Origin: Methanococcoides vulcani
Lineage (GTDB): Archaea; Halobacteriota; Methanosarcinia; Methanosarcinales; Methanosarcinaceae
Length of the DNA: 64,000 nt
Direction: 5' to 3'
NCBI RefSeq assembly: GCF_900111645.1
Contig: NZ_FOHQ01000001.1
Span: 443,468-507,467, forward strand
Part shown: positions 1 through 64,000 of the stretch, piece after piece
How the letters are laid out: each line of letters begins with the position of its first letter
How positions within the stretch are numbered: position 1 is the stretch's first letter
The notes under the pieces: generated by a model
What the model was told of the DNA's origin: nothing
Database searches by the model: none
What the model saw: the letters and a program-made list of their open reading frames with translations, nothing else
Made by a program: the position numbers and the translations under genes

Positions 1-2
1 CA

Positions 3-806
3 CCACGTCTTCTGGTAGGTCAGATGACCGGGGCTGTAGGTACACAGGCAGCATTCGGAAAAGATGGTATTGAGATACAGAAGTATGCGATGGAATATCT
101 TGGCCTTGGCAGCGTTGATGTTTCAAACCAGATCATCCAGCGTGACCGCCATGCAGAATTCGTTATGTGGATGGCGAACACAGTAACAACCCTGGACAAG
201 ATCGCTGTGGAGATCCGCTCCCTCCAGAGAAGCGAGATCGCAGAGGTCGAGGAGAGCTTCAGGAAGAAACAGGTGGGTTCTTCCACAATGCCTCACAAGA
301 GGAATCCTATCAAGTCAGAGCAGATCAGTGGTCTGGCACGTATCGTTCGCTCAATGGTCGAGCCTGAACTGCTGAACAATACTCTCTGGGACGAACGTGA
401 TCTTACAAACTCCTCATGCGAAAGGGTCGTTTTCCCTGAAAGCTGTGTGCTGACAGATCACCTTCTCAAACTGGCTATTGGTGTTATCGAGAACCTCAGG
501 TTCTATCCTGAGAACATCCGCAAGAACCTTGATCTCCTCCGTGGTCTTAACATGGGTGAGTCTGTCATGATCGAGCTTGCAAAGCGTGGTGTCGGCAGGC
601 AGGAAGCTCATGAGATCGTCCGAAGCTCTGCAATGGAAGCACATGAATCAGGAATGCACCTTAAGGATGTTCTTCTTGGCAAGCCGGAAGTTACACAATA
701 CCTTAGTGAATCCGATATCACAGATCTCGTGAACCCTGACAGGTATATCGGTACTGCTGTGGAACAGGTCGAGAACGTAGCTGCAAAGATCAGAAACCAG
801 TTCTAA
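3..806 (+). CDS. purB: Adenylosuccinate lyase, C-terminal part (gene enters from the left edge)
   Basis: Catalyses two fumarate-releasing steps of purine synthesis: SAICAR to AICAR and adenylosuccinate to AMP. The frame is open from the window edge (PRLLVGQMTGAVGTQ...), so the 5' end lies outside; about 267 codons are present of a usual 430-480. The superfamily signature SSTMPHKRNPIKSE is intact around positions 280-320 and supplies the flexible catalytic loop. The C-terminal helical domain follows and ends in a normal stop. The FmdE-domain gene starts 9 bases downstream on the same strand, so the two are probably cotranscribed. The assignment to purB rather than argH or fumarase rests on the MPHKRNP form of the signature and is fairly secure. 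Confidence 0.93.
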   Translation, partial: PRLLVGQMTGAVGTQAAFGKDGIEIQKYAMEYLGLGSVDVSNQIIQRDRHAEFVMWMANTVTTLDKIAVEIRSLQRSEIAEVEESFRKKQVGSSTMPHKRNPIKSEQISGLARIVRSMVEPELLNNTLWDERDLTNSSCERVVFPESCVLTDHLLKLAIGVIENLRFYPENIRKNLDLLRGLNMGESVMIELAKRGVGRQEAHEIVRSSAMEAHESGMHLKDVLLGKPEVTQYLSESDITDLVNPDRYIGTAVEQVENVAAKIRNQF

Positions 807-815
807 GGTGAGATC

Positions 816-1400
816 ATGGAACTGGAAGATGCAGTAAAGTTCCATGGGCACCTTTGCCCCGGACTTGTTATTGGTTACAGGGTTGCAACCTATGCAGCTG
901 AGCAGTTCAAGGATCGCTCAGAGGACGAGGAACTTGTGGCTGTCGTTGAGAACAAGTCATGCAGCGTGGATGCCATTCAGGTAATTAATGGCTGCACCTT
1001 TGGAAAAGGAAACCTTGTCTTCAAAGATCTTGGAAAGCATGTTTATACTTTCTTCAAAAGGGGAGAGCGCGAAGCACTACGAATATCAATAAATCCTCGT
1101 CAGCGTCGGGAAGATCCACGTTACAATGAGCTCTTCCCCAAAGTAAGAAATGGCACTGCTACGGATGAAGAAATGGAAGAGTTCAAGAAAAGACATGCTG
1201 AAAGGGGTCTTGCAATTCTTGACATTCCGGCCGATGAACTGTTCACTGCAACAAAAGTTGACATAGAGCCGCCTGAAAAAGCGATGGTATATCGTTCCAT
1301 AGCATGTGCAGAATGTGATGAGGAGACAATGGAAACACGTCTTCGCGTAAAAGATGGAAAGATAGTCTGTCTTTCCTGTTTTGAAGGCCATGATATCTGA
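816..1400 (+). CDS. FmdE-domain protein with C-terminal zinc ribbon
   Basis: 194 residues. The N-terminal two thirds match the FmdE family (formylmethanofuran dehydrogenase subunit E region): FHGHLCPGL at residues 9-17, then conserved Cys49 and Cys60 in the SCSVDAIQ and GCTFGKGNL segments. The last 30 residues hold two Cys pairs (CAEC and CLSC) that would form a small zinc ribbon. FmdE copurifies with molybdenum formylmethanofuran dehydrogenase in some methanogens, but many FmdE-domain proteins stand alone and their function is unknown. This copy is not beside any fmd/fwd gene; it follows purB by 9 bases. A clear hairpin plus T-run terminator overlaps its stop codon. Family assignment is secure, role uncertain. 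Confidence 0.88.
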   Translation: MELEDAVKFHGHLCPGLVIGYRVATYAAEQFKDRSEDEELVAVVENKSCSVDAIQVINGCTFGKGNLVFKDLGKHVYTFFKRGEREALRISINPRQRREDPRYNELFPKVRNGTATDEEMEEFKKRHAERGLAILDIPADELFTATKVDIEPPEKAMVYRSIACAECDEETMETRLRVKDGKIVCLSCFEGHDI

Positions 1401-1424
1401 CGTTCAGGTCAGATATCTTTTTTT
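1392..1424 (+). terminator. Hairpin-plus-T-run terminator after the FmdE-domain gene
   Basis: Perfect 10-bp stem GATATCTGAC / GTCAGATATC (1392-1401 and 1408-1417) with loop GTTCAG, followed at once by seven T (1418-1424). The TGA stop of the gene lies inside the left arm. Archaeal RNA polymerase mainly needs the T-tract, so the strong hairpin may also protect the transcript 3' end. It separates this gene from convergent uvrA. Confidence 0.75.
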
Positions 1425-1463
1425 AACCCTTTAATTTTTTTAACGATCTTTAAGTTTTTCAAC

Positions 1464-4289
1464 TTATTTTTTGAGCACTCTTTTCAGGAATTCGCCTGTA
1501 TAGGATGCTTTGCTCTTTGTTATTTTCTCGGGTGTACCTTCAGCAATGATCCTGCCACCACGTTCTCCACCTTCAGGACCCAGGTCGATCACCCAGTCTG
1601 CTGTCTTGATAACATCAAGGTTGTGTTCTATCACAATGACTGTATTGCCTGCATCCACAAGTCGCTGGAGCACATCAAGTAACTTGTTCACATCGTCAAA
1701 GTGCAGCCCGGTTGTGGGCTCGTCAAGAATGTAAACTGTCTTTCCGGTAGAACGCCTACTAAGTTCTGTTGCGAGCTTCACACGCTGGGCTTCTCCTCCT
1801 GACAGGGTTGTCGATGACTGTCCAAGCTTGATGTAGCCAAGACCAACATCGTAGAGCGTCTGCAGCTTGTTCTTTATCTTTGGAATGTTCTCAAAGAACT
1901 CCAGTGCTTCCTCTACGGTCATGTCAAGTACATCAGCGATGGTCCTGTCCTTGTAGGTGACCTCAAGTGTCTCACGGTTGTATCGCTTCCCGTGGCAGAC
2001 CTCACAGGGCACATAAACGTCAGGCAGGAAGTGCATTTCAATTGTGATTATACCGTCGCCTGAACAGGTCTCACACCTGCCTCCGCGTACATTGAAGCTG
2101 AACCTTCCAGGCTTGTATCCGCGTGCTTTTGATATCTTTGTCTGTGCAAAGAGTTCCCGTATGGGTGTGAACAGGTTAGTATATGTGGCCGGATTGGAGC
2201 GCGGTGTCCTTCCGATAGGTGACTGGTCGATGGTGATGACCTTGTCGATCTGGTCAAGACCCTTGATATCCTTGTATCTCCCGGGTCTGTCCCTTGCACG
2301 ATGCAATTTCTGGGCAAGCACCTTATTGAGGGTCTCATTGATGAGGGTACTTTTTCCTGAACCTGATACACCTGTGACACAGGCCATGACACCGAGCGGG
2401 AATTCCACATCTATGCCTTTGAGGTTGTTCTGTGATGCACCCTTGAGGAGCAGTTTGCCAATGGGCTTGCGCCTCTTCTTTGGCACTGCTATCTCAAGTT
2501 TTCCGCTCATGTACTGGCCGGTAAGTGAATCCGGGTGTGCCATTATCTCTTCAGGCGTGCCTTCTGCTACAACCTCTCCTCCGTGGATACCGGCTCCTGG
2601 TCCCATGTCAACCACATGATCGGAATTGAGAATTGTCTCTTCATCGTGTTCCACGACCACTACCGTGTTGCCGATGTCACGAAGATGTTTCAATGTATTA
2701 ATAAGCCTGAGATTATCCCTCTGGTGCAGCCCTATGCTTGGCTCATCCAGAATATACAGCACGCCCATGAGACTGGATCCGATCTGTGTTGCAAGCCTGA
2801 TACGCTGGGCTTCTCCTCCTGAAAGGGTCGCTGCCGAGCGGCTCAGTGTAAGATAATCAAGCCCTACGTCCATGAGGAAACCAAGTCTTGCCTTTATTTC
2901 CTTGAGGATCAGCCTTGCAATGGAATATTCACGAGGGGTAAGAGTTGGCTCCAGTTCTTCAAAGAAATGCAACGCAGTCTCTACGGACATTTGTGTGACC
3001 TCAATGATGTTACTGTCATTGATGCTCACAGCAAGGCTGGCAGGTTTTAGCCTGTTGCCATTACAAACTGTACAGGGTTTTGTGGTGATATATTTCCTGA
3101 GCCTGTCCTTCGTGTTCTCGGACTCTGTATTATCATATGTCTTTGATATGTTGGAGATCACTCCCCGGAAGCGTCCCTTGTGCTTCCACATCCCACCATT
3201 CTTGCCGATATGCACGAAATCGATCATTTCGGTGGTGCCGTTGAAGATAATGTCCTTGTGTTTCTGGTCAAGTTCCTCGAAGGGAACGTCCAGTGAGAAC
3301 CCGAAACGCTGTCCCACAGACTCCAGTGCCTGCATGTAGTAACCGTCTTTCTTGTTCCAGGTCTCGACCGCCCCTTCTCTCAACGTAAGGGTGGGGTCAG
3401 GAACGATAAGTTCGGGGTCGAACTCCATTGAAGTGCCAAGCCCATGGCATTCTTCACAGGCACCCTGGGGGCTGTTGAAAGAGAATGCAGAAGGTTCCAT
3501 TTCCTCAAAACCAATTCCGCAATCCGTACATGCCAGGTTTTCACTGAATACCATCTCTTCGCCGTCAAGCACATGGACCATCAATGTCCCGCCACTTTTC
3601 TCAAGTGCGGTTTCCACGGAATCCGACAATCTTTCTTCCATCCCTTTCTTGATGACAAGCCGGTCTACTACCACCTCGATGTTGTGTTTGTAGTAGCGTC
3701 CCAGTTCGATGGATTCGGCATCATCCAGTGCAACGATCTCTCCATCTACCCTTGCACGTGCAAAGCCTTCTCCCCTCAGGTCTGTGAGCAGCTTCTTGTA
3801 CTCTCCTTTACGTTCACGCACAAGAGGTGCAAGGATGTGAACCTTTGAACCTTCCTCTATTTTCATGATGCTGTCAACGATCTGGTCAACACTCTGGGGC
3901 TCGATTACCTTCCCACATTTAGGGCAATGCCTGATGCCTATCCTTGCATAGAGCAGCCTCAGGTAATCATATATCTCTGTCACTGTTCCCACCGTGGAAC
4001 GGGGATTCTTGCTGGTGGTCTTCTGCTCGATGGAGATCGCAGGAGAAAGTCCCTCTATGTACTCAACATCCGGTTTTTCCATCAGCCCCAGGAACTGCCT
4101 TGCATAAGCTGAAAGGGATTCAACATATCGCCTCTGCCCTTCTGCATATATGGTATCAAAAGCAAGGGATGATTTTCCTGATCCGCTGAGACCTGTGATG
4201 ACTATCAGTTTATCACGGGGTAGGACTAGGTCGACATTCTTGAGGTTGTGCTCTTTAGCACCTTTGACGATTATATTTTTGAGGGACAT
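1464..4289 (-). CDS. uvrA: Excinuclease ABC subunit A
   Basis: 941 residues, the normal UvrA length. UvrA is the damage-sensing ATPase that loads UvrB during nucleotide excision repair in the cytoplasm. Two ABC ATPase modules are visible: Walker [10 protein letters not shown] near residue 33 and GVSGSGKST near 640, each followed by an SGGEAQR signature and an ILDEP Walker B. Zinc-binding Cys pairs (CPKCGK, CTDCG/CEECHG and [16 protein letters not shown]) lie in the inserted domains. Start ATG at 4289. In archaea uvrABC is a bacterial import found mainly in mesophilic methanogens and haloarchaea. uvrB and uvrC are not next to it here. Convergent with the FmdE-domain gene. Confidence 0.97.
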
Positions 4290-4554
4290 GGTTTCTGGAA
4301 GGGAGTGTTTTCAGGATAAGTTCGGATTTGAGATATTTGGGTGAGAGGATTAAAGGTTTGCTGTTGAGGTGAAATTTATGTGGTTCATTAGTTGTTCTTA
4401 ATTTTGTACTCACACACTTAAATATACTCTTCAATAGGGTCTGCCAAAAGCTTTGGTTTTGTAGTTTTTGAGCTAATTGACAGCAATTCTCATTTCTCTT
4501 TAATTGAACAAATATGTCTGGACCAGGGGTGATCTTCCTGATCCGCGAATCCGA

Positions 4555-5661
4555 TCACTTTCTCAAACTTGCCGATAAAAAGAGTCCGATAATGAGCATT
4601 ATTGAGGTAAAACCCGGTGTTTGATTTTCTGTCCCGATTTCCTCCTGTGTTCCATTATCAATTATTACAAGATTCCCGTCTTCATCTAAATAGGCTTCAT
4701 CTCTGGTATAGGTTATAACATTTCCATCATCATCTATCACGCAGATATCTTCTTCATCTGATGATGGTGTGGTATCTTCGACCCCTATGTCTTCGACAGC
4801 ATTCTCCTCCCATTCAAATACTACGGGCACTTCATTTATGCCTGCTTCCTGTTCAAAGTGCCTGTCTATCATCTGATATATTTCATCAATTACGGATTCG
4901 TTTACTTTTTCCGGGTTTTCTAAGTCCATACCCACACTCAGATATCCATTAATGCTGACCCCATAACCTATTACAGGTCCATCAGATTCAGCAAAGAACG
5001 GGTCAAGTTCTCTATCCATGTAATAGCCAAGCTGATCCGTCCATCTTCTTTTTTCACTATCCTGATTAATTACAGGCATTGTCCCATAGGCAGCTATGAA
5101 CGATGAGCTGCTTTTGGCTTCCTCAAATATCTCAGGACCATACTCAGGAAGGGGTATGCTCTCATCTTCCATTGGCCACATAAATACCACGGATATACCA
5201 CTAATCCCCTCTTCCCGCTCACAGTGATCATCGATCTTCCGATAGATCTCATCAATTCTTGACCCATTCATTTTTCCCTGCTGATCAGAGTTTATACCTA
5301 CAATCAAAAATTCACTATTGGTGCCGATGCTTCTTATGGAACTATCAATTGTGTATGCCGGTGCATTTATGGAAAGAGATAGCCAGCAGTCATGAACTGA
5401 ATTTTCCCACTCCCAATCAATTGTTTTTGGGAAAGTTCCTCTGCTGGCTATGAACAATGGATCACTCTTGTACTCTTCAAAACGGGAATCGGGGTTATTT
5501 GAATCAGTGATCCTATCAGTATGTTCTGGATCATCTAATTCGTTATCATCGTTATTTACAGTATCAAAGGATCCTCCCCATGCAAATCCCACGAGCATAA
5601 TGCCTATTATCAATATGCTCACTCCAGTCTTTATAATAATTCTCATTATTCTATACCCCAA
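4555..5661 (-). CDS. Secreted surface protein with two related domains and a PGF-CTERM anchor
   Basis: 368 residues. An N-terminal hydrophobic segment (about residues 9-29) looks like a signal peptide. Two related extracellular units follow, each opening with a (A)xxGTxP motif and closing with an IDEIYxxID...EE/QEAGI...VVFxW motif, at about residues 70-175 and 185-285, so the protein arose by internal duplication. The end reads NQTPGFTSIM, a hydrophobic stretch and LRK, which is the PGF-CTERM sorting signal that archaeosortase A processes. The protein is therefore likely to be attached to membrane lipid at the cell surface. No enzyme motif is seen and no family is recognised. It stands alone, between uvrA and the divergent superoxide reductase gene. 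Confidence 0.75.
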   Translation of the reverse strand: MGYRIMRIIIKTGVSILIIGIMLVGFAWGGSFDTVNNDDNELDDPEHTDRITDSNNPDSRFEEYKSDPLFIASRGTFPKTIDWEWENSVHDCWLSLSINAPAYTIDSSIRSIGTNSEFLIVGINSDQQGKMNGSRIDEIYRKIDDHCEREEGISGISVVFMWPMEDESIPLPEYGPEIFEEAKSSSSFIAAYGTMPVINQDSEKRRWTDQLGYYMDRELDPFFAESDGPVIGYGVSINGYLSVGMDLENPEKVNESVIDEIYQMIDRHFEQEAGINEVPVVFEWEENAVEDIGVEDTTPSSDEEDICVIDDDGNVITYTRDEAYLDEDGNLVIIDNGTQEEIGTENQTPGFTSIMLIIGLFLSASLRK

Positions 5662-5807
5662 TTAAAAATCCATTTTAAACTAAAAGAACTTTTAATGTCT
5701 ATCTGGCAATAAAGCTTTGGATTTCCAGATCTCCTCAATCTAAATCTTTAGTGCTGTCATCTCAAGGTTCCCGTTAAGAATATCACACACAACCAGAATG
5801 TAATATC

Positions 5808-6236
5808 ATGGAATTTGCTGAGATCATAGGGTCTGAAGACACAAATAATGCCGATGACCGGTCAAAAGAAAGGCACATCCCCACCATCGAAGTACTCAGG
5901 GATCACGATGATACAGGGAATGACTACATCCATGTTGTTGTGGGGGAAAATGTGAAACATCCAAACACCCCTGAGCACCATGTCGAATATATTGAACTGT
6001 ATGGTCGAACCAAGATGATGGACACTGTCACCATCGGAAGAGCAACCTTCGGTCCGGGGGTGAAACCGGATGCTATGTTCGGGCTTGTGAATTTCGGTAA
6101 GTACAGGGAATTTTGTGCTATCGCATACTGCAACGTCCATGGGGTATGGCAAAACTGCATAGAGATACGAGAGGAACTCAGGCTGACGGCAGGTTGCAGA
6201 AGGGAAAAGTGTTTGCAGGAAGGATTCGGGGTATAA
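5808..6236 (+). CDS. Superoxide reductase (neelaredoxin/desulfoferrodoxin iron-binding domain)
   Basis: 142 residues, a single SOR domain. It reduces superoxide to hydrogen peroxide at a mononuclear His4Cys iron site, a common defence in strict anaerobes. The ligand set can be read directly: His23 (ERHIP), His51 and His57 (KHPNTPEHH), Cys108 and His111 (YCNVHG). The N-terminal desulforedoxin Cys4 domain is absent, as in neelaredoxin-type enzymes. The usual loop EKHxP reads ERHIP, so the catalytic lysine is arginine. The C-terminus adds about 20 residues with two more Cys (130, 135). Monocistronic; divergent from the PGF-CTERM protein gene. Confidence 0.85.
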   Translation: MEFAEIIGSEDTNNADDRSKERHIPTIEVLRDHDDTGNDYIHVVVGENVKHPNTPEHHVEYIELYGRTKMMDTVTIGRATFGPGVKPDAMFGLVNFGKYREFCAIAYCNVHGVWQNCIEIREELRLTAGCRREKCLQEGFGV

Positions 6237-6281
6237 ATATTAAAAATAGAAGTTTAAGGTTTAAAGTCTAGAAGTTAATAT

Positions 6282-7130
6282 TTAAATCTCGATTTCCACC
6301 TCATATACCTCTTCCACATTCTCCTTGTGAATTTTCCAGAATGGTTCTTCACCATGTTCTTCCACAAGCTTCAATGTCCTTCGGGGAATCGTTTTTGGTC
6401 CCAGTACGGCCCCCGGTCTTTCAGGGTCATCGATATAATCGGTCTCCATCATGAACCGCGTTCCCTCTTCAAGGGCCTGCTCGATTGCCCCCTTTCCTGC
6501 CAACACACCTGGGAAGATGCCCAGCTTCTCACAAACGTCTACAAGAGGGGGCGCGTAATGCTTGACCACCTTATTTAGCCGGATGCCTGTTTTCTTGGCT
6601 CTCTCTGTGATATCGACCAGTTCCGGTTCCTCAACACTCTCGGTGTGCAGCTGGATAGCACAGCCTTGGTCCTTTGCAAGCATGAAACCGTGTTCCATGA
6701 TGGCATTGGATGCATCCCATATCTCTTCTGAGACCGGGTAGTGTGGGCGTCCACTTTTTAATCCTACAGCAAGGCCTTCATCGACGTACTTTGCAGCTAT
6801 CTCAAGACCGCTCTTCATAAGTTCAACAGCTCTGTCAAGTTCCATGCGTTCGGTGAGTTTGGTGATCTCAGCTGGATGGACACCGAGTACCGGGAATGCC
6901 TTCACGCCGGTCTCATTGATCTGCCTGGCAAGGTCGATGGTCTCATCAAAGACGATCCTGTAATCTTCTGGCTTTGTGACTTCCACGCCGATGGTCCAGG
7001 TGGGTTTGGTAACAAGAATAATGTGGGTTCCCCCTACATTCTGGAACTCTTTGACAGCTTTCAGTCCCTTTGCACGGGGGTCGATGTGCATGTGCTCATC
7101 GGTGATGGGGATCTTTGGTGACGGGTTCAT
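6282..7130 (-). CDS. TatD-related metal-dependent hydrolase
   Basis: 282 residues, amidohydrolase superfamily, of the archaeal TatD-like group seen in methanogens. Visible metal-site elements are DEHMHID at residues 11-17, a Glu/Lys segment GLKSGRPHYP near 122-131, QLHTES near 159, the KVVKHY His near 189 and METDYIDDP near 228-236. TatD enzymes are often 3'-5' nucleases or deoxyribonucleases, but the substrate of this archaeal branch is not established. Encoded alone and convergent with superoxide reductase. Confidence 0.82.
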   Translation of the reverse strand: MNPSPKIPITDEHMHIDPRAKGLKAVKEFQNVGGTHIILVTKPTWTIGVEVTKPEDYRIVFDETIDLARQINETGVKAFPVLGVHPAEITKLTERMELDRAVELMKSGLEIAAKYVDEGLAVGLKSGRPHYPVSEEIWDASNAIMEHGFMLAKDQGCAIQLHTESVEEPELVDITERAKKTGIRLNKVVKHYAPPLVDVCEKLGIFPGVLAGKGAIEQALEEGTRFMMETDYIDDPERPGAVLGPKTIPRRTLKLVEEHGEEPFWKIHKENVEEVYEVEIEI

Positions 7131-7328
7131 GTGTTACTAGATGTGGGGATGGCAGATAATGTTACTGTCTTTTCGCGACATTGTCATTTTAGAAGGAGGT
7201 TGATGGTGAGGTATGCCTGAACCAGCGATACTATCAGGGTTGAGATCAGTATGAGCAGTGAGATTGTTGTCTTGAATTCATCCCGACCTTTCCTTATGAA
7301 ATACATCTAGGCTGTAAATGGAAAGATA

Positions 7329-7511
7329 ATGCTAAGGCTCAGGATCAATGAGAAATTACTTACCGAAGAGACACTTCATGAAAAAGCTCAATGGACACCC
7401 TATAAAAACCAGAAAATAACAGGTTGGCCGGAGATGACAATGAGCCGCGGAGAGATCATTGTGCAAAATGACGAATTCCTGGGTAAAAAGGGATGGGGTC
7501 TCTTTATATAG
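7329..7511 (+). pseudogene. C-terminal remnant of a dihydropyrimidinase/hydantoinase gene
   Basis: An open stretch of 60 codons. From about residue 12 it reads like the last 50 residues of a dihydropyrimidinase (D-hydantoinase): LHEKAQWTPYKNQKITGWP, then MTMSRGEIIV and a final FLGKKGWG. No other part of the roughly 460-residue enzyme is upstream; 7131-7328 has no homologous frame I can see. It is therefore a 3' remnant. It lies 55 bases before the foreign-looking isocitrate dehydrogenase gene and may have arrived with it. No function is expected. Confidence 0.65.
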
Positions 7512-7545
7512 AATAAAGCGCTTCGCTTCGATAAAATGTTATTAA

Positions 7546-9792
<2,247 letters not shown>

Positions 9793-9813
9793 TTTTATTG
9801 TGGAAACAAAAGG

Positions 9814-9841
9814 AAAGCCCCGGTTTCGGCCGGGGCTTTTT
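9814..9841 (+). terminator. Bacterial-style intrinsic terminator after icd
   Basis: Perfect 10-bp inverted repeat AAAGCCCCGG (9814-9823) and CCGGGGCTTT (9830-9839) around loop TTTCGG, running into a T-tract. The A-tract/GC stem/T-tract form is classic for bacteria and unlike the weak T-tract terminators expected here. It supports transfer of the icd gene together with its own terminator. Confidence 0.85.
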
Positions 9842-9867
9842 AGTATCTAAATAAGCAATGTGATTAG

Positions 9868-10023
9868 GGAGCTAAAGCTTCCGCTTCTGCTTGGGTTGGG
9901 AAGACAGATGCTATCTTCAAGGCAACAGAGGATGTCATTGGAGAAGGCAAGTATCTTACCTACGATATGGGTGGAGATGCATCCCTTAGCGGAATGACCG
10001 ATGCTATCATTGCAAAACTGTAA
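9868..10023 (+). pseudogene. C-terminal remnant of an isocitrate/isopropylmalate-dehydrogenase-family gene
   Basis: About 51 codons without a start, preceded by two in-frame stops. The reading ends in ATEDVIGEGKYLTYDMGG, then DASLSGMTDAIIAKL and TAA. The T-Y-D-x-x near the end followed by (F/M)TDAII(A/E)xx matches the C-terminus of the dimeric IDH family. The rest of the gene is missing; its place is taken by the monomeric icd and its terminator. I read it as the tail of a displaced resident IDH. The length is too short to separate IDH from isopropylmalate dehydrogenase with certainty. Confidence 0.55.
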
Positions 10024-10201
10024 AACAATATTATACGTAAGTAAGTCCGACTCTGGCGAGAATGGGACTTGAGGTGTATGGGGTCTGCGGATCCTTTACA
10101 CTATTCTTTTCTTTTACACTTCTTTAGCGGATTGCACCGTTATTTGAGTTTCGAATTTGACGAAAAGACCTTATTTTTAGGTCATGCTGTTTTCTGATCA
10201 A

Positions 10202-10312
10202 GCATAGTTCATGAACCTTGTTTATGTGGTTGAGAGGGATGATACTCATCTGTTGAGAAAGAAGATTATTGAAATGTCCTATAACGAATGGAAGAAGATT
10301 TACTTGAGCTAA
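10202..10312 (+). pseudogene. cas1 fragment B (C-terminal linker and start of HTH region)
   Basis: After an in-frame TAG the frame reads FMNLVYVVERDD, then LLRKKIIEMSYNEWKK, then a short divergent tail and TAA. The start aligns with the point where the larger Cas1 copy (13432-14442) loses similarity (EFMKLVYVERHIKNLL there). The SYNEWKK motif is what precedes the C-terminal helix-turn-helix in casposase-type Cas1. It continues logically in fragment C at 10966-11113. Confidence 0.55.
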
Positions 10313-10413
10313 TTGATTATGTTGATATCACCATAAGCTGTGCATCAAAGACTATAAGAGATGTTATCAAGCCTCTTGCACAGGTTGGTACTAGATACAT
10401 TCCACTAAAATAA
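10288..10413 (+). CDS. Short open frame of unknown meaning overlapping cas1 fragment B
   Basis: 41 codons (MEEDLLELIDYVDI... ending in GTRYIPLK) in another frame from fragment B. No family recognised. It may be the edge of DNA inserted into cas1, since cas1 similarity stops here and resumes near 10966. Low support as a gene. Confidence 0.2.
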   Translation: MEEDLLELIDYVDITISCASKTIRDVIKPLAQVGTRYIPLK

Positions 10414-10633
10414 TTAACATTGACTTAATAAAAAGGTGTGGGAAGGTTTTTGTTGAGACAATTTAACCTAAAAAATCAACAATAAACTTTGTCCATCCCC
10501 CTATCAGTTGTCATTTCTGAGATCAGAATCAGGTATTCTGTAAAGTTAAATTTAGAAGTATATTCTTGCAGAGACCACTATTACCAATATTTTAAATACT
10601 AATCCTGCTTGATGTTAATGGGGGTTATAAAGA

Positions 10634-10936
10634 ATGTTATTTATGATTAGCCTTGAGCATACACCTGAACAGTGTTTTGGAAGAGAAGAATACAAGGAAG
10701 AAATGAAGCAATGGGCTGGGGAAATGAGAAGCTCAGCAGAAAAACTGGGCATAAAAATAAATGGAGCATACGTTTGCCCTAACGAGCATATTTTCTATTT
10801 CATCCTCGAATCAGATAGTTTGAAGGCAATTTCTGAATTCTTCAAACCACCGATGTTAACGCATCATACCGGAAAGATCTCTCCTATAATGACAATAGAG
10901 GAGGCAACAGAAGGGACTTCATTGCTAGAAAAATAA
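10634..10936 (+). CDS. Small ferredoxin-fold-like protein of unknown function
   Basis: 100 residues: a beta strand (LFMISLEHTP), an acidic helix (EEYKEEMKQWAGEM), a second half with HIFYFILES and a C-terminal HHTGKISPIMTIEEA segment. The layout suggests a small alpha/beta barrel of the DUF3303/GYD type; this is a fold guess, not a firm match. A TATA-like TTTTAAATA near 10590 and a G-rich stretch (GGGGGTTATAAAG) before the ATG support expression. It lies between two pieces of a broken cas1 gene, so it either inserted there or was joined by rearrangement. Confidence 0.6.
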   Translation: MLFMISLEHTPEQCFGREEYKEEMKQWAGEMRSSAEKLGIKINGAYVCPNEHIFYFILESDSLKAISEFFKPPMLTHHTGKISPIMTIEEATEGTSLLEK

Positions 10937-10965
10937 ACTTTAGTTTACAAAGGTTAGAGGATGCT

Positions 10966-11113
10966 ATGGGGGAAAATAGGGTTCTCTAAAGGTACTTTGC
11001 ACTACATGAAGCAGAATGCCAAGAATGAGAAGCCGTTTACTCTCAATGCTCTGTTAGGGAGAGATTGGAGAGTTGGGGAGAAAAAGCTTCTGTTGTTGAA
11101 TGATGGATAAAAT
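10966..11113 (+). pseudogene. cas1 fragment C (C-terminal helix-turn-helix)
   Basis: The frame reads W-GKIGFSKGTLHYMKQNAKN followed by EKPFTLNA, then decays and stops at TAA 11111-11113. GFSKGTLHYMK is the C-terminal helix-turn-helix of casposase-type Cas1 and follows directly on the SYNEWKK of fragment B in an intact protein. No start codon or upstream domain is present. It ends 29 bases before the 3' end of the beta-helix protein gene. Confidence 0.6.
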
Positions 11114-11142
11114 ATTTCAAAAAAGATCAAAGAAGGGTTAGA

Positions 11143-12642
11143 TTACCCTTCTGAATTCTGTATCAGTTCAATGATACTTTCTGCCTCATTGATTATGTAG
11201 TTAGCCTCCTCATCGGTTAGACTTCCTTTTTCCACCATTTTCTCAACAACTTCAATAAATTCTTCAAGGTTTTCGATAGCTTCCTCATTGTCGCCTTTGT
11301 CGAGTTTGTTGATTACGGCATCGAGTTTTGCATTAAGAATCTTTGTGGTAGAACTGGATACATCCAGACCATTCACATACTCTTTGAGAGTTTCTAGTTC
11401 CTCAGTTGGGGTAGGTGTTTCAATAATAACCGGACAGAACATCAGTGGATAGCTGTCATTACCATATGGCGTGTCACCAATACCGTCACCATCGACGTCG
11501 TTGCTCGAGTTGTTGGCGTAGTCGTTGGCGTAATAGTTACCTGTGTAGTTCACGTAGTTGCTACCATTGTAGGTATAGGTCACCATCTCAGTTGAGTTCC
11601 AGATGTTGGTACCATCTTCAGCAACGTTATTCGTGTTGTTGAAGCAGTTGTTGTAGATGATGTTGTTGCTGGACAAGTACAGAGAGATGCCATAATAATT
11701 GTCCGACATCGTGTTGCTGGTCAGGTTGTTGTTGCTGGAAGAATACAGATTGATGCCGTTACCGTTGTTCAATGCCGTGTTGCTGGTCAGTGTGTTGTTG
11801 CTGGATTCCACAAGAAAGATGCCGTCTCTGTTGTTCGAGTTTGCAGTGTTGCTGGTCAGCGTGTTGTTGTTGCTGGACAAGTACAGATAGATGCCACGGT
11901 CATTGTCCGATGCAGTGTTATTTGTCAGCGTGTTGTTATTGTTCAAAGAATCCAGGTAGATACCGCCCCAGCCATTGTTCGACGCCGTGTTGCTGATCAG
12001 CGTGCTGTTGCTGGCATTACGCAGATAGATGCCGTGTCCGGTATTGTTCGATGCCGTGTTGCTGGTCAGGTTGTTGCTGTTGGAGTTCCCCAATTTGATG
12101 CCGTTACCGTTGTCCGACGCCGTGTTGCTGGTCAGCGTGTTGTTGCTGGAATCATCCAGATGGATGCCGAAGTCGTTGTCCGTCGCCGTGTTGCTGGTCA
12201 GCGTGTTGTTGCTGGAATCATCCAGATGGATGCCGTAGTTGTTGTTTAATAAGACGTTGTTAGTGACTGTACATCCTTCAACTCCGTCAAGATATATTCC
12301 AGCAGCAGTTGTGGTACCAAGTACACAAAAACCATCGATAGTTACATTGTTTGCAGTCACGTTGAAGGTATCAACGTCCGGAGCGTCAGCCAAAACAATA
12401 GCATGACTCGAAGATTTGATTGTTATCTCCTTGTCCACAACCACATGTTCTACATATATAGCATCCAGAATGGAATCTCCTGTATGGACAATAATCGTGT
12501 CACCGTTGCTTGCAGCATCTATGGCATCCTGGATAGAATCTCCAGGGTACACATTCCACACATCTGCTGATGCAGTTCCTACGGTCATTAAAGCTAAAGC
12601 CATTCCAAAACAGATCAGTATACTTTGTTTAATTCTCATCAT
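11143..12642 (-). CDS. Secreted parallel beta-helix (NosD-type) repeat protein, shorter copy
   Basis: About 499 residues from ATG at 12642 (MMRIKQSI), preceded by GGTGGTG; the frame continues 10 codons upstream but lacks a good ribosome site. The signal peptide ends at ASA. A VYPGDSIQDAID opening is followed by about ten beta-helix turns with core NNTLTSNTAxxNxxGIxLxxSS, each about 24 residues (roughly 11650-12330). An Asn-rich turn and a DxDGDGIGDTPY calcium-like loop follow. The end is a charged helical domain without membrane segment. NosD/pectate-lyase-like helices often bind carbohydrate or act as adhesins; the exact role is unknown. Cargo-like position in element 1, paralogue of the gene at 14963-18544. 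Confidence 0.85.
   Translation of the reverse strand: MMRIKQSILICFGMALALMTVGTASADVWNVYPGDSIQDAIDAASNGDTIIVHTGDSILDAIYVEHVVVDKEITIKSSSHAIVLADAPDVDTFNVTANNVTIDGFCVLGTTTAAGIYLDGVEGCTVTNNVLLNNNYGIHLDDSSNNTLTSNTATDNDFGIHLDDSSNNTLTSNTASDNGNGIKLGNSNSNNLTSNTASNNTGHGIYLRNASNSTLISNTASNNGWGGIYLDSLNNNNTLTNNTASDNDRGIYLYLSSNNNTLTSNTANSNNRDGIFLVESSNNTLTSNTALNNGNGINLYSSSNNNLTSNTMSDNYYGISLYLSSNNIIYNNCFNNTNNVAEDGTNIWNSTEMVTYTYNGSNYVNYTGNYYANDYANNSSNDVDGDGIGDTPYGNDSYPLMFCPVIIETPTPTEELETLKEYVNGLDVSSSTTKILNAKLDAVINKLDKGDNEEAIENLEEFIEVVEKMVEKGSLTDEEANYIINEAESIIELIQNSEG
11650..12330 (-). repeat. Tandem coding repeats of beta-helix turns
   Basis: About ten units of 69-72 bases, each containing GTGTTGCTGGTCAGCGTG on the plus strand (the NTLTSNTA core read in reverse). 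Some units are nearly identical, for example around 12120-12165 and 12185-12230, which shows recent unit duplication. These are protein repeats, not a CRISPR array. Confidence 0.8.
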
Positions 12643-12901
12643 TTTCACCACCAAATAATTAAGAATATACATACCGAATTTTTATTATGTATATAAGTGT
12701 TCGACTTTTTCAGTTAAATGTGTTTGGAACTGTTTGAAAGTTAACGGCGTTAACGGGCATCTATTGAATAAGTTATGTCTATTACAATAATTTGTCAAAA
12801 CTGAATAGTAGTAATAAAATTGCTTTCCAAATTTTAGCTAGGAATATAATATTTTGAATTGCACATACATAATTAAATTTTGAGAGTTCGGTTTTTTACA
12901 G

Positions 12902-12914
12902 TTACCTATATCCC
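12902..12914 (-). repeat. Right terminal repeat of element 1
   Basis: TTACCTATATCCC, identical to bases 18739-18751 of the right terminal repeat of element 2 and inverted relative to the left terminal repeat at 12927-12944. It is followed directly by the target duplication GACTTAATGTGC. Confidence 0.65.
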
Positions 12915-12915
12915 T

Positions 12916-12927
12916 GACTTAATGTGC
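12916..12927. repeat. Target-site duplication copy between the two elements
   Basis: GACTTAATGTGC, matching GACTTACTATGC at 18753-18764 with two differences, and extendable to 16 bases through GGGG on both sides. It lies exactly between the right end of element 1 and the left end of element 2. Confidence 0.65.
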
Positions 12928-12944
12928 GGGGATATAGGTAAGTC
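12927..12944 (+). repeat. Left terminal inverted repeat of element 2
   Basis: CGGGGATATAGGTAAGTC, an exact 18-base inverted match to 18736-18753. Similarity stops at the next base. Confidence 0.8.
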
Positions 12945-13009
12945 GTAAAAATGCCACTCTTCCATTAAATAAGAAAAGTTTGTAAAAAAGAGTAAATCGA
13001 TTTACCTTG

Positions 13010-13426
13010 TTATTTTTCCTCAAGCTTTTCATCGCGTTTAATGTCTAAAGTTCCCTTTTCCCCAAATTTCCATACTACAAATGGGCCATTATATGAGGAG
13101 GCTCCTTTACCAACAGCAACTTCGTATCCCATTTCAGAAACTATGTGCAAATATTTTGAGATGACGTTATGGAAAACCTTTTTTGGATCATAGTCTACCC
13201 AATGAGCAGAAATCCAAAGTTTATTTTTGCCTACAATCACATGACATTGACCACACAAAGTAATTAAATTATTAATTTCGTGTGATTTTGATTCTTTAAA
13301 GGGCGTTATATGATGGACATGCAATTTTTCAGTAGATTCACAAATCTTGCATTTATTGAGATCCCTTTCTAATGCCAACTTTCTTTGTTTGTACCATGAT
13401 TTATTATTTGAATTAGTTCTCTCCAA
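13010..13426 (-). CDS. HNH endonuclease
   Basis: 138 residues from TTG at 13426. It carries Cys26-x2-Cys29, His38-His39 in HVHHITPF, Asn52/53 and Cys58-x2-Cys61-His62, which is a complete HNH core with its zinc-binding Cys pairs. The C-terminal 70 residues match no domain I recognise. HNH nucleases cleave DNA, and one accompanies Cas1 in most casposons. Its start lies 5 bases from the first codon of the divergent cas1 frame, leaving no room for a cas1 promoter; the frame also stays open some codons upstream into cas1, so the true start is uncertain. Confidence 0.85.
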   Translation of the reverse strand: MERTNSNNKSWYKQRKLALERDLNKCKICESTEKLHVHHITPFKESKSHEINNLITLCGQCHVIVGKNKLWISAHWVDYDPKKVFHNVISKYLHIVSEMGYEVAVGKGASSYNGPFVVWKFGEKGTLDIKRDEKLEEK

Positions 13427-13431
13427 AAAGG

Positions 13432-14442
13432 ATGGATGTTGATAGCATTGTTGTATATGGAAGAAGTGGATCTTTGAGCCTTGAAGCTATCAGATGGCTG
13501 ATTAAGCACAATGTACAAATCACTATGTTGGACTGGAACGGCAAGTTACTGACGACAATGCTTCCTTCTGAAAGTACCAATGTTAAGACAAAGTTCGCAC
13601 AGTACCATGTTTATGAAGATCAGGATACAAGGGTAAACCTTGCTAAAAAGTTCATTGAAGCCAAAATAGCCAAATCGGAAGCTGTCCTTGATTACCTTAA
13701 ACAAAGGTATCCTGAAGTCGAATACGATTTTACTGATGATAAGGCCAGACTTGAGAATGCCACATCCATAAGGGAAATACTTGGTGTTGAAGGTGGAATT
13801 GCATGGAAGTACTGGAATGAATACGCAAAAGCTATTCCTGAACAATACGATTTCAAGGTAAGAACAGATAATTTCAGAAGGGCAAATGGAGCAGGAGATC
13901 AAGTCAATGTCATGCTCAATTATGGCTATGCTCTGCTTGAATCTGAATGCCTGAGAGCCATAAATTCAGTTGGTCTTGATGCTCATGTTGGTTTCCTTCA
14001 TGAGATGAATCAGAGCAAGTACAGTCTTGCTTATGATCTCCAAGAACCTTTCAGGTTCATTGTGGATCTTGCTGTTATGAACCTGATTGAAAAAGGAGCT
14101 ATGGATAACAAGGACTTTATCAGGACTGAAAGTTTTTCATTGAGACTTAAACCAACAGGAGCAAGGAAGGTTACTGAAGAGTTCAATGCTATGATGAATG
14201 GGAAAGTTGAGTACAGGAAGAAGAATAGTTCTTGGGGATCTGTACTGTTGCTGAAGGCAAGAGAGCTTAGCCATCATCTTGTTGGAAAGAGGAAAGTGGT
14301 TGAGTTCATGAAGCTTGTTTATGTTGAAAGGCATATCAAGAATCTTCTTCATCGATCTTACTATAAAACTTCGAATTGTTGTAATAATCGTGTCTATCAA
14401 TCTCATTTTAAGACTTCCACCTTACATCATTTACCCTTTTAA
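13432..14442 (+). CDS. cas1: Casposase-type Cas1, truncated at both ends
   Basis: 336 residues. Cas1 is a DNA integrase; stand-alone Cas1 of this type serves as the transposase of casposons. Catalytic residues are present: Glu120 in LGVEGG, His190 in GFLHE and Asp202 in LAYDLQEPF. The N-terminal beta domain is missing: similarity runs only from FSPKRMDVDSIVVYGRSG, whose first residues lie upstream of the ATG behind an in-frame TAG. The C-terminal helix-turn-helix is also missing: after EFMKLVYVE the frame becomes unrelated. The lost C-terminus resembles fragments at 10.2 and 11.0 kb. No cas2 and no CRISPR repeats are nearby. Probably inactive or a remnant. Confidence 0.85.
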   Translation: MDVDSIVVYGRSGSLSLEAIRWLIKHNVQITMLDWNGKLLTTMLPSESTNVKTKFAQYHVYEDQDTRVNLAKKFIEAKIAKSEAVLDYLKQRYPEVEYDFTDDKARLENATSIREILGVEGGIAWKYWNEYAKAIPEQYDFKVRTDNFRRANGAGDQVNVMLNYGYALLESECLRAINSVGLDAHVGFLHEMNQSKYSLAYDLQEPFRFIVDLAVMNLIEKGAMDNKDFIRTESFSLRLKPTGARKVTEEFNAMMNGKVEYRKKNSSWGSVLLLKARELSHHLVGKRKVVEFMKLVYVERHIKNLLHRSYYKTSNCCNNRVYQSHFKTSTLHHLPF

Positions 14443-14962
14443 TGTTTGATCCCCACTACAACATGTACACCCTCTAAAGACATCAAGAGTAGTACAATAA
14501 TTGAGGAATTGTGTTGGAATATTTACTCCTTGGACAGCAGACACATCAAAAAAAATATGGTTGTACATGACAAGTTCTCATTAAAAAAAATTGAGTTTGA
14601 TAACATTTAATCTTAAATTCTTGATTTTTGTGTACACGTCTCACACAACCAGACTGCCCATAAAATTTAGCAAAATTAAAGTTTGGATTTACAAATTTCT
14701 CAATGATTCAAACAGATACTCAAACAAATTTTTAATTTTACCAAGATTTGAGAGAACTCCTGCAGCAAGTATTCCAATTATTAGAATTAGACCTTGGTTT
14801 GTTGCAGCATAATCATTAAGTGGTGTTACAATACAAATATAAAAATTGGCTAAAATAAGACTTACAGTTAAAGTGGGAAGAAATTGAAGAATACAAACAA
14901 TCCCATCCAAACAGCACATAATCGTTTTTGAGTATGTGGAATCTGAAGTGATTCCACTTAAC
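14443..14962. other. AT-rich decayed stretch between cas1 and the cargo gene
   Basis: About 520 bases of very AT-rich sequence. The only plausible gene is a 76-codon frame on the minus strand (14689-14919) with two hydrophobic segments. No cas1 C-terminus, polymerase or transposase frame was recognised. Confidence 0.5.
14689..14919 (-). CDS. Possible small membrane protein in element 2
   Basis: 76 residues with two hydrophobic segments (about 8-30 and 42-58: LILIIGILAAGVLSNLG) and a positively charged tail. No family recognised. It could be a fragment of a larger membrane protein. Weak support, apart from a continuous frame within AT-rich DNA. Confidence 0.35.
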   Translation of the reverse strand: MCCLDGIVCILQFLPTLTVSLILANFYICIVTPLNDYAATNQGLILIIGILAAGVLSNLGKIKNLFEYLFESLRNL

Positions 14963-17900
14963 TCAATCCCGCTTTCTTCTCAGGAAAAGCACAATCGCAA
15001 TTCCAAGCACAACTACTGTCAGTAAAAGAAGGGTGGTTAGCACCGGATATTCTTCGACTGAAATGTAACCTATCTTTGTCTCAGTGTGACTTCCATTCAG
15101 ATTACTGGCATTCAATGATACATCATAGATTCCAGGCATATCGTAGGTGTGAATCGGATTCCGAGTAGTGTAATCAACTATGCCATCTCCATTCACATCC
15201 CATTCCCATGAGGTTGCATTGCTTGAGAAATCTGTAAACTGAACTGTCATTGGAGCTTTGCCTGAAGTAACATTGGCAGTGAAATCAGCCACAGGAGGCA
15301 GTAAAAACGAATATACTCCTTCATCTGTTACCTCAACGGTATAAGGCTGGTCTGGTATATCACCAACAGTGACCTCTTTGCATAAGATTATGCTAGTGCC
15401 TCTTGTCGAGACCTCAAGGGTATAGGTATCTGTGGGCTCTGCATCTGGCTCTGGAATTATTTTTATTTGGTAATTCCCTGGTTTTGGAGCTGGAATTAAT
15501 ATGCGGTCATCTGAATCACCATCCCCATTTATGTCGGTTTCCGTATAAGTTGCTCCAGGGATCTGATTTGTTTGTTTATTGATTATTAATCCTTCTGGAT
15601 CCACGACTTCTAGATCTACAGGACATGTGCCAGTGATTGTTAGTGTATCTGCAAGTGGCAGGAAGTCGATATTGTTTGAATGAATAGCATATTTATTTAG
15701 GGGTGAATCACAGAAACCATCATCATTCGTATCTACATTTGTCTGGCTGAATCCGTCGTTGTAAGGAGTTGCCCAGAAGTTGCCGCCAAGATTATGACCA
15801 CCCATGATATTCGTGCCTTCGGTCTCTATGGTGTTCCAGTCATTGCCTGTGTTGGTCCCCCTAAAGTCAGTATTGTCAGTGTTGTTGAAGTGGTTGTTGT
15901 AGATGAGATTATCATTGGAATGGTACAGATAGATGCCGTCGTCGTTGTTCAACACCGTGTTGCTGGTCAGGTTGTTGTTGCTGGAATCTCTCAGATAGAT
16001 GCCGTTGTAGTTGTTCAACACCGTGTTGCTGGTCAGGTTGTTGTTGTTGCTGGAACTACGCAGATTGATGCCGAAGAGATTGTCCGACACCGTGTTGCTG
16101 GTCAGGTTGTTGTTGCTGGAATCATTCAGAACGATGCCGTTATCATTGTTCGACACCATGTTGCTGGTCAGCGTGCTGTTGCTGGAAGACCACAGATAGA
16201 TGCCTGTTTTACCACTACCTGAAGCGCCGCTCACCTTGAACCCGCTGATGGTCACCCAGTCAGCGGTAACCTCGAAGACATGATCGCTGGAGGATGCGGC
16301 GGTGACATGCGTGACGGCAGCGCCATCGGTTGAAGTGATGTTCAGTTGCTTGTTCACGTTCACATTCTCATAGTACGTGCCTGGATACACAAGGATGGTA
16401 TACCCATTAAATGTAGTTGGAGCTTCCACAGCATCCTGTATTGATGTATAATCTGCGTCCGGATATTGTATTAAATCGTCAGCGACTGTGATGGTGGCTG
16501 CTGGTGCAGCCAGAGGCAGATAGTCCACGTGACCCGATGCAATCCAATAGGGTACGTCGCATATATCATTACCTCCCACATCAACATCAACACAGGTCTG
16601 GCTGAACCCATCGTTGTAAGGTGTTGCCCAGTAGTTCCCACCCAGATAAGGTCCTTCAACAATGTTTGGACCTGAGGAATTGGTGGTATTCCAGACATTG
16701 TTAGTATTGGTCCCGGTAAAAAAAGTATTGGCAGTGTTGTTGAAGTGGTTGTTGTAGATGAAATTGTTGCTGGAAGAAGACAGACGGATGCCGCTGCCGG
16801 TATTGTTCAACACCTTGTTGCTGGTCAGGTTGTTGTTGCTGGATGCCTCCAGATAGATGCCGCGGTAATTGCCCGATGCCGTGTTGCTGGTCAGCGTGTT
16901 GTTGCTGGAAGATACCAGAAGGATGCCGTAATAGTTGTCCGACGCCGTGTTGCTGGTCAGGTTGTTGTTGGTGGAATACCAAGACAGCCAGATGCCTGCT
17001 TTATTAGTATCTGTAGCGCTGCTCACATTGAAACCGGTGATGGTCACCCAGTCAGCGGTAACCTCGAAGACATGATCACCGGGGGATGCGGCAGTGACAT
17101 GCGTGACGGCAGCGCCACCTGTTGAGGTGATGTTCAGTCGCTTGTACACGTCCACGTTTTCTGTATACGTTCCCGGGTAGACAATGATAGTATCCCCATC
17201 AGTTGTAATTACATTATCTATAGCAGCCTGTATCGTGGTGTAATCTGCATCTGGGCAATCATCTCTGAGATCGTCCACAGTGATTGTCTTTGGCATATAA
17301 AGCGGCAAGTAGTCTATATTGTTCGCATCGAGTAGTACGTATGGCCAATCACAGAATCCATCTCCATCTAAATTAACAACAAGCTGGCTGAACCCTCTAC
17401 CATCCGGTTTTGCCCAGCAGTTCCCACCAAGGAAAGGACCGCCAATGATGTTTGGACCTGAGGAATTGGTGGTGTTCCAGACGTTTCCGAACCTGTGAGT
17501 AGAAATATAAGCGTTGTTTGTATTATTGAAATAATTGTTGTAGATGATGTTATAGTAGTTGTATCTCCTCAGATAGATGCCGTAATCATCGTTGTACGAT
17601 GCAATATTATTGATCAGCGTGTTTTCGCTGCAGGATTCATCTAGATAGATGCCGCAATAGTTGTTCGATGCATTGTTATTGTTCAGCTCGTTGGCGTTGG
17701 AATACTGCAGAAGGATGCCGTTTGCGTCGTTGTTCGATGCGGTGTTGTTGTAGATGATGTTATCGTAGTTGGATTCCTGCAGAAGGATGCCGTTCCCGTC
17801 GTTGTACGATGCAATATTATTATTCAGCGTATTGTAGAATGTACCCTCCAGATGGATGCCGCTATCTTTGTTCGAGTTTGCATTGTTGTTGTTCAGCTCG

Positions 17901-18544
17901 TTGGCGTTGGAATGGTACAGATAGATGCCGTCGTCGTTGTTCAACACCGTGTTGCTGGTCAGGTTGTTGTTGCTGGAATGAGACAGACGGATGCCGTACT
18001 TGTTATCCGAAGCTATATTATTGCTCAGCTCGTTGACGTAGGAATCCTCCAGATGGATGCCGTAATAGTTGTACGATGCATTGTTATTGTTCAGCTCGTT
18101 GTAGTAGGAACCCGTCAGATAGATGCCGTAATAGTTGTACGATGCATCGTTATTACTAATATTACAGTTCTCAAACAACCCGGCAAGATATATTCCAGAA
18201 TATGGCCAACCAAAATTAGCACCTGTTACATTAAAGCCACTAATAGTCACATAATCCGCAGTCACATGGAATACATGATCAGTTGAAGAGGCAGCCTGAA
18301 CAATAGTATCACTAGGATTCCCAGATTGTGATTTTATGGTCAACTCCTTGTCCACATCTACGTTCTCTGTATAGGTTCCTGGATAAACAATGATTGTATT
18401 CCCGTCAGTTGCCGCGTTTATGGCACTCTGGATAGAATCCCCAGGGTACACATGTATCTCAATTGCTGCTACTGTACCTACGGCCATTACCAAAAAAACA
18501 AAAACCATTGCAAAACAAATCAGTAGACTTTGTCTAATTCTCAT
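14963..18544 (-). CDS. Giant surface protein: three NosD beta-helix modules, PKD domain, membrane anchor
   Basis: 1193 residues. A signal peptide (MRIRQSLLICFAM...) is followed by three modules, each starting with a VYPGTYxENVxVxK / DHVFxVTADxVTIxGF segment (about residues 30-110, 415-515 and 670-770) and continuing in Asn-rich beta-helix turns. Calcium-like DxDGDGFCD loops end the modules. Then come a beta-rich region (975-1090), a PKD domain (PPVADFTANV... near 1095) and a C-terminal membrane helix with RRKRD. It should sit on the cell surface with its C-terminus in the membrane; an adhesive, sheath or sugar-binding role is plausible but not shown. GGTGGG precedes the ATG. It occupies most of element 2. 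Confidence 0.87.
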   Translation of the reverse strand: MRIRQSLLICFAMVFVFLVMAVGTVAAIEIHVYPGDSIQSAINAATDGNTIIVYPGTYTENVDVDKELTIKSQSGNPSDTIVQAASSTDHVFHVTADYVTISGFNVTGANFGWPYSGIYLAGLFENCNISNNDASYNYYGIYLTGSYYNELNNNNASYNYYGIHLEDSYVNELSNNIASDNKYGIRLSHSSNNNLTSNTVLNNDDGIYLYHSNANELNNNNANSNKDSGIHLEGTFYNTLNNNIASYNDGNGILLQESNYDNIIYNNTASNNDANGILLQYSNANELNNNNASNNYCGIYLDESCSENTLINNIASYNDDYGIYLRRYNYYNIIYNNYFNNTNNAYISTHRFGNVWNTTNSSGPNIIGGPFLGGNCWAKPDGRGFSQLVVNLDGDGFCDWPYVLLDANNIDYLPLYMPKTITVDDLRDDCPDADYTTIQAAIDNVITTDGDTIIVYPGTYTENVDVYKRLNITSTGGAAVTHVTAASPGDHVFEVTADWVTITGFNVSSATDTNKAGIWLSWYSTNNNLTSNTASDNYYGILLVSSSNNTLTSNTASGNYRGIYLEASSNNNLTSNKVLNNTGSGIRLSSSSNNFIYNNHFNNTANTFFTGTNTNNVWNTTNSSGPNIVEGPYLGGNYWATPYNDGFSQTCVDVDVGGNDICDVPYWIASGHVDYLPLAAPAATITVADDLIQYPDADYTSIQDAVEAPTTFNGYTILVYPGTYYENVNVNKQLNITSTDGAAVTHVTAASSSDHVFEVTADWVTISGFKVSGASGSGKTGIYLWSSSNSTLTSNMVSNNDNGIVLNDSSNNNLTSNTVSDNLFGINLRSSSNNNNLTSNTVLNNYNGIYLRDSSNNNLTSNTVLNNDDGIYLYHSNDNLIYNNHFNNTDNTDFRGTNTGNDWNTIETEGTNIMGGHNLGGNFWATPYNDGFSQTNVDTNDDGFCDSPLNKYAIHSNNIDFLPLADTLTITGTCPVDLEVVDPEGLIINKQTNQIPGATYTETDINGDGDSDDRILIPAPKPGNYQIKIIPEPDAEPTDTYTLEVSTRGTSIILCKEVTVGDIPDQPYTVEVTDEGVYSFLLPPVADFTANVTSGKAPMTVQFTDFSSNATSWEWDVNGDGIVDYTTRNPIHTYDMPGIYDVSLNASNLNGSHTETKIGYISVEEYPVLTTLLLLTVVVLGIAIVLFLRRKRD

Positions 18545-18735
18545 TATTTCCCACCATCAAATAATTAAGAAGATATCTACAAAATTTATTCTATATTTAA
18601 ATGTGGTTTTTCAAAGTACTTATATTTTTTTTTTGGAAACTGGATTAGTAACAATTGTTACTAATTTTAGGCATAGATTATATTTATTTTACACAAGAAT
18701 TCTAGCTTTACAAAAATCTAGCGTACAAAAAAATA
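18545..18735. promoter_or_regulatory. Upstream region of the giant surface protein gene within element 2
   Basis: AT-rich. The 35 bases next to the start codon (CACCATCAAATAATTAAGA on the plus strand) resemble the equivalent bases before the element 1 cargo gene (CACCACCAAATAATTAAGA), so both cargo genes share their control region. A TATA-like TTTAAATATA read on the minus strand lies near 18592-18602. Confidence 0.45.
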
Positions 18736-18753
18736 GACTTACCTATATCCCCG
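18736..18753 (-). repeat. Right terminal inverted repeat of element 2
   Basis: GACTTACCTATATCCCCG, exact reverse complement of 12927-12944. Confidence 0.8.
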
Positions 18754-18764
18754 ACTTACTATGC
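18753..18764. repeat. Target-site duplication copy on the tRNA side
   Basis: GACTTACTATGC, partner of 12916-12927. Its last bases (TGC, then GGGG) are the 3' end of the tRNA-like sequence read in reverse. Confidence 0.65.
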
Positions 18765-18787
18765 GGGGGGTCGGATTCGAACCCTCG
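18762..18787 (-). pseudogene. 3' end of a tRNA-Leu-like gene, rest missing
   Basis: On the minus strand it reads TTCGAATCCGACCCCCCGCA: T-loop, 3' T-stem and acceptor strand. An acceptor end CCCCCGCA fits archaeal tRNA-Leu genes that begin GCGGGGG. The 5' T-stem strand does not pair fully (GAGGG against CCGAC) and no GCGGGGG partner occurs within the next 180 bases, so this is a remnant of at least 20 bases, not a working tRNA. Confidence 0.6.
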
Positions 18788-18861
18788 AATTCCTTCGAAG
18801 AAAATCCAATATAAGTTTCGTTCAAAGACTTTAAATCGTACAGAACGACTATTATTATAGG

Positions 18862-18881
18862 GACCTGTAAAAAGACAGGTC
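18862..18881. other. Small hairpin between the tRNA remnant and the symporter gene
   Basis: GACCTGT (18862-18868), loop AAAAAG, ACAGGTC (18875-18881). It lies 54 bases before the symporter start and could be part of its leader or a leftover of the integration site. Function not known. Confidence 0.35.
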
Positions 18882-18934
18882 GCTGTTTGTACATCTAATT
18901 ATCACTTCAATCCAAAGAACTCGTAATTCAATTC

Positions 18935-20380
18935 GTGATCATGCCAAACAGATATCGTATTCCCGAGCCACTTTCCCTCATTCATCCTCGTTCATTGAAA
19001 TATCTGAGCTTCCAGCTGCAATCATTGGTTAAAGGCAGGCTATGGCTCAAGATACTTCTTGGAATGTTCCTTGGAATCATCACCGGTCTGGTACTTGGAC
19101 CATCGACCGGATTGGTGGGTCAGGATGTTTCATATACCATCGGCGAATGGCTGGCATTACCGGGTTATATTTTTCTGGCACTGTTGCAGATGATAGTTGT
19201 TCCTCTTGTTTTTGCATCTATTATCCGGGGTATTGCTGCCGGTGAGGACATGGAGCAACTCAAAATGATCGGGTTGCGTACGGTTGGATATTTTCTCGCA
19301 ACCACAGCAATTGCCATACTGATCGGTCTTAGCCTTGCTTTAGTGATAGGTCCGGGTAATTATATCAGCAGCGACCTGGTTCAGGGGACAATGGGGTCGG
19401 AAATCCCTGAGGTCAACGAAGGTGCTGTCACAACTCCTGGTATTGCAGATGTTCCTGGAATGGTCACTACCATCCTGCCTACTAATCCGCTTGGATCACT
19501 AGCTACCGGACAAATGCTTCAGGTGGTGGTCTTCTCAATTATAATAGGTCTGGCCCTGGTTTCGATGTCTCCCACACAATCAAAACCCCTGCTTGACCTT
19601 CTGGGTTCACTTCAGGAAGTTAGCATGACAGTTGTGCGATGGAGCATGTTGCTTGCACCGCTAGCTGTTTTTGGTCTTATAAGCAAGTTCACGTTGAATC
19701 TCGGGATCGATGCACTTCTGGGAATGCTGGTCTATGTGGGAACTGTATTTTTAGGGCTTTTATCGCTACTTGCCGTTTACCTGCTGACAGTTTTCATAAT
19801 TTTAAGAAAAGGTCCTATTGATTTCCTGGGATCTGTAAGGGATGTATTATTACTTGCATTCTCAACATCCAGTTCTGCTGTAGTCATGCCTTTGTCCATC
19901 AAGACCGCCGAGGAAAAGTTAGGTGTAAGACCTTCCATTTCCCAATTTGTCATTCCACTGGGTGCAACTATAAACATGAATGGTACAGCTCTTTACCAGA
20001 GTATAGCAGCAGTTTTCCTCGCGCAGGTGTTTGGTGTGGAACTTGGTTTTGGTGCTCTTCTGCTGGTCATGATCACCGTAGTAGGTGCTTCGATCGGTAC
20101 TCCTTCTACACCGGGAGTTGGGATAGTGATACTTGCCATGATACTGAGCAGTGTTGGGATACCAACTGCAGGTATAGCACTTATTATCGGGGTGGACAGG
20201 ATCCTTGATATGAGTCGCACATCCGTGAACGTCACAGGTGATCTCGTAACTTGTGTGATAATGGATAAATGGGTCGGCAGCAAGAAACCCGCAATGCAAG
20301 AGCGCTTTGAAAGCTCAAAACGTGAAACACAAAGAAAGATCCTGGGGGAAGATGTTATTGTCAATTCGAACGATGGGTGA
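18935..20380 (+). CDS. Dicarboxylate/glutamate:cation symporter (DAACS family)
   Basis: 481 residues with about eight membrane segments. It would import glutamate, aspartate or C4-dicarboxylates with Na+ or H+. Family marks: TSSSAVVMPLS (the Ser-rich reentrant loop near 310), PLGATINMNGTALYQ near 342-356, GTPSTPGVGIVIL near 388-400 and the terminal DRILDMSRTSVNVTGD with Asp and Asn that bind substrate and sodium. Start ATG at 18935, or 18941 (second Met). Complete, and unaffected by the adjacent element. The substrate cannot be fixed from sequence alone. Confidence 0.93.
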   Translation: MIMPNRYRIPEPLSLIHPRSLKYLSFQLQSLVKGRLWLKILLGMFLGIITGLVLGPSTGLVGQDVSYTIGEWLALPGYIFLALLQMIVVPLVFASIIRGIAAGEDMEQLKMIGLRTVGYFLATTAIAILIGLSLALVIGPGNYISSDLVQGTMGSEIPEVNEGAVTTPGIADVPGMVTTILPTNPLGSLATGQMLQVVVFSIIIGLALVSMSPTQSKPLLDLLGSLQEVSMTVVRWSMLLAPLAVFGLISKFTLNLGIDALLGMLVYVGTVFLGLLSLLAVYLLTVFIILRKGPIDFLGSVRDVLLLAFSTSSSAVVMPLSIKTAEEKLGVRPSISQFVIPLGATINMNGTALYQSIAAVFLAQVFGVELGFGALLLVMITVVGASIGTPSTPGVGIVILAMILSSVGIPTAGIALIIGVDRILDMSRTSVNVTGDLVTCVIMDKWVGSKKPAMQERFESSKRETQRKILGEDVIVNSNDG

Positions 20381-20495
20381 TCTTGTTCTTCAACAAAGCT
20401 CTTTCTTGATAAGGTTCCTGTGAAAAAAAGAGCAATTCAATACTGAGATTACCTAAAAATTCAATATTGCCGATCTTAAAAAAAAGGTATACTTA

Positions 20496-20516
20496 TCCGC
20501 TAAAAAGCGGACAAGC
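20496..20516 (-). terminator. Hairpin terminator candidate for the citrate/homocitrate-synthase-like gene
   Basis: Stem TCCGC (20496-20500) / GCGGA (20507-20511), loop TAAAAA. Read on the minus strand it follows the stop at 20518 and is in turn followed by a T-run (the A-tract at 20478-20485). Confidence 0.5.
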
Positions 20517-20517
20517 T

Positions 20518-21795
20518 TTAGATCGTTTTTCTTCCCATGTTCTTTTCGACGATAGGCTCGAAGAGGAAATACTTCTCGACGTATGCCTGTATCTCTTCAT
20601 CAGAGATACAGGAAACACGCTTTTCCTTGTCATACAGTTCATGTATGTCGCTCTGGATAGACCTCAGACGTGGGTCGTTCTTTTCGACGGTTATCTGAAC
20701 TCCCATAAGGTCGTTCAGTGTGTCCTGTACTTTGAAACGAAGTACTTCGATACCTGATGAATCGCCTATAAGGAAAGCCCTCTTTCCACCTACGATCTCC
20801 GGTGGATATGGTTCGTAGGTGAATGGGTTCTTGATGACGCCTGCAGTGTGGATGCCTGATTCGTGAGCAAAAACATTTTTCCCTACGACAGACTTGTTCC
20901 TTGGGATCCTGATCCCGATTTCCGTCTGCATGAACTTTCCAAACTCTGCAAGGCATTCAAGGTTATATTTGTCAAAACCTTCAACACGACGGCTAAGGAA
21001 CAGCAACAACTTCTCCATCTCCGCATTTCCGGCCCTTTCACCAATACCGAGGAAAGTTACATTGGACCAGTTTGCACCGTGCCAGTATCCTGCGATAGAG
21101 TTGGCAACTGCCAGACCAAAATCATCGTGGCAATGTGTCTCAATGTTCTTTGCATTAAGGTCTTCTTTTAAGTGTTTCACCATCTCAGGTATGCCGAATG
21201 GTTCATCCACATCTATAAATGGAACTCCAAAACCAATTGTATCACAAAGACGGATCGTACAATCCGGATCGATCTCAAGTATCTTTTCGATAAGCGGATA
21301 TACAAAATGAGTATTGTCAGCTCGTGTCATATCCTCAATATGTGCACGGGTACGAAGACCATGATCCACTGCATACTGTAGTGTGTTCAGGTACTTCTCT
21401 TCTGCTGCTTCCCTGCTGGGGAGTCCCATCTTATCCAGGATATGTGCATCAGAGACTGACATCAATATTCCTGTCTCTTCGATATCCTCAATATCCAGGA
21501 CCATGTCTATATCTGCAGGTACGGCTCTTGCCCATCCGGTGATCTCAGGTGATTCATAGCCCCTGTCGAACATCATCTTAATAGCGTTCCTGTCACGCTC
21601 ATTGTAGACGAATGTTTCCAGTTTTTCAATTCCTATCTGATGCAGAAACTCGTATATCCTGAATTTGTGATCTGCCTTTAAGACAATACCTGGCATCTGT
21701 GCCCCATCACGAATGGTACTGTCACTTATGCTTACTTCCTGCCCCTTTGGGAGCTTGACCTTTGGAAGATCCTCATAAGTTTTGTATATATTCAT
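20518..21795 (-). CDS. Homocitrate/2-isopropylmalate-synthase-family enzyme, possible Re-citrate synthase
   Basis: 425 residues, DRE-TIM metallolyase family. Acyl-CoA condensation motifs are SDSTIRDGAQMPG (residues 24-36), the THCHDDFGLAVANSIAG metal-binding HxH near 229-245, and the GIGERAGNAEMEK block near 259-271. The LeuA dimer (regulatory) domain is absent; instead there is an ending of about 110 residues. Candidates are homocitrate synthase (AksA-type, coenzyme B), citramalate synthase, or the Re-type citrate synthase known from Clostridium kluyveri, which belongs to this family. Re-citrate synthase would make sense with isocitrate dehydrogenase in the window, but sequence alone does not decide. 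Divergent from the HTH-ACT gene. Confidence 0.8.
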   Translation of the reverse strand: MNIYKTYEDLPKVKLPKGQEVSISDSTIRDGAQMPGIVLKADHKFRIYEFLHQIGIEKLETFVYNERDRNAIKMMFDRGYESPEITGWARAVPADIDMVLDIEDIEETGILMSVSDAHILDKMGLPSREAAEEKYLNTLQYAVDHGLRTRAHIEDMTRADNTHFVYPLIEKILEIDPDCTIRLCDTIGFGVPFIDVDEPFGIPEMVKHLKEDLNAKNIETHCHDDFGLAVANSIAGYWHGANWSNVTFLGIGERAGNAEMEKLLLFLSRRVEGFDKYNLECLAEFGKFMQTEIGIRIPRNKSVVGKNVFAHESGIHTAGVIKNPFTYEPYPPEIVGGKRAFLIGDSSGIEVLRFKVQDTLNDLMGVQITVEKNDPRLRSIQSDIHELYDKEKRVSCISDEEIQAYVEKYFLFEPIVEKNMGRKTI

Positions 21796-21845
21796 AAAAT
21801 ACCTCCTTGAACGTAATCGACTGTGAAACTTTGTAGTTTAAGCCA

Positions 21846-21923
21846 TTTACAGGTCCTTTATATTTCTTAGTGACAAAACGGTTTAAGAACAGTCCGTTTT
21901 TTGAATAGGAACCTGCCTGTAAA
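21846..21923 (-). promoter_or_regulatory. Nested inverted repeats in the divergent intergenic region
   Basis: Outer stem TTTACAGG (21846-21853) / CCTGTAAA (21916-21923), inner stem AAAACGG (21875-21881) / CCGTTTT (21894-21900). It lies 51 bases upstream of the citrate/homocitrate-synthase-like gene and could be a structured leader or an operator pair. The opposite gene encodes an HTH-ACT regulator, which might bind here; that is inference. Confidence 0.35.
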
Positions 21924-22121
21924 AAACATCATCATCTGATTGAGTTTTCTCTTTGATTTTATTCCTGTAATACTTTATCCTTAAAATGTCTTTCTTTTTT
22001 ACCCTCAAAATAATTTGGAAGGAATATTCTATAGTTTTTGGAGTCCATGTAGCAACGGAACATTTATTAACTGCTTTTTTGTATGAATCAGAGCTTAAAT
22101 CTTTATAATTTGGGAAACAAG

Positions 22122-22634
22122 ATGGTAAACATGTGGAGCACAGTACTCAAAAAGTTCGAAAAGCATCCTGCACAGCAAAAGGTCATAAAGATCCTTTTTG
22201 AACGTGGATTTCAGGTGAATGATGAAGGAAAAGTGACATCCGGTTCAATTGAGATCCCTCATACACAACTGGCAAAAGAAGCAGGCGTAGATCGCAGGGT
22301 GGTCGATGCTACTACAGATACCATTCTCACAGACGAACTTCTGACTAATATTTTCCAGAATGTAAAATCAATACCATTCCTTCGTGATGTTGCTCCGTCC
22401 CTGGGCCTTGGTGTTATTATAATCACGCCGGAAGATGCTGCAAATATAGGTATCCTTTCTAATGTTTCGAAGGTAATTTCCGATCACGGTCTCAGCATCA
22501 GGCAGGCAGTATCGGATGATCCGCATTTTAATAATGAAGCAAAACTGACCATCATCACCGACTCAAAGATCCCCGGTGAACTTGTTAGTGACATCCTGAA
22601 TCTTCAAGGTGTCAAAGGTGTCAGCATATACTGA
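22122..22634 (+). CDS. HTH and ACT-domain regulator
   Basis: About 170 residues from ATG at 22122 (MVNMWSTVLKKFEKHP); the frame also starts at 22083. The N-terminal half is helical with a winged-helix look (IPHTQLAKEAGVDRRVVDATTD, residues about 42-63). The C-terminal half is an ACT domain (LGLGVIIITPEDAANIGILSNVSKVI...VKGVSIY), a small-molecule binding fold common in amino-acid regulation. This domain pair is widespread in methanogens and is described as an ACT-domain regulator; ligand unknown. Divergent from the synthase gene, so control of that gene is possible. Confidence 0.8.
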   Translation: MVNMWSTVLKKFEKHPAQQKVIKILFERGFQVNDEGKVTSGSIEIPHTQLAKEAGVDRRVVDATTDTILTDELLTNIFQNVKSIPFLRDVAPSLGLGVIIITPEDAANIGILSNVSKVISDHGLSIRQAVSDDPHFNNEAKLTIITDSKIPGELVSDILNLQGVKGVSIY

Positions 22635-22663
22635 AAAGTAAAAAAGTCACTACACAAAAAAGG

Positions 22664-23863
22664 TCATAGTACTGCTTTTGCAAAAGCTCTGCACACGCCT
22701 ATCAAATGCCTTGAATTCATTGGATTCAACAACTTTCTGATCAATATTGAGGGATGATCCATATCCCCATATTTTGTGATCATTTCAAGTATCGCAGGAT
22801 TGTTCATCGATGTTATCAGGTCATCCAGCTGATCATCGGTTAGTCCGCCGACGAAATCATGTATCTTCATTCCGATACCAAGTTCACGGCCAAGTTCGGC
22901 CTGCCATCGTTTTTCGTATGAACTGAGCCTCTCTCCGGAAACATCGCCATCAAGTACTGCTTTTGCTGCAACTTCACCTGCGATCTTCGCACAGGCAGCT
23001 CCTGTGTAGATGCCGCCTCCTGAAGTTGGTTTTACCTGTCCTGCAGCATCTCCTGCAATGAGTATGCCATCCTTGTAGGTTCGTTTAAGAGGGCCGATAG
23101 GTATTCCACCCACCACAAGGTCAAGCATACATCTGGAGTGGCCAGTGGAAAGCTGAGGGTTCGAAGAAATAACTCCTTTGAGGTAGTTTATTGCATTTTG
23201 CTCATTTCCAGGTTCAACAGCAAGTCCTATTCTTGATATATCCTCACTGACAGGTACGGTCCATGCAAAAAAACCAGGTGCATTCGATCCAACGAACAGC
23301 TCTACAAAATCATCGTCTTTTGATCGGTAGGGTGCTTCTATCTGTACTCCTGACAGGATCCTGTCAACTCTTCCCAGGCCTGCATATCTGGCGACATTGC
23401 TCTTTACGCCGTCTGCTCCGATGACAACCCTCACTTTTATGTTTATGGTTCTTCCCATATGCATTACTGAAAGGACCTGCATGCCGTCCTTCTCCTGAAG
23501 CCCGGTCACACGTCCCTTTAGCATCAGTTCTGCACCGGAATCCACTGCCATTGAAACAAGGGTTCGGTCAAACATCTTTCTGGAAACGACATATGCCTTT
23601 GTCTTCCTGCCGTCTATGGGAAGACAGGTCCCATTTGGCGAATGGACAAAAGCACCACGTACACTGTTCAATACGAAATCGTCATCAGGTGCAATATCAC
23701 ATTCAGCTACAGCACGTGTACTTAATAGTCCGGTGCACTCCACGGGTGTGCCAATAGATGAGTGTTCCTCGATCATGAGCACCTTTGCACCGTATCTGGC
23801 AGCATAACGTGCAGCTGTGGATCCTGTAGGTCCGGCTCCGACCACAACAACATCATAGATCAT
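22664..23863 (-). CDS. Geranylgeranyl reductase family FAD oxidoreductase
   Basis: 399 residues. The Rossmann FAD site VVVGAGPTGSTAA is at residues 6-18, IGADGV near 150 binds FAD, and GDAAGQVKPTSGGGIYTG near 272-289 is the family's FAD/substrate motif. In archaea these enzymes saturate the geranylgeranyl chains of ether lipids (digeranylgeranylglycerophospholipid reductase); Methanosarcinaceae carry several paralogues, some of which may act on other prenyl chains such as menaquinone-like or methanophenazine precursors. It follows aroA on the same strand with a 47-base gap. Confidence 0.88.
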   Translation of the reverse strand: MIYDVVVVGAGPTGSTAARYAARYGAKVLMIEEHSSIGTPVECTGLLSTRAVAECDIAPDDDFVLNSVRGAFVHSPNGTCLPIDGRKTKAYVVSRKMFDRTLVSMAVDSGAELMLKGRVTGLQEKDGMQVLSVMHMGRTINIKVRVVIGADGVKSNVARYAGLGRVDRILSGVQIEAPYRSKDDDFVELFVGSNAPGFFAWTVPVSEDISRIGLAVEPGNEQNAINYLKGVISSNPQLSTGHSRCMLDLVVGGIPIGPLKRTYKDGILIAGDAAGQVKPTSGGGIYTGAACAKIAGEVAAKAVLDGDVSGERLSSYEKRWQAELGRELGIGMKIHDFVGGLTDDQLDDLITSMNNPAILEMITKYGDMDHPSILIRKLLNPMNSRHLIGVCRAFAKAVL

Positions 23864-23910
23864 GGGAACAACTCAAAAAGTAAAAGAATAAAATGAACAA
23901 TGGTTCGTTC

Positions 23911-25194
23911 TCATTGCTCACTAAGAATAACGTCAGCGCCTATTGAACGCATTGCATCAAAGAAGTTCGGGTATGAGATGAAGATGGATTCTGCGGTATC
24001 GATAATGGTATTACCGGCAACCATGCCTGCAAGTGTCAAGGCCATTACGATACGATGGTCGTGCCATCCATGTACTTCTGCACCTGTGAATTCCCCTCCT
24101 CTTATGGTCAGGGTATCCTTTTCTTCCCTGCAAAAGATTCCCATCTTCTCAAGTTCCACAGCCATTGCATGAAGCCTGTCCGTCTCCTTGTAGCGTACAT
24201 GCTCAGCATTGGCGATTATGGTCTCACCCTTTGCCATGGCACCAAGGACCGCAACTGTGGGCACAAGATCCGGGGTGGCACCTGCATCCATGGTGATACC
24301 ATGAAGCTCTCCACCTCTTGCAGTTACCGTTCCTGCTTCCATGTCCCAGTAGATATTTGCACCCATCTCTTTCAGTATGTTTATGATGGCTATATCGCCC
24401 TGCATCGAAGGGAACAGGTTCTTGACGGTCACGCTGGAGTTTGTCATTGCAGCGGCTGCAAGAAGATATGATGCAGATGAGAAGTCACCAGGTACGGTGT
24501 ATTCCTGAAGGTTATATCTCTGGTTTCCGGGAATGATGAACTTAGGGTTGTGATTGTCTTCAACGAGGATCTCAACACCTGCTTTTTCAATAACATCCAG
24601 TGTGACATCGATATAAGGTTTGGATTTTAGTTCGCCCTTGATAGAGAGGGTCGTACTGTTCTTTGTAAGCGGGCATGCGAGCAGTAATGCTGATATGAAC
24701 TGTGAACTGATGGACCCGTCAATCTTGACAATAGCGCCTGTAAGGCCGCCGGTGACCACAATTGGTGCACACCCATTGTTACGGGTAGAATAGGCATCAA
24801 CCCCAAGGTCGTTCAGGACCCTGAGAAGAGGGTCATTAGGTCTTGACCTTATGGAATTATCGCCTGTAAGCACAGTAGTTCCCTCGGTAAGTGCAGAGAT
24901 GGCGGTCATGAACCGAAGTGTGGTTCCTGAATTTGCTACATCTATTACATCCTCGGGGACTTCCGGAACACCATCCACACCGCTGATCAGGAGGTCTTCT
25001 CCCTCCTTTTCGATGTATGCACCGAACATCTCACTGGCGCGGATAGTGGATTGTGTATCTGCAGATAGCAGTGGTCTGTGGACGATTGCATCTCTTGAAA
25101 GGGCAGCTATGGCGATAGCCCTGTGAGTGTAGCTCTTTGAAGGTGGTGCGAATACCTCGCCATGCACACTGGATCTTCCAACTGTTACTTTCAT
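23911..25194 (-). CDS. aroA: 3-phosphoshikimate 1-carboxyvinyltransferase (EPSP synthase)
   Basis: 427 residues. It joins shikimate-3-phosphate and phosphoenolpyruvate in the shikimate pathway. Family marks are PPSKSYTHRAIAIAALS (17-33), the NSGTTLRFMTA block near 87-97 (class pattern N-x-G-T), DGSISSQFISALLLACPL near 154-171 and KETDRLHAMAVELEKMG near 331-347. ATG at 25194 abuts the stop of the thymidylate synthase gene, so translation is probably coupled. Confidence 0.96.
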   Translation of the reverse strand: MKVTVGRSSVHGEVFAPPSKSYTHRAIAIAALSRDAIVHRPLLSADTQSTIRASEMFGAYIEKEGEDLLISGVDGVPEVPEDVIDVANSGTTLRFMTAISALTEGTTVLTGDNSIRSRPNDPLLRVLNDLGVDAYSTRNNGCAPIVVTGGLTGAIVKIDGSISSQFISALLLACPLTKNSTTLSIKGELKSKPYIDVTLDVIEKAGVEILVEDNHNPKFIIPGNQRYNLQEYTVPGDFSSASYLLAAAAMTNSSVTVKNLFPSMQGDIAIINILKEMGANIYWDMEAGTVTARGGELHGITMDAGATPDLVPTVAVLGAMAKGETIIANAEHVRYKETDRLHAMAVELEKMGIFCREEKDTLTIRGGEFTGAEVHGWHDHRIVMALTLAGMVAGNTIIDTAESIFISYPNFFDAMRSIGADVILSEQ

Positions 25195-25848
25195 TTACTG
25201 CACCCCTTTTACAATGTTCTCGATCTTGTCCCAGTCATGGTCATATATATGTGCAGAGATGCTCACGGTGGTGATGGTTCCTGCTGCTAGTCCTACATGT
25301 TCGGCAACGTATTCAAGAAGCTTTGAAAGGCCATAGAGATTAGCGGGATAAGCCCCTGCAAAGTCGTGGCTGCGGAATACTGTTGTGAGGTGGACCTTTT
25401 CATCCCTTATCTTAAAATCATCAATTATCATACAGGGTACTTCATCAACATGGGTGTCCACGGTCGGGATCCATGTGACTGCTGTAGCTCTTCGGGTCGT
25501 CCTGTTGTTTTTCAGTTTTTCAATAACATAAGCGATCTGGTCGACTTTATCGTCCCAGTTGCGAAGCCTCTGGCCATATGTATATTCGAAATCCTGTGCA
25601 TTTTCACCAGTGATAAGCTGCTTTGCATACTCTTCCAGCCTTTCATGGTTCCATGCGATATCTGCAGGGATCTCGTCCCTGTACGGATCATCTATCACGA
25701 CCATCAGGTTCATGAACTCTCGTATCTGGCTTCCTCTCTCATCTGTAATGACCTTACCGTGATTCCATAGTACATTGAGCCCGCGGTACCATGCATCACT
25801 GATGGTCTGAGCTTTTATGATCCTTCCAATTGCCGCATCCTGCGTCAT
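25195..25848 (-). CDS. thyA: Archaeal-type thymidylate synthase
   Basis: 217 residues, shorter than bacterial ThyA (about 264). It methylates dUMP to dTMP; in methanogens the one-carbon donor is probably a methanopterin derivative. Key parts: YTYGQRLRNW near 89-98, RTTRRATAVTW near 115-125, the catalytic Cys in VPCMIIDDFK near 137, and FRSHDFAGAYPANLYGLSKL near 158-177, which matches the dUMP-binding block. First gene of a thyA-aroA-geranylgeranyl reductase run. Confidence 0.92.
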   Translation of the reverse strand: MTQDAAIGRIIKAQTISDAWYRGLNVLWNHGKVITDERGSQIREFMNLMVVIDDPYRDEIPADIAWNHERLEEYAKQLITGENAQDFEYTYGQRLRNWDDKVDQIAYVIEKLKNNRTTRRATAVTWIPTVDTHVDEVPCMIIDDFKIRDEKVHLTTVFRSHDFAGAYPANLYGLSKLLEYVAEHVGLAAGTITTVSISAHIYDHDWDKIENIVKGVQ

Positions 25849-26027
25849 GACAAATTCTCCCTATAATGTACTAAAATAAGCATTATCCTCTAATATAGCT
25901 ATCTATTTAAAAATAATCCGGGAATCGTCACGAAGGGGAATAGCACTTTGCTCTATCGATGAACTAAGCTTTGCTGATAATGTAATACAGAAAAGGTAAT
26001 AAACTTCACATACCTTCAGTCATCCCG

Positions 26028-26474
26028 ATGGATGAAGATGCCCGATGCTATACCATTGGCTACGGAAACAGGTCACTGGAAGAATTTATCGATATTCTAC
26101 AACAGTATGACCTCTCCTGCCTGGTTGATATTCGCAGCTATCCGCATTCGGTACGTGAAGAGTTCAATAAAGAGAACCTCGAGATCGTGCTGCCGAAATA
26201 TAATATTGCTTATTCTCATTGTCCCGGGCTTGGAGGCTTGCGGGAAGAAAGCTATACCGATTATATGAGAACGAATGAGTTCAGGGGCTATTTCGCAAAA
26301 TTGACCGGCAAGATGAAAGAGATCAATAGCAACGGCTCTGATATCGTCCTTATGTGTGCTGAGAAAAATCCGAAAAACTGTCACAGGTATAAGCTGTCAA
26401 ATGAGCTGGAAGCCAGTGGAATAAGAGTTATCCACCTGACCGATCCCGGCCAGGCAGATATTTTCATGTTCTAA
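26028..26474 (+). CDS. DUF488 family protein
   Basis: 148 residues, close to the usual size. Family marks: IGYGNRSLEEFIDIL near the start, LVDIRSYPHS near 32-41, HCPGLGGLRE near 63-72, and LMCAEKNPKNCHRYKLS near 108-124 with the conserved Cys and CHR. Function is not established; the CAE...CHR cysteines have suggested DNA- or nucleotide-related redox roles. Convergent with htpX (5 bases between the ends). Confidence 0.87.
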   Translation: MDEDARCYTIGYGNRSLEEFIDILQQYDLSCLVDIRSYPHSVREEFNKENLEIVLPKYNIAYSHCPGLGGLREESYTDYMRTNEFRGYFAKLTGKMKEINSNGSDIVLMCAEKNPKNCHRYKLSNELEASGIRVIHLTDPGQADIFMF

Positions 26475-26479
26475 TTATC

Positions 26480-27337
26480 TTACATTGCGTTCAAACGACG
26501 GATCCTTTCTTCTGTGGGTGGGTGTGTCCTGAAAAGTTTCATCAGTGAGCTACCTCTCAGAGGGTTGACGATGAACATATGTGCCGTGTTCTCGGAAGGC
26601 TGTACGTCGTTCCTGCGTGGGTGGTAGTTCTGTGTACCGGATTCCAGTTTGGAGAGCGCGCTGGCAAGTGCCCATGGTTTCTGTGATATGCGTGCTCCTT
26701 CTGCATCTGCTGCGAATTCACGTGATCGGGAGATCGCAAGCTGGATTATGGTCGCAGCTATTGGTGCCACAATTGCAAGTGCAATGAATCCTACGATATT
26801 GCTTCCTCCATTGTCGTCCCTGCCTCCGATGCCGCCGAAGATAGCAGCCCATCTTGCCCATGTTGCAAGCATTGTGATTACACCTGCAACAGTTGCTGCA
26901 ACTGCACTGATAAGTGTGTCACGGTTCTTTACATGTGCAAGCTCGTGTGCCAGTACACCCTCGATCTCTTCCGGTGTCAACAGGTTCATGATACCTGTGG
27001 TGGCTGCAACTGCTGCATGTTTAGGATCTCTTCCGGTTGCAAATGCATTTGGCATGGATGTCTCCACAATGTACACTTTAGGCATTGGGAGGTCTGCACG
27101 CATTGCAAGGTTGCGGACGATCTCATACAGTTTCGGACTTTCAGATTCTGTGACCTCTTTTGCATGATACATCTTCAGGACGATCTTGTCACTGTACCAG
27201 TAACTACCGAAGTTCAGGACGATCGCAAAAGCAAAAGCTATGAACATACCGGTAGTGCCGCCAATAAGACGACCCACAACGATCAGGAGTCCTGTCAGGG
27301 ATGCCAGCAATAATGTGGTCTTAAACATATTCTTCAT
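26480..27337 (-). CDS. htpX: Membrane zinc metalloprotease HtpX
   Basis: 285 residues, M48 family. Two membrane segments at the N-terminus, the zinc motif HELAH in [12 protein letters not shown] near 139-150, further hydrophobic segments, and the third ligand in [10 protein letters not shown] near 211-220. HtpX degrades misfolded membrane proteins with its active site facing the cytoplasm. Ends with [15 protein letters not shown], typical for the family. Complete. Confidence 0.95.
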
Positions 27338-27556
27338 TTTCTACCTCATTTTGGGGTGGATGTTTATTTAGTTGATTGGATCAACTACCATTAATATATC
27401 CACACATACCCTGTAATCCATTGAATTATAATTCTATATAAATAGTTTGGTACGATCGAGTGATCCTCCCTTCTCAACATCGCCTAATATATTTCTCATA
27501 CATGGATTAAATTTATAAAGTTTCACTTCGTTCAAAAACAAAATAATTACGGTGGT

Positions 27557-27673
27557 ATGTACATGATTAAAAGAAGTTCTGGAAATGGTGTAAAAACTAT
27601 CTATACAATTATGGGTTTTGCAATATTGTTCCTTTTGACAATGTTACTAGCAGGATTGGTTTGTGTACGATAA
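27557..27673 (+). CDS. Small single-span membrane protein
   Basis: 38 codons: a short basic N-terminus (MYMIKRSSGNGVK) and one hydrophobic helix (IMGFAILFLLTMLLAGLVC). GGTGG precedes the ATG; a second ATG lies at 27563. AT-rich sequence with TATA-like AAATTTATAAA near 27508-27518 precedes it. No family recognised; the form suggests a small membrane-bound accessory peptide. Confidence 0.5.
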   Translation: MYMIKRSSGNGVKTIYTIMGFAILFLLTMLLAGLVCVR

Positions 27674-27714
27674 AAAAAGGAAAGAAAAGAAAAGAAGACT
27701 GAACTGCAATCAGT

Positions 27715-27966
27715 TCAGACCTCTTCGATGGTCAGGTTCTCGTCCTCATCAAGCTCTGAAAGTGTGGCTTCCAGTTCGTCAAGGTCACTTTCGAGATCCT
27801 CTATCTCTGAATCGGTCAGTCCGACCCCTTCCTCTGCAAGTATCTCGTCTGCAGTTGGTGCCTCAGCATCAACCTCATCGTCTGCAGCCTGATCTCCTAC
27901 ACAACCAGAGAAGGCAAGTCCGATGAGAAGTACGGCGATTATTCCAATGTGCTTAAAGCTGACCAT
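27715..27966 (-). CDS. Small acidic lipoprotein
   Basis: 83 residues. Signal sequence with lipobox LAFSGC (Cys22), then a very acidic mature part rich in Asp/Glu that should form a helix (LTDSEIEDLESDLDELEATL). Its ATG overlaps the stop of the upstream gene by one base (TAATG), so translation is coupled to the 464-residue surface protein. The two probably act together at the cell surface; function unknown. Confidence 0.72.
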   Translation of the reverse strand: MVSFKHIGIIAVLLIGLAFSGCVGDQAADDEVDAEAPTADEILAEEGVGLTDSEIEDLESDLDELEATLSELDEDENLTIEEV

Positions 27967-29360
27967 TATTGCACCCCATCCGTATTGTTTCCATCAACGG
28001 TGCTGTTGTTGTCTGTATTGTTTCCATCAACGGTGCTGTTGTTGTCTGTATTGTTTCCATCAACGGTGCTGTTGTTGTCTGTATTGTTTCCGTCATCGGC
28101 GGTGTCGTCATCTGCACCGTTTTCGTCATCGTCGCTCTCTTCAGTTTGCATTTCTACATCTTCACTTGCAAACTCCATCTCGACTGCTTCGTCACCTTCA
28201 CCGACCTGATATGTTCCTTCTCCTGAGAGTGAAGCACTTCCGGTTCCTTCTGCGAAGACTGTAAGATCTTCTCCACTTACCATGACGGTAAGCCTTGTTC
28301 CGTTAATGAGGGCGTCACCTGTGAAGTTATCATATACATAGGCACAGCATCCGTCTTCTGTCTCTTCATTCACGAGATCATATTCTGCTCCGGTGACATC
28401 AATTTCTGCATCCCCTGCAAGGTGCTTGATCACAAGCATTGCATCTGTTGCATTGATGGTGACGTTAAGCTGACCGGAAAGAACGATGGTGCCGTCACCC
28501 TTTGCATTGAGGGCACCCTCGCCTGTCATGCTTACATACCCATCTCTGGACTCCTTCATATCACCCAAGATCTCTTTAAGAACCTCGTTGGCGTCTTTGG
28601 TTTTATCGATTGCATCCTCAAGGTTTCCTTCTTCCAGTAGTGCCTTAGCTTCAGCTATCAGAGTGTTGTATTCATCGAGAAGTTCCTGGAGTTCAGCAGC
28701 TTCCTCTCCATCTTCCATTTGGTCGACTTCTTCTTGTAGACGTTCGGAAACATCATCGGATTTCTCAAGGTAATTTTCAAGTCCATCGTTCACTTTCTCT
28801 CTTGTGCTTTTTCTAATGTCCTTTATTGCATCTTTCCAGAGCTTCCTAATATCCTTCATCGCATCTGAGAGGTCCTTTCTTGTTTCAGCTTCCTCAACAT
28901 CTGTTCTGATATCTTCGAGTTCTGCGATGTACGCATTAATTGTAGCGTTTACTTCTGGCGTGTACTCAGCTTCATCTTTGATATTCTCAAGACGAAGTAC
29001 CATGTAGTCGATAGTGCCATTGAGGTAATCTTTAGATTCGTTGACCATTTGATCAGTTGTAAGTTGACCTCTTGCCTGATTTCTCTTTATCATCTGGAAC
29101 TCAGATGTCATCTTGTTGTAGTCGTTCTTGGCATCCTGAATATTTGTCCTGTCCTGTGTCCTTATTCTGTCCTGATCCTGTAGGCCTACCGTCTCACCGG
29201 TAGCATTCTTTTTCATCTGCCCGGGTGCATTCTCAAATCCATTTCCATTATCTGCAAGTGCTGTCATAGGAAGTAAGCTGACTACCATCAGCACAGCAGC
29301 AATAATTGCAAAACCTTTCATCGTTCCTCTCTTCATTCTGGATTCCTCCATTATTATCAA
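27966..29360 (-). CDS. Secreted coiled-coil surface protein with C-terminal Asn/Thr repeats
   Basis: 464 residues (start at 29360, or at MKRGTMKG near 29342). Signal peptide ending at ALA (VSLLPMTALADNGNGFENAPGQ). Then a charged helical region (about 55-275) with EADEL-type heptads, a small beta-rich domain (about 280-395) and an acidic DD-rich linker. The end is four copies of DGNNTDNNSTV, rich in N-glycosylation sequons. No anchor is visible, so attachment may run through the coupled lipoprotein. Probable cell-surface or exported matrix protein; no enzyme motif. Confidence 0.75.
   Translation of the reverse strand: MIIMEESRMKRGTMKGFAIIAAVLMVVSLLPMTALADNGNGFENAPGQMKKNATGETVGLQDQDRIRTQDRTNIQDAKNDYNKMTSEFQMIKRNQARGQLTTDQMVNESKDYLNGTIDYMVLRLENIKDEAEYTPEVNATINAYIAELEDIRTDVEEAETRKDLSDAMKDIRKLWKDAIKDIRKSTREKVNDGLENYLEKSDDVSERLQEEVDQMEDGEEAAELQELLDEYNTLIAEAKALLEEGNLEDAIDKTKDANEVLKEILGDMKESRDGYVSMTGEGALNAKGDGTIVLSGQLNVTINATDAMLVIKHLAGDAEIDVTGAEYDLVNEETEDGCCAYVYDNFTGDALINGTRLTVMVSGEDLTVFAEGTGSASLSGEGTYQVGEGDEAVEMEFASEDVEMQTEESDDDENGADDDTADDGNNTDNNSTVDGNNTDNNSTVDGNNTDNNSTVDGNNTDGVQ
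27984..28094 (-). repeat. 33-base tandem repeat in the surface protein gene
   Basis: Three identical 33-base units (27984-28016, 28017-28049, 28050-28082) plus a partial fourth. They encode DGNNTDNNSTV, each with two N-x-T/S sequons. Complete identity suggests recent slippage; length may vary between strains. Confidence 0.9.
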
Positions 29361-29692
29361 ATTAACTTACAAACCAATATTTGGTATCTTTAAATATAAG
29401 TTTACTTTATATATTATCTTTCAGATAATCACCACTTATAATTTGCAGGCACATTCAAGCATTATATTTGTAATAAAACGTGATGATGGTTTATTTACTA
29501 AAACTAAGCTTAAATAAGCTTTTTATTGTGAATTAATACTTTAAAGTCGGTTTTTCTACCGATTTTACTGTTGTTCCCATATCCGGTCCCCGGCGATATG
29601 CGCTCTGTATTGCGACCTTTAATGAAAATGATCTGAAAATAGGTTCGAGAACAACAATAAACTATATTAGTTGAGTCCGATATTGTTGGACT
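29361..29692. other. Divergent intergenic region
   Basis: 332 bases without a gene. Holds TATA-like AAATATAAG near the surface-protein start, a hairpin TCGGT-TTTTCT-ACCGA near 29548-29563, and a local GC-rich patch (29580-29612, CCGGTCCCCGGCG). Nothing else recognised. Confidence 0.4.
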
Positions 29693-30622
29693 GTGATGAT
29701 CAGAACCTTATTTGTTTTCAGCGTATGTATTTTAGCATGCCTCTTTTCAGCAGTTCCGGTAAGTGCCGAAGGAACAGCTACCATTCATGGTGCCATCTAT
29801 GAGTGGGATACTTTCCAGCTGATGGAGAATGTGATCATTGAAGTGAACACCACGCCGCCACAGTCCATAGTGGCGAAATATGGTGTGTATTCCATGAACC
29901 TGGCACCGGGTGAATACATGATAACAGCAAGTTATTATGAGAACAACACGCTCACAGCTTCTACGCAGGAGACTATAACCATCAACGATGATGGCGATTA
30001 TATTATAGACCTGATCCTTCTTCCTTCATATGATAGTGATCTTACCGAAGACTCTGATCTTTTGAACATTACCACTTCATTGGAAGCTGATTCAGAAGCA
30101 ATTGAAAATGGAGCAGATGATAGTACACTATACTATGTTGCAGGTCTTATTATTCTTTTAATGGCCGGAACCGGTCTTTACCTGTTCTCAAAGAAGAACG
30201 GAAAGAATGAGGCGGATGAAGGGGGGCAAATTCCTCCTGTGGCTGATGATGTGGCAAAACTGGCAGATATGGAAACTAAAGTTGAACCCCCAGTAGTTGT
30301 ATCAGATGAAACTGATGAAACAGAAGAATCGGAAGGTGCAGAAGGATCGAAACCGGAAGTTTCTGAAGTTTCCGATATGCCTGAAGCACCTAAAGTTTCT
30401 GAAGTGGAGGGGAAGGTCCCATTGCCTTCGGACCTGCAGGAAGTTCTTGATATTATACGTTCGAGTGGTGGTCGGATCACCCAGAAGGACCTGCGTGCAA
30501 AACTGAGCTATTCTGAAGCAAAGGTAAGCCTGATCGTTTCAGACCTTGAGAACCGGGGACTTGTGGAGAAGTTCAAGAAGGGAAGAGGTAATATTATTAT
30601 AATTCCTGATGATCATAGGTGA
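29693..30622 (+). CDS. Membrane-bound one-component regulator (extracellular beta domain, cytoplasmic winged helix)
   Basis: 309 residues. A signal or first membrane segment (LFVFSVCILACLFSAVPVSA) is followed by an extracellular carboxypeptidase-regulatory-like beta sandwich (about 27-110: TIHGAIYEWDTFQL...YSMNLAPGEYMITASYY). A membrane helix lies near 143-164 (YVAGLIILLMAGTGLYLF). Then comes an acidic Glu/Pro/Val linker and a C-terminal winged helix (LQEVLDIIRSSGGRITQKDL...SDLENRGLVEKFKKGRGNIII), which resembles MarR/HTH domains that bind DNA. It would carry a surface signal directly to DNA. Start GTG/ATG near 29693; upstream TATA-like TATATTAG. Confidence 0.78.
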   Translation: MMIRTLFVFSVCILACLFSAVPVSAEGTATIHGAIYEWDTFQLMENVIIEVNTTPPQSIVAKYGVYSMNLAPGEYMITASYYENNTLTASTQETITINDDGDYIIDLILLPSYDSDLTEDSDLLNITTSLEADSEAIENGADDSTLYYVAGLIILLMAGTGLYLFSKKNGKNEADEGGQIPPVADDVAKLADMETKVEPPVVVSDETDETEESEGAEGSKPEVSEVSDMPEAPKVSEVEGKVPLPSDLQEVLDIIRSSGGRITQKDLRAKLSYSEAKVSLIVSDLENRGLVEKFKKGRGNIIIIPDDHR

Positions 30623-30745
30623 TAACGGACATAAGTTCCTTTGATCATTATCAGAATGTTTCCCTGAACACTTCTTTCTACGATTCTAAAGCTAGGGTCC
30701 TTTCTTATCAATACATTTATATGAGAAATAACTAAGAGGGAACAC

Positions 30746-31252
30746 ATGAGAGTTTCAATGGATATCGAACTAAAAGATGCTCCCGGACAGTTGCTTCTGG
30801 CTCTGAATCCGATCTCCGAGCTAAAAGGTAACCTGAAGTCCATCGTACACCACCATGAAGAACGAACACCAAGAAGTACTATTCCTGTTCAGCTTGTGTT
30901 CGAGGTGGAACCTGAGAACCTCGATCTTATTATTTCACGTCTTGAAGAGAACGGTATCGGTGTTGCCAGGGTAGATGAAAAGCGCTTTATGGAACATGGT
31001 GCGGTAATCCTGATAGGTCACATTGTACATACTGACATACAGGACACGATCGATACTATTGACAAGACCGGCTTTGCAGAAGTTGTGGATATTTGCCTTT
31101 CAATGCCTCACATCGATAAGCGCTCATCTGCTTCTCTGAAGATAGATGCTGTTGGCAGGAAAGAGCTTCATGAGGCAATGGCTGTCTTAAAGGAAGTAGC
31201 AGAAAAGAAAGACCTTCTGGTCATAGAGCCGATAGAGGCTGAAGTTGCATAA
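30746..31252 (+). CDS. ACT-domain amino-acid-binding protein
   Basis: 168 residues. The first half is an ACT domain ([20 protein letters not shown]...), the second a ferredoxin-like partner ([25 protein letters not shown]). It precedes homoserine dehydrogenase, with the stop 13 bases before that gene's likely ATG. The partnership of a separate ACT protein with homoserine dehydrogenase is common in methanogens and suggests that it gives feedback control by threonine or a related amino acid; the ligand is inferred. A TATA-like TACATTTATA lies near 30711. Confidence 0.85.
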
Positions 31253-31265
31253 AGGTGATATTTCA

Positions 31266-32261
31266 ATGAGAAAAGTACGCGCATCCATTATTGGATTTGG
31301 TTCAGTGGGACGGGGTGTTGCAGAGGTCATACTGCAAAAGGATGATGAACTGAAGTCTCTTGGTATCGATCTTGATGTGGTGGCAATAGCCGATTCAAGG
31401 GGAGCCGAGATCAACACCGAAGGTATTGATCTTAATGCTTCTCTTGCAAGGAAAAGCGAAACCGGTACTGTGGCCATTGAAGACCTCACCGGTGAATACG
31501 TCATCAGGAACGTCGATCATGATCTTGTCATCGAGACGACACCTACTGATATTGAGACCGGTGGTACCGGACTGGTCAATATGCTTGCAGCTTTTGAGAA
31601 TGGCAGAGATGTCGTAACCTCTAACAAAGGCCCTCTTACACTAAAATATCAGGAGCTTATGAAGGCTGCCAGTGAAGCAGACTGCAAGTTCATGTTCGAG
31701 GCTACCGTAGGCGGTGCAATGCCTATCATCAATCTTGTAAAAGGCACACTTGCCGGTAACGAGATCATGAGCATTGAAGGAATCCTTAATGGTACCTGCA
31801 ATTACATACTGACACGTATGATGGAGGAAAAAGCATCATATGAGCAGATGCTTGCTGAATCCAAGGAATTGGGTATTGCTGAGACCGATCCTACCTACGA
31901 CGTAGAGGGCATTGATGCCGCCTGCAAGCTGGTAATTCTTTCAAATTCCATCTTCGGGCAGAATGCCACTTTCCAGGATGTCGAGGTCACTGGTATTACC
32001 AAGATCACACCTGAATCACTTGCTCTTGCGTATGACGAGGGCTACGTGATCAAGCTCATTGGAGAGGTCAGGAAGGATCGCCTCCGGGTGTCGCCACGTC
32101 TTGTACCGGCTTCCCATCCACTGGCAGTTGGTGGGACACTTAATGTTGCATCAGTACGCACCGATCTTGCAGGCACTGTCACGGTTGCCGGAAGGGGTGC
32201 AGGTTCAATTGAAACTGCAAGTGCGATACTGGGTGACGTCATATCCATTTACAGGGAATAA
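31266..32261 (+). CDS. hom: Homoserine dehydrogenase
   Basis: About 331 residues from ATG at 31266 ([18 protein letters not shown]), chosen because AAAGGTGAT lies just upstream; an in-frame ATG at 31245 overlaps the ACT gene. It reduces aspartate semialdehyde to homoserine on the way to threonine and methionine. The NAD(P) site GFGSVGRG is near residues 10-17; the substrate block [15 protein letters not shown] and the catalytic Lys region [11 protein letters not shown] are present. The C-terminal ACT domain of longer versions is lacking and is instead supplied by the gene just upstream. Confidence 0.95.
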
Positions 32262-32312
32262 GATCTCTCTTTCCATGCCGCTATTGGAGAATATTTACAG
32301 GAAGTTATCTGC

Positions 32313-33998
32313 ATGACCGATTTCAAAGAATTCGCTGACGTATGTAAAAAAATAGAACATACTGCAGGCTCACTGGATATGACGGACATCGTCTCTGAGA
32401 TGTTACATTCAGTTTCCAGTGAAGAACTTCCGGTTGTTGTCCATTTTGTTATGGGCGATGTTTTCCCTGCATGGAGCACCGAACAGCTTGGAGTTGGTCC
32501 GAGTCTTCTTTACACAGCTCTTTCCAGATCGTCAGGTCTCTCGCAGAAAGAGATAGAGAACCTCGTGCGAAATACAGGTGATATCGGAGAGACCGCTATT
32601 GCAGCATTGAAAAAGGAAACCAGGAACCAGGCAACATTCTCTTCCTTTATGGATGATACTCCATCGCTTTCCATTATGGAAGTGTTTGAGAGGTTCAACA
32701 ACATCTCCAGGACGACAGGCAAAGGTTCACAGACAACCAAGATAAAGAACCTGCAGTATCTTTTTAATTCAGCAACGCCGGAGGAAGCCCGCTATCTTGC
32801 GAGGCTGGCAATAGAAGATCTTCGAATTGGGGTAGGTGAAGGTATCGTAAGGGATGCCATTTCCAAAGCATTCGAGGTGCCTGTGGGGGATATTGAACGT
32901 AGCTTTATGCTAACGAATGATCTCGGCCTTGTGGCAATTGCTGCAAAAGAAGGTGGCTTGGAGGCAGTTTCAAAGCTTGGTATGGAACTGAACCGCCCGA
33001 TTAAGATGATGCTGGCACAGGTCACGCCAAGTATTGAAACTGCTATTAATGATCTTGGTGTTGTGGCTGTCGAGTGGAAGTTCGATGGTGCCAGGGTGCA
33101 GATACACAAGGATGGGGATAACATCAATATCTTCTCAAGACGCCTTGAGAACGTAACAGGTTCCCTTCCCGATATCGTTGAAGCCGTGAAAGAAAACGTA
33201 AAGGCAGATTCTGCAATTATTGAGGGTGAGGCCGTTGCTGTTGATGAGCATGGTAACCCGCGTGCATTCCAGGATATACTCAAGCGTTTCAGGAGGAAGT
33301 ATGATGTTGAAACTACCGTGCGAGAGATACCACTTATATTGAATCTTTTTGATATTCTCTATCTTAATGGTGAAGTTTTGATAGACACACCACTTACTGA
33401 CAGGAGAACCGTTTTGGTTGATTGTGTGGAGAACACCTCTCGCATCAAAGTTGATATTCAGGTACTTACCGATGATCCAGAAAAGGTGAACGAGATATAC
33501 TCTGAAGCACTGGCCGCAGGTCATGAAGGTGTCATGCTCAAGAATCCGAATGCATCATATTCACCCGGCAAAAGGGGTAAGAACTGGTTGAAGAAGAAAC
33601 CTCTCATGGAAACCCTCGACCTTGTGGTCATTGGTGCAGAATGGGGTTATGGAAGGCGTGCAAACCTTATTGGTTCCTATGCACTGGCATGTTTTGATCC
33701 GGATGCAGGTACTTTCCTTCCAATAGGAAAGGTAGCTACCGGTTTTTCAGATGAACAACTTGCAGAACTTACAGAGCTTCTGTCCGATCAGATCGTTGTT
33801 GAATCCGGAAGAGAGATCGAGCTAAAACCCGAGGTAGTGTTCGAGGTCGCCTTCGAGGAGATCCAGAAAAGCACGAATTATAAATCCGGATATGCACTCA
33901 GGTTCCCAAGACTTGTGAATGTCAGGGAAGATAAATCCCCTGAAGAAGCCGAGACCCTTGAGCGTATCGAGAGTATCTACCTTGCTCAAAGGACTTGA
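32313..33998 (+). CDS. lig: ATP-dependent DNA ligase
   Basis: 561 residues, the normal archaeal length. Seals nicks at Okazaki junctions. The catalytic Lys is in [12 protein letters not shown] (about residue 252). Other nucleotidyltransferase motifs: [33 protein letters not shown] and WLKKKP. The N-terminal DNA-binding domain and the C-terminal OB fold are complete. It follows homoserine dehydrogenase by 51 bases on the same strand. Confidence 0.97.
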
Positions 33999-34064
33999 TC
34001 TTAATTTAACTAAATTTAATCAAATCAATTTATTTCTTAATTAAAAAATTAAAATTAATAAAGA

Positions 34065-35309
34065 TCAACGGCCGAGCTCTGCATGAGCTCTTGCCAGATG
34101 TCCGGCAGCCTGTGCTCCTATCAGTGATATCTCACCTGCAAGGACTGCTGCTGCTACTATTTCTGCCAGTTTCTTTGAGTTCTCACCCGGAACCTTGCCG
34201 GCACCTGCAACTCCCAGCAGGTTCAGACAATCTCTCTGGGTGCCGATACTTGTTCCCCCTCCCACTGTACCCACCTGCACTGATGGCATGGTAACTGCAC
34301 AATAGAGGTCTCCATATTCATTCACTTCCATTGTTGTGATGGCGGTACTGCCTTCCACAACGTGAGCTGCATCCTGTCCGCATGCAATGTATAGTGCTGC
34401 CACGATGTTGGCCGCATGTGCATTGAACCCAAGTGCTCCTGCTCTTGCAGAACCAAGGAGGTTCTTCCTGTAGTTTACCTCTTCCATCATCTCTGGAGTG
34501 GTCTTCAGTTTCTTCTTGACAAGTTCTTTTGGAATTGTTACATCCGCTGCAACTGTCTTTCCTCTGCCAAGTATATTATTGATGGCTGCAGGTTTCTTGT
34601 CAGTGCACATGTTCCCTGAAAGGGATATGGGATAAGCTCCGAACTCATCGGAGATGAGGTTGAGTATTGCATCGGTGGCAATGGTGACCATGTTCATTCC
34701 CATTGCATCCTTTGTGTCATAGGCGAACCTTAAGAAAACGGTGTTTCCTGTAACGTATGGTTCAACGCTGAGAAGTTCGCCGAAGCGTGTTGTTCCACTG
34801 GCCTTTTCCTTCATCTGTTCAAAGGTCTCAGGCCTTCTTACCCAGTCAACGAATTTTCTTGAGTGTGCAACATTATCCATTTTGAAAACAGGTGCACGTG
34901 TCATCTGGTCCTGGAAGATCCTGACATTGGCACCACCGGATGCTGTAATGGCAGAGCATCCGCGGTTGGTACTTGCAACAAGGGCTCCTTCGGTCGTGGC
35001 AAGTGGAAGCATGAATTCATCGTTAGCATATTCGCCGTTCACTTTGATGGCGCCTGCAATTCCAAGAGGGATCTGTATAGCACCTATCATATTTTCGATA
35101 TTGCGCTTTGTAACTGATTCGGCATCAATTGTATAGTTCTGAATATGTTCGAATTGGACACCTTCCATCTTCTCGATCGCACATTTCCTCAACCTGATCG
35201 CAGTGTCTTTATCCGTGTATGCATCGATCTTCCTTAGAGGGATCTCTCCTGATACGACCTTCTCAATCAATTCCTCTTCGTTAAATGTGGGTTCGGTGTT
35301 TGATGCCAT
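34065..35309 (-). CDS. hmgA: 3-hydroxy-3-methylglutaryl-CoA reductase
   Basis: 414 residues, class I type as in most archaea. It reduces HMG-CoA to mevalonate with NADPH for isoprenoid ether lipids. Conserved parts: ENMIGAIQIPLGIAG (71-85), LATTEGALVASTNRGC with the catalytic Glu, DAMGMNMVT near 206-214, the catalytic Lys/Asp segment GNMCTDKKPAAIN, and GGGTSIGTQRDCL near 355-367. The His near the C-terminus (AAGHLARAHAE) is the general acid. Monocistronic, convergent with ligase. Confidence 0.97.
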   Translation of the reverse strand: MASNTEPTFNEEELIEKVVSGEIPLRKIDAYTDKDTAIRLRKCAIEKMEGVQFEHIQNYTIDAESVTKRNIENMIGAIQIPLGIAGAIKVNGEYANDEFMLPLATTEGALVASTNRGCSAITASGGANVRIFQDQMTRAPVFKMDNVAHSRKFVDWVRRPETFEQMKEKASGTTRFGELLSVEPYVTGNTVFLRFAYDTKDAMGMNMVTIATDAILNLISDEFGAYPISLSGNMCTDKKPAAINNILGRGKTVAADVTIPKELVKKKLKTTPEMMEEVNYRKNLLGSARAGALGFNAHAANIVAALYIACGQDAAHVVEGSTAITTMEVNEYGDLYCAVTMPSVQVGTVGGGTSIGTQRDCLNLLGVAGAGKVPGENSKKLAEIVAAAVLAGEISLIGAQAAGHLARAHAELGR

Positions 35310-35751
35310 GATATTCCCCTGTTGTATGATGTTAGATGGTTAATGTCAGATGATCTCAGAATGAATAACTTTTCCGTGGTCCGATAAAAATATGTTCAAC
35401 TTATTCCTGTTATTGGTCGCTGATTATAGTATTTGATGATATTTATAGGTTCATATTCGATAAATCAGTATCAAGCAACTTATTTATCAATTTTCTATTT
35501 TTTTGTAGATTGGTTGAAAAGCTTCCAGTAGCCATTATGATGATGATTACTATTAACTTGAGTGCAGATAAGTTTAAATATGAAACTGCTAATGTTTTTA
35601 AGGAAGCCATATCTCTGGTATGGGTTCACAAGAGAGGGATGAAACAGACCGTTCATCGGCGGTTTGGTTGGTGTCATTCAAGGTTTAATTGCACTTGTCT
35701 GTGAGATCTTTATAGAGGATTCTGGACATGTGGTTACATAGGTGGTATTGA
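35310..35751. promoter_or_regulatory. Upstream region of hmgA and of the following hypothetical gene
   Basis: 440 bases, AT-rich in its left half. For hmgA a TATA-like stretch on the minus strand lies around 35386-35393. For the plus-strand gene at 35752 a TTTAAATAT box lies near 35573 and AGGTGGT lies just before the start. A 64-codon frame at 35510-35704 has no protein character I trust. Confidence 0.4.
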
Positions 35752-36318
35752 ATGATTAATTCGAACAGTCTTATAGGGGATCATGTTGCCAGGTTAGACT
35801 CCGGCTCTAAAGAGGAGTTCAATAAATGGCGCAAGGAATGGATCGTTGAAAATGCGAAGTCTAGGCAGTTAGAAGTCTATCAGGAGATGACTGACCACAA
35901 TAATACCAATGGTTTTTGGGCCTGGTATCTTGAAAAGCATAATGATCTGACCCGTAGGTATAATAATCTTTATTCTGATATAACTGCAAAGGACTGCAGG
36001 GAACTGGAACTTAGTGATTCCAATGGTTCAGGTTTCAGCATCTATCCCGGATATGGCGACCTTGACAGGATCAGACAGGATTTCATCAAACATGACAACG
36101 AGGCAATCGAACGCATAACCTCAAGCCTGAGCAAGATCGGTCTGGAAAGAGAGGCTCAAAAACTTGCTTCGACGGAACCAATGGATAAAAAGACCATTCA
36201 CACTCTTGACAGGTTCTTTGACTCATTGCATGAAAATGAATTCAATGATTTTCAGATAATTGATTTTTATCTGTCACTTTCTCCTGAAGAACGGATTTCT
36301 CTTGGATGTAAACCATAA
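35752..36318 (+). CDS. Hypothetical cytoplasmic protein
   Basis: 188 residues, charged, mostly helical, no signal peptide or membrane segment. An N-terminal basic/Trp-rich part (FNKWRKEWIVENAKSRQLEVYQ) is followed by FWAWYLEKHNDL and a C-terminal helical part. AGGTGGT precedes the ATG. No family recognised; neighbours hmgA and trpB2 give no clear hint. Confidence 0.6.
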   Translation: MINSNSLIGDHVARLDSGSKEEFNKWRKEWIVENAKSRQLEVYQEMTDHNNTNGFWAWYLEKHNDLTRRYNNLYSDITAKDCRELELSDSNGSGFSIYPGYGDLDRIRQDFIKHDNEAIERITSSLSKIGLEREAQKLASTEPMDKKTIHTLDRFFDSLHENEFNDFQIIDFYLSLSPEERISLGCKP

Positions 36319-36571
36319 TATCCAACCACATATCCAACCATGAATCATGACGACAGTATCATGATGCGGTTTCAGATAGATAACTTCAGGTAAACAATTT
36401 ACTTTTTCTTACTGTTTCGGCTAATGCCTCTTGTGCTATCTTTCCTGGGGTATTTTTTAGATCTCCAGCAGGCGACTTTTGGAATATCTGATCATTTTAG
36501 AACACAACATCTATATATCATAATTTAATCTACGTCATAGTACTTATTTGTGCATTATATGAGGAATATCT

Positions 36572-37876
36572 ATGGAACAGACTAAGATCCTACTTGATGA
36601 GAACGAGATGCCAAAAAAATGGTATAATATCCTTCCGGATATGCCCACCCCGTTGGCTCCTCCACTTAATCCTGCAAATAATGAGCCACTGGCACCAGAG
36701 GACCTTGCTCCTCTTTTCCCGATGGAGCTCATCAAACAGGAAATGAGCAGTGAGAGATATATTGATATCCCTGATGAGGTTCTCGAGATCTACAAGCTCT
36801 GGAGACCTGCTCCTCTGTTCCGTGCACACAGGCTTGAAAAAATGCTTGACACTCCTGCAAAGATCTACTACAAATATGAAGGGGTCAGTCCTGCAGGCAG
36901 TCACAAACCAAATACTTCTGTGGCACAGGCTTACTATAATATGAAAGAAGGCACAGAGAGGATAACCACCGAGACCGGAGCTGGTCAGTGGGGCAGTGCA
37001 CTTTCACTTAGCTGTAATTATTTTGATATCGAATGTAAGGTCTATATGGTACGTTCAAGCTTCGAGCAGAAACCATACCGTAAATCCCTTATCAATCTCT
37101 GGGGTGCAAAGGTCGTACCTTCACCAAGCCCTGATACAGAGTTCGGACGTCACATGCTTGAGAAATATCCGGACACATCAGGCAGTCTTGGTATCGCTAT
37201 CGGAGAGGCTGTAGAGGATGCTGTGAAGCACGATAATACCAAATATGCTCTTGGCAGTGTGCTCAACCACGTCATGTTACATCAGACAGTTATAGGCCTT
37301 GAAGCCCAGAAGCAGCTCGATAAGGTAGAGGAATATCCTGATATCGTTATCGGTTGCTGTGGTGGCGGAAGTAACCTTGCAGGCATCAGCCTTCCATACA
37401 TGAAGGATAAGATCGAAGGAACCCATGATCCACGTATCATCGCTGTCGAGCCTTCTGCCTGTCCGACCCTTTGTGACGGCAAGTTCCAGTATGACTATGG
37501 TGACATGGCAAAACTGACCCCACTCCTTAAGATGTATTCACTCGGATATGATTTCATGCCACCTGCCATCCATGCAGGCGGTCTGAGATACCACGGCTGC
37601 TCACCGATAATCAGCCAGTTGACCGCAGATAAACTTATGGAAGCTACCACCTATCATCAGGTAGAGGTATTCGAAGCAGGCGTTATGTTCGCCCGCAGTG
37701 AAGGTATTCCACCTGCACCAGAGTCCACCCACGCTATCAAATGCGCTATCGATGAGGCTCTCAAGTGCAAGCAGACCGGAGAAGAGAAGACCATTCTGTT
37801 CTGCCTTAGCGGACACGGTCACTTCGATATGTACTCTTACGACAAGTATTTCAGTGGTGAACTAAGCAACGAATGA
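36572..37876 (+). CDS. trpB2: Tryptophan synthase beta-like protein, TrpB2 type
   Basis: 434 residues. TrpB2 enzymes are longer than TrpB1 (about 400), carry an N-terminal extension as here ([18 protein letters not shown]), and generally do not pair with TrpA. They make tryptophan from indole and serine or phosphoserine. The PLP lysine is in GSHKPNTS (about residue 112); the phosphate loop is CCGGGSN near 264-270. No trpA or other trp gene lies nearby, which fits a salvage or alternative role. Confidence 0.93.
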
Positions 37877-37886
37877 TCCGGGAAAG

Positions 37887-37922
37887 CGGCTTAACAGCCG
37901 TGTTCCTTTACTTTCTTTTTTA
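37887..37922 (+). terminator. Terminator candidate after trpB2
   Basis: Stem CGGCT (37887-37891) / AGCCG (37896-37900) with loop TAAC, followed by a T-rich stretch up to about 37922. Confidence 0.5.
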
Positions 37923-38071
37923 TTTTACTCGATCCTGCTTTTTTTATTTACTTTATGTTTCTCATATCGGTTTATAATTGCCAAAATTCTTGATTTTGAT
38001 TGATTTTCTTTATCCACCACAACATCATAACAAAAACATTAAGTATTCATAAATTCTTCAATAGTATTGCA

Positions 38072-39358
38072 ATGGGGGAAAATGAGCATAAAGCCTGGCT
38101 TCAAGAAGAGGTCGATGACTGGAGTCGGGAAGGGATCGTTGACGATCATCAGGTAAAGCTGATCCTATCAAGATATGGGCTGGCTGAGACACCTTCCGGA
38201 ATTGAAAAGGTAAGTCCGAAGAAGGATACTTCACAGCTTGTCACAGTGGTTTCAATATTGGGTGCCTTCCTGATCGGTATCGGGGCAATACTATTTGTTG
38301 CATCGAACTGGCAAAGGATTCCTAATATTGCAAAAATGGTGCTTCTACTTGGCACAACGTATGGGACCTACTTTGTTGGCTGGGAATTAAAATTTAACAG
38401 GAGAACACACCCTGTAATGGGTGAAGCATTGCTTTTCCTTGCTTCGTTGTTCGTTGGTGCAACAATATTCCTGACTGCCCAGATATTCAACGTGAACGCA
38501 AATGCTCATTGGCTTCTACTGGTGTGGTTCCTGGCTATACTTCCTTTCGGTTACGCTTTCAGGTCTTCAAGCATCCTGTCATTGAATATAATCACATTTG
38601 CTCTCTGGACAATGTTCTACATATCGCAGAGCAGATACTTGATACATAGCAGTTTCGAAATATTCATGCTCTACCTGCTGTTTGGTATCAATCTCTATGG
38701 TCTTGGGCAACTACATCTGAAATTTGAAAAATATGCCCATTTCAGGCTTGTTCATCAGGGCTTTGGTCTGTTCTTCATCCTTATCTCATACTTCTACTTC
38801 AGTTTAGAAACACCCTACAGGGAGAGCTTAACCCGATTTATCCCAATAAGCTGGCAGGTCCAGTTATTCTTCCTGTTGTTCACGGTAACGTCAGTTCTCT
38901 TTTTGGTATCGAACTTTTCAATGTACAGAAAGGTCAAAAATACAAAATACGAACTTATCGTACTTTTACTGGCATTTTCAGGCTGGGTAGGCGCATGGTT
39001 GCTAACCTTTTTCATAGATTCATTTACAACATCGGTAACAGAGTATGGCTATACCTACACGCGAATTGATCCACAAATAGCTACAATATTATTCATATTG
39101 TTCAACCTGACATTCTTTGTACTATCCATTGGCAGCATCCTGATCGGATACTATAAATCTACAGTACCGTTTGTTAATATAGGGATGCTCTTTTTTGTGT
39201 TGGGTGTGCTACATCTGTACTTTACGACACTTTACGAGCTTTTGCCAAGGTCCCTTGCTTTCATTGCCGGAGGTCTGATCTTGATTACACTTGGCTGGTA
39301 TCTGGAAAACAAGAGGCGTTCGATCATAAACGAGATCAAGGAAGGTGTTGGCATATGA
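38072..39358 (+). CDS. DUF2157 multi-span membrane protein
   Basis: About 428 residues from ATG at 38072 (MGENEHKAWLQEEVDDWSREGIVDDHQVKLILSRYG); an in-frame ATG at 38000 would add 24 residues that do not look like the family. A cytoplasmic N-terminal domain is followed by about 12 membrane segments (from VVSILGAFLIGIGAILFVASNW). Function unknown. The next gene overlaps by 4 bases (ATGA) and is its usual partner, so the two probably form a membrane complex. Confidence 0.8.
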   Translation: MGENEHKAWLQEEVDDWSREGIVDDHQVKLILSRYGLAETPSGIEKVSPKKDTSQLVTVVSILGAFLIGIGAILFVASNWQRIPNIAKMVLLLGTTYGTYFVGWELKFNRRTHPVMGEALLFLASLFVGATIFLTAQIFNVNANAHWLLLVWFLAILPFGYAFRSSSILSLNIITFALWTMFYISQSRYLIHSSFEIFMLYLLFGINLYGLGQLHLKFEKYAHFRLVHQGFGLFFILISYFYFSLETPYRESLTRFIPISWQVQLFFLLFTVTSVLFLVSNFSMYRKVKNTKYELIVLLLAFSGWVGAWLLTFFIDSFTTSVTEYGYTYTRIDPQIATILFILFNLTFFVLSIGSILIGYYKSTVPFVNIGMLFFVLGVLHLYFTTLYELLPRSLAFIAGGLILITLGWYLENKRRSIINEIKEGVGI

Positions 39359-39876
39359 ATTCGAAAAGATTTCTTTTGCTTATGGTCTATTCACTGATCA
39401 TCATTACATTGATATTCCTGCCAAAAATGGTCACATTAAGTCTGGGCAAGGATATTTTACTAAAGACCGAACCTGTGGACCCGAGAGATGTATTCCGGGG
39501 GGACTATGTTACCCTGAGGTATGAAATTTCAACAATAGATATGGGTATAACTCCTTATGATCACGATTTTCTGACTGGTGAGCCAGTATATGCCACCCTC
39601 TCTGAAAAAGAAAAATACTGGACGATAGATTCTGTAAGCCATATAAAACCTGATGTTAGTAATGAGGAGGTCTGCATGAAAGGAGCGGTCACAGGTAGCT
39701 ATGATGATACGCTGAACGTTAGATGGGGTATTGAAAGCTACTTTGTACCTGAAGGAGAGGGTATTCCAATACAGATGCAGATGGAAAACACATCAGTAAT
39801 AGTTTCAGTTGGTCCGGGTTGTTCTCCTGTGCTAAAACAGCTTTTGATAGACGGTGAACCTGTTACATTTGAATAA
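39355..39876 (+). CDS. GDYXXLXY-motif membrane-anchored protein
   Basis: 173 residues. One N-terminal membrane segment (LLMVYSLIIITLIFLPKMVTLSLG), then a soluble domain opening LKTEPVDPRDVFRGDYVTLRYEIS, which is the GDYxxLxY family motif. This family is typically encoded with a DUF2157 protein, as here with a 4-base overlap. Function unknown; the domain faces the outside by the positive-inside rule. Confidence 0.85.
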   Translation: MNSKRFLLLMVYSLIIITLIFLPKMVTLSLGKDILLKTEPVDPRDVFRGDYVTLRYEISTIDMGITPYDHDFLTGEPVYATLSEKEKYWTIDSVSHIKPDVSNEEVCMKGAVTGSYDDTLNVRWGIESYFVPEGEGIPIQMQMENTSVIVSVGPGCSPVLKQLLIDGEPVTFE

Positions 39877-39908
39877 TTGTTGTTCGTACTGAAGCAAATT
39901 CATTATCT

Positions 39909-40523
39909 TCAGATCAACTTCGGACAAATGTCATTCATTATGCATTTTTCACATTTCGGTGATACTGGTCGACATATGCTTTTACCGAATAGTACCATCA
40001 ACCCGTTGATATCTTTCCACATTCCCTTCTCGGTCACTTTTTCAAGTTCGATCTCCGTTTCTTCAGGAGTAGCGGTCTTAACAAGTCCCATCCTGTTGGA
40101 GATGCGATGTACATGAGTATCCACAGCAATGGCATCCTTGTCAAAAGCATAGGTCAGTACGCAATTGGCAGTTTTCCTGCCAACTCCCGGGAGCTTTACA
40201 AGCTCGTTGATATCATCAGGGACGATACCGTCGTATTCATCAAGAAGCATATGGGATATTTCGATCAAGCGCTGTGACTTGACCCTATAGAATCCAACAT
40301 CCCTTATTAGTTCCTGTATCTCATCCACATCCGCATTTGCCATTTTTTGGGGAGTGTCGAAAACAGAAAAGAGCTTCTGGGTTGTCGGGATCGTTACTTC
40401 ATCGCGGGTACGCTGGGACAATACTGTGGAAATAAGAAGATAATAAGGGTCCCGGTTGATCTGGAAATAGCCTTTCGGGTACAACTTCTTAAGGCGGGAC
40501 ATGATCTCTTCGACATACATCAA
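39909..40523 (-). CDS. nth: Endonuclease III
   Basis: 204 residues. A bifunctional glycosylase/AP-lyase for oxidised pyrimidines. The helix-hairpin-helix LVKLPGVGRKTANCVL carries the catalytic Lys (GRKTA), the catalytic Asp is in AIAVDTHVHR, and the [4Fe-4S] ligands are C-x6-C-x2-C-x5-C at the end (ICRPVSPKCEKCIMNDICP). Complete. Divergent from hel308, about 110 bases apart. Confidence 0.96.
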   Translation of the reverse strand: MMYVEEIMSRLKKLYPKGYFQINRDPYYLLISTVLSQRTRDEVTIPTTQKLFSVFDTPQKMANADVDEIQELIRDVGFYRVKSQRLIEISHMLLDEYDGIVPDDINELVKLPGVGRKTANCVLTYAFDKDAIAVDTHVHRISNRMGLVKTATPEETEIELEKVTEKGMWKDINGLMVLFGKSICRPVSPKCEKCIMNDICPKLI

Positions 40524-40636
40524 ATAGTGTAAAATCCCGGATTATTTAACCTTTTGTAGTAGATATTCACTCACAAGTCTTAAGAAATTACTTATACGAT
40601 ACTGGAGCAATCGCTGTAAAGTGATGTGTAATTCCC

Positions 40637-42856
40637 ATGCTGATAAGAGAGCTTGACATTCCCGATGATATAATCCGTTTCTATGAGGATTCCGGTATAA
40701 AGGAGTTGTATCCTCCACAGGCTGAAGCTGTCGATAAGGGCCTACTTGAAAGAAAGAACCTTCTTGCTGCGATACCCACAGCTTCAGGAAAGACACTTCT
40801 GGCAGAGCTTGCAATGCTGAAGGCTATTCGTAATGGTGGAAAAGCGCTTTATATAGTTCCGCTTCGGGCGCTCGCTTCTGAGAAGTTCGACCGGTTCAGG
40901 GAGCTTGCACCTTTTGGTATCAAGGTTGGCATATCGACGGGTGATTTTGATTCTAGGGATGAATGGCTTGGTGCGAATGATATTATTGTGGCAACATCGG
41001 AAAAGACCGATTCCCTGCTTCGCAATGGTACTTCCTGGATGGAAGAGGTCAACACAATTGTTGTGGATGAGGTTCACCTGCTGGATTCAAAGAACAGGGG
41101 TCCGACCCTTGAGGTTACGATGACCAAACTTATGCGTCTGAACCCGGAGTCCCAGATCATCGCGCTGTCAGCGACAGTAGGCAATGCCCGTGAGATGGCA
41201 GACTGGCTTGATGCAGAACTTGTCCTGAGCGAATGGAGGCCCACTGATCTGCATGAGGGTATTTTCTTTGGCGAGGCGATCAATTTCTTGGGAAACCAGA
41301 AGAAGATAGAACGCCGGGATAAGGACAATGCCACAAACCTTGTGCTTGATACCCTCATTGAAGGCGGACAATGCCTTGTTTTTGAGAGCAGTCGCCGCAA
41401 TTGTGCGGGATTTGCAAAAAGTGCATCGAACAAGGTCGTGAAATTACTTGACCGTGATGTTCGCGGGAAACTTGTGCAGATGGCAGATGGGGTGGAATCC
41501 ACTGGTGAGACTGACACCGCTAAGGTGCTTGCAAATTGCATAAGGAAAGGCGTGGCTTTCCATCACGCAGGACTTAACTCATCTCACAGGAAGATCGTGG
41601 AAGACGGTTTCAGACAGAACCTTATCAAGGTAATCTCCAGCACCCCGACGCTGGCAGCCGGTCTGAACCTTCCTGCAAGGAGGGTCATCATCAGGAACTA
41701 TCGCAGGTTCGATTCAAATTTCGGGATGCAGCCGATCCCTGTGCTTGAATATAAGCAGATGGCAGGAAGGGCAGGGCGTCCTCATCTCGATCCTTACGGG
41801 GAATCTGTGCTGCTTGCTAAGGAGTATGCGGAATTTGAACAGTTGCTGGAAAACTATGTGGAAGCTGATCCAGAGGATATCTGGTCGAAACTTGGTACTG
41901 AAAATGCCCTGAGGACGCACGTTCTGTCGACGATCGTGAACGGATTTGCATCTGATCGGGCAGAGTTGATGGAATTTATGGGTGCGACGTTCTTTGCGTT
42001 CCAGCAGGATACCTGGAGCCTTGAGGATGTTATCGACGATTGCATCGGATTTTTGGCTGACAATGCTATGATCGTAAAAGATGAAACTCCGGAATCAATT
42101 TCTTTAAGCTCGACCCAGCTAGGGAAGCTTGTCTCTATGTTGTATATCGATCCGATGTCAGGGGCAAAGATCGTGGACGGGCTGAAAAAGGCAATTAATA
42201 TTACTGATCTTACGCTTCTTCATTTGATCTGCAGTACACCTGATATGAGGCAATTGTACATGCGTAGCAGTGATTATATAATGATAAATGATTTTGTGAT
42301 GTCGCATAGTGATGATTTCATCGAGATCCCAAGCCAGTTCAAGCAGACCGATTATGAGTGGTTCCTTGGAGAAGTGAAGACTGCAATGCTGCTGGACGAA
42401 TGGATAAGTGAGATCCCTGCAGACGACATCACGCAGCACTTCAATGTTGGAGAAGGTGACATTCATGCTCTTGCGGACACGGCAGAGTGGCTCATGCATG
42501 CGACCACGAAACTGGCGGAACTTATCGGAGTGAAATATTCTTCCTATGCACGCGGACTTGAGAAACGGATACATTACGGTGCCAGCCCGGAGCTCATGGA
42601 GCTTGTTGGTATCCGGGGTGTTGGACGTGTTCGTGCACGTAAGCTTTACAAAGCGGGATTCGTGTCCCTTGCAGAACTTAAAAAGGCCGATTATTCAATA
42701 TTATCGAAGCTTGTTGGGCCGAACGTGGCTGCAAATATCCTTTCGAACATCGGTGTTCGTGTCAAAAAACAGGTGGATAAGAGCACACCTATAAATTCAA
42801 ATACTCTAGATACATTACTGGACAAAGACCAGAAAACATTCAGTGATTTCCAGTAA
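40637..42856 (+). CDS. hel308: Hel308 (Hjm) DNA helicase
   Basis: 739 residues. A ski2-like superfamily 2 helicase that unwinds lagging strands at stalled forks. Q motif YPPQAEAV, Walker A PTASGKT (about 48-54), motif II DEVH in [10 protein letters not shown], motif III SATVGN, motif [11 protein letters not shown]. The winged-helix, ratchet and C-terminal HhH parts ([20 protein letters not shown]) follow. The extreme C-terminus ends [22 protein letters not shown]-like, the PCNA/RPA-contact region in relatives. Complete. Confidence 0.96.
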
Positions 42857-42939
42857 TGTTAAAATAATTTGATGCGGACAAAGCTGCGATCTGTGATGCA
42901 GTTTCTGTCCTTTCTAAAATCAGATAACGAGATGATCAC

Positions 42940-44220
42940 ATGCTGTATAAACACCTATCCGATGTCACCGAAGAAGAGATGGATAAGCTTCTTAACCGCA
43001 CAGGAGAGCTGATGGACGTTGCAGAAACCGTCTCATCGATACTCAAAGATGTGCAGGAAAAAGGTGACGATGGCCTGCGTGAGTACACGAAGAAGTTCGA
43101 CAGGGCAGATATTCAGGACATAGAAGTGACATCTGAAGAGATCGAAGAGGCAATGGAACTTGTTGATGCTGAACTTCTCAGGCATCTTAAGATCGCAGCA
43201 GAGAACATCAGGAATTTCCATACAGCACAACTCCCGCAGAAGACATGGTTCATCGAACCTTCTCCCGGCATCAAGCTTGGTCAGATGGCCAATCCCCTTG
43301 CATCGGTTGGTGCTTATGTGCCTGGAGGTAGGGCTTCCTATCCTTCCACTGCACTGATGACAATAATTCCTGCAAAGGTGGCAGGAGTGAAGAGCGTTGT
43401 TATGTGCACACCACCGGGTCCGGATGGCAAGATCAACCCTCTTACACTTGTAGCAGGTAAAGTTGCAGGTGCAGATCATATCTACAAGGTTGGCGGGGTC
43501 CAGGCAATTGCAGCGATGGCATATGGGACAGAAACGGTATTGAGCGTTGACAAGATCGTAGGACCCGGAAATGTCTTTGTTACTGTTGCCAAGATGATGG
43601 TACGTGATAAAGCCGAGATCGATTTCCCGGCAGGTCCAAGTGAAGTACTTATCATTGCCGATGAATCTGCTGATGCTGGTATGATAGCATCCGATATTCT
43701 TGCACAGGCAGAGCATGATCCAAAGTCTGTTTCAGTGCTTGTGACAACATCTTCTGAGCTTGCAGAGCAGACGAACGATGAGGTCAAAAAGCAGGCAGAT
43801 GCAGCTGTCCGGAAAGAGATCGTGGATTCATCTCTTGAGAATGCTGCTATTATTGTGACCGATACCATGGATGAGTGTATAGAGATCTCCAATGGTTTTG
43901 CACCTGAGCACCTTGAGATCATGGTCAACGATGAGGATTCAGTTCTTGAAAGGATCGAGAATGCAGGTTCCATCTTTGTCGGGAACTATGCTCCGGTAGC
44001 AGCAGGTGATTATGCATCAGGTACGAACCACGTGCTTCCGACAGCCGGCTATCCTAAGATATACTCCGGTCTGAACATCCACCACTTCCTGAAATATTCG
44101 ACCATACAAAAGATAACAAAGGAAGGCTTAAGCTCGATCGGGGATACGATCATCTCCCTTGCTGAAAAAGAAGGACTTCAGGCACATGCTGATTCTGTGA
44201 AACTTCGCCTCAATGATTGA
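42940..44220 (+). CDS. hisD: Histidinol dehydrogenase
   Basis: 426 residues. It oxidises histidinol to histidine in two NAD-linked steps. Conserved: [13 protein letters not shown] near 125-137, [10 protein letters not shown] near 206-215, [14 protein letters not shown] near 226-239, LAQAEHDP near 254 with zinc and catalytic residues, and the SGTNHVLPT block near 362-370 with the catalytic His region. 84 bases after hel308, probably its own unit. No other his gene is near. Confidence 0.97.
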
Positions 44221-44221
44221 T

Positions 44222-44240
44222 AGTTCCTAAAGAACTTTTC
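44222..44240 (+). terminator. Weak hairpin after hisD
   Basis: AGTTC (44222-44226), loop CTAAA, GAACT (44232-44236), then TTTTC. Short, starting right after the TGA stop. Confidence 0.35.
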
Positions 44241-44324
44241 AGTCGTTAATTATTTAATAGGTCCCTGATTAATAATTAATTTGACAAGTTACGTTGAACT
44301 GTTTGAATATAATGGGGTGTTCCT

Positions 44325-44723
44325 ATGAAAATTAGAGTCGTAAGCAAAAGAGATGAAATTCAAAATCTTGACACCGGCGAAAAAGTGATCCATCTTGCAT
44401 TCAGGCCATCAAATGAGGATATTTTCAATCTCATAAAGAGATGCAAGAATGTAGAAGTTATCCAGATACCGACATCATACCGCCGAACTGTTTCTAAATC
44501 CATAGAAATGTTCCTGGATATGCAAAAAATAAAGCTCGTCGAAGGCGACGTGTGGGGACACAGAAAGGATATCAATGAGTACTACAGCATCTCACCTGCG
44601 ATCATTGAGAAGATCAAGGATATGAAGTCTGAAGGAATTGCAGATGATGATATTGCTGCAAAGCTTTCACGTGAAGGGAAACTGAACAAGGAAATGCTTC
44701 TATATATTCTGGGCAAAAGTTGA
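44325..44723 (+). CDS. DUF1699 family protein
   Basis: 132 residues. The family is largely restricted to Methanosarcinales and has no known function. Features: MKIRVVSKRDEI, LAFRPSNEDIFNLIKRCKN near 25-43, IQIPTSYRRTVSKS near 47-60, and a C-terminal region (SPAIIEKIKDMKSEGIADDDIAAKL) resembling a helix-turn-helix, so a DNA-binding or regulatory role is possible. Complete, monocistronic. Confidence 0.82.
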   Translation: MKIRVVSKRDEIQNLDTGEKVIHLAFRPSNEDIFNLIKRCKNVEVIQIPTSYRRTVSKSIEMFLDMQKIKLVEGDVWGHRKDINEYYSISPAIIEKIKDMKSEGIADDDIAAKLSREGKLNKEMLLYILGKS

Positions 44724-44923
44724 TCGTTTCATGTTACTCAATTTTCATTGGGTAACCTCTTCTTTTTTTTCGATAGTCTTTTTCTACACATTATGCTATT
44801 TTCAAGATACAATGAGCTTTTGTTCTGAGTATCTCTTTGCAATCCCGGAAGAACAGCATATCAATCTATTTATTGTATCAGGTTCTACCATCAGCAAAAT
44901 AGAAATTGAGGATATCTGGTAAT

Positions 44924-45676
44924 ATGGCTCAAAAATACGGAAAAGTATATCTTGTAGGCTCAGGTCCCGGTGACCCTGAACTGATGACCGTGAAGGCTCG
45001 CAGGCTTATGGATACAGCTGATGTCATAGTGTATGACCAGCTTCCGGGAAAGCAGATCCTGGATTCCATGCCGGAGGCAGCTGAGAAAGTAGATGCCGGT
45101 AAGTATGCAGGTGATCACACACTTACGCAGAGCGAGATCAACGATGTGATCGTTGAGAAGGCAAAGGAAGGCAAGATGGTAGTCCGTCTTAAAGGCGGAG
45201 ATCCGTATATGTTCGGTCGCGGTGGGGAAGAAGCTGAAGAGCTTGTCGAGGCAGGTATTGAGTTCGAAATAGTGCCCGGCATCACATCCGCACTGGCAGC
45301 TACTGCTTATGCAGGTATTCCGGTAACACACAGGGACTATGCTTCAATGGTGACCTTCATCACCGGACATGAGGACCCTACCAAGGAAGAAACAGCTCTG
45401 GACTGGGAAACACTTGCAGCTTTTGGTGGCACGATCGTTATCTTCATGGGAGTCAAGATGCTTGAACGCAACATGAACGAGCTCATGAAATTCGGAAAGG
45501 ATCCAAAGACCCCTGTTGCAATGGTGGAAAGGGGAACACGTCCTGACCAGCGTGTGACCATCGGCACAGTTGAGTCCATCGCACAGATCGCGAAGGACCA
45601 GGATGTAAAAGCTCCGGCTCTTACTATTGTCGGTGATGTTGTCAAACTTCATGAGATACTGGGATGCCAGATCTGA
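44924..45676 (+). CDS. cobA: Uroporphyrinogen-III C-methyltransferase
   Basis: About 250 residues from ATG at 44924 (MAQKYGKVYLVGSGPGDPELMTVKA). Start chosen because the preceding GAGGATAT is a plausible ribosome site. It methylates uroporphyrinogen III at C2 and C7 with S-adenosylmethionine to precorrin-2, the branch point to siroheme, heme, cobalamin and F430. VGSGPGDPELMT near 10-21, VVRLKGGDPYMFGRGGEE near 85-102, and PGITSALAATAYAGIPVTHR near 120-139 are the family blocks. First gene of a tetrapyrrole run with hemD and ahbC. Confidence 0.95.
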   Translation: MAQKYGKVYLVGSGPGDPELMTVKARRLMDTADVIVYDQLPGKQILDSMPEAAEKVDAGKYAGDHTLTQSEINDVIVEKAKEGKMVVRLKGGDPYMFGRGGEEAEELVEAGIEFEIVPGITSALAATAYAGIPVTHRDYASMVTFITGHEDPTKEETALDWETLAAFGGTIVIFMGVKMLERNMNELMKFGKDPKTPVAMVERGTRPDQRVTIGTVESIAQIAKDQDVKAPALTIVGDVVKLHEILGCQI

Positions 45677-45696
45677 AAGTTCGTTAATTGCCAGTT

Positions 45697-45779
45697 GATG
45701 GTATATTGACGATGGTATATTGACGATGGTATATTGACGATGGTATATTGACGATGGTATATTGACGATGGTATACTGA
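45697..45779 (+). repeat. 14-base tandem repeat between cobA and hemD
   Basis: Five perfect copies and one partial copy of GATGGTATATTGAC from 45697 to 45779. It lies in the 142-base gap between the two genes and has no coding sense. Confidence 0.9.
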
Positions 45780-45818
45780 TAATTGATAATTGATATCTAA
45801 TAATTAAGAGATGTTCAT

Positions 45819-46622
45819 ATGGATCCAACTGATCGTAAGCCTGTAATTGCAATCATGAGACCTCAGGGATATATGGAAGGTTCCCGAAAACTTGCGGAAT
45901 CCTTTGGTTTCGAGGTAGTGGCAATTCCAATGATCGAGCTTGAGGCTATGAAGGACGAGTACTTCGATACTTTCACAGAGAACGTATTCTCCGGCAGGTC
46001 CGATTATGTGATATTTACAAGTGCTAATGGCATTGATTTCACTCTGGAGAAGATCGCTGAGGAAAGGCGTGATGAATTTATCGAAGCGCTCAACAGCACC
46101 AAAGTGATCGCTATCGGACCAACCACTCGCAAGCAACTGGAAAAGCTTGGTATCGATGTAATGGGAATGCCCGGTGTCTACAGCTCTGAAGGACTGGTGG
46201 AATTCCTCTGTCCTGATGTTAAGGATAAGAACATAGATACTGCAAGGAGCGCTTACGGTTCAATACTGTTGATATCAGGACTTCGGGAATGTGGTGCGAA
46301 TGTTCTTGAGACAAAGGTCTATACCCTGACCATGCCAAAAGGACCATTACAGGAGGAGCTTATTACCAGAAGCCTCAGGAAAGAGATCGATGTCTTTGCA
46401 TTCACGAGTTCCATGATGGTGCGAAGTTTCTTCGACCAGGCAGGATCAATGGGTGCAGGTGAACAGATAAGGGAAGTCCTTGCCGAATCCCTAGTGGCTG
46501 CGATTGGTATTCCTACAGCCAATACATTGAAGGAATATGATGTTGAAGTGAACGTTACACCTGATGAATACACTTTCAAAGAGATACTCAGGGTTGCAAA
46601 AGCAGCACTTGAGAACAAGTAA
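45819..46622 (+). CDS. hemD: Uroporphyrinogen-III synthase
   Basis: 267 residues. It cyclises hydroxymethylbilane with inversion of ring D. Conserved parts include the opening VIAIMRPQGYMEGSRKLAESFGF, IFTSANGIDF near 66-75, AIGPTTRKQLEKLG near 95-108 and the closing AIGIPTANTLKEYDVEVNVTPDEYTF. Divergent family, but context (cobA upstream, ahbC downstream by 42 bases) supports it. An unusual 14-base tandem repeat separates it from cobA. Confidence 0.92.
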   Translation: MDPTDRKPVIAIMRPQGYMEGSRKLAESFGFEVVAIPMIELEAMKDEYFDTFTENVFSGRSDYVIFTSANGIDFTLEKIAEERRDEFIEALNSTKVIAIGPTTRKQLEKLGIDVMGMPGVYSSEGLVEFLCPDVKDKNIDTARSAYGSILLISGLRECGANVLETKVYTLTMPKGPLQEELITRSLRKEIDVFAFTSSMMVRSFFDQAGSMGAGEQIREVLAESLVAAIGIPTANTLKEYDVEVNVTPDEYTFKEILRVAKAALENK

Positions 46623-46664
46623 ATGAAAAATGGAATAATTGACTAATATTGCAGGAGGATCACA

Positions 46665-47867
46665 ATGATAGGAATCTCAAAACTCTATTGCGGGACCGTT
46701 GAACCATCGGACGCCCTTCGTTACGGCCGTGATTCAAAAAGGCTTCCGTCACACCTACTGCAATTCTCAAAGGACAAGAAACCTGTTGTCGTCTGGAACA
46801 TGACCAGACGCTGCAATCTTCGCTGTGTTCACTGTTATGCACATGCAAAGGACATCGAGTTCAAGGACGAACTTACCACTGAGCAGGGCAAGGAACTGAT
46901 CGACGACCTTGCAGAATTCGGTTCTCCTGTGATGCTTTTCTCAGGCGGCGAACCGCTGATGCGCAAGGACCTACCTGAGCTTGCCGAGTATGCGATCTCC
47001 AAGGGAATGCGTGCGGTGATCTCCACCAACGGTACGCTTATCGACGAGGAAATAGCAAAGACACTCAAGGAGATCGGTCTTTCATATGTGGGTATTTCCA
47101 TTGACGGCGTTCGCGAGACCAATGACAAGTTCCGTGGCATGAAAGGTGCCTTTGATGCTGCAATGGAAGGTCTTCGCAATTGCAGGAAAGAGGGCATCAA
47201 GGTGGGATTACGTTTTACCATTAACAAGCAGAACGTGGCTGATATTCCTGCGATATTCGATATGATCGAGGAAGAGAACATTCCTCGTATCTGTTTCTAC
47301 CATCTGGTCTATGCCGGTAGGGGTACCAAGATCATCGATGAGGACCTCTCACTGGAAGACAGCCGTAAGACCGTTGACCTGATCATGGACCGCACAAAGC
47401 AGCTTCATGAGAAGGGCATGCCTGTCGAGGTCCTGACAGTGGACAATCACTGTGATGGTCCATACATTTACATGCGACTGGCAAAGGAGAACCCCGAACG
47501 TGCAGAGGAAGTTTACGAGCTCTTGCAGATGAACCGCGGTAATTCCACAGGTATCGGCTTTGGCTGCGTTTCATGGGACGGTTCGGTTCATCCTGACCAG
47601 TTCTGGAGGCATTACACTTTTGGTAATGTGAAAGATAGGAAGTTCAGTGAGATCTGGAGGGATCTTGATGATGATCTTATGGCAGGTCTTAAGGACAGGA
47701 AGCCCCGCATCAAGGAAAATGCTGACAGGTGTGCAAAGTGCAAATGGTTCGATGTCTGCAACGGCAATTTCCGTGTACGGGCCGAGGCCGTTTATGGCAA
47801 TGTCTGGGCAGATGACCCTGCATGCTACCTGACAAAAGAAGAGATCGGTTATTACGACGAAGAGTGA
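46665..47867 (+). CDS. ahbC: Radical SAM heme-pathway enzyme, probably AhbC (didecarboxysiroheme deacetylase)
   Basis: 400 residues. The radical SAM cluster motif is CNLRCVHC (about residues 50-57). SAM-binding FSGGEP is near 89-94. A C-terminal SPASM-like set of cysteines (FGCVSWDG near 304, CAKCKWFDVCNGN near 359-371, DDPACY) should bind more iron-sulfur clusters. AhbC removes acetate groups in the siroheme-dependent heme route of methanogens and sulfate reducers; AhbD and NirJ are close relatives, so the exact step is moderately sure. It follows hemD by 42 bases and has AGGAGG at -8. Confidence 0.85.
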   Translation: MIGISKLYCGTVEPSDALRYGRDSKRLPSHLLQFSKDKKPVVVWNMTRRCNLRCVHCYAHAKDIEFKDELTTEQGKELIDDLAEFGSPVMLFSGGEPLMRKDLPELAEYAISKGMRAVISTNGTLIDEEIAKTLKEIGLSYVGISIDGVRETNDKFRGMKGAFDAAMEGLRNCRKEGIKVGLRFTINKQNVADIPAIFDMIEEENIPRICFYHLVYAGRGTKIIDEDLSLEDSRKTVDLIMDRTKQLHEKGMPVEVLTVDNHCDGPYIYMRLAKENPERAEEVYELLQMNRGNSTGIGFGCVSWDGSVHPDQFWRHYTFGNVKDRKFSEIWRDLDDDLMAGLKDRKPRIKENADRCAKCKWFDVCNGNFRVRAEAVYGNVWADDPACYLTKEEIGYYDEE

Positions 47868-47941
47868 GCTTTCGCTCTTCGGATTTTGTTTTTATTGTTT
47901 TGCATTTCTATTTTTTGTGTTCCTTCTTCATTCCACTTTTT

Positions 47942-48334
47942 TTAGTGGACTGCACTGATTATTGCCAGAAAGACGATGGTAAGAACTATGGCTCCCAGAA
48001 TGTGTGCTTTTGTTCTTTTTGAAGCAAGGTATCCGATCGCCCCATGAAGCAGCATGAATGGTAACAAATCAATTACTAAATTTAGCAGGCTGGAGGGTTG
48101 TAACACCATTTCCAACATTTCCATCCTGCCGTCGTATGGCTCAATAAGTTTGTCTATGATTTCAGCATAAGTGAACATGAGGGGGAGGAGGAGCAAACCT
48201 GCCAGTGTTGAAGTGTGCTTGTTTGCGGAAAGGTAACCATAACATATTATTAATGCAACAGGGATGCTGAAGATAGGGACAAAATGCAACTCATACACAA
48301 CCCATATTATTGCAAAGATAAGTGGTATGGTCAA
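47942..48334 (-). CDS. Small multi-span membrane protein
   Basis: 130 residues with about four membrane segments (FAIIWVVYELHFVPIF, ALIICYGYLS, AGLLLLPLMFTYAEII, ILGAIVLTIVFLAII). No family recognised. It converges with ahbC and lies at the left edge of an accessory stretch. No promoter assigned. Confidence 0.6.
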   Translation of the reverse strand: MTIPLIFAIIWVVYELHFVPIFSIPVALIICYGYLSANKHTSTLAGLLLLPLMFTYAEIIDKLIEPYDGRMEMLEMVLQPSSLLNLVIDLLPFMLLHGAIGYLASKRTKAHILGAIVLTIVFLAIISAVH

Positions 48335-48569
48335 TATGACTATTATCGATGGAAGCAGTTTTTTGTTGATTCAATTATATCTTGATTTGTTTCCATATTT
48401 CCAAATTTCATGTTTGTTTTCATTTCTTCTTACCTCGGTATCTATTCCAGAAGCAGAATCAGACAAGCTTTAAGTATTGTTAAAGTCAACATTGTCATGC
48501 AATCAGGACACGGAACTCAAATCTACTCTGGAAGGTTCATTGAATTCCGTCCAACGTATTACAACAGCT

Positions 48570-50183
48570 TCAACCGGATTTTTCCAAATTAGCGAGCGCA
48601 TTTGCTGCTGCTTCTCGTACTTCTTCGTTTTCATCATTCAATGCCTCAGTGAGGGGTACTATTGCTCTTTTATCTTCAATTTTACCAAGAGCCTCTGATG
48701 AGCTATATCGAACTTGCCAAGATTCATCTTTCAAAGTCTGAATGAGAGGCTCGACTGCTCTTTCATCTCTAATCTCACCAAGTGCACTTGCTACCATCCA
48801 TCGAACATATATATCTTCAACCTTCAGCATTTGAATAAGAGGCTCGACTGCTCTTTCATTACCGATCTCACCAAGAGAAATTGCTGCATTCCCTCTAATG
48901 TACGGAGTTTCTTTTTCATTACTCAATACTTGAATAAGAGGTTCAACTGCTCTTTCATCCCCGATATCCCCAAGGGCAGATGCTGCCTCTACTTGAATAC
49001 CACTATTTTTATCATTCAGCTTCTGAATAAGAGGCTCGACTGCTCTTTCATTACCGATCTCACCAAGAGCAATTGTTGTAGCGTCTCGGACACTAATTTC
49101 CTCATCGTTCAATGCCTGGATAAGAGGTTCGACTGCTCTTTCATCGCCGATCTTACCAAGAGCAATTGCTGCACACATCCGAACACCCCAATCTTCACTT
49201 TTTAGCATTTGATTAAGAGGTTCAACTGCTCTTTCATCACCGATCTCACCAAGGGCAGACGTTGCCTCTACTTGAACATCCCTATATTCGTCCTTCAGTG
49301 CTCGATTAAGAGGTTCGACTGCTCTTTCATCACCAATTTGACCAAGAGCAATTGCTGTATCTCGCCTAACATCTTTATTTTCATCGTTCAATGCTTGAAT
49401 AAGAGGCTCGACTGCTCTTTTGTCACCGATATTGCCAAGAGATTTTGCTGCACGCATCCGAACATCCTGATTTTCATCACTCAACGACTGGACAAGTGGT
49501 TCGACTGCTCTTTCATCTCCAATCTCACCAAGCGCATATGCTGAGTACATTCGGACCTGCCATTTATCATCATTTAGATTTTGAATAAGAGCTTCTACTG
49601 CTCCTACTACTTGTTTATCTTCAATGTAACCAAGATCACGTGCTGCATAAGCTCGAACTTGCCATTTATCATCATTCAGATCTTGGATAAGAGCTTCTAA
49701 TGCCCTTTCATTTTCAGTGTTGTTAACATGGTACCCAGATGGAACTGCAGTTACACTTCCCACAACCATTTCTAAAAATTCGTCAACTAAAAAATCAGTA
49801 GTTATTTCATCGTTTTGAATGCGCAAGGCTGGGCCACAACTTGGATCAGAATATCCTTCGGGGGTTGGATGACAAGTATAAACCACACCCACAATTTCAC
49901 CCCCTTCCTGAAGTATTTGTTGAGCAGGCTCATAATTCATTACAACTTGAGTAACAAATGATGCATTCGTTTGAAATTTAGATGTGTTATACGATGAGGG
50001 AACAGGTCTGTCAGAGCAGTTCTTATTAGGCATGTCTGATTGGTTGTTGTTAAGCATATTTGATTGATCATTATTGGAGGTGTTTGAACAATATCCCTGT
50101 TGCTGTATACCAATACATCCAATATATAGGATAAATATTAATAAAATAATTAAAAAAAAACGGTTTGATTTGTTAGCTTTCAT
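48570..50183 (-). CDS. Lipoprotein with HEAT-like (PBS lyase) repeats
   Basis: 537 residues. Signal sequence with lipobox LYIGC (Cys23) and an Asn/Ser-rich linker. After a region of about 100 residues come some 12 HEAT-like repeats of 31 residues (about 165-535), core GDERAVEPLIQALNDENxDVRxxAAxALGxI. Such repeats make a curved scaffold for protein contacts, here on the outer face of the membrane. Several repeats are nearly identical at DNA level (GGTTCGACTGCTCTTTCATC and variants on the plus strand), which points to recent amplification. Partner unknown. Confidence 0.85.
   Translation of the reverse strand: MKANKSNRFFLIILLIFILYIGCIGIQQQGYCSNTSNNDQSNMLNNNQSDMPNKNCSDRPVPSSYNTSKFQTNASFVTQVVMNYEPAQQILQEGGEIVGVVYTCHPTPEGYSDPSCGPALRIQNDEITTDFLVDEFLEMVVGSVTAVPSGYHVNNTENERALEALIQDLNDDKWQVRAYAARDLGYIEDKQVVGAVEALIQNLNDDKWQVRMYSAYALGEIGDERAVEPLVQSLSDENQDVRMRAAKSLGNIGDKRAVEPLIQALNDENKDVRRDTAIALGQIGDERAVEPLNRALKDEYRDVQVEATSALGEIGDERAVEPLNQMLKSEDWGVRMCAAIALGKIGDERAVEPLIQALNDEEISVRDATTIALGEIGNERAVEPLIQKLNDKNSGIQVEAASALGDIGDERAVEPLIQVLSNEKETPYIRGNAAISLGEIGNERAVEPLIQMLKVEDIYVRWMVASALGEIRDERAVEPLIQTLKDESWQVRYSSSEALGKIEDKRAIVPLTEALNDENEEVREAAANALANLEKSG
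48690..49700 (-). repeat. 93-base coding repeats of the HEAT lipoprotein
   Basis: About a dozen tandem units of 93 bases, each with GAGGCTCGACTGCTCTTTC or a close variant on the plus strand. They encode HEAT repeats; spacing and reading frame exclude a CRISPR array. Confidence 0.8.
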
Positions 50184-50357
50184 CGAAATCCTCTGATAAT
50201 TTCTAGTGGATTAATGTTTGGGATTGGCTCAATCTTTTCTATCAAAATCTAGTGATGCAAATTTTAAAAATCAGAATCTTCAAGATTGTATGCAGGAGTT
50301 TCACACCTGATATTTAGTTGATTTACTCACACAAACTTGAAGATAATATTTCCTTTT

Positions 50358-51446
50358 TTAATCATTTGCAGTAAGCAATTCCACCTTAGAAGATGAAATG
50401 ATGTTAGCATCAAGGTTAGTTATGCCAACAGGTATACCAGCGTAATTCACTTCCCCCCATATTACATTGAAGGTGTTCAGGTTTAAGTCTTTAAATTCCA
50501 TGTCATAGAACAACGTATCACCCGGCACATCACCATTATCTACCACATGACTTCCTTCCAAAGCAGTATAGACATCAAGATGAGTATTGTCAAAATCATT
50601 TGTATGGAAATATACTTGATGTCCTGCAGTTACGTCCTCAAAGGCTATTAACCATCTGCTATAAGTATTATCCCACGATAACAATCCTTCAATCTTATCA
50701 CCTTGATCTACATTGATTCTTGCACTGTGATAATAAACATCGTTTATACCATACCATGCCGCACCGGTCCATCTCCCGCTTTGCAACTGATTCCATTCTA
50801 ACACAGGTTGCATAATTCCACTTTCCCCATTTGGTTTGATAGCATTAAAAAGGAAATCTACTGCATCGTTATTTGGATGAGGCGGAGTTGTGGGTACGTT
50901 CCAATAGGCTACGAAACGCCGGACCCCAGCAACGTCCTTATCAACAGTTGATTTTAACCATCCTTTAAAGTCCGGGACCTCGTCAATTTTCTCCAGATTA
51001 TCAGCATAATCTTCATTTACAATCGACATTATACAAGTTCCATTGTAATAGATGTTGGTTATGTTTTCATTTGTGCGGATATCAGAACCAGATGGGACTT
51101 GATGTATACGTGTTGCAGGTTTTAATCCAGAAGGAGTAGCAATCATTTTTGCTTTCGCATCAACGGCGGATAAATATTGTTTTCCATCTGAAGTAAATAC
51201 TGTAGTTATTCCGTCAGCTGAATGGTGAATGATCGATCCTATTGGGATGCTATGTAAATTATCACCTTTCATGGTACTCAATTCAGCATTAATGATTTTC
51301 TTTTCAGACGAATCATTAAATTGCAATGCTGGAAGTTTCGACATATTCTCTTCTGGAGTCGCACTCACAGCCGGTACAAATGCCATGCTTACCAGCAACA
51401 TTGCGGCAAGTATCACACCGATTCCAAATTTCATGTTTGTTTTCAT
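50358..51446 (-). CDS. Secreted protein of unknown function
   Basis: 362 residues. A clear signal peptide (MKTNMKFGIGVILAAMLLVSMAFVPAVSA) and no C-terminal anchor. The N-terminal third (SSEKKIINAELSTMK...) resembles an inhibitor or propeptide; the C-terminal 190 residues from YWNVPTTPPHP are beta- and Trp-rich (QPVLEWNQLQSGRWTGAAWYG, LLSWDNTYSRWLIAFEDV), like a jelly-roll sugar-binding or eqolisin-like fold. No catalytic pair is certain. Probably released or held loosely at the surface. Confidence 0.65.
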   Translation of the reverse strand: MKTNMKFGIGVILAAMLLVSMAFVPAVSATPEENMSKLPALQFNDSSEKKIINAELSTMKGDNLHSIPIGSIIHHSADGITTVFTSDGKQYLSAVDAKAKMIATPSGLKPATRIHQVPSGSDIRTNENITNIYYNGTCIMSIVNEDYADNLEKIDEVPDFKGWLKSTVDKDVAGVRRFVAYWNVPTTPPHPNNDAVDFLFNAIKPNGESGIMQPVLEWNQLQSGRWTGAAWYGINDVYYHSARINVDQGDKIEGLLSWDNTYSRWLIAFEDVTAGHQVYFHTNDFDNTHLDVYTALEGSHVVDNGDVPGDTLFYDMEFKDLNLNTFNVIWGEVNYAGIPVGITNLDANIISSSKVELLTAND

Positions 51447-51921
51447 TTATTTTATCTCCTGCTTTATTCATTTCAGGAGGCAAAGCTACGCTTATATAGT
51501 ACAACGGTTAAAACCTAATCATGCCTCCGGGCACGTGGGGTTCAGCTTCTACCCAAATCCGGTTGAGCCCCCACTCCAGAAAAATCTATTACTTCCATCT
51601 TATACATTAATTACTGTGATGAATATTCATCGATCCGGTTAATATTAATCAGTCCGATTAATATTCACCATTCTGATTAATGTCGGAAACAGGATAATTC
51701 CGGGATATTTTCATGATGTTGCTTGTGTTTTTGGTGTCTGCAATGGTCATTTCCACTAAAATGGGTCACTGCATTGGAATTTACCTGCCTTAAAGCCGAT
51801 GTCTCTGCAGGGGCGATGTGAAGCCAGGACGGCCACACAACCCTTGTCGTCAACACTTCGATAGGAAAAATTTCAAAATTGCCTAATAGATCAACAGTGA
51901 TGTGTTTCGGGATTCAATAGG
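51447..51921. other. Intergenic region with left copy of a 120-base duplicated segment
   Basis: 475 bases without a convincing gene. Bases 51602-51720 are copied imperfectly at 53143-53262. The stretch 51780-51860 is GC-richer than its surroundings but shows no family. Confidence 0.45.
51602..51720 (+). repeat. Duplicated intergenic segment, left copy
   Basis: Shares TTCATCGATCCG(G/A)TT, ATATTAATCAG and TTCTGATTAATGTC blocks in the same order and spacing with 53143-53262. Contains several GATTAAT steps in both orientations. Confidence 0.7.
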
Positions 51922-52329
51922 TTATACAGTTATTACTCCTATATCCATGGGAGAGCTGGAAGTATTCGCTTTATTTATATCTATATCTACAGAACTCCAG
52001 GCATGTGGCAGTGTTCTACAAGCGTCCGTTATTTTTCTGTCTAAACTAACTTTAAATTCATACTCTCCCTCTGCCCAATACATATATTTTCCCTTAGACC
52101 ATGGCATTGACCATCGAAACAGTAGCCATAATGATTTAGGTTGCGATACGTGCTCTTCGGGAGCCAATTCATACGTTTCTTTGAATATGGATTTATTATG
52201 TGAGTCAAATACTTCAACGATTACTTCATGGCTTTGGAGATCATTGTTATTTATATAAAATAGAGGTGTTGGAGATCCGACCAATAAAAGAGGATAAACA
52301 ATAAAGTAACTCAGCAGAATTAGCACCAA
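51922..52329 (-). CDS. Possible membrane-anchored protein
   Basis: 135 residues read from a TTG or GTG near 52329. One N-terminal membrane helix (VLILLSYFIVYPLLLVG), then a beta-rich soluble domain (IYNNND-like, EVIVEVFDSHNKSIFKETYELAPEEHV). The frame is open further upstream without ATG, so the start is uncertain. No family recognised. TTTGACAG motifs lie upstream (52383-52390 and 52414-52421). Confidence 0.5.
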   Translation of the reverse strand: MVLILLSYFIVYPLLLVGSPTPLFYINNNDLQSHEVIVEVFDSHNKSIFKETYELAPEEHVSQPKSLWLLFRWSMPWSKGKYMYWAEGEYEFKVSLDRKITDACRTLPHAWSSVDIDINKANTSSSPMDIGVITV

Positions 52330-52478
52330 AATTTCTAAGCTAATGAGTAGTTTAGTATTTTTTTTAATAATTATACCCCCACTTTGACAGTTCTATTTTT
52401 TAACCCTATATAATTTGACAGTGCATGCACTCCCCACCAAATGTACTGAATTTTCAGGTAAACAGCATGCCTCTGAGT

Positions 52479-52910
52479 TCAATCAACAAACCCTCTTATA
52501 AAAAATACTACCCAGAACAGAAAACAACATATCGCAAGAATATTGTACTGTATTTCTTTTATTGATGCAAAATAGCCTTCCAAACCACCGAGGACAGCCA
52601 GGATCCCAAAATAAGCAAGAGTATCCATACTGGTAAAGTCTCCTGATATGATTAAGCTCAAATATATATTAAGAAAAAGTCCGATTACAGGTATAACTCC
52701 AATTATAACGGATCCGATTTTATCCCTTGTAATCAATCCATACATAATAGGAGCTATCGGTAAAAGAAACATGCTGAAAAACACAATAGGAAATGTCAAT
52801 AAGTCACCAATTGTTGTGCGCAATGCGTGCTCTAGATGGTTTACTCCAGTTGTAATAACGATGATCACTGAAGATATGATAATTGAGAGTATTAATTTTT
52901 TGATGTCCAT
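52479..52910 (-). CDS. Multi-span membrane protein of unknown function
   Basis: 143 residues with about four membrane helices (ILSIIISSVIIVITTGV, FPIVFFSMFLLPIAPIMYGLI, IIGVIPVIGLFLNIYLSLII, ILAICCFLFWVVFFI). No family recognised. The fragment upstream ends 3 bases before its start. Confidence 0.6.
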   Translation of the reverse strand: MDIKKLILSIIISSVIIVITTGVNHLEHALRTTIGDLLTFPIVFFSMFLLPIAPIMYGLITRDKIGSVIIGVIPVIGLFLNIYLSLIISGDFTSMDTLAYFGILAVLGGLEGYFASIKEIQYNILAICCFLFWVVFFIRGFVD

Positions 52911-52913
52911 TTA

Positions 52914-53105
52914 TTACCCTTCAATGTTTGAAAACAGAGATTTAGCAAAATCCTCCTTAATAAATTCCCAACTTTGTTCCTTCCAATAAAAGTTTTTCAC
53001 TCTTATAGTAACTAATGTATTCAGTGTTACTGAAGCAGCAGGTGATATAAGTAGACCTATTAGACCCGCAAATCCTGCAACTGTAATTGTTCCTGCAAGA
53101 CCCAA
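52914..53105 (-). pseudogene. Possible fragment of a membrane protein gene
   Basis: 63 codons from TTG; an in-frame stop lies just before. Hydrophobic start (TITVAGFAGLIGLLISPAAS) and a charged tail (KNFYWKEQSWEFIKEDFAK). It looks like the 3' part of a larger gene whose 5' part is lost; the duplicated segment begins 38 bases away. It could also be a small real gene coupled to the next one. Confidence 0.4.
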
Positions 53106-53142
53106 TTGAGCTCAACATTGTAAAAATCTATAACTGTTATCA

Positions 53143-53262
53143 TATATATTAATTGCTGTGACAATCTTTCATCGATCCGATTGATATTAATCAGCCCGAA
53201 GAATATCCTTTATTCTGATTAATGTCCGGAGCAAGGCAATTTTAGGACATATTTTGTAATGT
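53143..53262 (+). repeat. Duplicated intergenic segment, right copy
   Basis: Partner of 51602-51720; same order of ATTAATT(A/G)CTGTGA, TTCATCGATCCG, ATATTAATCAG and TTCTGATTAATGTC. Together the copies bracket three membrane-protein genes of about 1.3 kb. Confidence 0.7.
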
Positions 53263-53411
53263 TCTTTGTAGCTTCAGTGATAAAATTTACAGCAAACAAA
53301 AAGATCGTGGGGTTTTGCAAATCCAATGGCCTCAGGTATTGCATCATATGCAACATTGAAGCACAAAGTTATTGTGACCACAAAAAAAGAAGTTAAGGCT
53401 TTGATAAAGCC

Positions 53412-53771
53412 TTAGAATCCAAGTTTATCCATTTCCGGCAGCACATCGGTGCTGATGTCAGTAAAGTTCTGGATTCCGCCAGCCCATGAGGCCATCATCA
53501 TTGCATCATTGATCTCAGCTCTTGTAGCACCGTGCTTCTTGAGCTTCACAAGGATCTTCTTGGCACTGTTGGTGTTGTTCCTGGAGCAGGCTATGGCGAA
53601 GACAATGAGGTGTTTGTTCTTCATTGAAAGTCCGTCTTCCCTGTCCTTCCAGATAGCCTTGTAGAACCCTGCAAGTCCCTGTCCGAAGTCATCGTCCATC
53701 TCTTTAGCCATTCTGATAGCTTTCGGCATAGAGCCTTTGACCTGCTTTACTTCTTCTGTGTTTCCTGTCAT
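53412..53771 (-). CDS. Carboxymuconolactone-decarboxylase/AhpD-like protein without CxxC
   Basis: About 119 residues from ATG at 53771 (MTGNTEEVKQVKG), chosen because AGGTGA lies just upstream and it starts 5 bases after the ferritin stop. The CMD-domain pattern KNKHLIVFAIACSRNNT...LKKHGATRAEINDAMMMASWAGG is clear. The active CxxC of AhpD alkylhydroperoxidases is missing; only the Cys in IACS remains. So peroxidase activity of the usual type is unlikely. Coupled to the ferritin gene, it may still have a redox or binding role in iron or oxygen stress. Confidence 0.8.
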   Translation of the reverse strand: MTGNTEEVKQVKGSMPKAIRMAKEMDDDFGQGLAGFYKAIWKDREDGLSMKNKHLIVFAIACSRNNTNSAKKILVKLKKHGATRAEINDAMMMASWAGGIQNFTDISTDVLPEMDKLGF

Positions 53772-53776
53772 AAATA

Positions 53777-54307
53777 TCACCTGACCTGTGTCCAGTCAGT
53801 TACTGCTGCAGGTGGGTTGAATATCCTTACTGCGAGTTCCTTGTCGATCATGAACAGGCCGTTACCTTCCTCGCCTGCAAGTTTGAGCTTGTCGATGATC
53901 TCATTGTCATTTCCTTCTTCCTCGATCTGCTCGGTGATGTACCACTGGAGGAATATGTGGGTTGCATGGTCCTTTTCTTCGATTGCAAGGTCAACAAGGT
54001 CATTGATGGAGCGTGTGATGAACTGTTCATGTTCAAGGGTTGCATAGAACATGTCAAGTGCAGTGCCGAAGTCCTGTGGTGGTTTCTCGATCTCCATAAG
54101 TTCGACCGGTGCCCCCACATCGCTAATATAATTATAGAGCTTCATGGCGTGTACCATCTCTTCCTGATACTGGACCATGAACCAGTTCGCAAACCCGTTA
54201 AGTCCGATGTTCGAACTGTAAGCTGACATTGCCATGTAAAGGTATGCGGAATACATTTCCTTGTTGATCTGTGAGTTCAACGCATCTGCCATCTTTTCAC
54301 TTATCAT
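53777..54307 (-). CDS. ftn: Ferritin
   Basis: 176 residues from ATG at 54307 (MISEKMADALNSQINKEMYSAYLY). A longer frame exists, but GGAGGAG lies just upstream of this ATG and similarity starts here. Ferroxidase ligands are visible: Glu17 (EMYSAYLY), Glu50/His53 (QEEMVHAMKLY), Glu94 (EHEQF) and Gln127 (TEQIEEE). It stores iron in a 24-subunit shell. It is followed by an AhpD-like gene and fits an oxygen/iron defence unit with superoxide reductase elsewhere in the window. Confidence 0.94.
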   Translation of the reverse strand: MISEKMADALNSQINKEMYSAYLYMAMSAYSSNIGLNGFANWFMVQYQEEMVHAMKLYNYISDVGAPVELMEIEKPPQDFGTALDMFYATLEHEQFITRSINDLVDLAIEEKDHATHIFLQWYITEQIEEEGNDNEIIDKLKLAGEEGNGLFMIDKELAVRIFNPPAAVTDWTQVR

Positions 54308-54566
54308 ATTATAAACTCCTCCGTAGTGATGTATTATGGTTCCATTCGGATATAGGCTCCCCGCTATTACGGTCGTTCCCCCTGAGCCTCTGAATGGTAT
54401 TTTCATCTTAAAGTTGACAGTGAAATATAGTTTCAATCCGTATAAATGATTATCTGTTTTGGTAAATATGGCAGTTTTACACAAAAGCCTGTGCACAAAA
54501 ATGAATCTGGCTCAAATTGTTTTATACCTTTGAGGAATAGTATGTACAAGGACTATCATTGAGAGA

Positions 54567-55913
54567 GTGAACATGGAAGATATCAAAAACAGAATTCTGG
54601 ATAAGATCAAGCCATCAGATGAAGAAAGGGTACATCTGGCAAAAGTGGCCGATGAACTGATGTACAAGATCGATTGCATGAGCTTTAAAGTTGGCTTAAC
54701 GGGTGTAAAGACACAACTTGTAGGCTCAGCTGCCAGAGGCACATGGATATCCGGAACTCACGATCTTGATATATTCATCATGTTCCCTGATACGACAAGC
54801 CGTGAGGACCTTGAAAGCTACGGTCTGTCCATTGGCCGGCAGATAGCAAAAGAGGCCCAGGAGTGGGACGAACATTATGCTGAGCATCCTTATGTCAAGA
54901 TGAAATACGGCGGCTTTGACGTTGATCTTGTCCCATGTTACAGTGTTTCCAGTGCATCATGCATCCTTTCTGCAGTGGACAGGACTCCTTTTCACAATGA
55001 GTTCATAAAGGCTCATCTCCATGGTCGCGAAGACGATGTACTCTTGCTCAAGCAGTTCATGAAAGGCACAGGTGTCTATGGCTCCGAGCTTAAGACCGAA
55101 GGATTCTCTGGCTATCTCACAGAACTTCTGGTGATCAACTACGGTTCTTTTGAAAAGGTGCTGGAAGCTGCCTCTGACTGGCGGCCGGGTCTGCTTCTGG
55201 ACCTCATGGAACACGGCTGCCTGAAATTCGAGGATCCTCTTGTTGTTATTGATCCCACAGATCCTCGAAGGAATGTGGCTGCAGCATTGTCCCTGGACAA
55301 GTTCTGCACGTTCATCGATGTTTCCAGAAGCTTCCTTGATACTCCTGATGAAAGCATGTTCTTCCCTTCTGCAAAACCTCCAATCTCGGACGATGAGTTG
55401 CTGGACAGGATGAACCGCCGTGGTACATCATTGGTAGCCATTGTTTTCAAGACACCTGATGTTGTGGATGATATTTTCTATCCGCAGTTCGCGAAGATGG
55501 AACATTCCATCGTACCATTGCTTGAGAAGAACGAGTTTACCGTTTTGAAGGCCGGTAAATGGAGTGGTGAGGATTCGATCGTATTCCTGGAGCTGTTGTC
55601 AAGAACTCTTCCTGACGTAAAAATGCACAGAGGGCCGCCGGTATGGGTGCGAGCTCATGCTGAAGCGTTCAGGGCAAAATATGTAGACAACCCGGATGCT
55701 TACTCGCTGACCATTAAGGATGGTTTCTATGTTGCTGAGATCCCCCGAAAATATACTGATGCAGTTGAGCTGCTGAAATCCGAGGTTGCCGGATGTTCAC
55801 TCGGAAAGCACATCTCAAAGAGTGTAAAAGAAGGTTTCACAGTTCTTGAAGGCGATCAGATCCTTAAGTTGAAAAACGAGGGACTTCGAAGTTTCATCAA
55901 TAGCTGGTTCTGA
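54567..55913 (+). CDS. cca: CCA-adding tRNA nucleotidyltransferase (archaeal class I)
   Basis: 448 residues, start GTG at 54567 or ATG at 54573. It adds CCA to tRNA 3' ends. Class I marks: GSAARGTWI near 52-60 and HDLDIFIMF near 64-72 with the two Asp, a third Asp in GGFDVDLVPCY near 114-124, and the central domain TEGFSGYLTELLVINYG. Complete. Ends 6 bases from the convergent glycosylase gene. Confidence 0.96.
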   Translation: MNMEDIKNRILDKIKPSDEERVHLAKVADELMYKIDCMSFKVGLTGVKTQLVGSAARGTWISGTHDLDIFIMFPDTTSREDLESYGLSIGRQIAKEAQEWDEHYAEHPYVKMKYGGFDVDLVPCYSVSSASCILSAVDRTPFHNEFIKAHLHGREDDVLLLKQFMKGTGVYGSELKTEGFSGYLTELLVINYGSFEKVLEAASDWRPGLLLDLMEHGCLKFEDPLVVIDPTDPRRNVAAALSLDKFCTFIDVSRSFLDTPDESMFFPSAKPPISDDELLDRMNRRGTSLVAIVFKTPDVVDDIFYPQFAKMEHSIVPLLEKNEFTVLKAGKWSGEDSIVFLELLSRTLPDVKMHRGPPVWVRAHAEAFRAKYVDNPDAYSLTIKDGFYVAEIPRKYTDAVELLKSEVAGCSLGKHISKSVKEGFTVLEGDQILKLKNEGLRSFINSWF

Positions 55914-55919
55914 GTGGCT

Positions 55920-56759
55920 TTAGATAAGCCCTTCGAGACGTTTCTGGTAGAACAGGTATTGCTGGGCATAGCCGCAGTACTTCCCAAAATAGTGTCTGCC
56001 CCAATTTCCTATTTTTGTCTTGGTAATCTTGCCTTCAAAGAAAGGGTCATTGCCGTAGTAGGTCCTGACGATCTTCTCCACATGGGTATCCACAGGGAAA
56101 CCTTCCATTTTATCAAAGGCGAACAGCAGGATACAGTCAGCGACCTTCTCACCGATACCCTCCAGTGACATCAGCTCCTTCTTTGCAGTCTGATAGTCAA
56201 GCCTGAACAGGTCTTCAAGAACAATGTCCCCGGTGACAACAACATTTGCTGCCTTGATTATACGGGATGTGCGAAATCCCATCTTACATTCACAAAGTTC
56301 GTCACAGCAGGTGGCTGCGAGGTCTTCTGCTTTCGGGAAGCTGTAGAGTCCGTCTTCCAGTTCTTCCCCGAACATTGCTGAAAGCATGGATATGTTCTTC
56401 TTTATCCTCGGGATGTTCGAGGCTGTGGCAAGCATGTAGGATATCAGGCATTCCCAGGGATCCTGACGTATCAAACGTAATCCGTGATATTTACGGATCG
56501 CAATATCCATATGCTCGTCCTTGTCGATCTGCTCGAATATTGCCGGCAGGTCGTCGTCGAGCCTGAAATAATGATAAAAAAAGTCTTCATCAAGAGATGA
56601 ATCGACCAACAGGTCACCGGTTTCAGGGTCCTGGCTTATGCGGGCAACAGCACCGTTGACCACGCCTGTCCACCAGTCACCGTCCTTGTCCCAGCGGAAC
56701 ACCTGACCACAGTCAAGCGTAAAATCCAGGTCGAGATCTTCTGTCCTGATGGCATACAT
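55920..56759 (-). CDS. ogg: 8-oxoguanine DNA glycosylase (OGG1 type)
   Basis: 279 residues. Excises 8-oxoguanine opposite C. The N-terminal domain begins DLDFTLDCGQVFRWD, like OGG1. The HhH motif LMSLEGIGEKVADCILLFAFDKMEGFPVDTHVEKIV (about 192-226) carries the catalytic Lys (GEKVA) and Asp (PVDTHV). Distinct from the compact archaeal AGOG. Complete. Confidence 0.93.
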   Translation of the reverse strand: MYAIRTEDLDLDFTLDCGQVFRWDKDGDWWTGVVNGAVARISQDPETGDLLVDSSLDEDFFYHYFRLDDDLPAIFEQIDKDEHMDIAIRKYHGLRLIRQDPWECLISYMLATASNIPRIKKNISMLSAMFGEELEDGLYSFPKAEDLAATCCDELCECKMGFRTSRIIKAANVVVTGDIVLEDLFRLDYQTAKKELMSLEGIGEKVADCILLFAFDKMEGFPVDTHVEKIVRTYYGNDPFFEGKITKTKIGNWGRHYFGKYCGYAQQYLFYQKRLEGLI

Positions 56760-56794
56760 CTCTGGTTAAAAAACAAAAAATTGAAGCTATGGTC

Positions 56795-57385
56795 TTATTC
56801 GACCATGCTTCTTCCCATTTCAAAGGCTTTTACGTTCGTGTCAATGGTCTTTGGAGGTACCATCTCCTTAACACGGTCAAGCAGTGTTTCCATCTTGATC
56901 GGCAGGAAGTTGGATAAGGCTCCAACCAGAACAACGTTCGTTGCCTGCCTGCTTCCGGCCTCTGCTGCTTTTTCAGCTGCATTGAAAGCGATGACGCGGT
57001 GTGTTTCCTTCAGCTTTTCCACGATGCTGTCAACAGGCGGGTAAGTTGCCTTTCCTGTACTGACCGTGACCGGGTAAACTGATTCGGTGTTCATGATGAT
57101 GACACCGTCATCTGCAAGGAATTCAATGTAGCGCAGGGCTTCCACGGGTTCGAGCGCGAGCAGACAATCTGCACCTTTGAGCGGGATCATGGAGCCAAGA
57201 TCACAGCCGATACGGATGTGGTTGACAACTGAACCGCCACGCTGTGCCATTCCATGTGTTTCTGCTGCCCTTACGCTTTTTCCTTCAAGGACTGCTGACC
57301 TGCCGATGATGTCTGATGCAAGGATCGCTCCCTGCCCACCGACACCTGAGATAACAAGATCAAATTCAGAAGCTTTGCTGCTCAT
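56795..57385 (-). CDS. iorB: Indolepyruvate ferredoxin oxidoreductase, beta subunit
   Basis: 196 residues. Small subunit of an enzyme that oxidatively decarboxylates aryl pyruvates to aryl acetyl-CoA with ferredoxin, or works in reverse for aromatic amino acids. GVGGQGAILASDIIG near 15-29 and ETHGMAQRGGSVVNHIRIG near 43-61 are family blocks. Its ATG overlaps the iorA stop by 4 bases. Confidence 0.95.
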   Translation of the reverse strand: MSSKASEFDLVISGVGGQGAILASDIIGRSAVLEGKSVRAAETHGMAQRGGSVVNHIRIGCDLGSMIPLKGADCLLALEPVEALRYIEFLADDGVIIMNTESVYPVTVSTGKATYPPVDSIVEKLKETHRVIAFNAAEKAAEAGSRQATNVVLVGALSNFLPIKMETLLDRVKEMVPPKTIDTNVKAFEMGRSMVE

Positions 57386-59187
57386 TTCTGCACCTCCACG
57401 ATAGCATCGAACTTGCAGACTACACTACAGAGTCCACAACCTGTGCACATTGCATTGATATGTGCTTTCTTTGATTCTTTATCGAACTCGATAGCAGGAC
57501 ATCCGAGGTTGACACACATTCTGCATCCGATACATTTCTCGGTATCAACTTTGAAAGGTATGCGTCTGACACCGGCTCTGCGTGCTGAGATGACACATGC
57601 CTGTCTTGTGATGACCACAGAAGGACCTTCAAAGTCCTTTGCACGTTTGAACACTTCTTCGGTGGCTTTGACATCATACGGATCGACGGTTTCCACGAAT
57701 TCCGCACCAAGTCCGCGGCAGAGCTGTTCCATATCGATCTCCTTTGTAGGCTCGCCTGTGGATGTCAGTCCCATGCCGGGGTTTGGCTGGTGGCCTGTCA
57801 TTGCAGTGATACGGTTGTCAAGGATAGTTATTGTGATGTTGGCCTTGTTGTAGACAGCATTGAGCAATCCGTTGATACCTGTATGGAAGAATGTGGAATC
57901 TCCAATGGAACAGCAGATGGGCTGTTTCTCACCTGCATCGTAGATACCTGATGCAACGGTGATACTTCCACCCATACATAGTGTTGTATCGACGGTTCCG
58001 TTCTGGATACCAAGGGTATAGCAACCGATGTCACTTGGGAACACCGCTTTCTTGCCGAAGACCTTCTTCATTGCATGATAGGCCGCACGGTGTGAACATC
58101 CGGGACACATTGCAGGTGGCCTTGGTGGCAGTTCCATATCAATTTCAGCTATTTCCGGAACATTTGTTTCAATACCGAAAGCTTCTCCGATGGCCTTTAC
58201 ACAGATATCGACTGTGAGTTCGCTGACCCTTGGGATAAGGCCGCCTGTCTTACCGAGTATCTTCACGGGGCTTTCGATGTCCTTTGCTATGATCTTGCAG
58301 CGGTCTTCCACTATAGGTTCAAGTTCCTCGATGACAAGCACTGTTTCAGCCTGTTCGTACATCTTCCTGATAAGACCTTCAGGTACAGGGTATGCACCGA
58401 CCTTCAGGAAGGATGCTTCAAGACCGAGGTTCTCCATGGCTTCCTTAGCATATACTGAACCCAAGCCGGATGCGATGATGCCGATCTTTGAGTTCTCGTT
58501 GATGGTGAGCTCGTTCCATGGTGAATTCTCAAGCTCTTCCCTGATATCGTCCTGTATCTCAAGGAGGTGTGGGTGCCTGAGTCTTGCATTGCTTGGGATC
58601 ATTACCCAGCGTGAGGTGTCCTTTTCGAACTTTGCCTCTACACTGTGTTCGGTTATTGGCCCAAGCTCGATGTTGGATTTGCCGTGTGATATCCTCGTTG
58701 TTGGCCTGAATATCACAGGGAGCCCGAACCTCTCGGAAAGTTCGAATGCGTATGGGATCATGTCCTTTGCTTCCTGTGGTGTGGAAGGGTCAAGACATGG
58801 CATAAGTGAGAATTCGGAATACTTACGTGTGTCCTGTTCATTCTGTGATGAATGACATGCAGGGTCATCAGCGACAATGATGATCATTCCACCTTTGACA
58901 CCCATGTAAGAAAGTGTCATAAGGGGGTCTGCTGCAACGTTGAGACCGACGTGTTTCATTGTCACCACAGAACGCACACCTGTCATGGCAGCTCCTGCAG
59001 CAACCTCCATAGCAACTTTTTCATTAACTGACCATTCAACGTAGAAGTCACGTTCTTTCATTGCAGATAACGTATCAACGATCTCAGAAGAAGGCGTACC
59101 GGGATACCCGGAGATGACTTTACCTCCTCCTTCCACAATACCGCGTGCGATCGCCACGTTTCCAAGCATATACTCGCGTGTGCTCAT
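57382..59187 (-). CDS. iorA: Indolepyruvate ferredoxin oxidoreductase, alpha subunit
   Basis: 601 residues. The N-terminal half is the pyrimidine-binding part (YPGTPSSEIVDTL near 24-36). The TPP-binding half includes PGCSHRAAYHAMKK near 363-376 and the GDSTFFHTGINGLLNAVYNKANITI block near 429-453. Two C-terminal 4Fe-4S motifs (CIGCRMCVNLGCP and CTGCGLCSVVC) pass electrons to ferredoxin. ATG at 59187. It makes one operon with iorB; the region upstream is AT-rich and full of repeats. Confidence 0.96.
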   Translation of the reverse strand: MSTREYMLGNVAIARGIVEGGGKVISGYPGTPSSEIVDTLSAMKERDFYVEWSVNEKVAMEVAAGAAMTGVRSVVTMKHVGLNVAADPLMTLSYMGVKGGMIIIVADDPACHSSQNEQDTRKYSEFSLMPCLDPSTPQEAKDMIPYAFELSERFGLPVIFRPTTRISHGKSNIELGPITEHSVEAKFEKDTSRWVMIPSNARLRHPHLLEIQDDIREELENSPWNELTINENSKIGIIASGLGSVYAKEAMENLGLEASFLKVGAYPVPEGLIRKMYEQAETVLVIEELEPIVEDRCKIIAKDIESPVKILGKTGGLIPRVSELTVDICVKAIGEAFGIETNVPEIAEIDMELPPRPPAMCPGCSHRAAYHAMKKVFGKKAVFPSDIGCYTLGIQNGTVDTTLCMGGSITVASGIYDAGEKQPICCSIGDSTFFHTGINGLLNAVYNKANITITILDNRITAMTGHQPNPGMGLTSTGEPTKEIDMEQLCRGLGAEFVETVDPYDVKATEEVFKRAKDFEGPSVVITRQACVISARRAGVRRIPFKVDTEKCIGCRMCVNLGCPAIEFDKESKKAHINAMCTGCGLCSVVCKFDAIVEVQK

Positions 59188-60069
59188 GTTAATCTCCTGC
59201 CGTTTTGATAATAGTCCATCATTGATAAATATGTAGGTGAGATCCAGCAGGCGATCGTTCTTTGGGATGTAGGTTGTTGTACGTTGGTGTATAGGTATTG
59301 TTTATTTCTGGAGAATTCCGATAAACGTCTCAAACAGAAGCAAAATTAATACAACCTAAGTTTGACAGTTTTCACTATTTCCTGAAGCTAATGTCTTCAT
59401 ATTTCTCAAGATTGTCCATTTTTTGTCAGGAAAACCTATTTGACAGTTTGCATTTATTCATGCAAAATGTCGCGAATTAAGCCTTTTTTGCCTTAAAATT
59501 GATGTAATTTACAACAAGTTGGACCTGAATTTATTCATTAACCCTCATTTTCGTCGGAATAGTGTTCAACTGTCAAATTCCATTAAGCTTTTTTTGGATA
59601 TTTTATGCTTGAAAACAATATGAAGTAGAACTAGGAGCCGTTTTAGAAGATCTGACTGGACTGTCAAATTCTCAGTCCCAAAAATGGATAGAAATCCAAA
59701 AAAACGCATTCGAATGACAAAGGTGATACTGTCAAATGGGTATGCGGAAAAATGGACAAAATTATAAAAACGAATATGAGCGAAAGTAGAGATTATCAAT
59801 CGACTAGAAGAATACAGAAATACTTAGATTGTGGCGAAAACGAAGAAAGATAGATATTCAGTTGATTAAAAATAAAACTGTCAAACTTGGGATTGATAAT
59901 TAAAATCAAATTTTTATTATTTGTGACTTTCGGGAATAGGTGCATATCCATGATTTTCCTGATGATAACTGCAAGCATTGTATCGGCAGATAACATAAAC
60001 AATGCTAGTTCTGGTGATATGATTATGAGCTGGTTTCAAAACTTCTGATTAAGTTTTTCACACAAATCC
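59188..60069. other. Long AT-rich intergenic region with repeated CTGTCAAA sites
   Basis: 880 bases without a convincing gene. Six copies of CTGTCAAA lie in it: on the minus strand at 59361-59368 and 59439-59446, on the plus strand at 59570-59577, 59661-59668, 59729-59736 and 59878-59885. Short frames at 59566-59799 and 59796-60002 (minus) have no protein character. It separates iorAB from the chelatase gene end. Confidence 0.6.
59359..59888. repeat. 530-base segment bounded by a 15-base inverted repeat
   Basis: AAGTTTGACAGTTTT at 59359-59373 and its exact reverse complement AAAACTGTCAAACTT at 59874-59888. The inside holds four more CTGTCAAA copies. No transposase is encoded. It has the form of a small non-autonomous element, but no flanking duplication is obvious. 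Confidence 0.45.
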
Positions 60070-62079
60070 TTACCCTACAATAGAATATTTTACTGCATCC
60101 ACAATCGAATCTGATTTTAGCTCTTCAAGTTTTAAATATTTGGCTCCAAGGGCATCTGATATCTGTCGCGCAAAACCGAATTTGATGGCACCTGTTTCTG
60201 TGTCAATTACGGTAGATTGTATTCCATCCATTTTAAATTGAGAAGCAATTCTCTTTGTTTCTTCCATGGCTGATCCCCCTTGCATGCTAACGTTTGCCTT
60301 ACCATCTGATATCAGGATGATGAATGGACATGTGTCCGGTTCACGCTTGATTTCAGATTGTATGATTTCATACCCTTTTGAGAGACCATGCGGCAAAGGG
60401 GTCTTGCCTCCGGTTGGAAGGTCCTTAAGGTACTTATTTGCAAGTTCAACACTCGATGTTGGTGGGAGCAGGAGTTCAGCATTCTGACCCTTGAATGCTA
60501 CAAGTCCTACCCTATCTCTCTTCTGATATGCATCTATGAGCAGGGACAGAACTGCACCTTTTGTACTCCTCATACGTTCCTGGGCACCCATTGAACCGCT
60601 GGCATCCACCACAAACAGAATCGTATTGCCTATCTTTTTTTCGCGCACTTTTTCCCTAATATCTGATTGATGCAGGGCAATAGCTTTGCCATCCTTCTCC
60701 CGCCCGAGCTGGTTTGGAGCTGCTGCCCTGAAAGTTGCATCAAAGGCAATATCCGTTGTTTTCTCATGCGGTATTGCACTTTTTACATACCTCCCCGACT
60801 TTGAATTGGTACGTGTTTTACTACGCCGGCCCGAACCATCCCTGTTCTTTAGCTCATGCTCCGCAGACATGGGTTTCAGCTGGAATGTTTCACCCGTTTC
60901 AAAAGTAGTCTCGGAGGGGCTATCAGGTATACCCCCTCCATCATCTGAGCTACCATCGTCATTTTGTCCGTTATGTTCGGACCGTTCCGTCTGCTCTTCA
61001 TCTTCTTGCGGATTATCCTTGTGTTCTTTATTTTCTTGCTGCTTTTCCTTGTGTTTTTCAAAGGTCTCATCCAGTTTATCCCGGTTGTCGGACTGTTCCT
61101 CAAAAGGCTTTCTGCGCATCCGATGAGAAAGAACAAGTTCTGCAGCCTCTCTTATATCTTCCTCGCTGACCGCTATGCGACCGTTAAGGGCTGAGATGGT
61201 GCTGGCCGTCTTCATCATGGTAATATCAGCACGGTGACCGTCTACGTTCATGTCGATGCATATCTGTGCTATTAATTCGAGCATATCATCTGATATCCGG
61301 ACATCTGGCAGCAATTCCTTTGCATTCATGATACTGCTGCGCAGATCGGCCTCCGATCCCTTCCACTGGCAGGCAAATCCTTCAGGATCGCTTTCATATG
61401 CAACCCTTCGCTTAATAACGTCAACCCTTGCAGACGCTTCATGTATCCCTTCGATATCAACGCATAATCCAAAACGGTCAAGAAGCTGAGGTCGCAGTTC
61501 TCCTTCCTCGGGATTCATGGTACCTATCAGGATAAAAGAAGCAGGATGAGAATATGACACACCTTCGCGTTCCACGGTGTTCACACCCATTGCGGCCGAA
61601 TCAAGGAGCACATCTACGATGTGGTCATCTAAAAGGTTGATCTCGTCCACATACAGGATGCTGCGGTGAGCCTTTGCCAGCACACCGGCTTCAAAGCGCT
61701 TCTCTCCCTTCTTGATGGCATGCTCTATGTCAAGGGTTCCGACCACTCTGTCCTCAGTGGCACTGACCGGCAGGTCAACAACCCGCATATTCCGATGAGA
61801 TGTCTCAGGTTCGCCATTATTTGTTTTTTTGATACACTCCTCACACATCTCATTTTTATCATGGGGGTTGCAACAGAACATACACCCATCCACAACTTCG
61901 ATCCGGGGAAGAAGATTTGCAAGTGCACGCACAGCCGTGGATTTTGCAGTCCCCTTTTCCCCACGGATCAGAACTCCGCCGATCTTTGGGTTAATGGCAT
62001 TCAATATCAGTGTTTTCTTCATCCTATCCTGCCCTACAATGGCAGTGAAAGGGTAGGTTGTTTTGGAATTGCTTTTCAT
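60070..62079 (-). CDS. Magnesium/cobalt-chelatase-type AAA+ ATPase with VWA domain (ChlI-ChlD fusion)
   Basis: 669 residues. The AAA+ part (1-340) has Walker [10 protein letters not shown] (about 40-48), a Cys cluster [17 protein letters not shown] near 67-83, and Walker [11 protein letters not shown] near 144. A long charged linker follows (about 345-400, rich in Glu/Gln/Asp). The C-terminal VWA domain has the MIDAS motif DASGSMG near 494. Such proteins are the motor subunits of CobN/ChlH chelatases, which insert metal into tetrapyrroles. No large chelatase subunit is in the window. Its start lies 2 bases after the stop of the S-layer-domain gene, so the two are coupled. Confidence 0.88.
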
Positions 62080-62081
62080 AT

Positions 62082-63800
62082 TTAAGCACCCATCAGGTAT
62101 TCTTCCAAAGTTATCACGGGCAGGGACTGTTCATGAATAATCAATTCACCACACTCCACTCTGGATATATACGGGTAGAGTATGAACTTGCTGCTCAGCA
62201 CTCTAAGCCACATATCATCGGTTATTTCCACTTTGCCGTCCAAATGCAGTTTTCTTTTATTTTCAAGTCTAAGCTTCTCATCGTTATGAGTAACTTTTAG
62301 TTCCCCTATCTCGTCACCGATGTCAATTTCCAGTGGGCTATCCGAGAAATGCAGAGGATACTTTAACTCCACCAGATTTGTATCTGCTCTAAACACGTTC
62401 TTGAAGTATACAGAAACGATTGGGACATCTACATCATCGATATTTCGAGTGTATATAAGTGTGTGAGTACCGATGTCTGCGGATTCACCTGGTTTTATCA
62501 CGGTTGAATGGACCGGAATATTATTTTTGGATAAACATGTGTAGACCGAATTGGCTGATATGTCTTTTATTGTTAAGGTATACCCTTCACCAAGGTCCCA
62601 TTCTTCCCCTACTTTCAAGATTTTATCTTCATCGCTGTCCATTATTATTTTCGAAAGCCTGCCTGCACTTCCAAGAGCAGCAAATTTGTCTCCCTGCCAG
62701 CCCATCACATAATATCCGTTTTTAAAATACTCTTTCTGGCAGTTCATCATCTCCGGATTTTTGTATGGGATCTTTACAGGTGTTGACTCATACACAAGAT
62801 CTCCTTTTTCAACATTTTCGGTTGCTGTATTTACAGTAAGGTCCATTTGTTCGGTGCTCAGGTCATGTTCAAGATCATAGAAAAAGGATCCAAAGTTGTC
62901 TGCAGTCCAGCTAAATGATGTTGCGTATTTCGGATTAAAAGCCGTGCCTCTGACATCATATTTTTTAACGTCATCATTTTGGGTGTATGGGTATGCCCTA
63001 TAGACATTTTTTGCAACCTTGAACTTGATGAAATCGTCAAGGATCGAAACTTCTCTGCCAGGCTGGAGATCAATAGGGACAGTATTCTTCAGTTCGATCT
63101 TCTTTTTTTCGATGTTTGTGACTTTGAACTCACCATACATATCTCCGACCTTAATCTCAATCGGATTCTCGGAATACTGGGTCACGCTCTTGAGACGGGC
63201 TGTAGGAGATTCTCCGAACATTATCCACTCAACGGTTGCAGTGATGGTTTTGTATTCTGTGCCGTTGATCTTGGTTTTGTATTCGAATTTTTCCCCTTCC
63301 TTGAGAACCTGTGTTGAAACCGGCACTGAGTTCTTCTGTAATTCGAATAAGCCCCCGTCTTTGTTCATGTCCTTGAGAACGAGTTTATACTCTTCACCAA
63401 GGGCGTAATCCTGGCCAATTTCCAGCGTTCTTTTACCATAACTAACAAGACTCTTGCTAAGCAGCAGGTCTTGGTTGCCGGCATTTAGGACCTTGTATTT
63501 ATCACCCAGCAGTGCAGTTGAACCGTAGCTTATCTTCAGCGTATAGGTCGCGTCCCCAACATCAACCCTGCCATCTTCAGAAAAGTTCAGCATCAGTGTT
63601 TCGTAGTACGTGCCAGAAGATGTGGAATAGTAAAATCCCGGGAAACCGGCAGCATCTATGATAACGCTTTCACCACTTTCAATACTTGAAATTGGTCCTC
63701 TCTCCTCCATGGCCGCACCCACCGAAACAAGTGAAAGTAGTATCATTAGGGACATTATTCCTGAGCCGATTCTTCCTTTGAAAGGGTTTTTTCCTAACAT
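62082..63800 (-). CDS. S-layer duplication-domain protein without a C-terminal anchor
   Basis: 572 residues. Signal peptide ([15 protein letters not shown]), then two related units of about 260 residues (about 35-290 and 300-570), each with a GxxYxLxxKDxxxxGxxxxLxKNxxPVxxxVxKxGE-like block and a DxYxEIKVTxxEKKKxELxN-like block. That is the Methanosarcinaceae S-layer (DUF1608-type) duplication. The main S-layer protein adds a Thr-rich stalk and membrane helix; this one stops at LEEYLMGA. So it is probably secreted or held by other surface proteins. It is cotranscribed with the chelatase-type protein, which suggests a metal- or tetrapyrrole-linked envelope role. Confidence 0.85.
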
Positions 63801-63902
63801 ATTTTTTGCTGAAATTGTAATATCCTATACCTCCTTTACAATATCTATTCATAACATGTTTTTGCTAAACTGCGATATTAGTTAAATCTTTTGATATAAT
63901 AA

Positions 63903-63958
63903 TAACATTTAATGTTACAAAAATAGATTATTGCCATATCTAATGTTACTAAAATAGA
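63903..63958 (-). promoter_or_regulatory. Palindrome and direct repeat upstream of the S-layer/chelatase unit
   Basis: TAACAT-TTA-ATGTTA (63903-63917) is a perfect palindrome. Its right half continues as TAATGTTACAAAAATAGA (63910-63927), repeated with one change as TAATGTTACTAAAATAGA at 63941-63958, 31 bases on (three helical turns). It lies about 100 bases upstream of the start at 63800 and has the form of a two-site operator. The bound protein is unknown; metal-responsive regulators use similar sites. Confidence 0.55.
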
Positions 63959-64000
63959 AATATTTATTAACTATGATTCCATTGGGCACACCGGATGAAA

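Follow-up and report, generated by a model that had tools for sequence, protein, structure and literature searches.

Casposons have been defined as self-synthesizing elements that rely on Cas1 (Krupovic 2014), and the described systems closest to the locus presented here are those of family 2, which include MetBur-C1 to C3 of M. burtonii and the M. mazei casposons at tRNA-Leu. The accessible sections of the 2014 paper (PMC4046053) report terminal repeats in all casposons except MetBur-C1 to C3, place those three adjacent to each other, and draw a parallel between casposon tandems and Tn7 islands. Further papers report that the M. mazei casposase requires CGCA and bp 12-17 upstream (PMC6977970) and that tandem formation by a mini-casposon took place in vivo (PMC10359463); a published scenario for the origin of CRISPR invokes polymerase loss as a step (PMC6452270).

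The DNA analysed here, called the window, is a stretch of 64,000 nucleotides from Methanococcoides vulcani (C5:443468-507467 of genome G000, whose 15-contig draft assembly comprises 2.31 Mb at a rated completeness of 99.95%). At 12902-12941 it contains a palindrome consisting of two 13-bp terminal repeats that face inward over 14 bp (+ strand: 12902-12914, TTACCTATATCCC; 12915-12928, TGACTTAATGTGCG; 12929-12944, GGGATATAGGTAAGTC). The left arm is the terminal repeat of a distal element on the − strand (12902-12914), reading AGGGATATAGGTAA with the next base included and deviating by one mismatch from the 14-mer found genome-wide; the 14-bp target sequence between the two elements (12915-12928) reads CGCACATTAAGTCA on the − strand. 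The right arm (12929-12944, + strand) is the left terminal repeat of a leader-proximal element of 5.8 kb (12929-18751) and the perfect complement of the right terminal repeat of the same element, which was identified as a repeat match on the − strand at 18736-18751 (GACTTACCTATATCCC); when 12927-12944 is compared with 18736-18753, complementarity is 100% over 18 nt. Directly behind follows a second 14-bp target sequence at 18752-18765 (CGACTTACTATGCG; on the − strand CGCATAGTAAGTCG), 11/14 identical to 12915-12928, and at 18762-18798 a tRNA-Leu(UAA)-like 3′ fragment on the − strand (37 nt, 34/37; variable arm, T arm and acceptor 3′ strand) that forms the leader-like target. The sequence-only reading took the target duplication to recur at 18753 and the site to be a tRNA; the sequence there matches only approximately (10/12, or 11/14 when a 14-mer is compared), and the tRNA site is the 3′ fragment, ARAGORN detecting no tRNA anywhere in the window. 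At up to two mismatches, the duplication 12-mer has five matches in the window against 5.55 expected, which is chance level; the near-copy carries weight because of its placement between repeats and because exact copies occur in related arrays.

The leader-proximal element contains an HNH ORF (13010-13426, − strand, 138 aa, TTG start; Pfam HNH, 1.9e-10), a casposase (cas1) pseudogene (13417-14433, + strand) and, as cargo, the gene for a 1193-aa NosD/beta-helix and PKD protein (14963-18544, − strand). The pseudogene covers residues 38-374 of 398, with 83% identity to the intact casposase P0003 of the same genome; its final 24 residues are missing, and the place expected for the first 37 is occupied by the HNH ORF. 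This ORF has an IscB-like HNH region scoring 45.7 bits against the NCBIfam IscB model, far under the cut-off of 175, and its identity as the casposon HNH was rejected after no significant match to the MetBur-C1 HNH was obtained. Of the Cas1 and HNH genes claimed from the sequence alone, both are present, the former as a pseudogene and the latter as an HNH other than that of casposons.

On the other side of the junction, the distal element carries the gene for a 509-aa NosD/beta-helix and FIMAH protein, assigned by domain matches (11143-12672, − strand), and two cas1 remnants on the + strand detected by tblastn (10208-10309, residues 334-367, 62%; 10967-11050, residues 361-388, 82%). A DUF3303 ORF (10634-10936) lies between the remnants, as if inserted in cas1. 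Further left are a monomeric isocitrate dehydrogenase gene (7567-9792, Pfam) and, by eye, the apparent end of another dehydrogenase gene (about 9870-10020). The far end of the distal element was not found in a joint scan for repeat and duplication over positions 1-12880 (best, 16/26 letters), and a search with MetBur-C1 PolB returned no polB match in the window. The gene order makes the junction tail to head, in agreement with the arrangement proposed earlier.

The 14-mer GGGGATATAGGTAA occurs, at up to one mismatch, 18 times in the 2.31-Mb genome (reversed control, 1), and 85 exact copies were counted in 14 of 60 genomes, the own genome included and all 11 Methanococcoides among them (reversed control, 1), so that a chance origin of the repeat was rejected. 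On the outer side of these 85 exact ends we found 21 junctions, 44 T-loop motifs at ≥8/9, seven at 7/9, and 13 ends with neither, several of which are, by eye, apparent far element ends that close in the complement of the duplication. The opposite GGGG/CCCC arm is 12 bp away in 20 of the 21 junction ends, that of the window included, and 13 bp away in one. Besides that of the window, G000 has junctions at C9:573-612 and C9:99394-99433 and a diverged one at C9:126837/126863; in viral contigs no junction pattern was found. With 13-18 bp the repeat is very short compared with the 25-602 nt given for casposons in the accessible part of the 2014 paper (PMC4046053). It also bounds MetBur-C1 to C3, for which the 2014 paper found no terminal repeats and none are given in the accessible text of PMC4046053, PMC9939771, PMC10359463, PMC6977970 and PMC6452270.

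Exact 12/12 duplications were observed at G000 C9:96186, at M. burtonii 565957 and in G009 C107, G008 C8, G008 C9 and G013, in support of the earlier view that the middle of the palindrome is target sequence, and agreement was poor at G000 C9:131750 (6/12), G002 C3 (7/12) and M. burtonii 2277323 (10/12). The array at 565957 repeats the same 12-mer four times: a T-loop leader is followed by four elements, the fourth of which is not closed in the stretch, with TCATAACAAGTC at each step. Three casposases stand there side by side (567016-592893 of G005, which we take to be M. burtonii DSM 6242). Units with both ends visible measure 3.2 to 11.4 kb.

The T-loop motif GTTCGAATC is located outside the repeat in 51 ends (≥7/9), and in 46 of these it starts exactly 30 bp outside (−30); a shuffle control in the same stretch gave 0.08% at 8/9 and 1.2% at 7/9, and the inner side 0/85. 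The consensus of 45 aligned ends, about RRGTTCGAATC-Y-N-A-Y-CCC-Y-CGCA-YARNAAGTC, agrees at the level of sequence with what the M. mazei casposase requires. ARAGORN predicted a tRNA gene within 200 bp outside in three of the 51 ends, with the motif inside the gene in only one (G007, tRNA-Thr), so that at most ends it is a DNA motif and not part of a tRNA gene. T-stem pairing, counted without a control, involves all five positions in 5 ends, four in 20, three in 19 and fewer in 7. Two intact tRNA-Leu genes elsewhere in G000 have a diverged repeat directly behind them, and the G007 tRNA-Thr gene has a repeat in the same place. In G008:C9 and G033:C61, a tRNA gene (tRNA-Gly and tRNA-Leu) is found some 85-115 bp beyond the repeat, and a further T-loop motif stands in the interval, an arrangement resembling that of the pad units described below.

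The same loci were then compared in relatives by searching five of twelve prepared outer flanks in the genus and examining 30 of the returned rows by eye, among which no clean empty site was found. At site 1, that of the window, G000 and G004 have different element ends adjoining the identical 9 nt TAGTAAGTC, G010 has an element with a different duplication, and G007 retains part of the tRNA-like fragment without a repeat, a pattern that would point to a target passed on by descent while its occupants changed. The flank is followed by a repeat or a diverged one in 6/9 rows at site 2, 5/9 at site 3, 2/8 at site 4 and 1/2 at site 5, the own genome being included in these counts except at site 3. 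By this comparison, sites 2 and 3 would speak for old hot spots. At site 4, G004 and G001 align to the edge of the motif and do not have it, and 6/8 rows are without motif and repeat; here, the motif may have come with the element.

The junction is real, and it is in essence that of two casposon-type elements at one tRNA-derived target, a kind already known. With a probability of about 0.93, we consider that the palindrome marks where two descendants of family 2 casposons meet in a tandem array, which was built by repeated leader-side insertion at a tRNA-derived target. A Cas1-type integrase would recognise the T-loop GTTCGAATC, CGCA 8 nt later and then an A/T-rich stretch; the target would be cut with a 14-bp stagger, and insertion of an element with GGGATATAGGTAA ends would leave 14 bp duplicated. 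Each insertion would rebuild the target beside the unchanged T-loop ‘leader’ and the next could occur at the same place, the newer element pushing the older one away from the leader like spacers in a CRISPR array. In the window, the tRNA-Leu 3′ fragment at 18762-18798 would be the leader, and element 1 (12929-18751) the younger unit; the older would be element 2, to the left of 12914, where decay has gone further. The ends, near-duplications, leader, gene content and recurrence across the genus were observed directly. The cut, its stagger and the order of events would follow from this anatomy together with the published biochemistry of the M. mazei casposase. Speaking against this explanation are the agreement of the window duplications at only 11/14 positions, the poor agreement in the three other arrays named above, the broken cas1, the lack of polB in the window, the distal end that was not found and the lack of a clean empty site among the rows examined. 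Two further proposals of the sequence-only reading are borne out in the genus: the palindrome arms are outer ends of separate elements, as the same arms recur as element ends, and insertion was repeated at one tRNA-derived site, as seen in the relatives’ arrays with exact duplications.

Other readings of the palindrome can be weighed against these data. An intrinsic or bidirectional transcription terminator, with the likeness to 18736-18751 being incidental, would fit the complementary arms with 14 nt between them and the end of the HNH ORF about 65 bp to the right; we rejected this reading and give it next to no chance, since the arms mostly stand singly, as element ends, with 64 of the 85 exact copies having no opposite arm at junction spacing and 51 of those 64 lying at a fixed distance from the T-loop motif. 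It is also very improbable that the tandem arose by recombination, i.e., by tandem duplication or deletion between casposons or terminal repeats, in place of repeated targeted insertion. The window duplications do differ at 3/14 positions, and the accessible part of a review explains two adjacent Methanolobus casposons by rearrangement (PMC9939771), but neighbours are not recent copies of each other (the PolB proteins of the second and third M. burtonii elements are 79% and 87% identical to that of the first), they occur in both orientations, and in six arrays the middle sequence is repeated exactly.

The target itself may be viewed differently, with the T-loop motif belonging to the mobile unit and being brought along at most sites rather than pre-existing there. 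Of 14 non-tRNA matches to the target pattern in G000 (≤2 mismatches), 12 are followed by the terminal repeat and the other two look like chance, and the rows at site 4 that end at the motif edge or have neither motif nor repeat led us to raise our estimate for this reading a little. We still judge it unlikely: 13 of the 64 non-junction ends, several of them far ends by eye, are without the motif, site 1 has kept the motif next to occupants that differ (G000, G004, G010) and in part with none (G007), and the two G000 tRNA-Leu genes and the G007 tRNA-Thr gene with a repeat directly behind are intact.

Cas1 is encoded at four places in G000: in the window, at C9:994, at C9:96491 and, as a fragment, at C5:3308. 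By eye, broken sirtuin-like ORFs surround a cas1 fragment some 133 aa long (L043 2805-3694, G000:C5). The casposases at C9:994 and C9:96491 both comprise 398 aa with no internal stop, and the latter, P0003, aligns over all 398 residues, its putative C-terminal HTH included, with the M. mazei casposase 6opm (E 5.6e-190); the comparison with casposons drawn from the sequence alone was the right one. The element at C9:96186-99407 is composed of a repeat with one mismatch, the intact cas1, the gene for a 524-aa protein without a Pfam match and a second repeat; GCACAATACTTC is exact on both flanks, and polB is absent. Searching G000 with MetBur-C1 PolB yielded one fragment (C9:266447-267139, residues 655-885, one stop); nine of the ten other genomes of the genus have a full-length match (with four stops in G006 and at 45% identity in G001 and G010), and G003 has fragments only. 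The 212-aa casposon HTH core protein is present in 9/11 genomes of the genus and absent from G000 and G003 (E 1e-10 for G000).

As in family 2 casposons, we found full-length casposase homology (in P0003, the window copy being a pseudogene), terminal inverted repeats, a 14-bp target with CGCA and an upstream T-loop, and tandem insertion. The target duplication of about 14 bp agrees at 11/14 positions in the window and is exact in C9:96186-99407 and in five relatives’ arrays, and as to an overlap with a tRNA 3′ end, the window has only the tRNA-Leu 3′ fragment, and diverged repeats lie behind two intact tRNA-Leu genes elsewhere. Unlike family 2 casposons, G000 has a single polB fragment and no B-family DNA polymerase within an element, the 212-aa HTH core protein is absent, the window HNH is not homologous to that of MetBur-C1, the elements are short (3.2 and 5.8 kb), and only 1/51 motif ends have the motif inside an intact tRNA gene. 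Because the G000 elements lack one defining feature of the self-synthesizing casposon of 2014, we call them polymerase-less derivatives of family 2 casposons, which, judging from their sequences, would work like casposons.

Between the two G000 casposase genes, dN was 0.064 and dS 0.662 (ratio 0.10, compared with 0.07-0.08 against relatives), values that cover mostly the time before any polB loss and are no proof of present casposase function. In a tree built from 17 casposases, the two G000 copies do not pair as sisters, on weak support. The two elements of the window now have the look of relics, and their movement would need a casposase in trans, e.g., that of C9:96491 or C9:994. Many of the PolB and Cas1 fragments across the genus are C-terminal, which fits internal deletions because the 3′ ends of cas1 and polB in MetBur-C1 both lie nearest the element ends.

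We noticed a polarity in the arrays. Eight of them have a visible leader, and in seven the casposase is in the leader-adjacent element, in a sample in which most arrays were chosen for holding a casposase and several distal elements run off the stretch or contig; the eighth (M. burtonii 2277323) has fragments only in both elements. In none of the seven casposase-bearing arrays is the leader-adjacent element the more decayed one, and in six of these no more than about 55 casposase residues are left in the element that follows (two pieces spanning 334-388 in the window; 50, 46, 20, none and none in the others). In the M. burtonii array at 565957, both genes are free of stops in elements 1 and 2, element 3 has a stop in polB, and element 4 gave no match in the 4.4 kb covered. 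This order is as leader-side insertion would give, but is no proof thereof.

The cargo varies. In the intact G009:C107 element we found cas1 and polB, with a type IIG restriction enzyme in the element or beside the array (L142 2908-6087, PADLOC, E 4.8e-284). An element in G002 (C3:683965-689295, L149) has the same terminal repeats, duplications agreeing at 7/12 and no casposase match; it encodes a defence-type reverse transcriptase that includes a nitrilase-type region (PADLOC RT_III-A, E 6.1e-106; CARF-nitrilase model, residues 549-817), along with a piece of PolB interrupted by a single stop. Palindromes away from Cas1, named by the sequence-only reading as the finding that would speak against it, do occur: the junctions of G002:C3 and G003:C44 have no casposase match in the surrounding 12 kb and 3.7 kb, respectively; we did not take them as a refutation, the G002 element having the same repeats and looking non-autonomous.

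Some element ends appear to carry the target with them. Within 400 bases inward of the 85 exact ends, GTTCGAATC occurs 14 times at 8/9, compared with 5 and 4 matches in all for two control motifs; seven of the 14 are at +55 to +57 and two at +85, and behind these nine the next repeat (9/10 or 10/10) follows in five cases and not in four. A model (R1) was built from 15 such pad units aligned from the A-tract to CGCA, with the repeats excluded, and gave 63 matches in 10/11 genomes of the genus at E 0.01. Among the best 30 of the 63 matches, 15 of which are rows of the model and three more of which were known beforehand, with at least two pairs representing the same site in two genomes, a repeat (≥11/14) was present within about 30 bp upstream in 17 and downstream in 27; for the 15 of the best 30 not used in the model, the numbers were 7 and 13. 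The pad looks genus-specific, because the search of 12 genomes of other genera turned up only five matches, all weak and partial, spread over three genomes (at best 22 bits).

Among the best 30, three pads without a repeat directly behind them were seen: at G004:C3:216454, where CGCA is present and cas1 remnants lie about 2 kb further in, and at G004:C5:223176, where the pad is degenerate and cas1 and polB remnants lie further in; at G009:C147:6056 no repeat follows directly, and the same 12 bp and a repeat come again some 270 bp on. We saw no casposon that is fully intact, uninterrupted and equipped with a perfect pad; in G009:C107 the CGCA half of the pad is missing. A single repeated MITE behind ends of the GGGGTAATAGGTATCTTG type, which are present at six loci, was considered and rejected, since the loci share only about 40-120 bp, except for two near-identical ones (G003, G008) that are probably the same site. 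At these loci, a second copy of the duplication at ≥10/12 was not seen within 0.3-3 kb.

Stretches that begin with a terminal repeat and hold a complete target are present at many loci, the target being mostly occupied by another element. We read them as element ends carrying the target, in which the pad may be under selection. Tentatively, and at somewhat less than even odds, we propose that some Methanococcoides ends carry the full target (T-loop, CGCA and preferred duplication) about 56 bp inside the repeat, that insertions would bring their own landing pads, and that pads would spread and renew away from tRNA genes, with chronological arrays building there. If true, casposons alone and, in G000, elements without a polymerase would have arrived at an equivalent of the CRISPR leader-repeat unit that moves and propagates itself. 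Speaking against this proposal are the missing intact casposon with a perfect pad, the share of model rows among the best 30 matches, and site 4, which favours a motif that came with the element.

The arrays resemble CRISPR arrays in having a fixed leader, a repeat regenerated with each insertion, a Cas1-type integrase and less decayed units on the leader side, but they are not members of that class: the units are of kilobase size with ends of their own (3.2 to 11.4 kb, where a CRISPR array has short repeats and spacers of uniform short length), and they imply no crRNA. With Tn7 islands the arrays share repeated insertion at a single chromosomal position. The Tn7 transposase is unrelated to the casposase. 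The G002:C3 element, with both ends and no casposase, and others with internal deletions are like MITE-type non-autonomous derivatives, and solo terminal repeats were reportedly described in M. mazei in a 2016 paper. To us, the pads in element ends most of all, and also the graded arrays and the elements without a polymerase, are apparently new when set against the accessible parts of PMC4046053, PMC9939771, PMC10359463, PMC6977970 and PMC6452270.

Terminal repeats are now available for the M. burtonii casposons, and a mobility assay would need them. For the question of how a transposon target became the CRISPR leader and repeat, Methanococcoides provides many natural cases: the genus offers leader-anchored arrays with the least decayed unit on the leader side, a sharp in vivo motif from 51 ends and ends that carry this motif. 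An element with an intact integrase gene and without a polymerase gene matches a step in the CRISPR-origin scenario as given in the accessible text of PMC6452270.

Follow-up and report, generated by a model that had tools for sequence, protein, structure and literature searches.

A PolB-less, decayed casposon in a probable tandem array of casposon relics at a tRNA-Leu-type leader of Methanococcoides vulcani

Does an element that has casposon-type ends and a Cas1 gene, and lacks a DNA polymerase, represent a new compact kind of casposon or the remains of a known one? The question is raised by a locus at ~10.2 to 18.8 kb of a 64,000-nucleotide stretch of the Methanococcoides vulcani genome (G000:C5:443468-507467; host genome, 2.31 Mb), which we refer to as the window. 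The first-pass annotation had recognized a casposon-derived unit that is bounded by terminal inverted repeats (TIRs) and has no polymerase (PolB), which our analysis bears out, and had proposed that it is a compact casposon relative of undescribed architecture. We arrive at another reading, to which we give a probability of about 0.87: the locus consists of family 2 casposon relics arrayed in tandem next to a leader formed by a tRNA-Leu 3' fragment, the leader-proximal, younger member of this array (element A, 12929-18751) is decayed and PolB-less, and the NosD genes are passengers (Table 1). The window thereby holds a known kind of structure, a family 2 casposon in decay that is part of a tandem array, and not the proposed new architecture; the interest of the locus lies in the array, in an excess of Cas1 3'-end stubs, and in PolB-less elements.

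Table 1. Features of the casposon array in the window, from the distal end to the leader
Feature	Position	Strand	Basis or remark
Second Cas1 3' fragment, oldest trace	10206..10299	+	Cas1 homology
DUF3303 gene between the two Cas1 fragments, probably older cargo	10634..10936	+	Position
Cas1 3'-end stub (HTH part), points to leader	10966..11083	+	Common to G025, matched in G018
Element B cargo: 509-aa NosD/beta-helix protein, FIMAH domain	11143..12672	-	Domain search
TIR of element B, older, extends leftward	12901..12914	-	Junction alignment
Distal target copy TGACTTAATGTGCG, flanked by one TIR each of elements A and B	12915..12928	+	Junction alignment
Left TIR of element A	12927..12944	+	18/18 inverted repeat
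HNH cargo gene, N-terminally truncated	13010..13426	-	Joined to Cas1 at ~13411-13417; longer homologue near G043 casposons
Casposase Cas1 pseudogene (ORF 13432-14442)	13417..14334	+	Homology; without ~37 N-terminal codons and HTH; active-site residues kept
Non-Cas1 tail (~190 bp) in place of the Cas1 HTH end	14327..14514	+	Identical junction twice on contig C9
Element A cargo: 1193-aa NosD/beta-helix protein, PKD domain, C-terminal anchor	14963..18544	-	Pfam NosD, Beta_helix, PKD
Right TIR of element A	18736..18753	-	18/18 inverted repeat; published core = 18739-18751
Leader-side 14-nt target copy, CGCATAGTAAGTCG on - strand	18752..18765	-	Fits published 14-nt CGCA-type TSD rule
Leader (insertion target): tRNA-Leu 3' fragment, no tRNA body	18762..18800	-	tRNA-Leu(UAA) match

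The two ends of element A form the perfect 18-bp inverted repeat that had been annotated, and its presence in the window was verified. The repeat is not a product of chance, because its core GGGATATAGGTAA is that of the published TIR of the Methanosarcina mazei casposon MetMaz-C1 (GGGATATAGGTAACTC...; PMC10359463) and is found again in the full casposons that congeners carry; as a positive control, the survey recognized MetMaz-C1 itself (L128) through its target duplication (TSD), ATAATCTTAATGCG. Casposon TSDs are, by the published rule, 14-nt long and of CGCA type. A target duplication had also been claimed for the present unit, and copies do flank it, but they are 14 nt long and imperfect, with CGACTTACTATGCG on the leader side identical to the distal copy at 11 of 14 positions. 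Because of these three differences, a perfect duplication does not prove the insertion of element A itself, and the two copies may stem from different events. The leader next to the right TIR matches the 3' end of the host's own tRNA-Leu(UAA) at 35 of 38 nucleotides; the target is thus indeed tRNA-Leu 3'-end sequence, but a 38-nt fragment and not a tRNA gene, and ARAGORN called no tRNA in the whole window. The same leader pattern, TTCGAAT...CCC followed directly by CGCA, adjoins TIR-like ends at ~30 sites in the scanned loci. At another place in the host genome, a real tRNA-Leu(UAA) gene (L030:186-281; G000:C14) is followed by CGCACTTGTTTTTC and a divergent TIR, GGGATATATACAA, and four Cas1 stubs point to this site.

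The Cas1 gene decides between a casposon and a CRISPR-Cas origin of the unit. Pfam (Cas_Cas1, 226 bits) and NCBIfam label the protein Cas1, which would suit a gene derived from a CRISPR-Cas system and flanked by coincidental repeats, but both labels come from general models. In bit score, the window Cas1 reaches 452 with 6opm, the structure of the M. mazei casposase, versus 136 with the best CRISPR Cas1, and a 55-sequence quick tree places it within the clade of casposases and separate from CRISPR Cas1 (SH-aLRT 99). The tree thus rejects a CRISPR origin, as do the matching TIRs, the target copies, and the full casposon homologues; no other cas gene is present among the open reading frames read around the window Cas1, and we regard the probability of such an origin as negligible. 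By its sequence relationships, the protein is a family 2 casposase.

This casposase gene is damaged at both ends. About 37 N-terminal codons, including those for N-terminal strands, and the C-terminal HTH are absent, and both parts are present in intact homologues of the same genome and of congeners; Cas1 homology stops at ~14334, where the tail listed in Table 1 begins to take the place of the HTH end. The active-site residues of 6opm (E162, H232, and E247; PMC6977970) have equivalents in the ORF (E120, H190, and E205, as read from the alignment), and the 336-aa open frame could in principle still yield protein. A casposase without the HTH does not integrate in vitro (PMC6977970), and element A probably cannot move by itself. 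The Cas1-tail junction is also found at two places on contig C9, fused there to a PolB fragment; this fused PolB-Cas1 fragment occurs in two copies (L022:3710-4195 and 11806-12290; G000:C9) that are 96.5% identical over 486 bp and carry the same tail as the window Cas1.

How the polymerase was lost can be read from the gene order. Full casposons of congeners run from TIR through cargo, PolB, HNH, a 213-aa gene (p213), a 306-aa gene (p306), and Cas1 to cargo and TIR. Element A contains no PolB, and the whole host genome has no intact casposon PolB, only C-terminal PolB fragments; the core casposon HNH, p213, and p306 have no match in the window. The HNH nuclease and the Cas1 that had been noted inside the repeats are both present, but as truncated genes. 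The window HNH was considered as the core casposon HNH and rejected, since it does not match the latter; it is a different, truncated cargo gene, with a longer homologue (62% identity) beside casposons of G043. The truncated start of this HNH and the start of Cas1 homology meet at one junction, and this, together with the congener gene order, means that one internal deletion would explain the missing PolB. The most straightforward interpretation is that a single internal deletion fused HNH and Cas1 and removed PolB. The giant NosD gene lies where congeners' full casposons have their Cas1-side cargo, between the Cas1 3' end and the TIR; it occupies an ordinary cargo slot, and the proposal that it replaced the polymerase was therefore rejected. 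NosD-type beta-helix genes occur in four places within casposon units (window:11143-12672, window:14963-18544, L017:2387-7108, and L018:11628-12866); the one in L017 is split in two frames, and the two in the window are 76-85% identical to each other in their starts and upstream DNA.

These features bear directly on whether element A is a compact, functional casposon type whose PolB was replaced by a giant surface-protein gene. It has two perfect TIRs, kept active-site residues, and no PolB, and the host genome does contain elements that combine an intact Cas1 with the lack of PolB (L017 and L018, below); however, neither the N-terminal strands nor the HTH, which is essential in vitro, remain in its Cas1, its HNH is truncated at the same junction, its NosD gene sits in the usual cargo position, and its target copies are imperfect. 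We consider this explanation very improbable; a decayed element with Cas1 and HNH cut by a deletion fits instead.

The PolB-less elements with intact Cas1 are located on contig C9. L018 (G000:C9:96187-99406; locus positions 8188-11407) is a 3.2-kb, TIR-bounded element with a leader and without PolB; it is flanked on both sides by perfect 14-nt copies, CGCACAATACTTCG, and encodes an intact casposase of 398 aa together with just one cargo protein, of 524 aa, that has no Pfam match. Judged by its TIRs, perfect 14-nt duplication, and full-length casposase, L018 qualifies as a putative autonomous PolB-less casposon. L017 (600-7358; G000:C9) likewise encodes an intact 398-aa casposase without PolB, with NosD-type cargo and a different target sequence; its distal TIR was looked for and not found. 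The Cas1-upstream regions of the two are 83% identical over ~250 bp, and the equivalent region of G018 also begins at a TIR, but there a PolB module adjoins. The Cas1 genes of L017 and L018 (dN 0.066, dS 0.66) seem to be under purifying selection, and much of this selection may be older than the loss of PolB. Among intact-Cas1 loci fetched from other genomes, 38 of 40 have a PolB module inside the fetched stretch; L123 (G062) was taken up as another PolB-less element and dropped, no recognizable TIR being seen. The 3.2-kb L018, with its intact casposase, perfect duplications, and no polymerase, makes the need of PolB for movement directly testable.

Element A does not stand alone. Its left TIR is one half of a head-to-head TIR-14 nt-TIR junction with a second, older relic, element B, and for this reason we read the locus as a tandem array. 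Element B is reduced to a TIR, its NosD cargo, and a Cas1 3' stub; from the distal stubs through the middle NosD relic to the leader-proximal element, the array forms a gradient of decay. As suggested by the leader, the TIRs, and the near-duplicate target copies, the parent of element A would have been integrated by a family 2 casposase beside the tRNA-Leu-type leader, between this leader and the older element B, with the 14-nt duplication as a result (its leader side is supported by G025). Following the congener gene order, the parent would have carried the HNH cargo on its PolB side and the NosD cargo on its Cas1 side; the internal deletion then took PolB, the core HNH, the two HTH genes, and the Cas1 5' end, and the HTH end of Cas1 was lost as well. 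The remaining unit is probably inert in cis; it still has its two TIRs, and the C9 casposases might mobilize it in trans.

Such mobilization leads to a further explanation, in which the truncated element A is a non-autonomous, MITE-like unit that owes its mobility to intact casposases supplied in trans from contig C9. Both TIRs are intact, two intact casposases are encoded in the genome, M. mazei mini-casposons with TIRs and TSDs and no genes do move (PMC10359463), and the Cas1-tail junction recurs at the two C9 places described above; however, what the C9 copies share with the window is just ~190 bp, and a TIR was looked for next to them and not found, which means that element A itself was not copied there. 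We regard this history as unlikely.

The same locus in congeners was compared with the window, and its flanking genes are syntenic across the genomes compared. The locus is empty or holds one element: G021 and G019 have ~300 bp between the flanks and no casposon trace, and in G025 the same leader (target copy CACATAGTAAGTCG) lies directly against one TIR and element A is absent. Relative to G025, element A is therefore a discrete leader-proximal unit, and leader-proximal insertion is well supported, although the absence of element A from G025 could reflect loss and not the state before insertion. G025 has the same Cas1 stubs and three membrane-protein genes where the window has NosD, and G018 and G020 have other cargo at the locus. 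Neither this comparison nor the Cas1 tree, the two checks that the first-pass annotation had named as able to overturn it, speaks against a casposon derivation. Casposon cargo and layout vary elsewhere in congeners: full casposons with defense-type cargo include L035:3655-5105 (a CBASS-like cyclase and 2TM effector) and L033:9107-12286 (a type IIG restriction-modification enzyme), and at one casposon locus (L107:8995-15433; G018) Cas1 lies directly at the TIR, inverted relative to its usual upstream gene p306.

Casposons lying in tandem at one target are already known (PMC10359463, PMC4046053, PMC6563490), and the window array resembles several such systems. MetMaz-C1, of family 2, shares with element A the TIR core, the 14-nt CGCA target copies, the tRNA-Leu-type 3'-end target, and the Cas1 clade, but it has all core genes and moves in vivo, whereas element A is without PolB and both Cas1 ends. 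MetBur-C1 to C3 of Methanococcoides burtonii (PMC4046053) lie side by side at one target with the older copies inactivated, and tandem casposons of M. mazei and thaumarchaea (PMC10359463, PMC6563490) likewise comprise several at one target, the older ones inactivated; compared with these, what is left of the old copies in the window is cargo plus a Cas1 3' stub, and the target consists of a piece of tRNA with no tRNA gene. At attTn7, islands of Tn7 (compared in PMC4046053) also grow as new copies enter the same conserved site and older ones decay, but the transposase is unrelated. As to CRISPR arrays, a homologous enzyme inserts next to a leader and the newest unit is nearest to it, an order that would also apply to the casposon array; the latter differs in gaining whole multi-kb elements that bring their own TIRs and cargo. 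CRISPR adaptation has been proposed to descend from casposons, and insertion beside a leader is common to both. In natural arrays at leader-like sites, the degree of decay gives an order of the members, and these can be compared from one species to another.

The Cas1 stubs of the array belong to a wider pattern. The host genome has 41 Cas1 matches, mostly 3'-end fragments (residues ~320-398), and we surveyed 112 Methanosarcinaceae genomes with 60-aa probes from the C-terminal, N-terminal, and middle parts of Cas1. Matches numbered 482, 61, and 175, respectively, in the family and 180, 21, and 29 at the genus level; the middle probe also catches apparent CRISPR Cas1 genes and so overstates the casposase count. 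Changes from stub to stub are mostly at third codon positions, as expected if every stub goes back to a functional Cas1 gene of its own. Of 13 stubs near a leader, 12 point toward it, versus 13 of 24 for intact Cas1 (Fisher p 0.03; the counts are small and non-independent). The scripted count of intact casposons, 13 toward the leader and 11 away, corrects an earlier impression that most of them face away from it.

An excess and orientation of this kind would follow if the array had grown by cargo turnover: homologous exchange between the Cas1 3' ends of a new casposon and a resident stub would delete the core and the old cargo, after which the stub, the new cargo, the TIR, and the leader remain. 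The window and G025 indeed differ in cargo between the same stub and the same leader, and their identity is 98.9% left of the stubs and 96.7% between them, versus only 90% and 87% in the stubs. This divergence suggests that crossover or gene conversion has exchanged sequence among stubs at different loci, and is no proof of cargo swapping. The internal stub (10206-10299) is also more diverged, with conserved DNA on both sides, which weakens a clean crossover at the cargo border; gene conversion between stubs therefore explains the divergence without cargo exchange. Two other loci searched for a second clean cargo swap vary in their cargo, with one site empty (G024, flanks 23 bp apart), and gave no clean breakpoint, and plain decay, with selection possibly having kept the cargo, would likewise leave Cas1 3' ends. 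Exchange of cargo remains, in our estimate, a plausible route that falls somewhat short of probable for the array, and for the stubs as such, recombination at Cas1 3' ends, as against plain decay, stands at a little below even odds.

Extended to the family, the reading becomes a tentative one: Methanosarcinaceae may carry casposon cargo loci in which serial leader-proximal insertion at a tRNA-3'-end leader is coupled with Cas1 3'-end exchange that discards core and old cargo and leaves a stub by each new passenger gene, and in addition a PolB-less lineage with intact Cas1 (L017, L018) may have moved at least twice without PolB in cis. Our literature search, which covers subscription journals thinly, found no earlier description of the Cas1 3'-stub pattern. 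The stubs provide a simple marker for past insertions and passenger genes in methanogen genomes. The host genome has stubs at ~30 places, and several stubs form rows of one orientation, spaced by 0.7-1.8 kb and separated by single genes, in a cassette-like arrangement.
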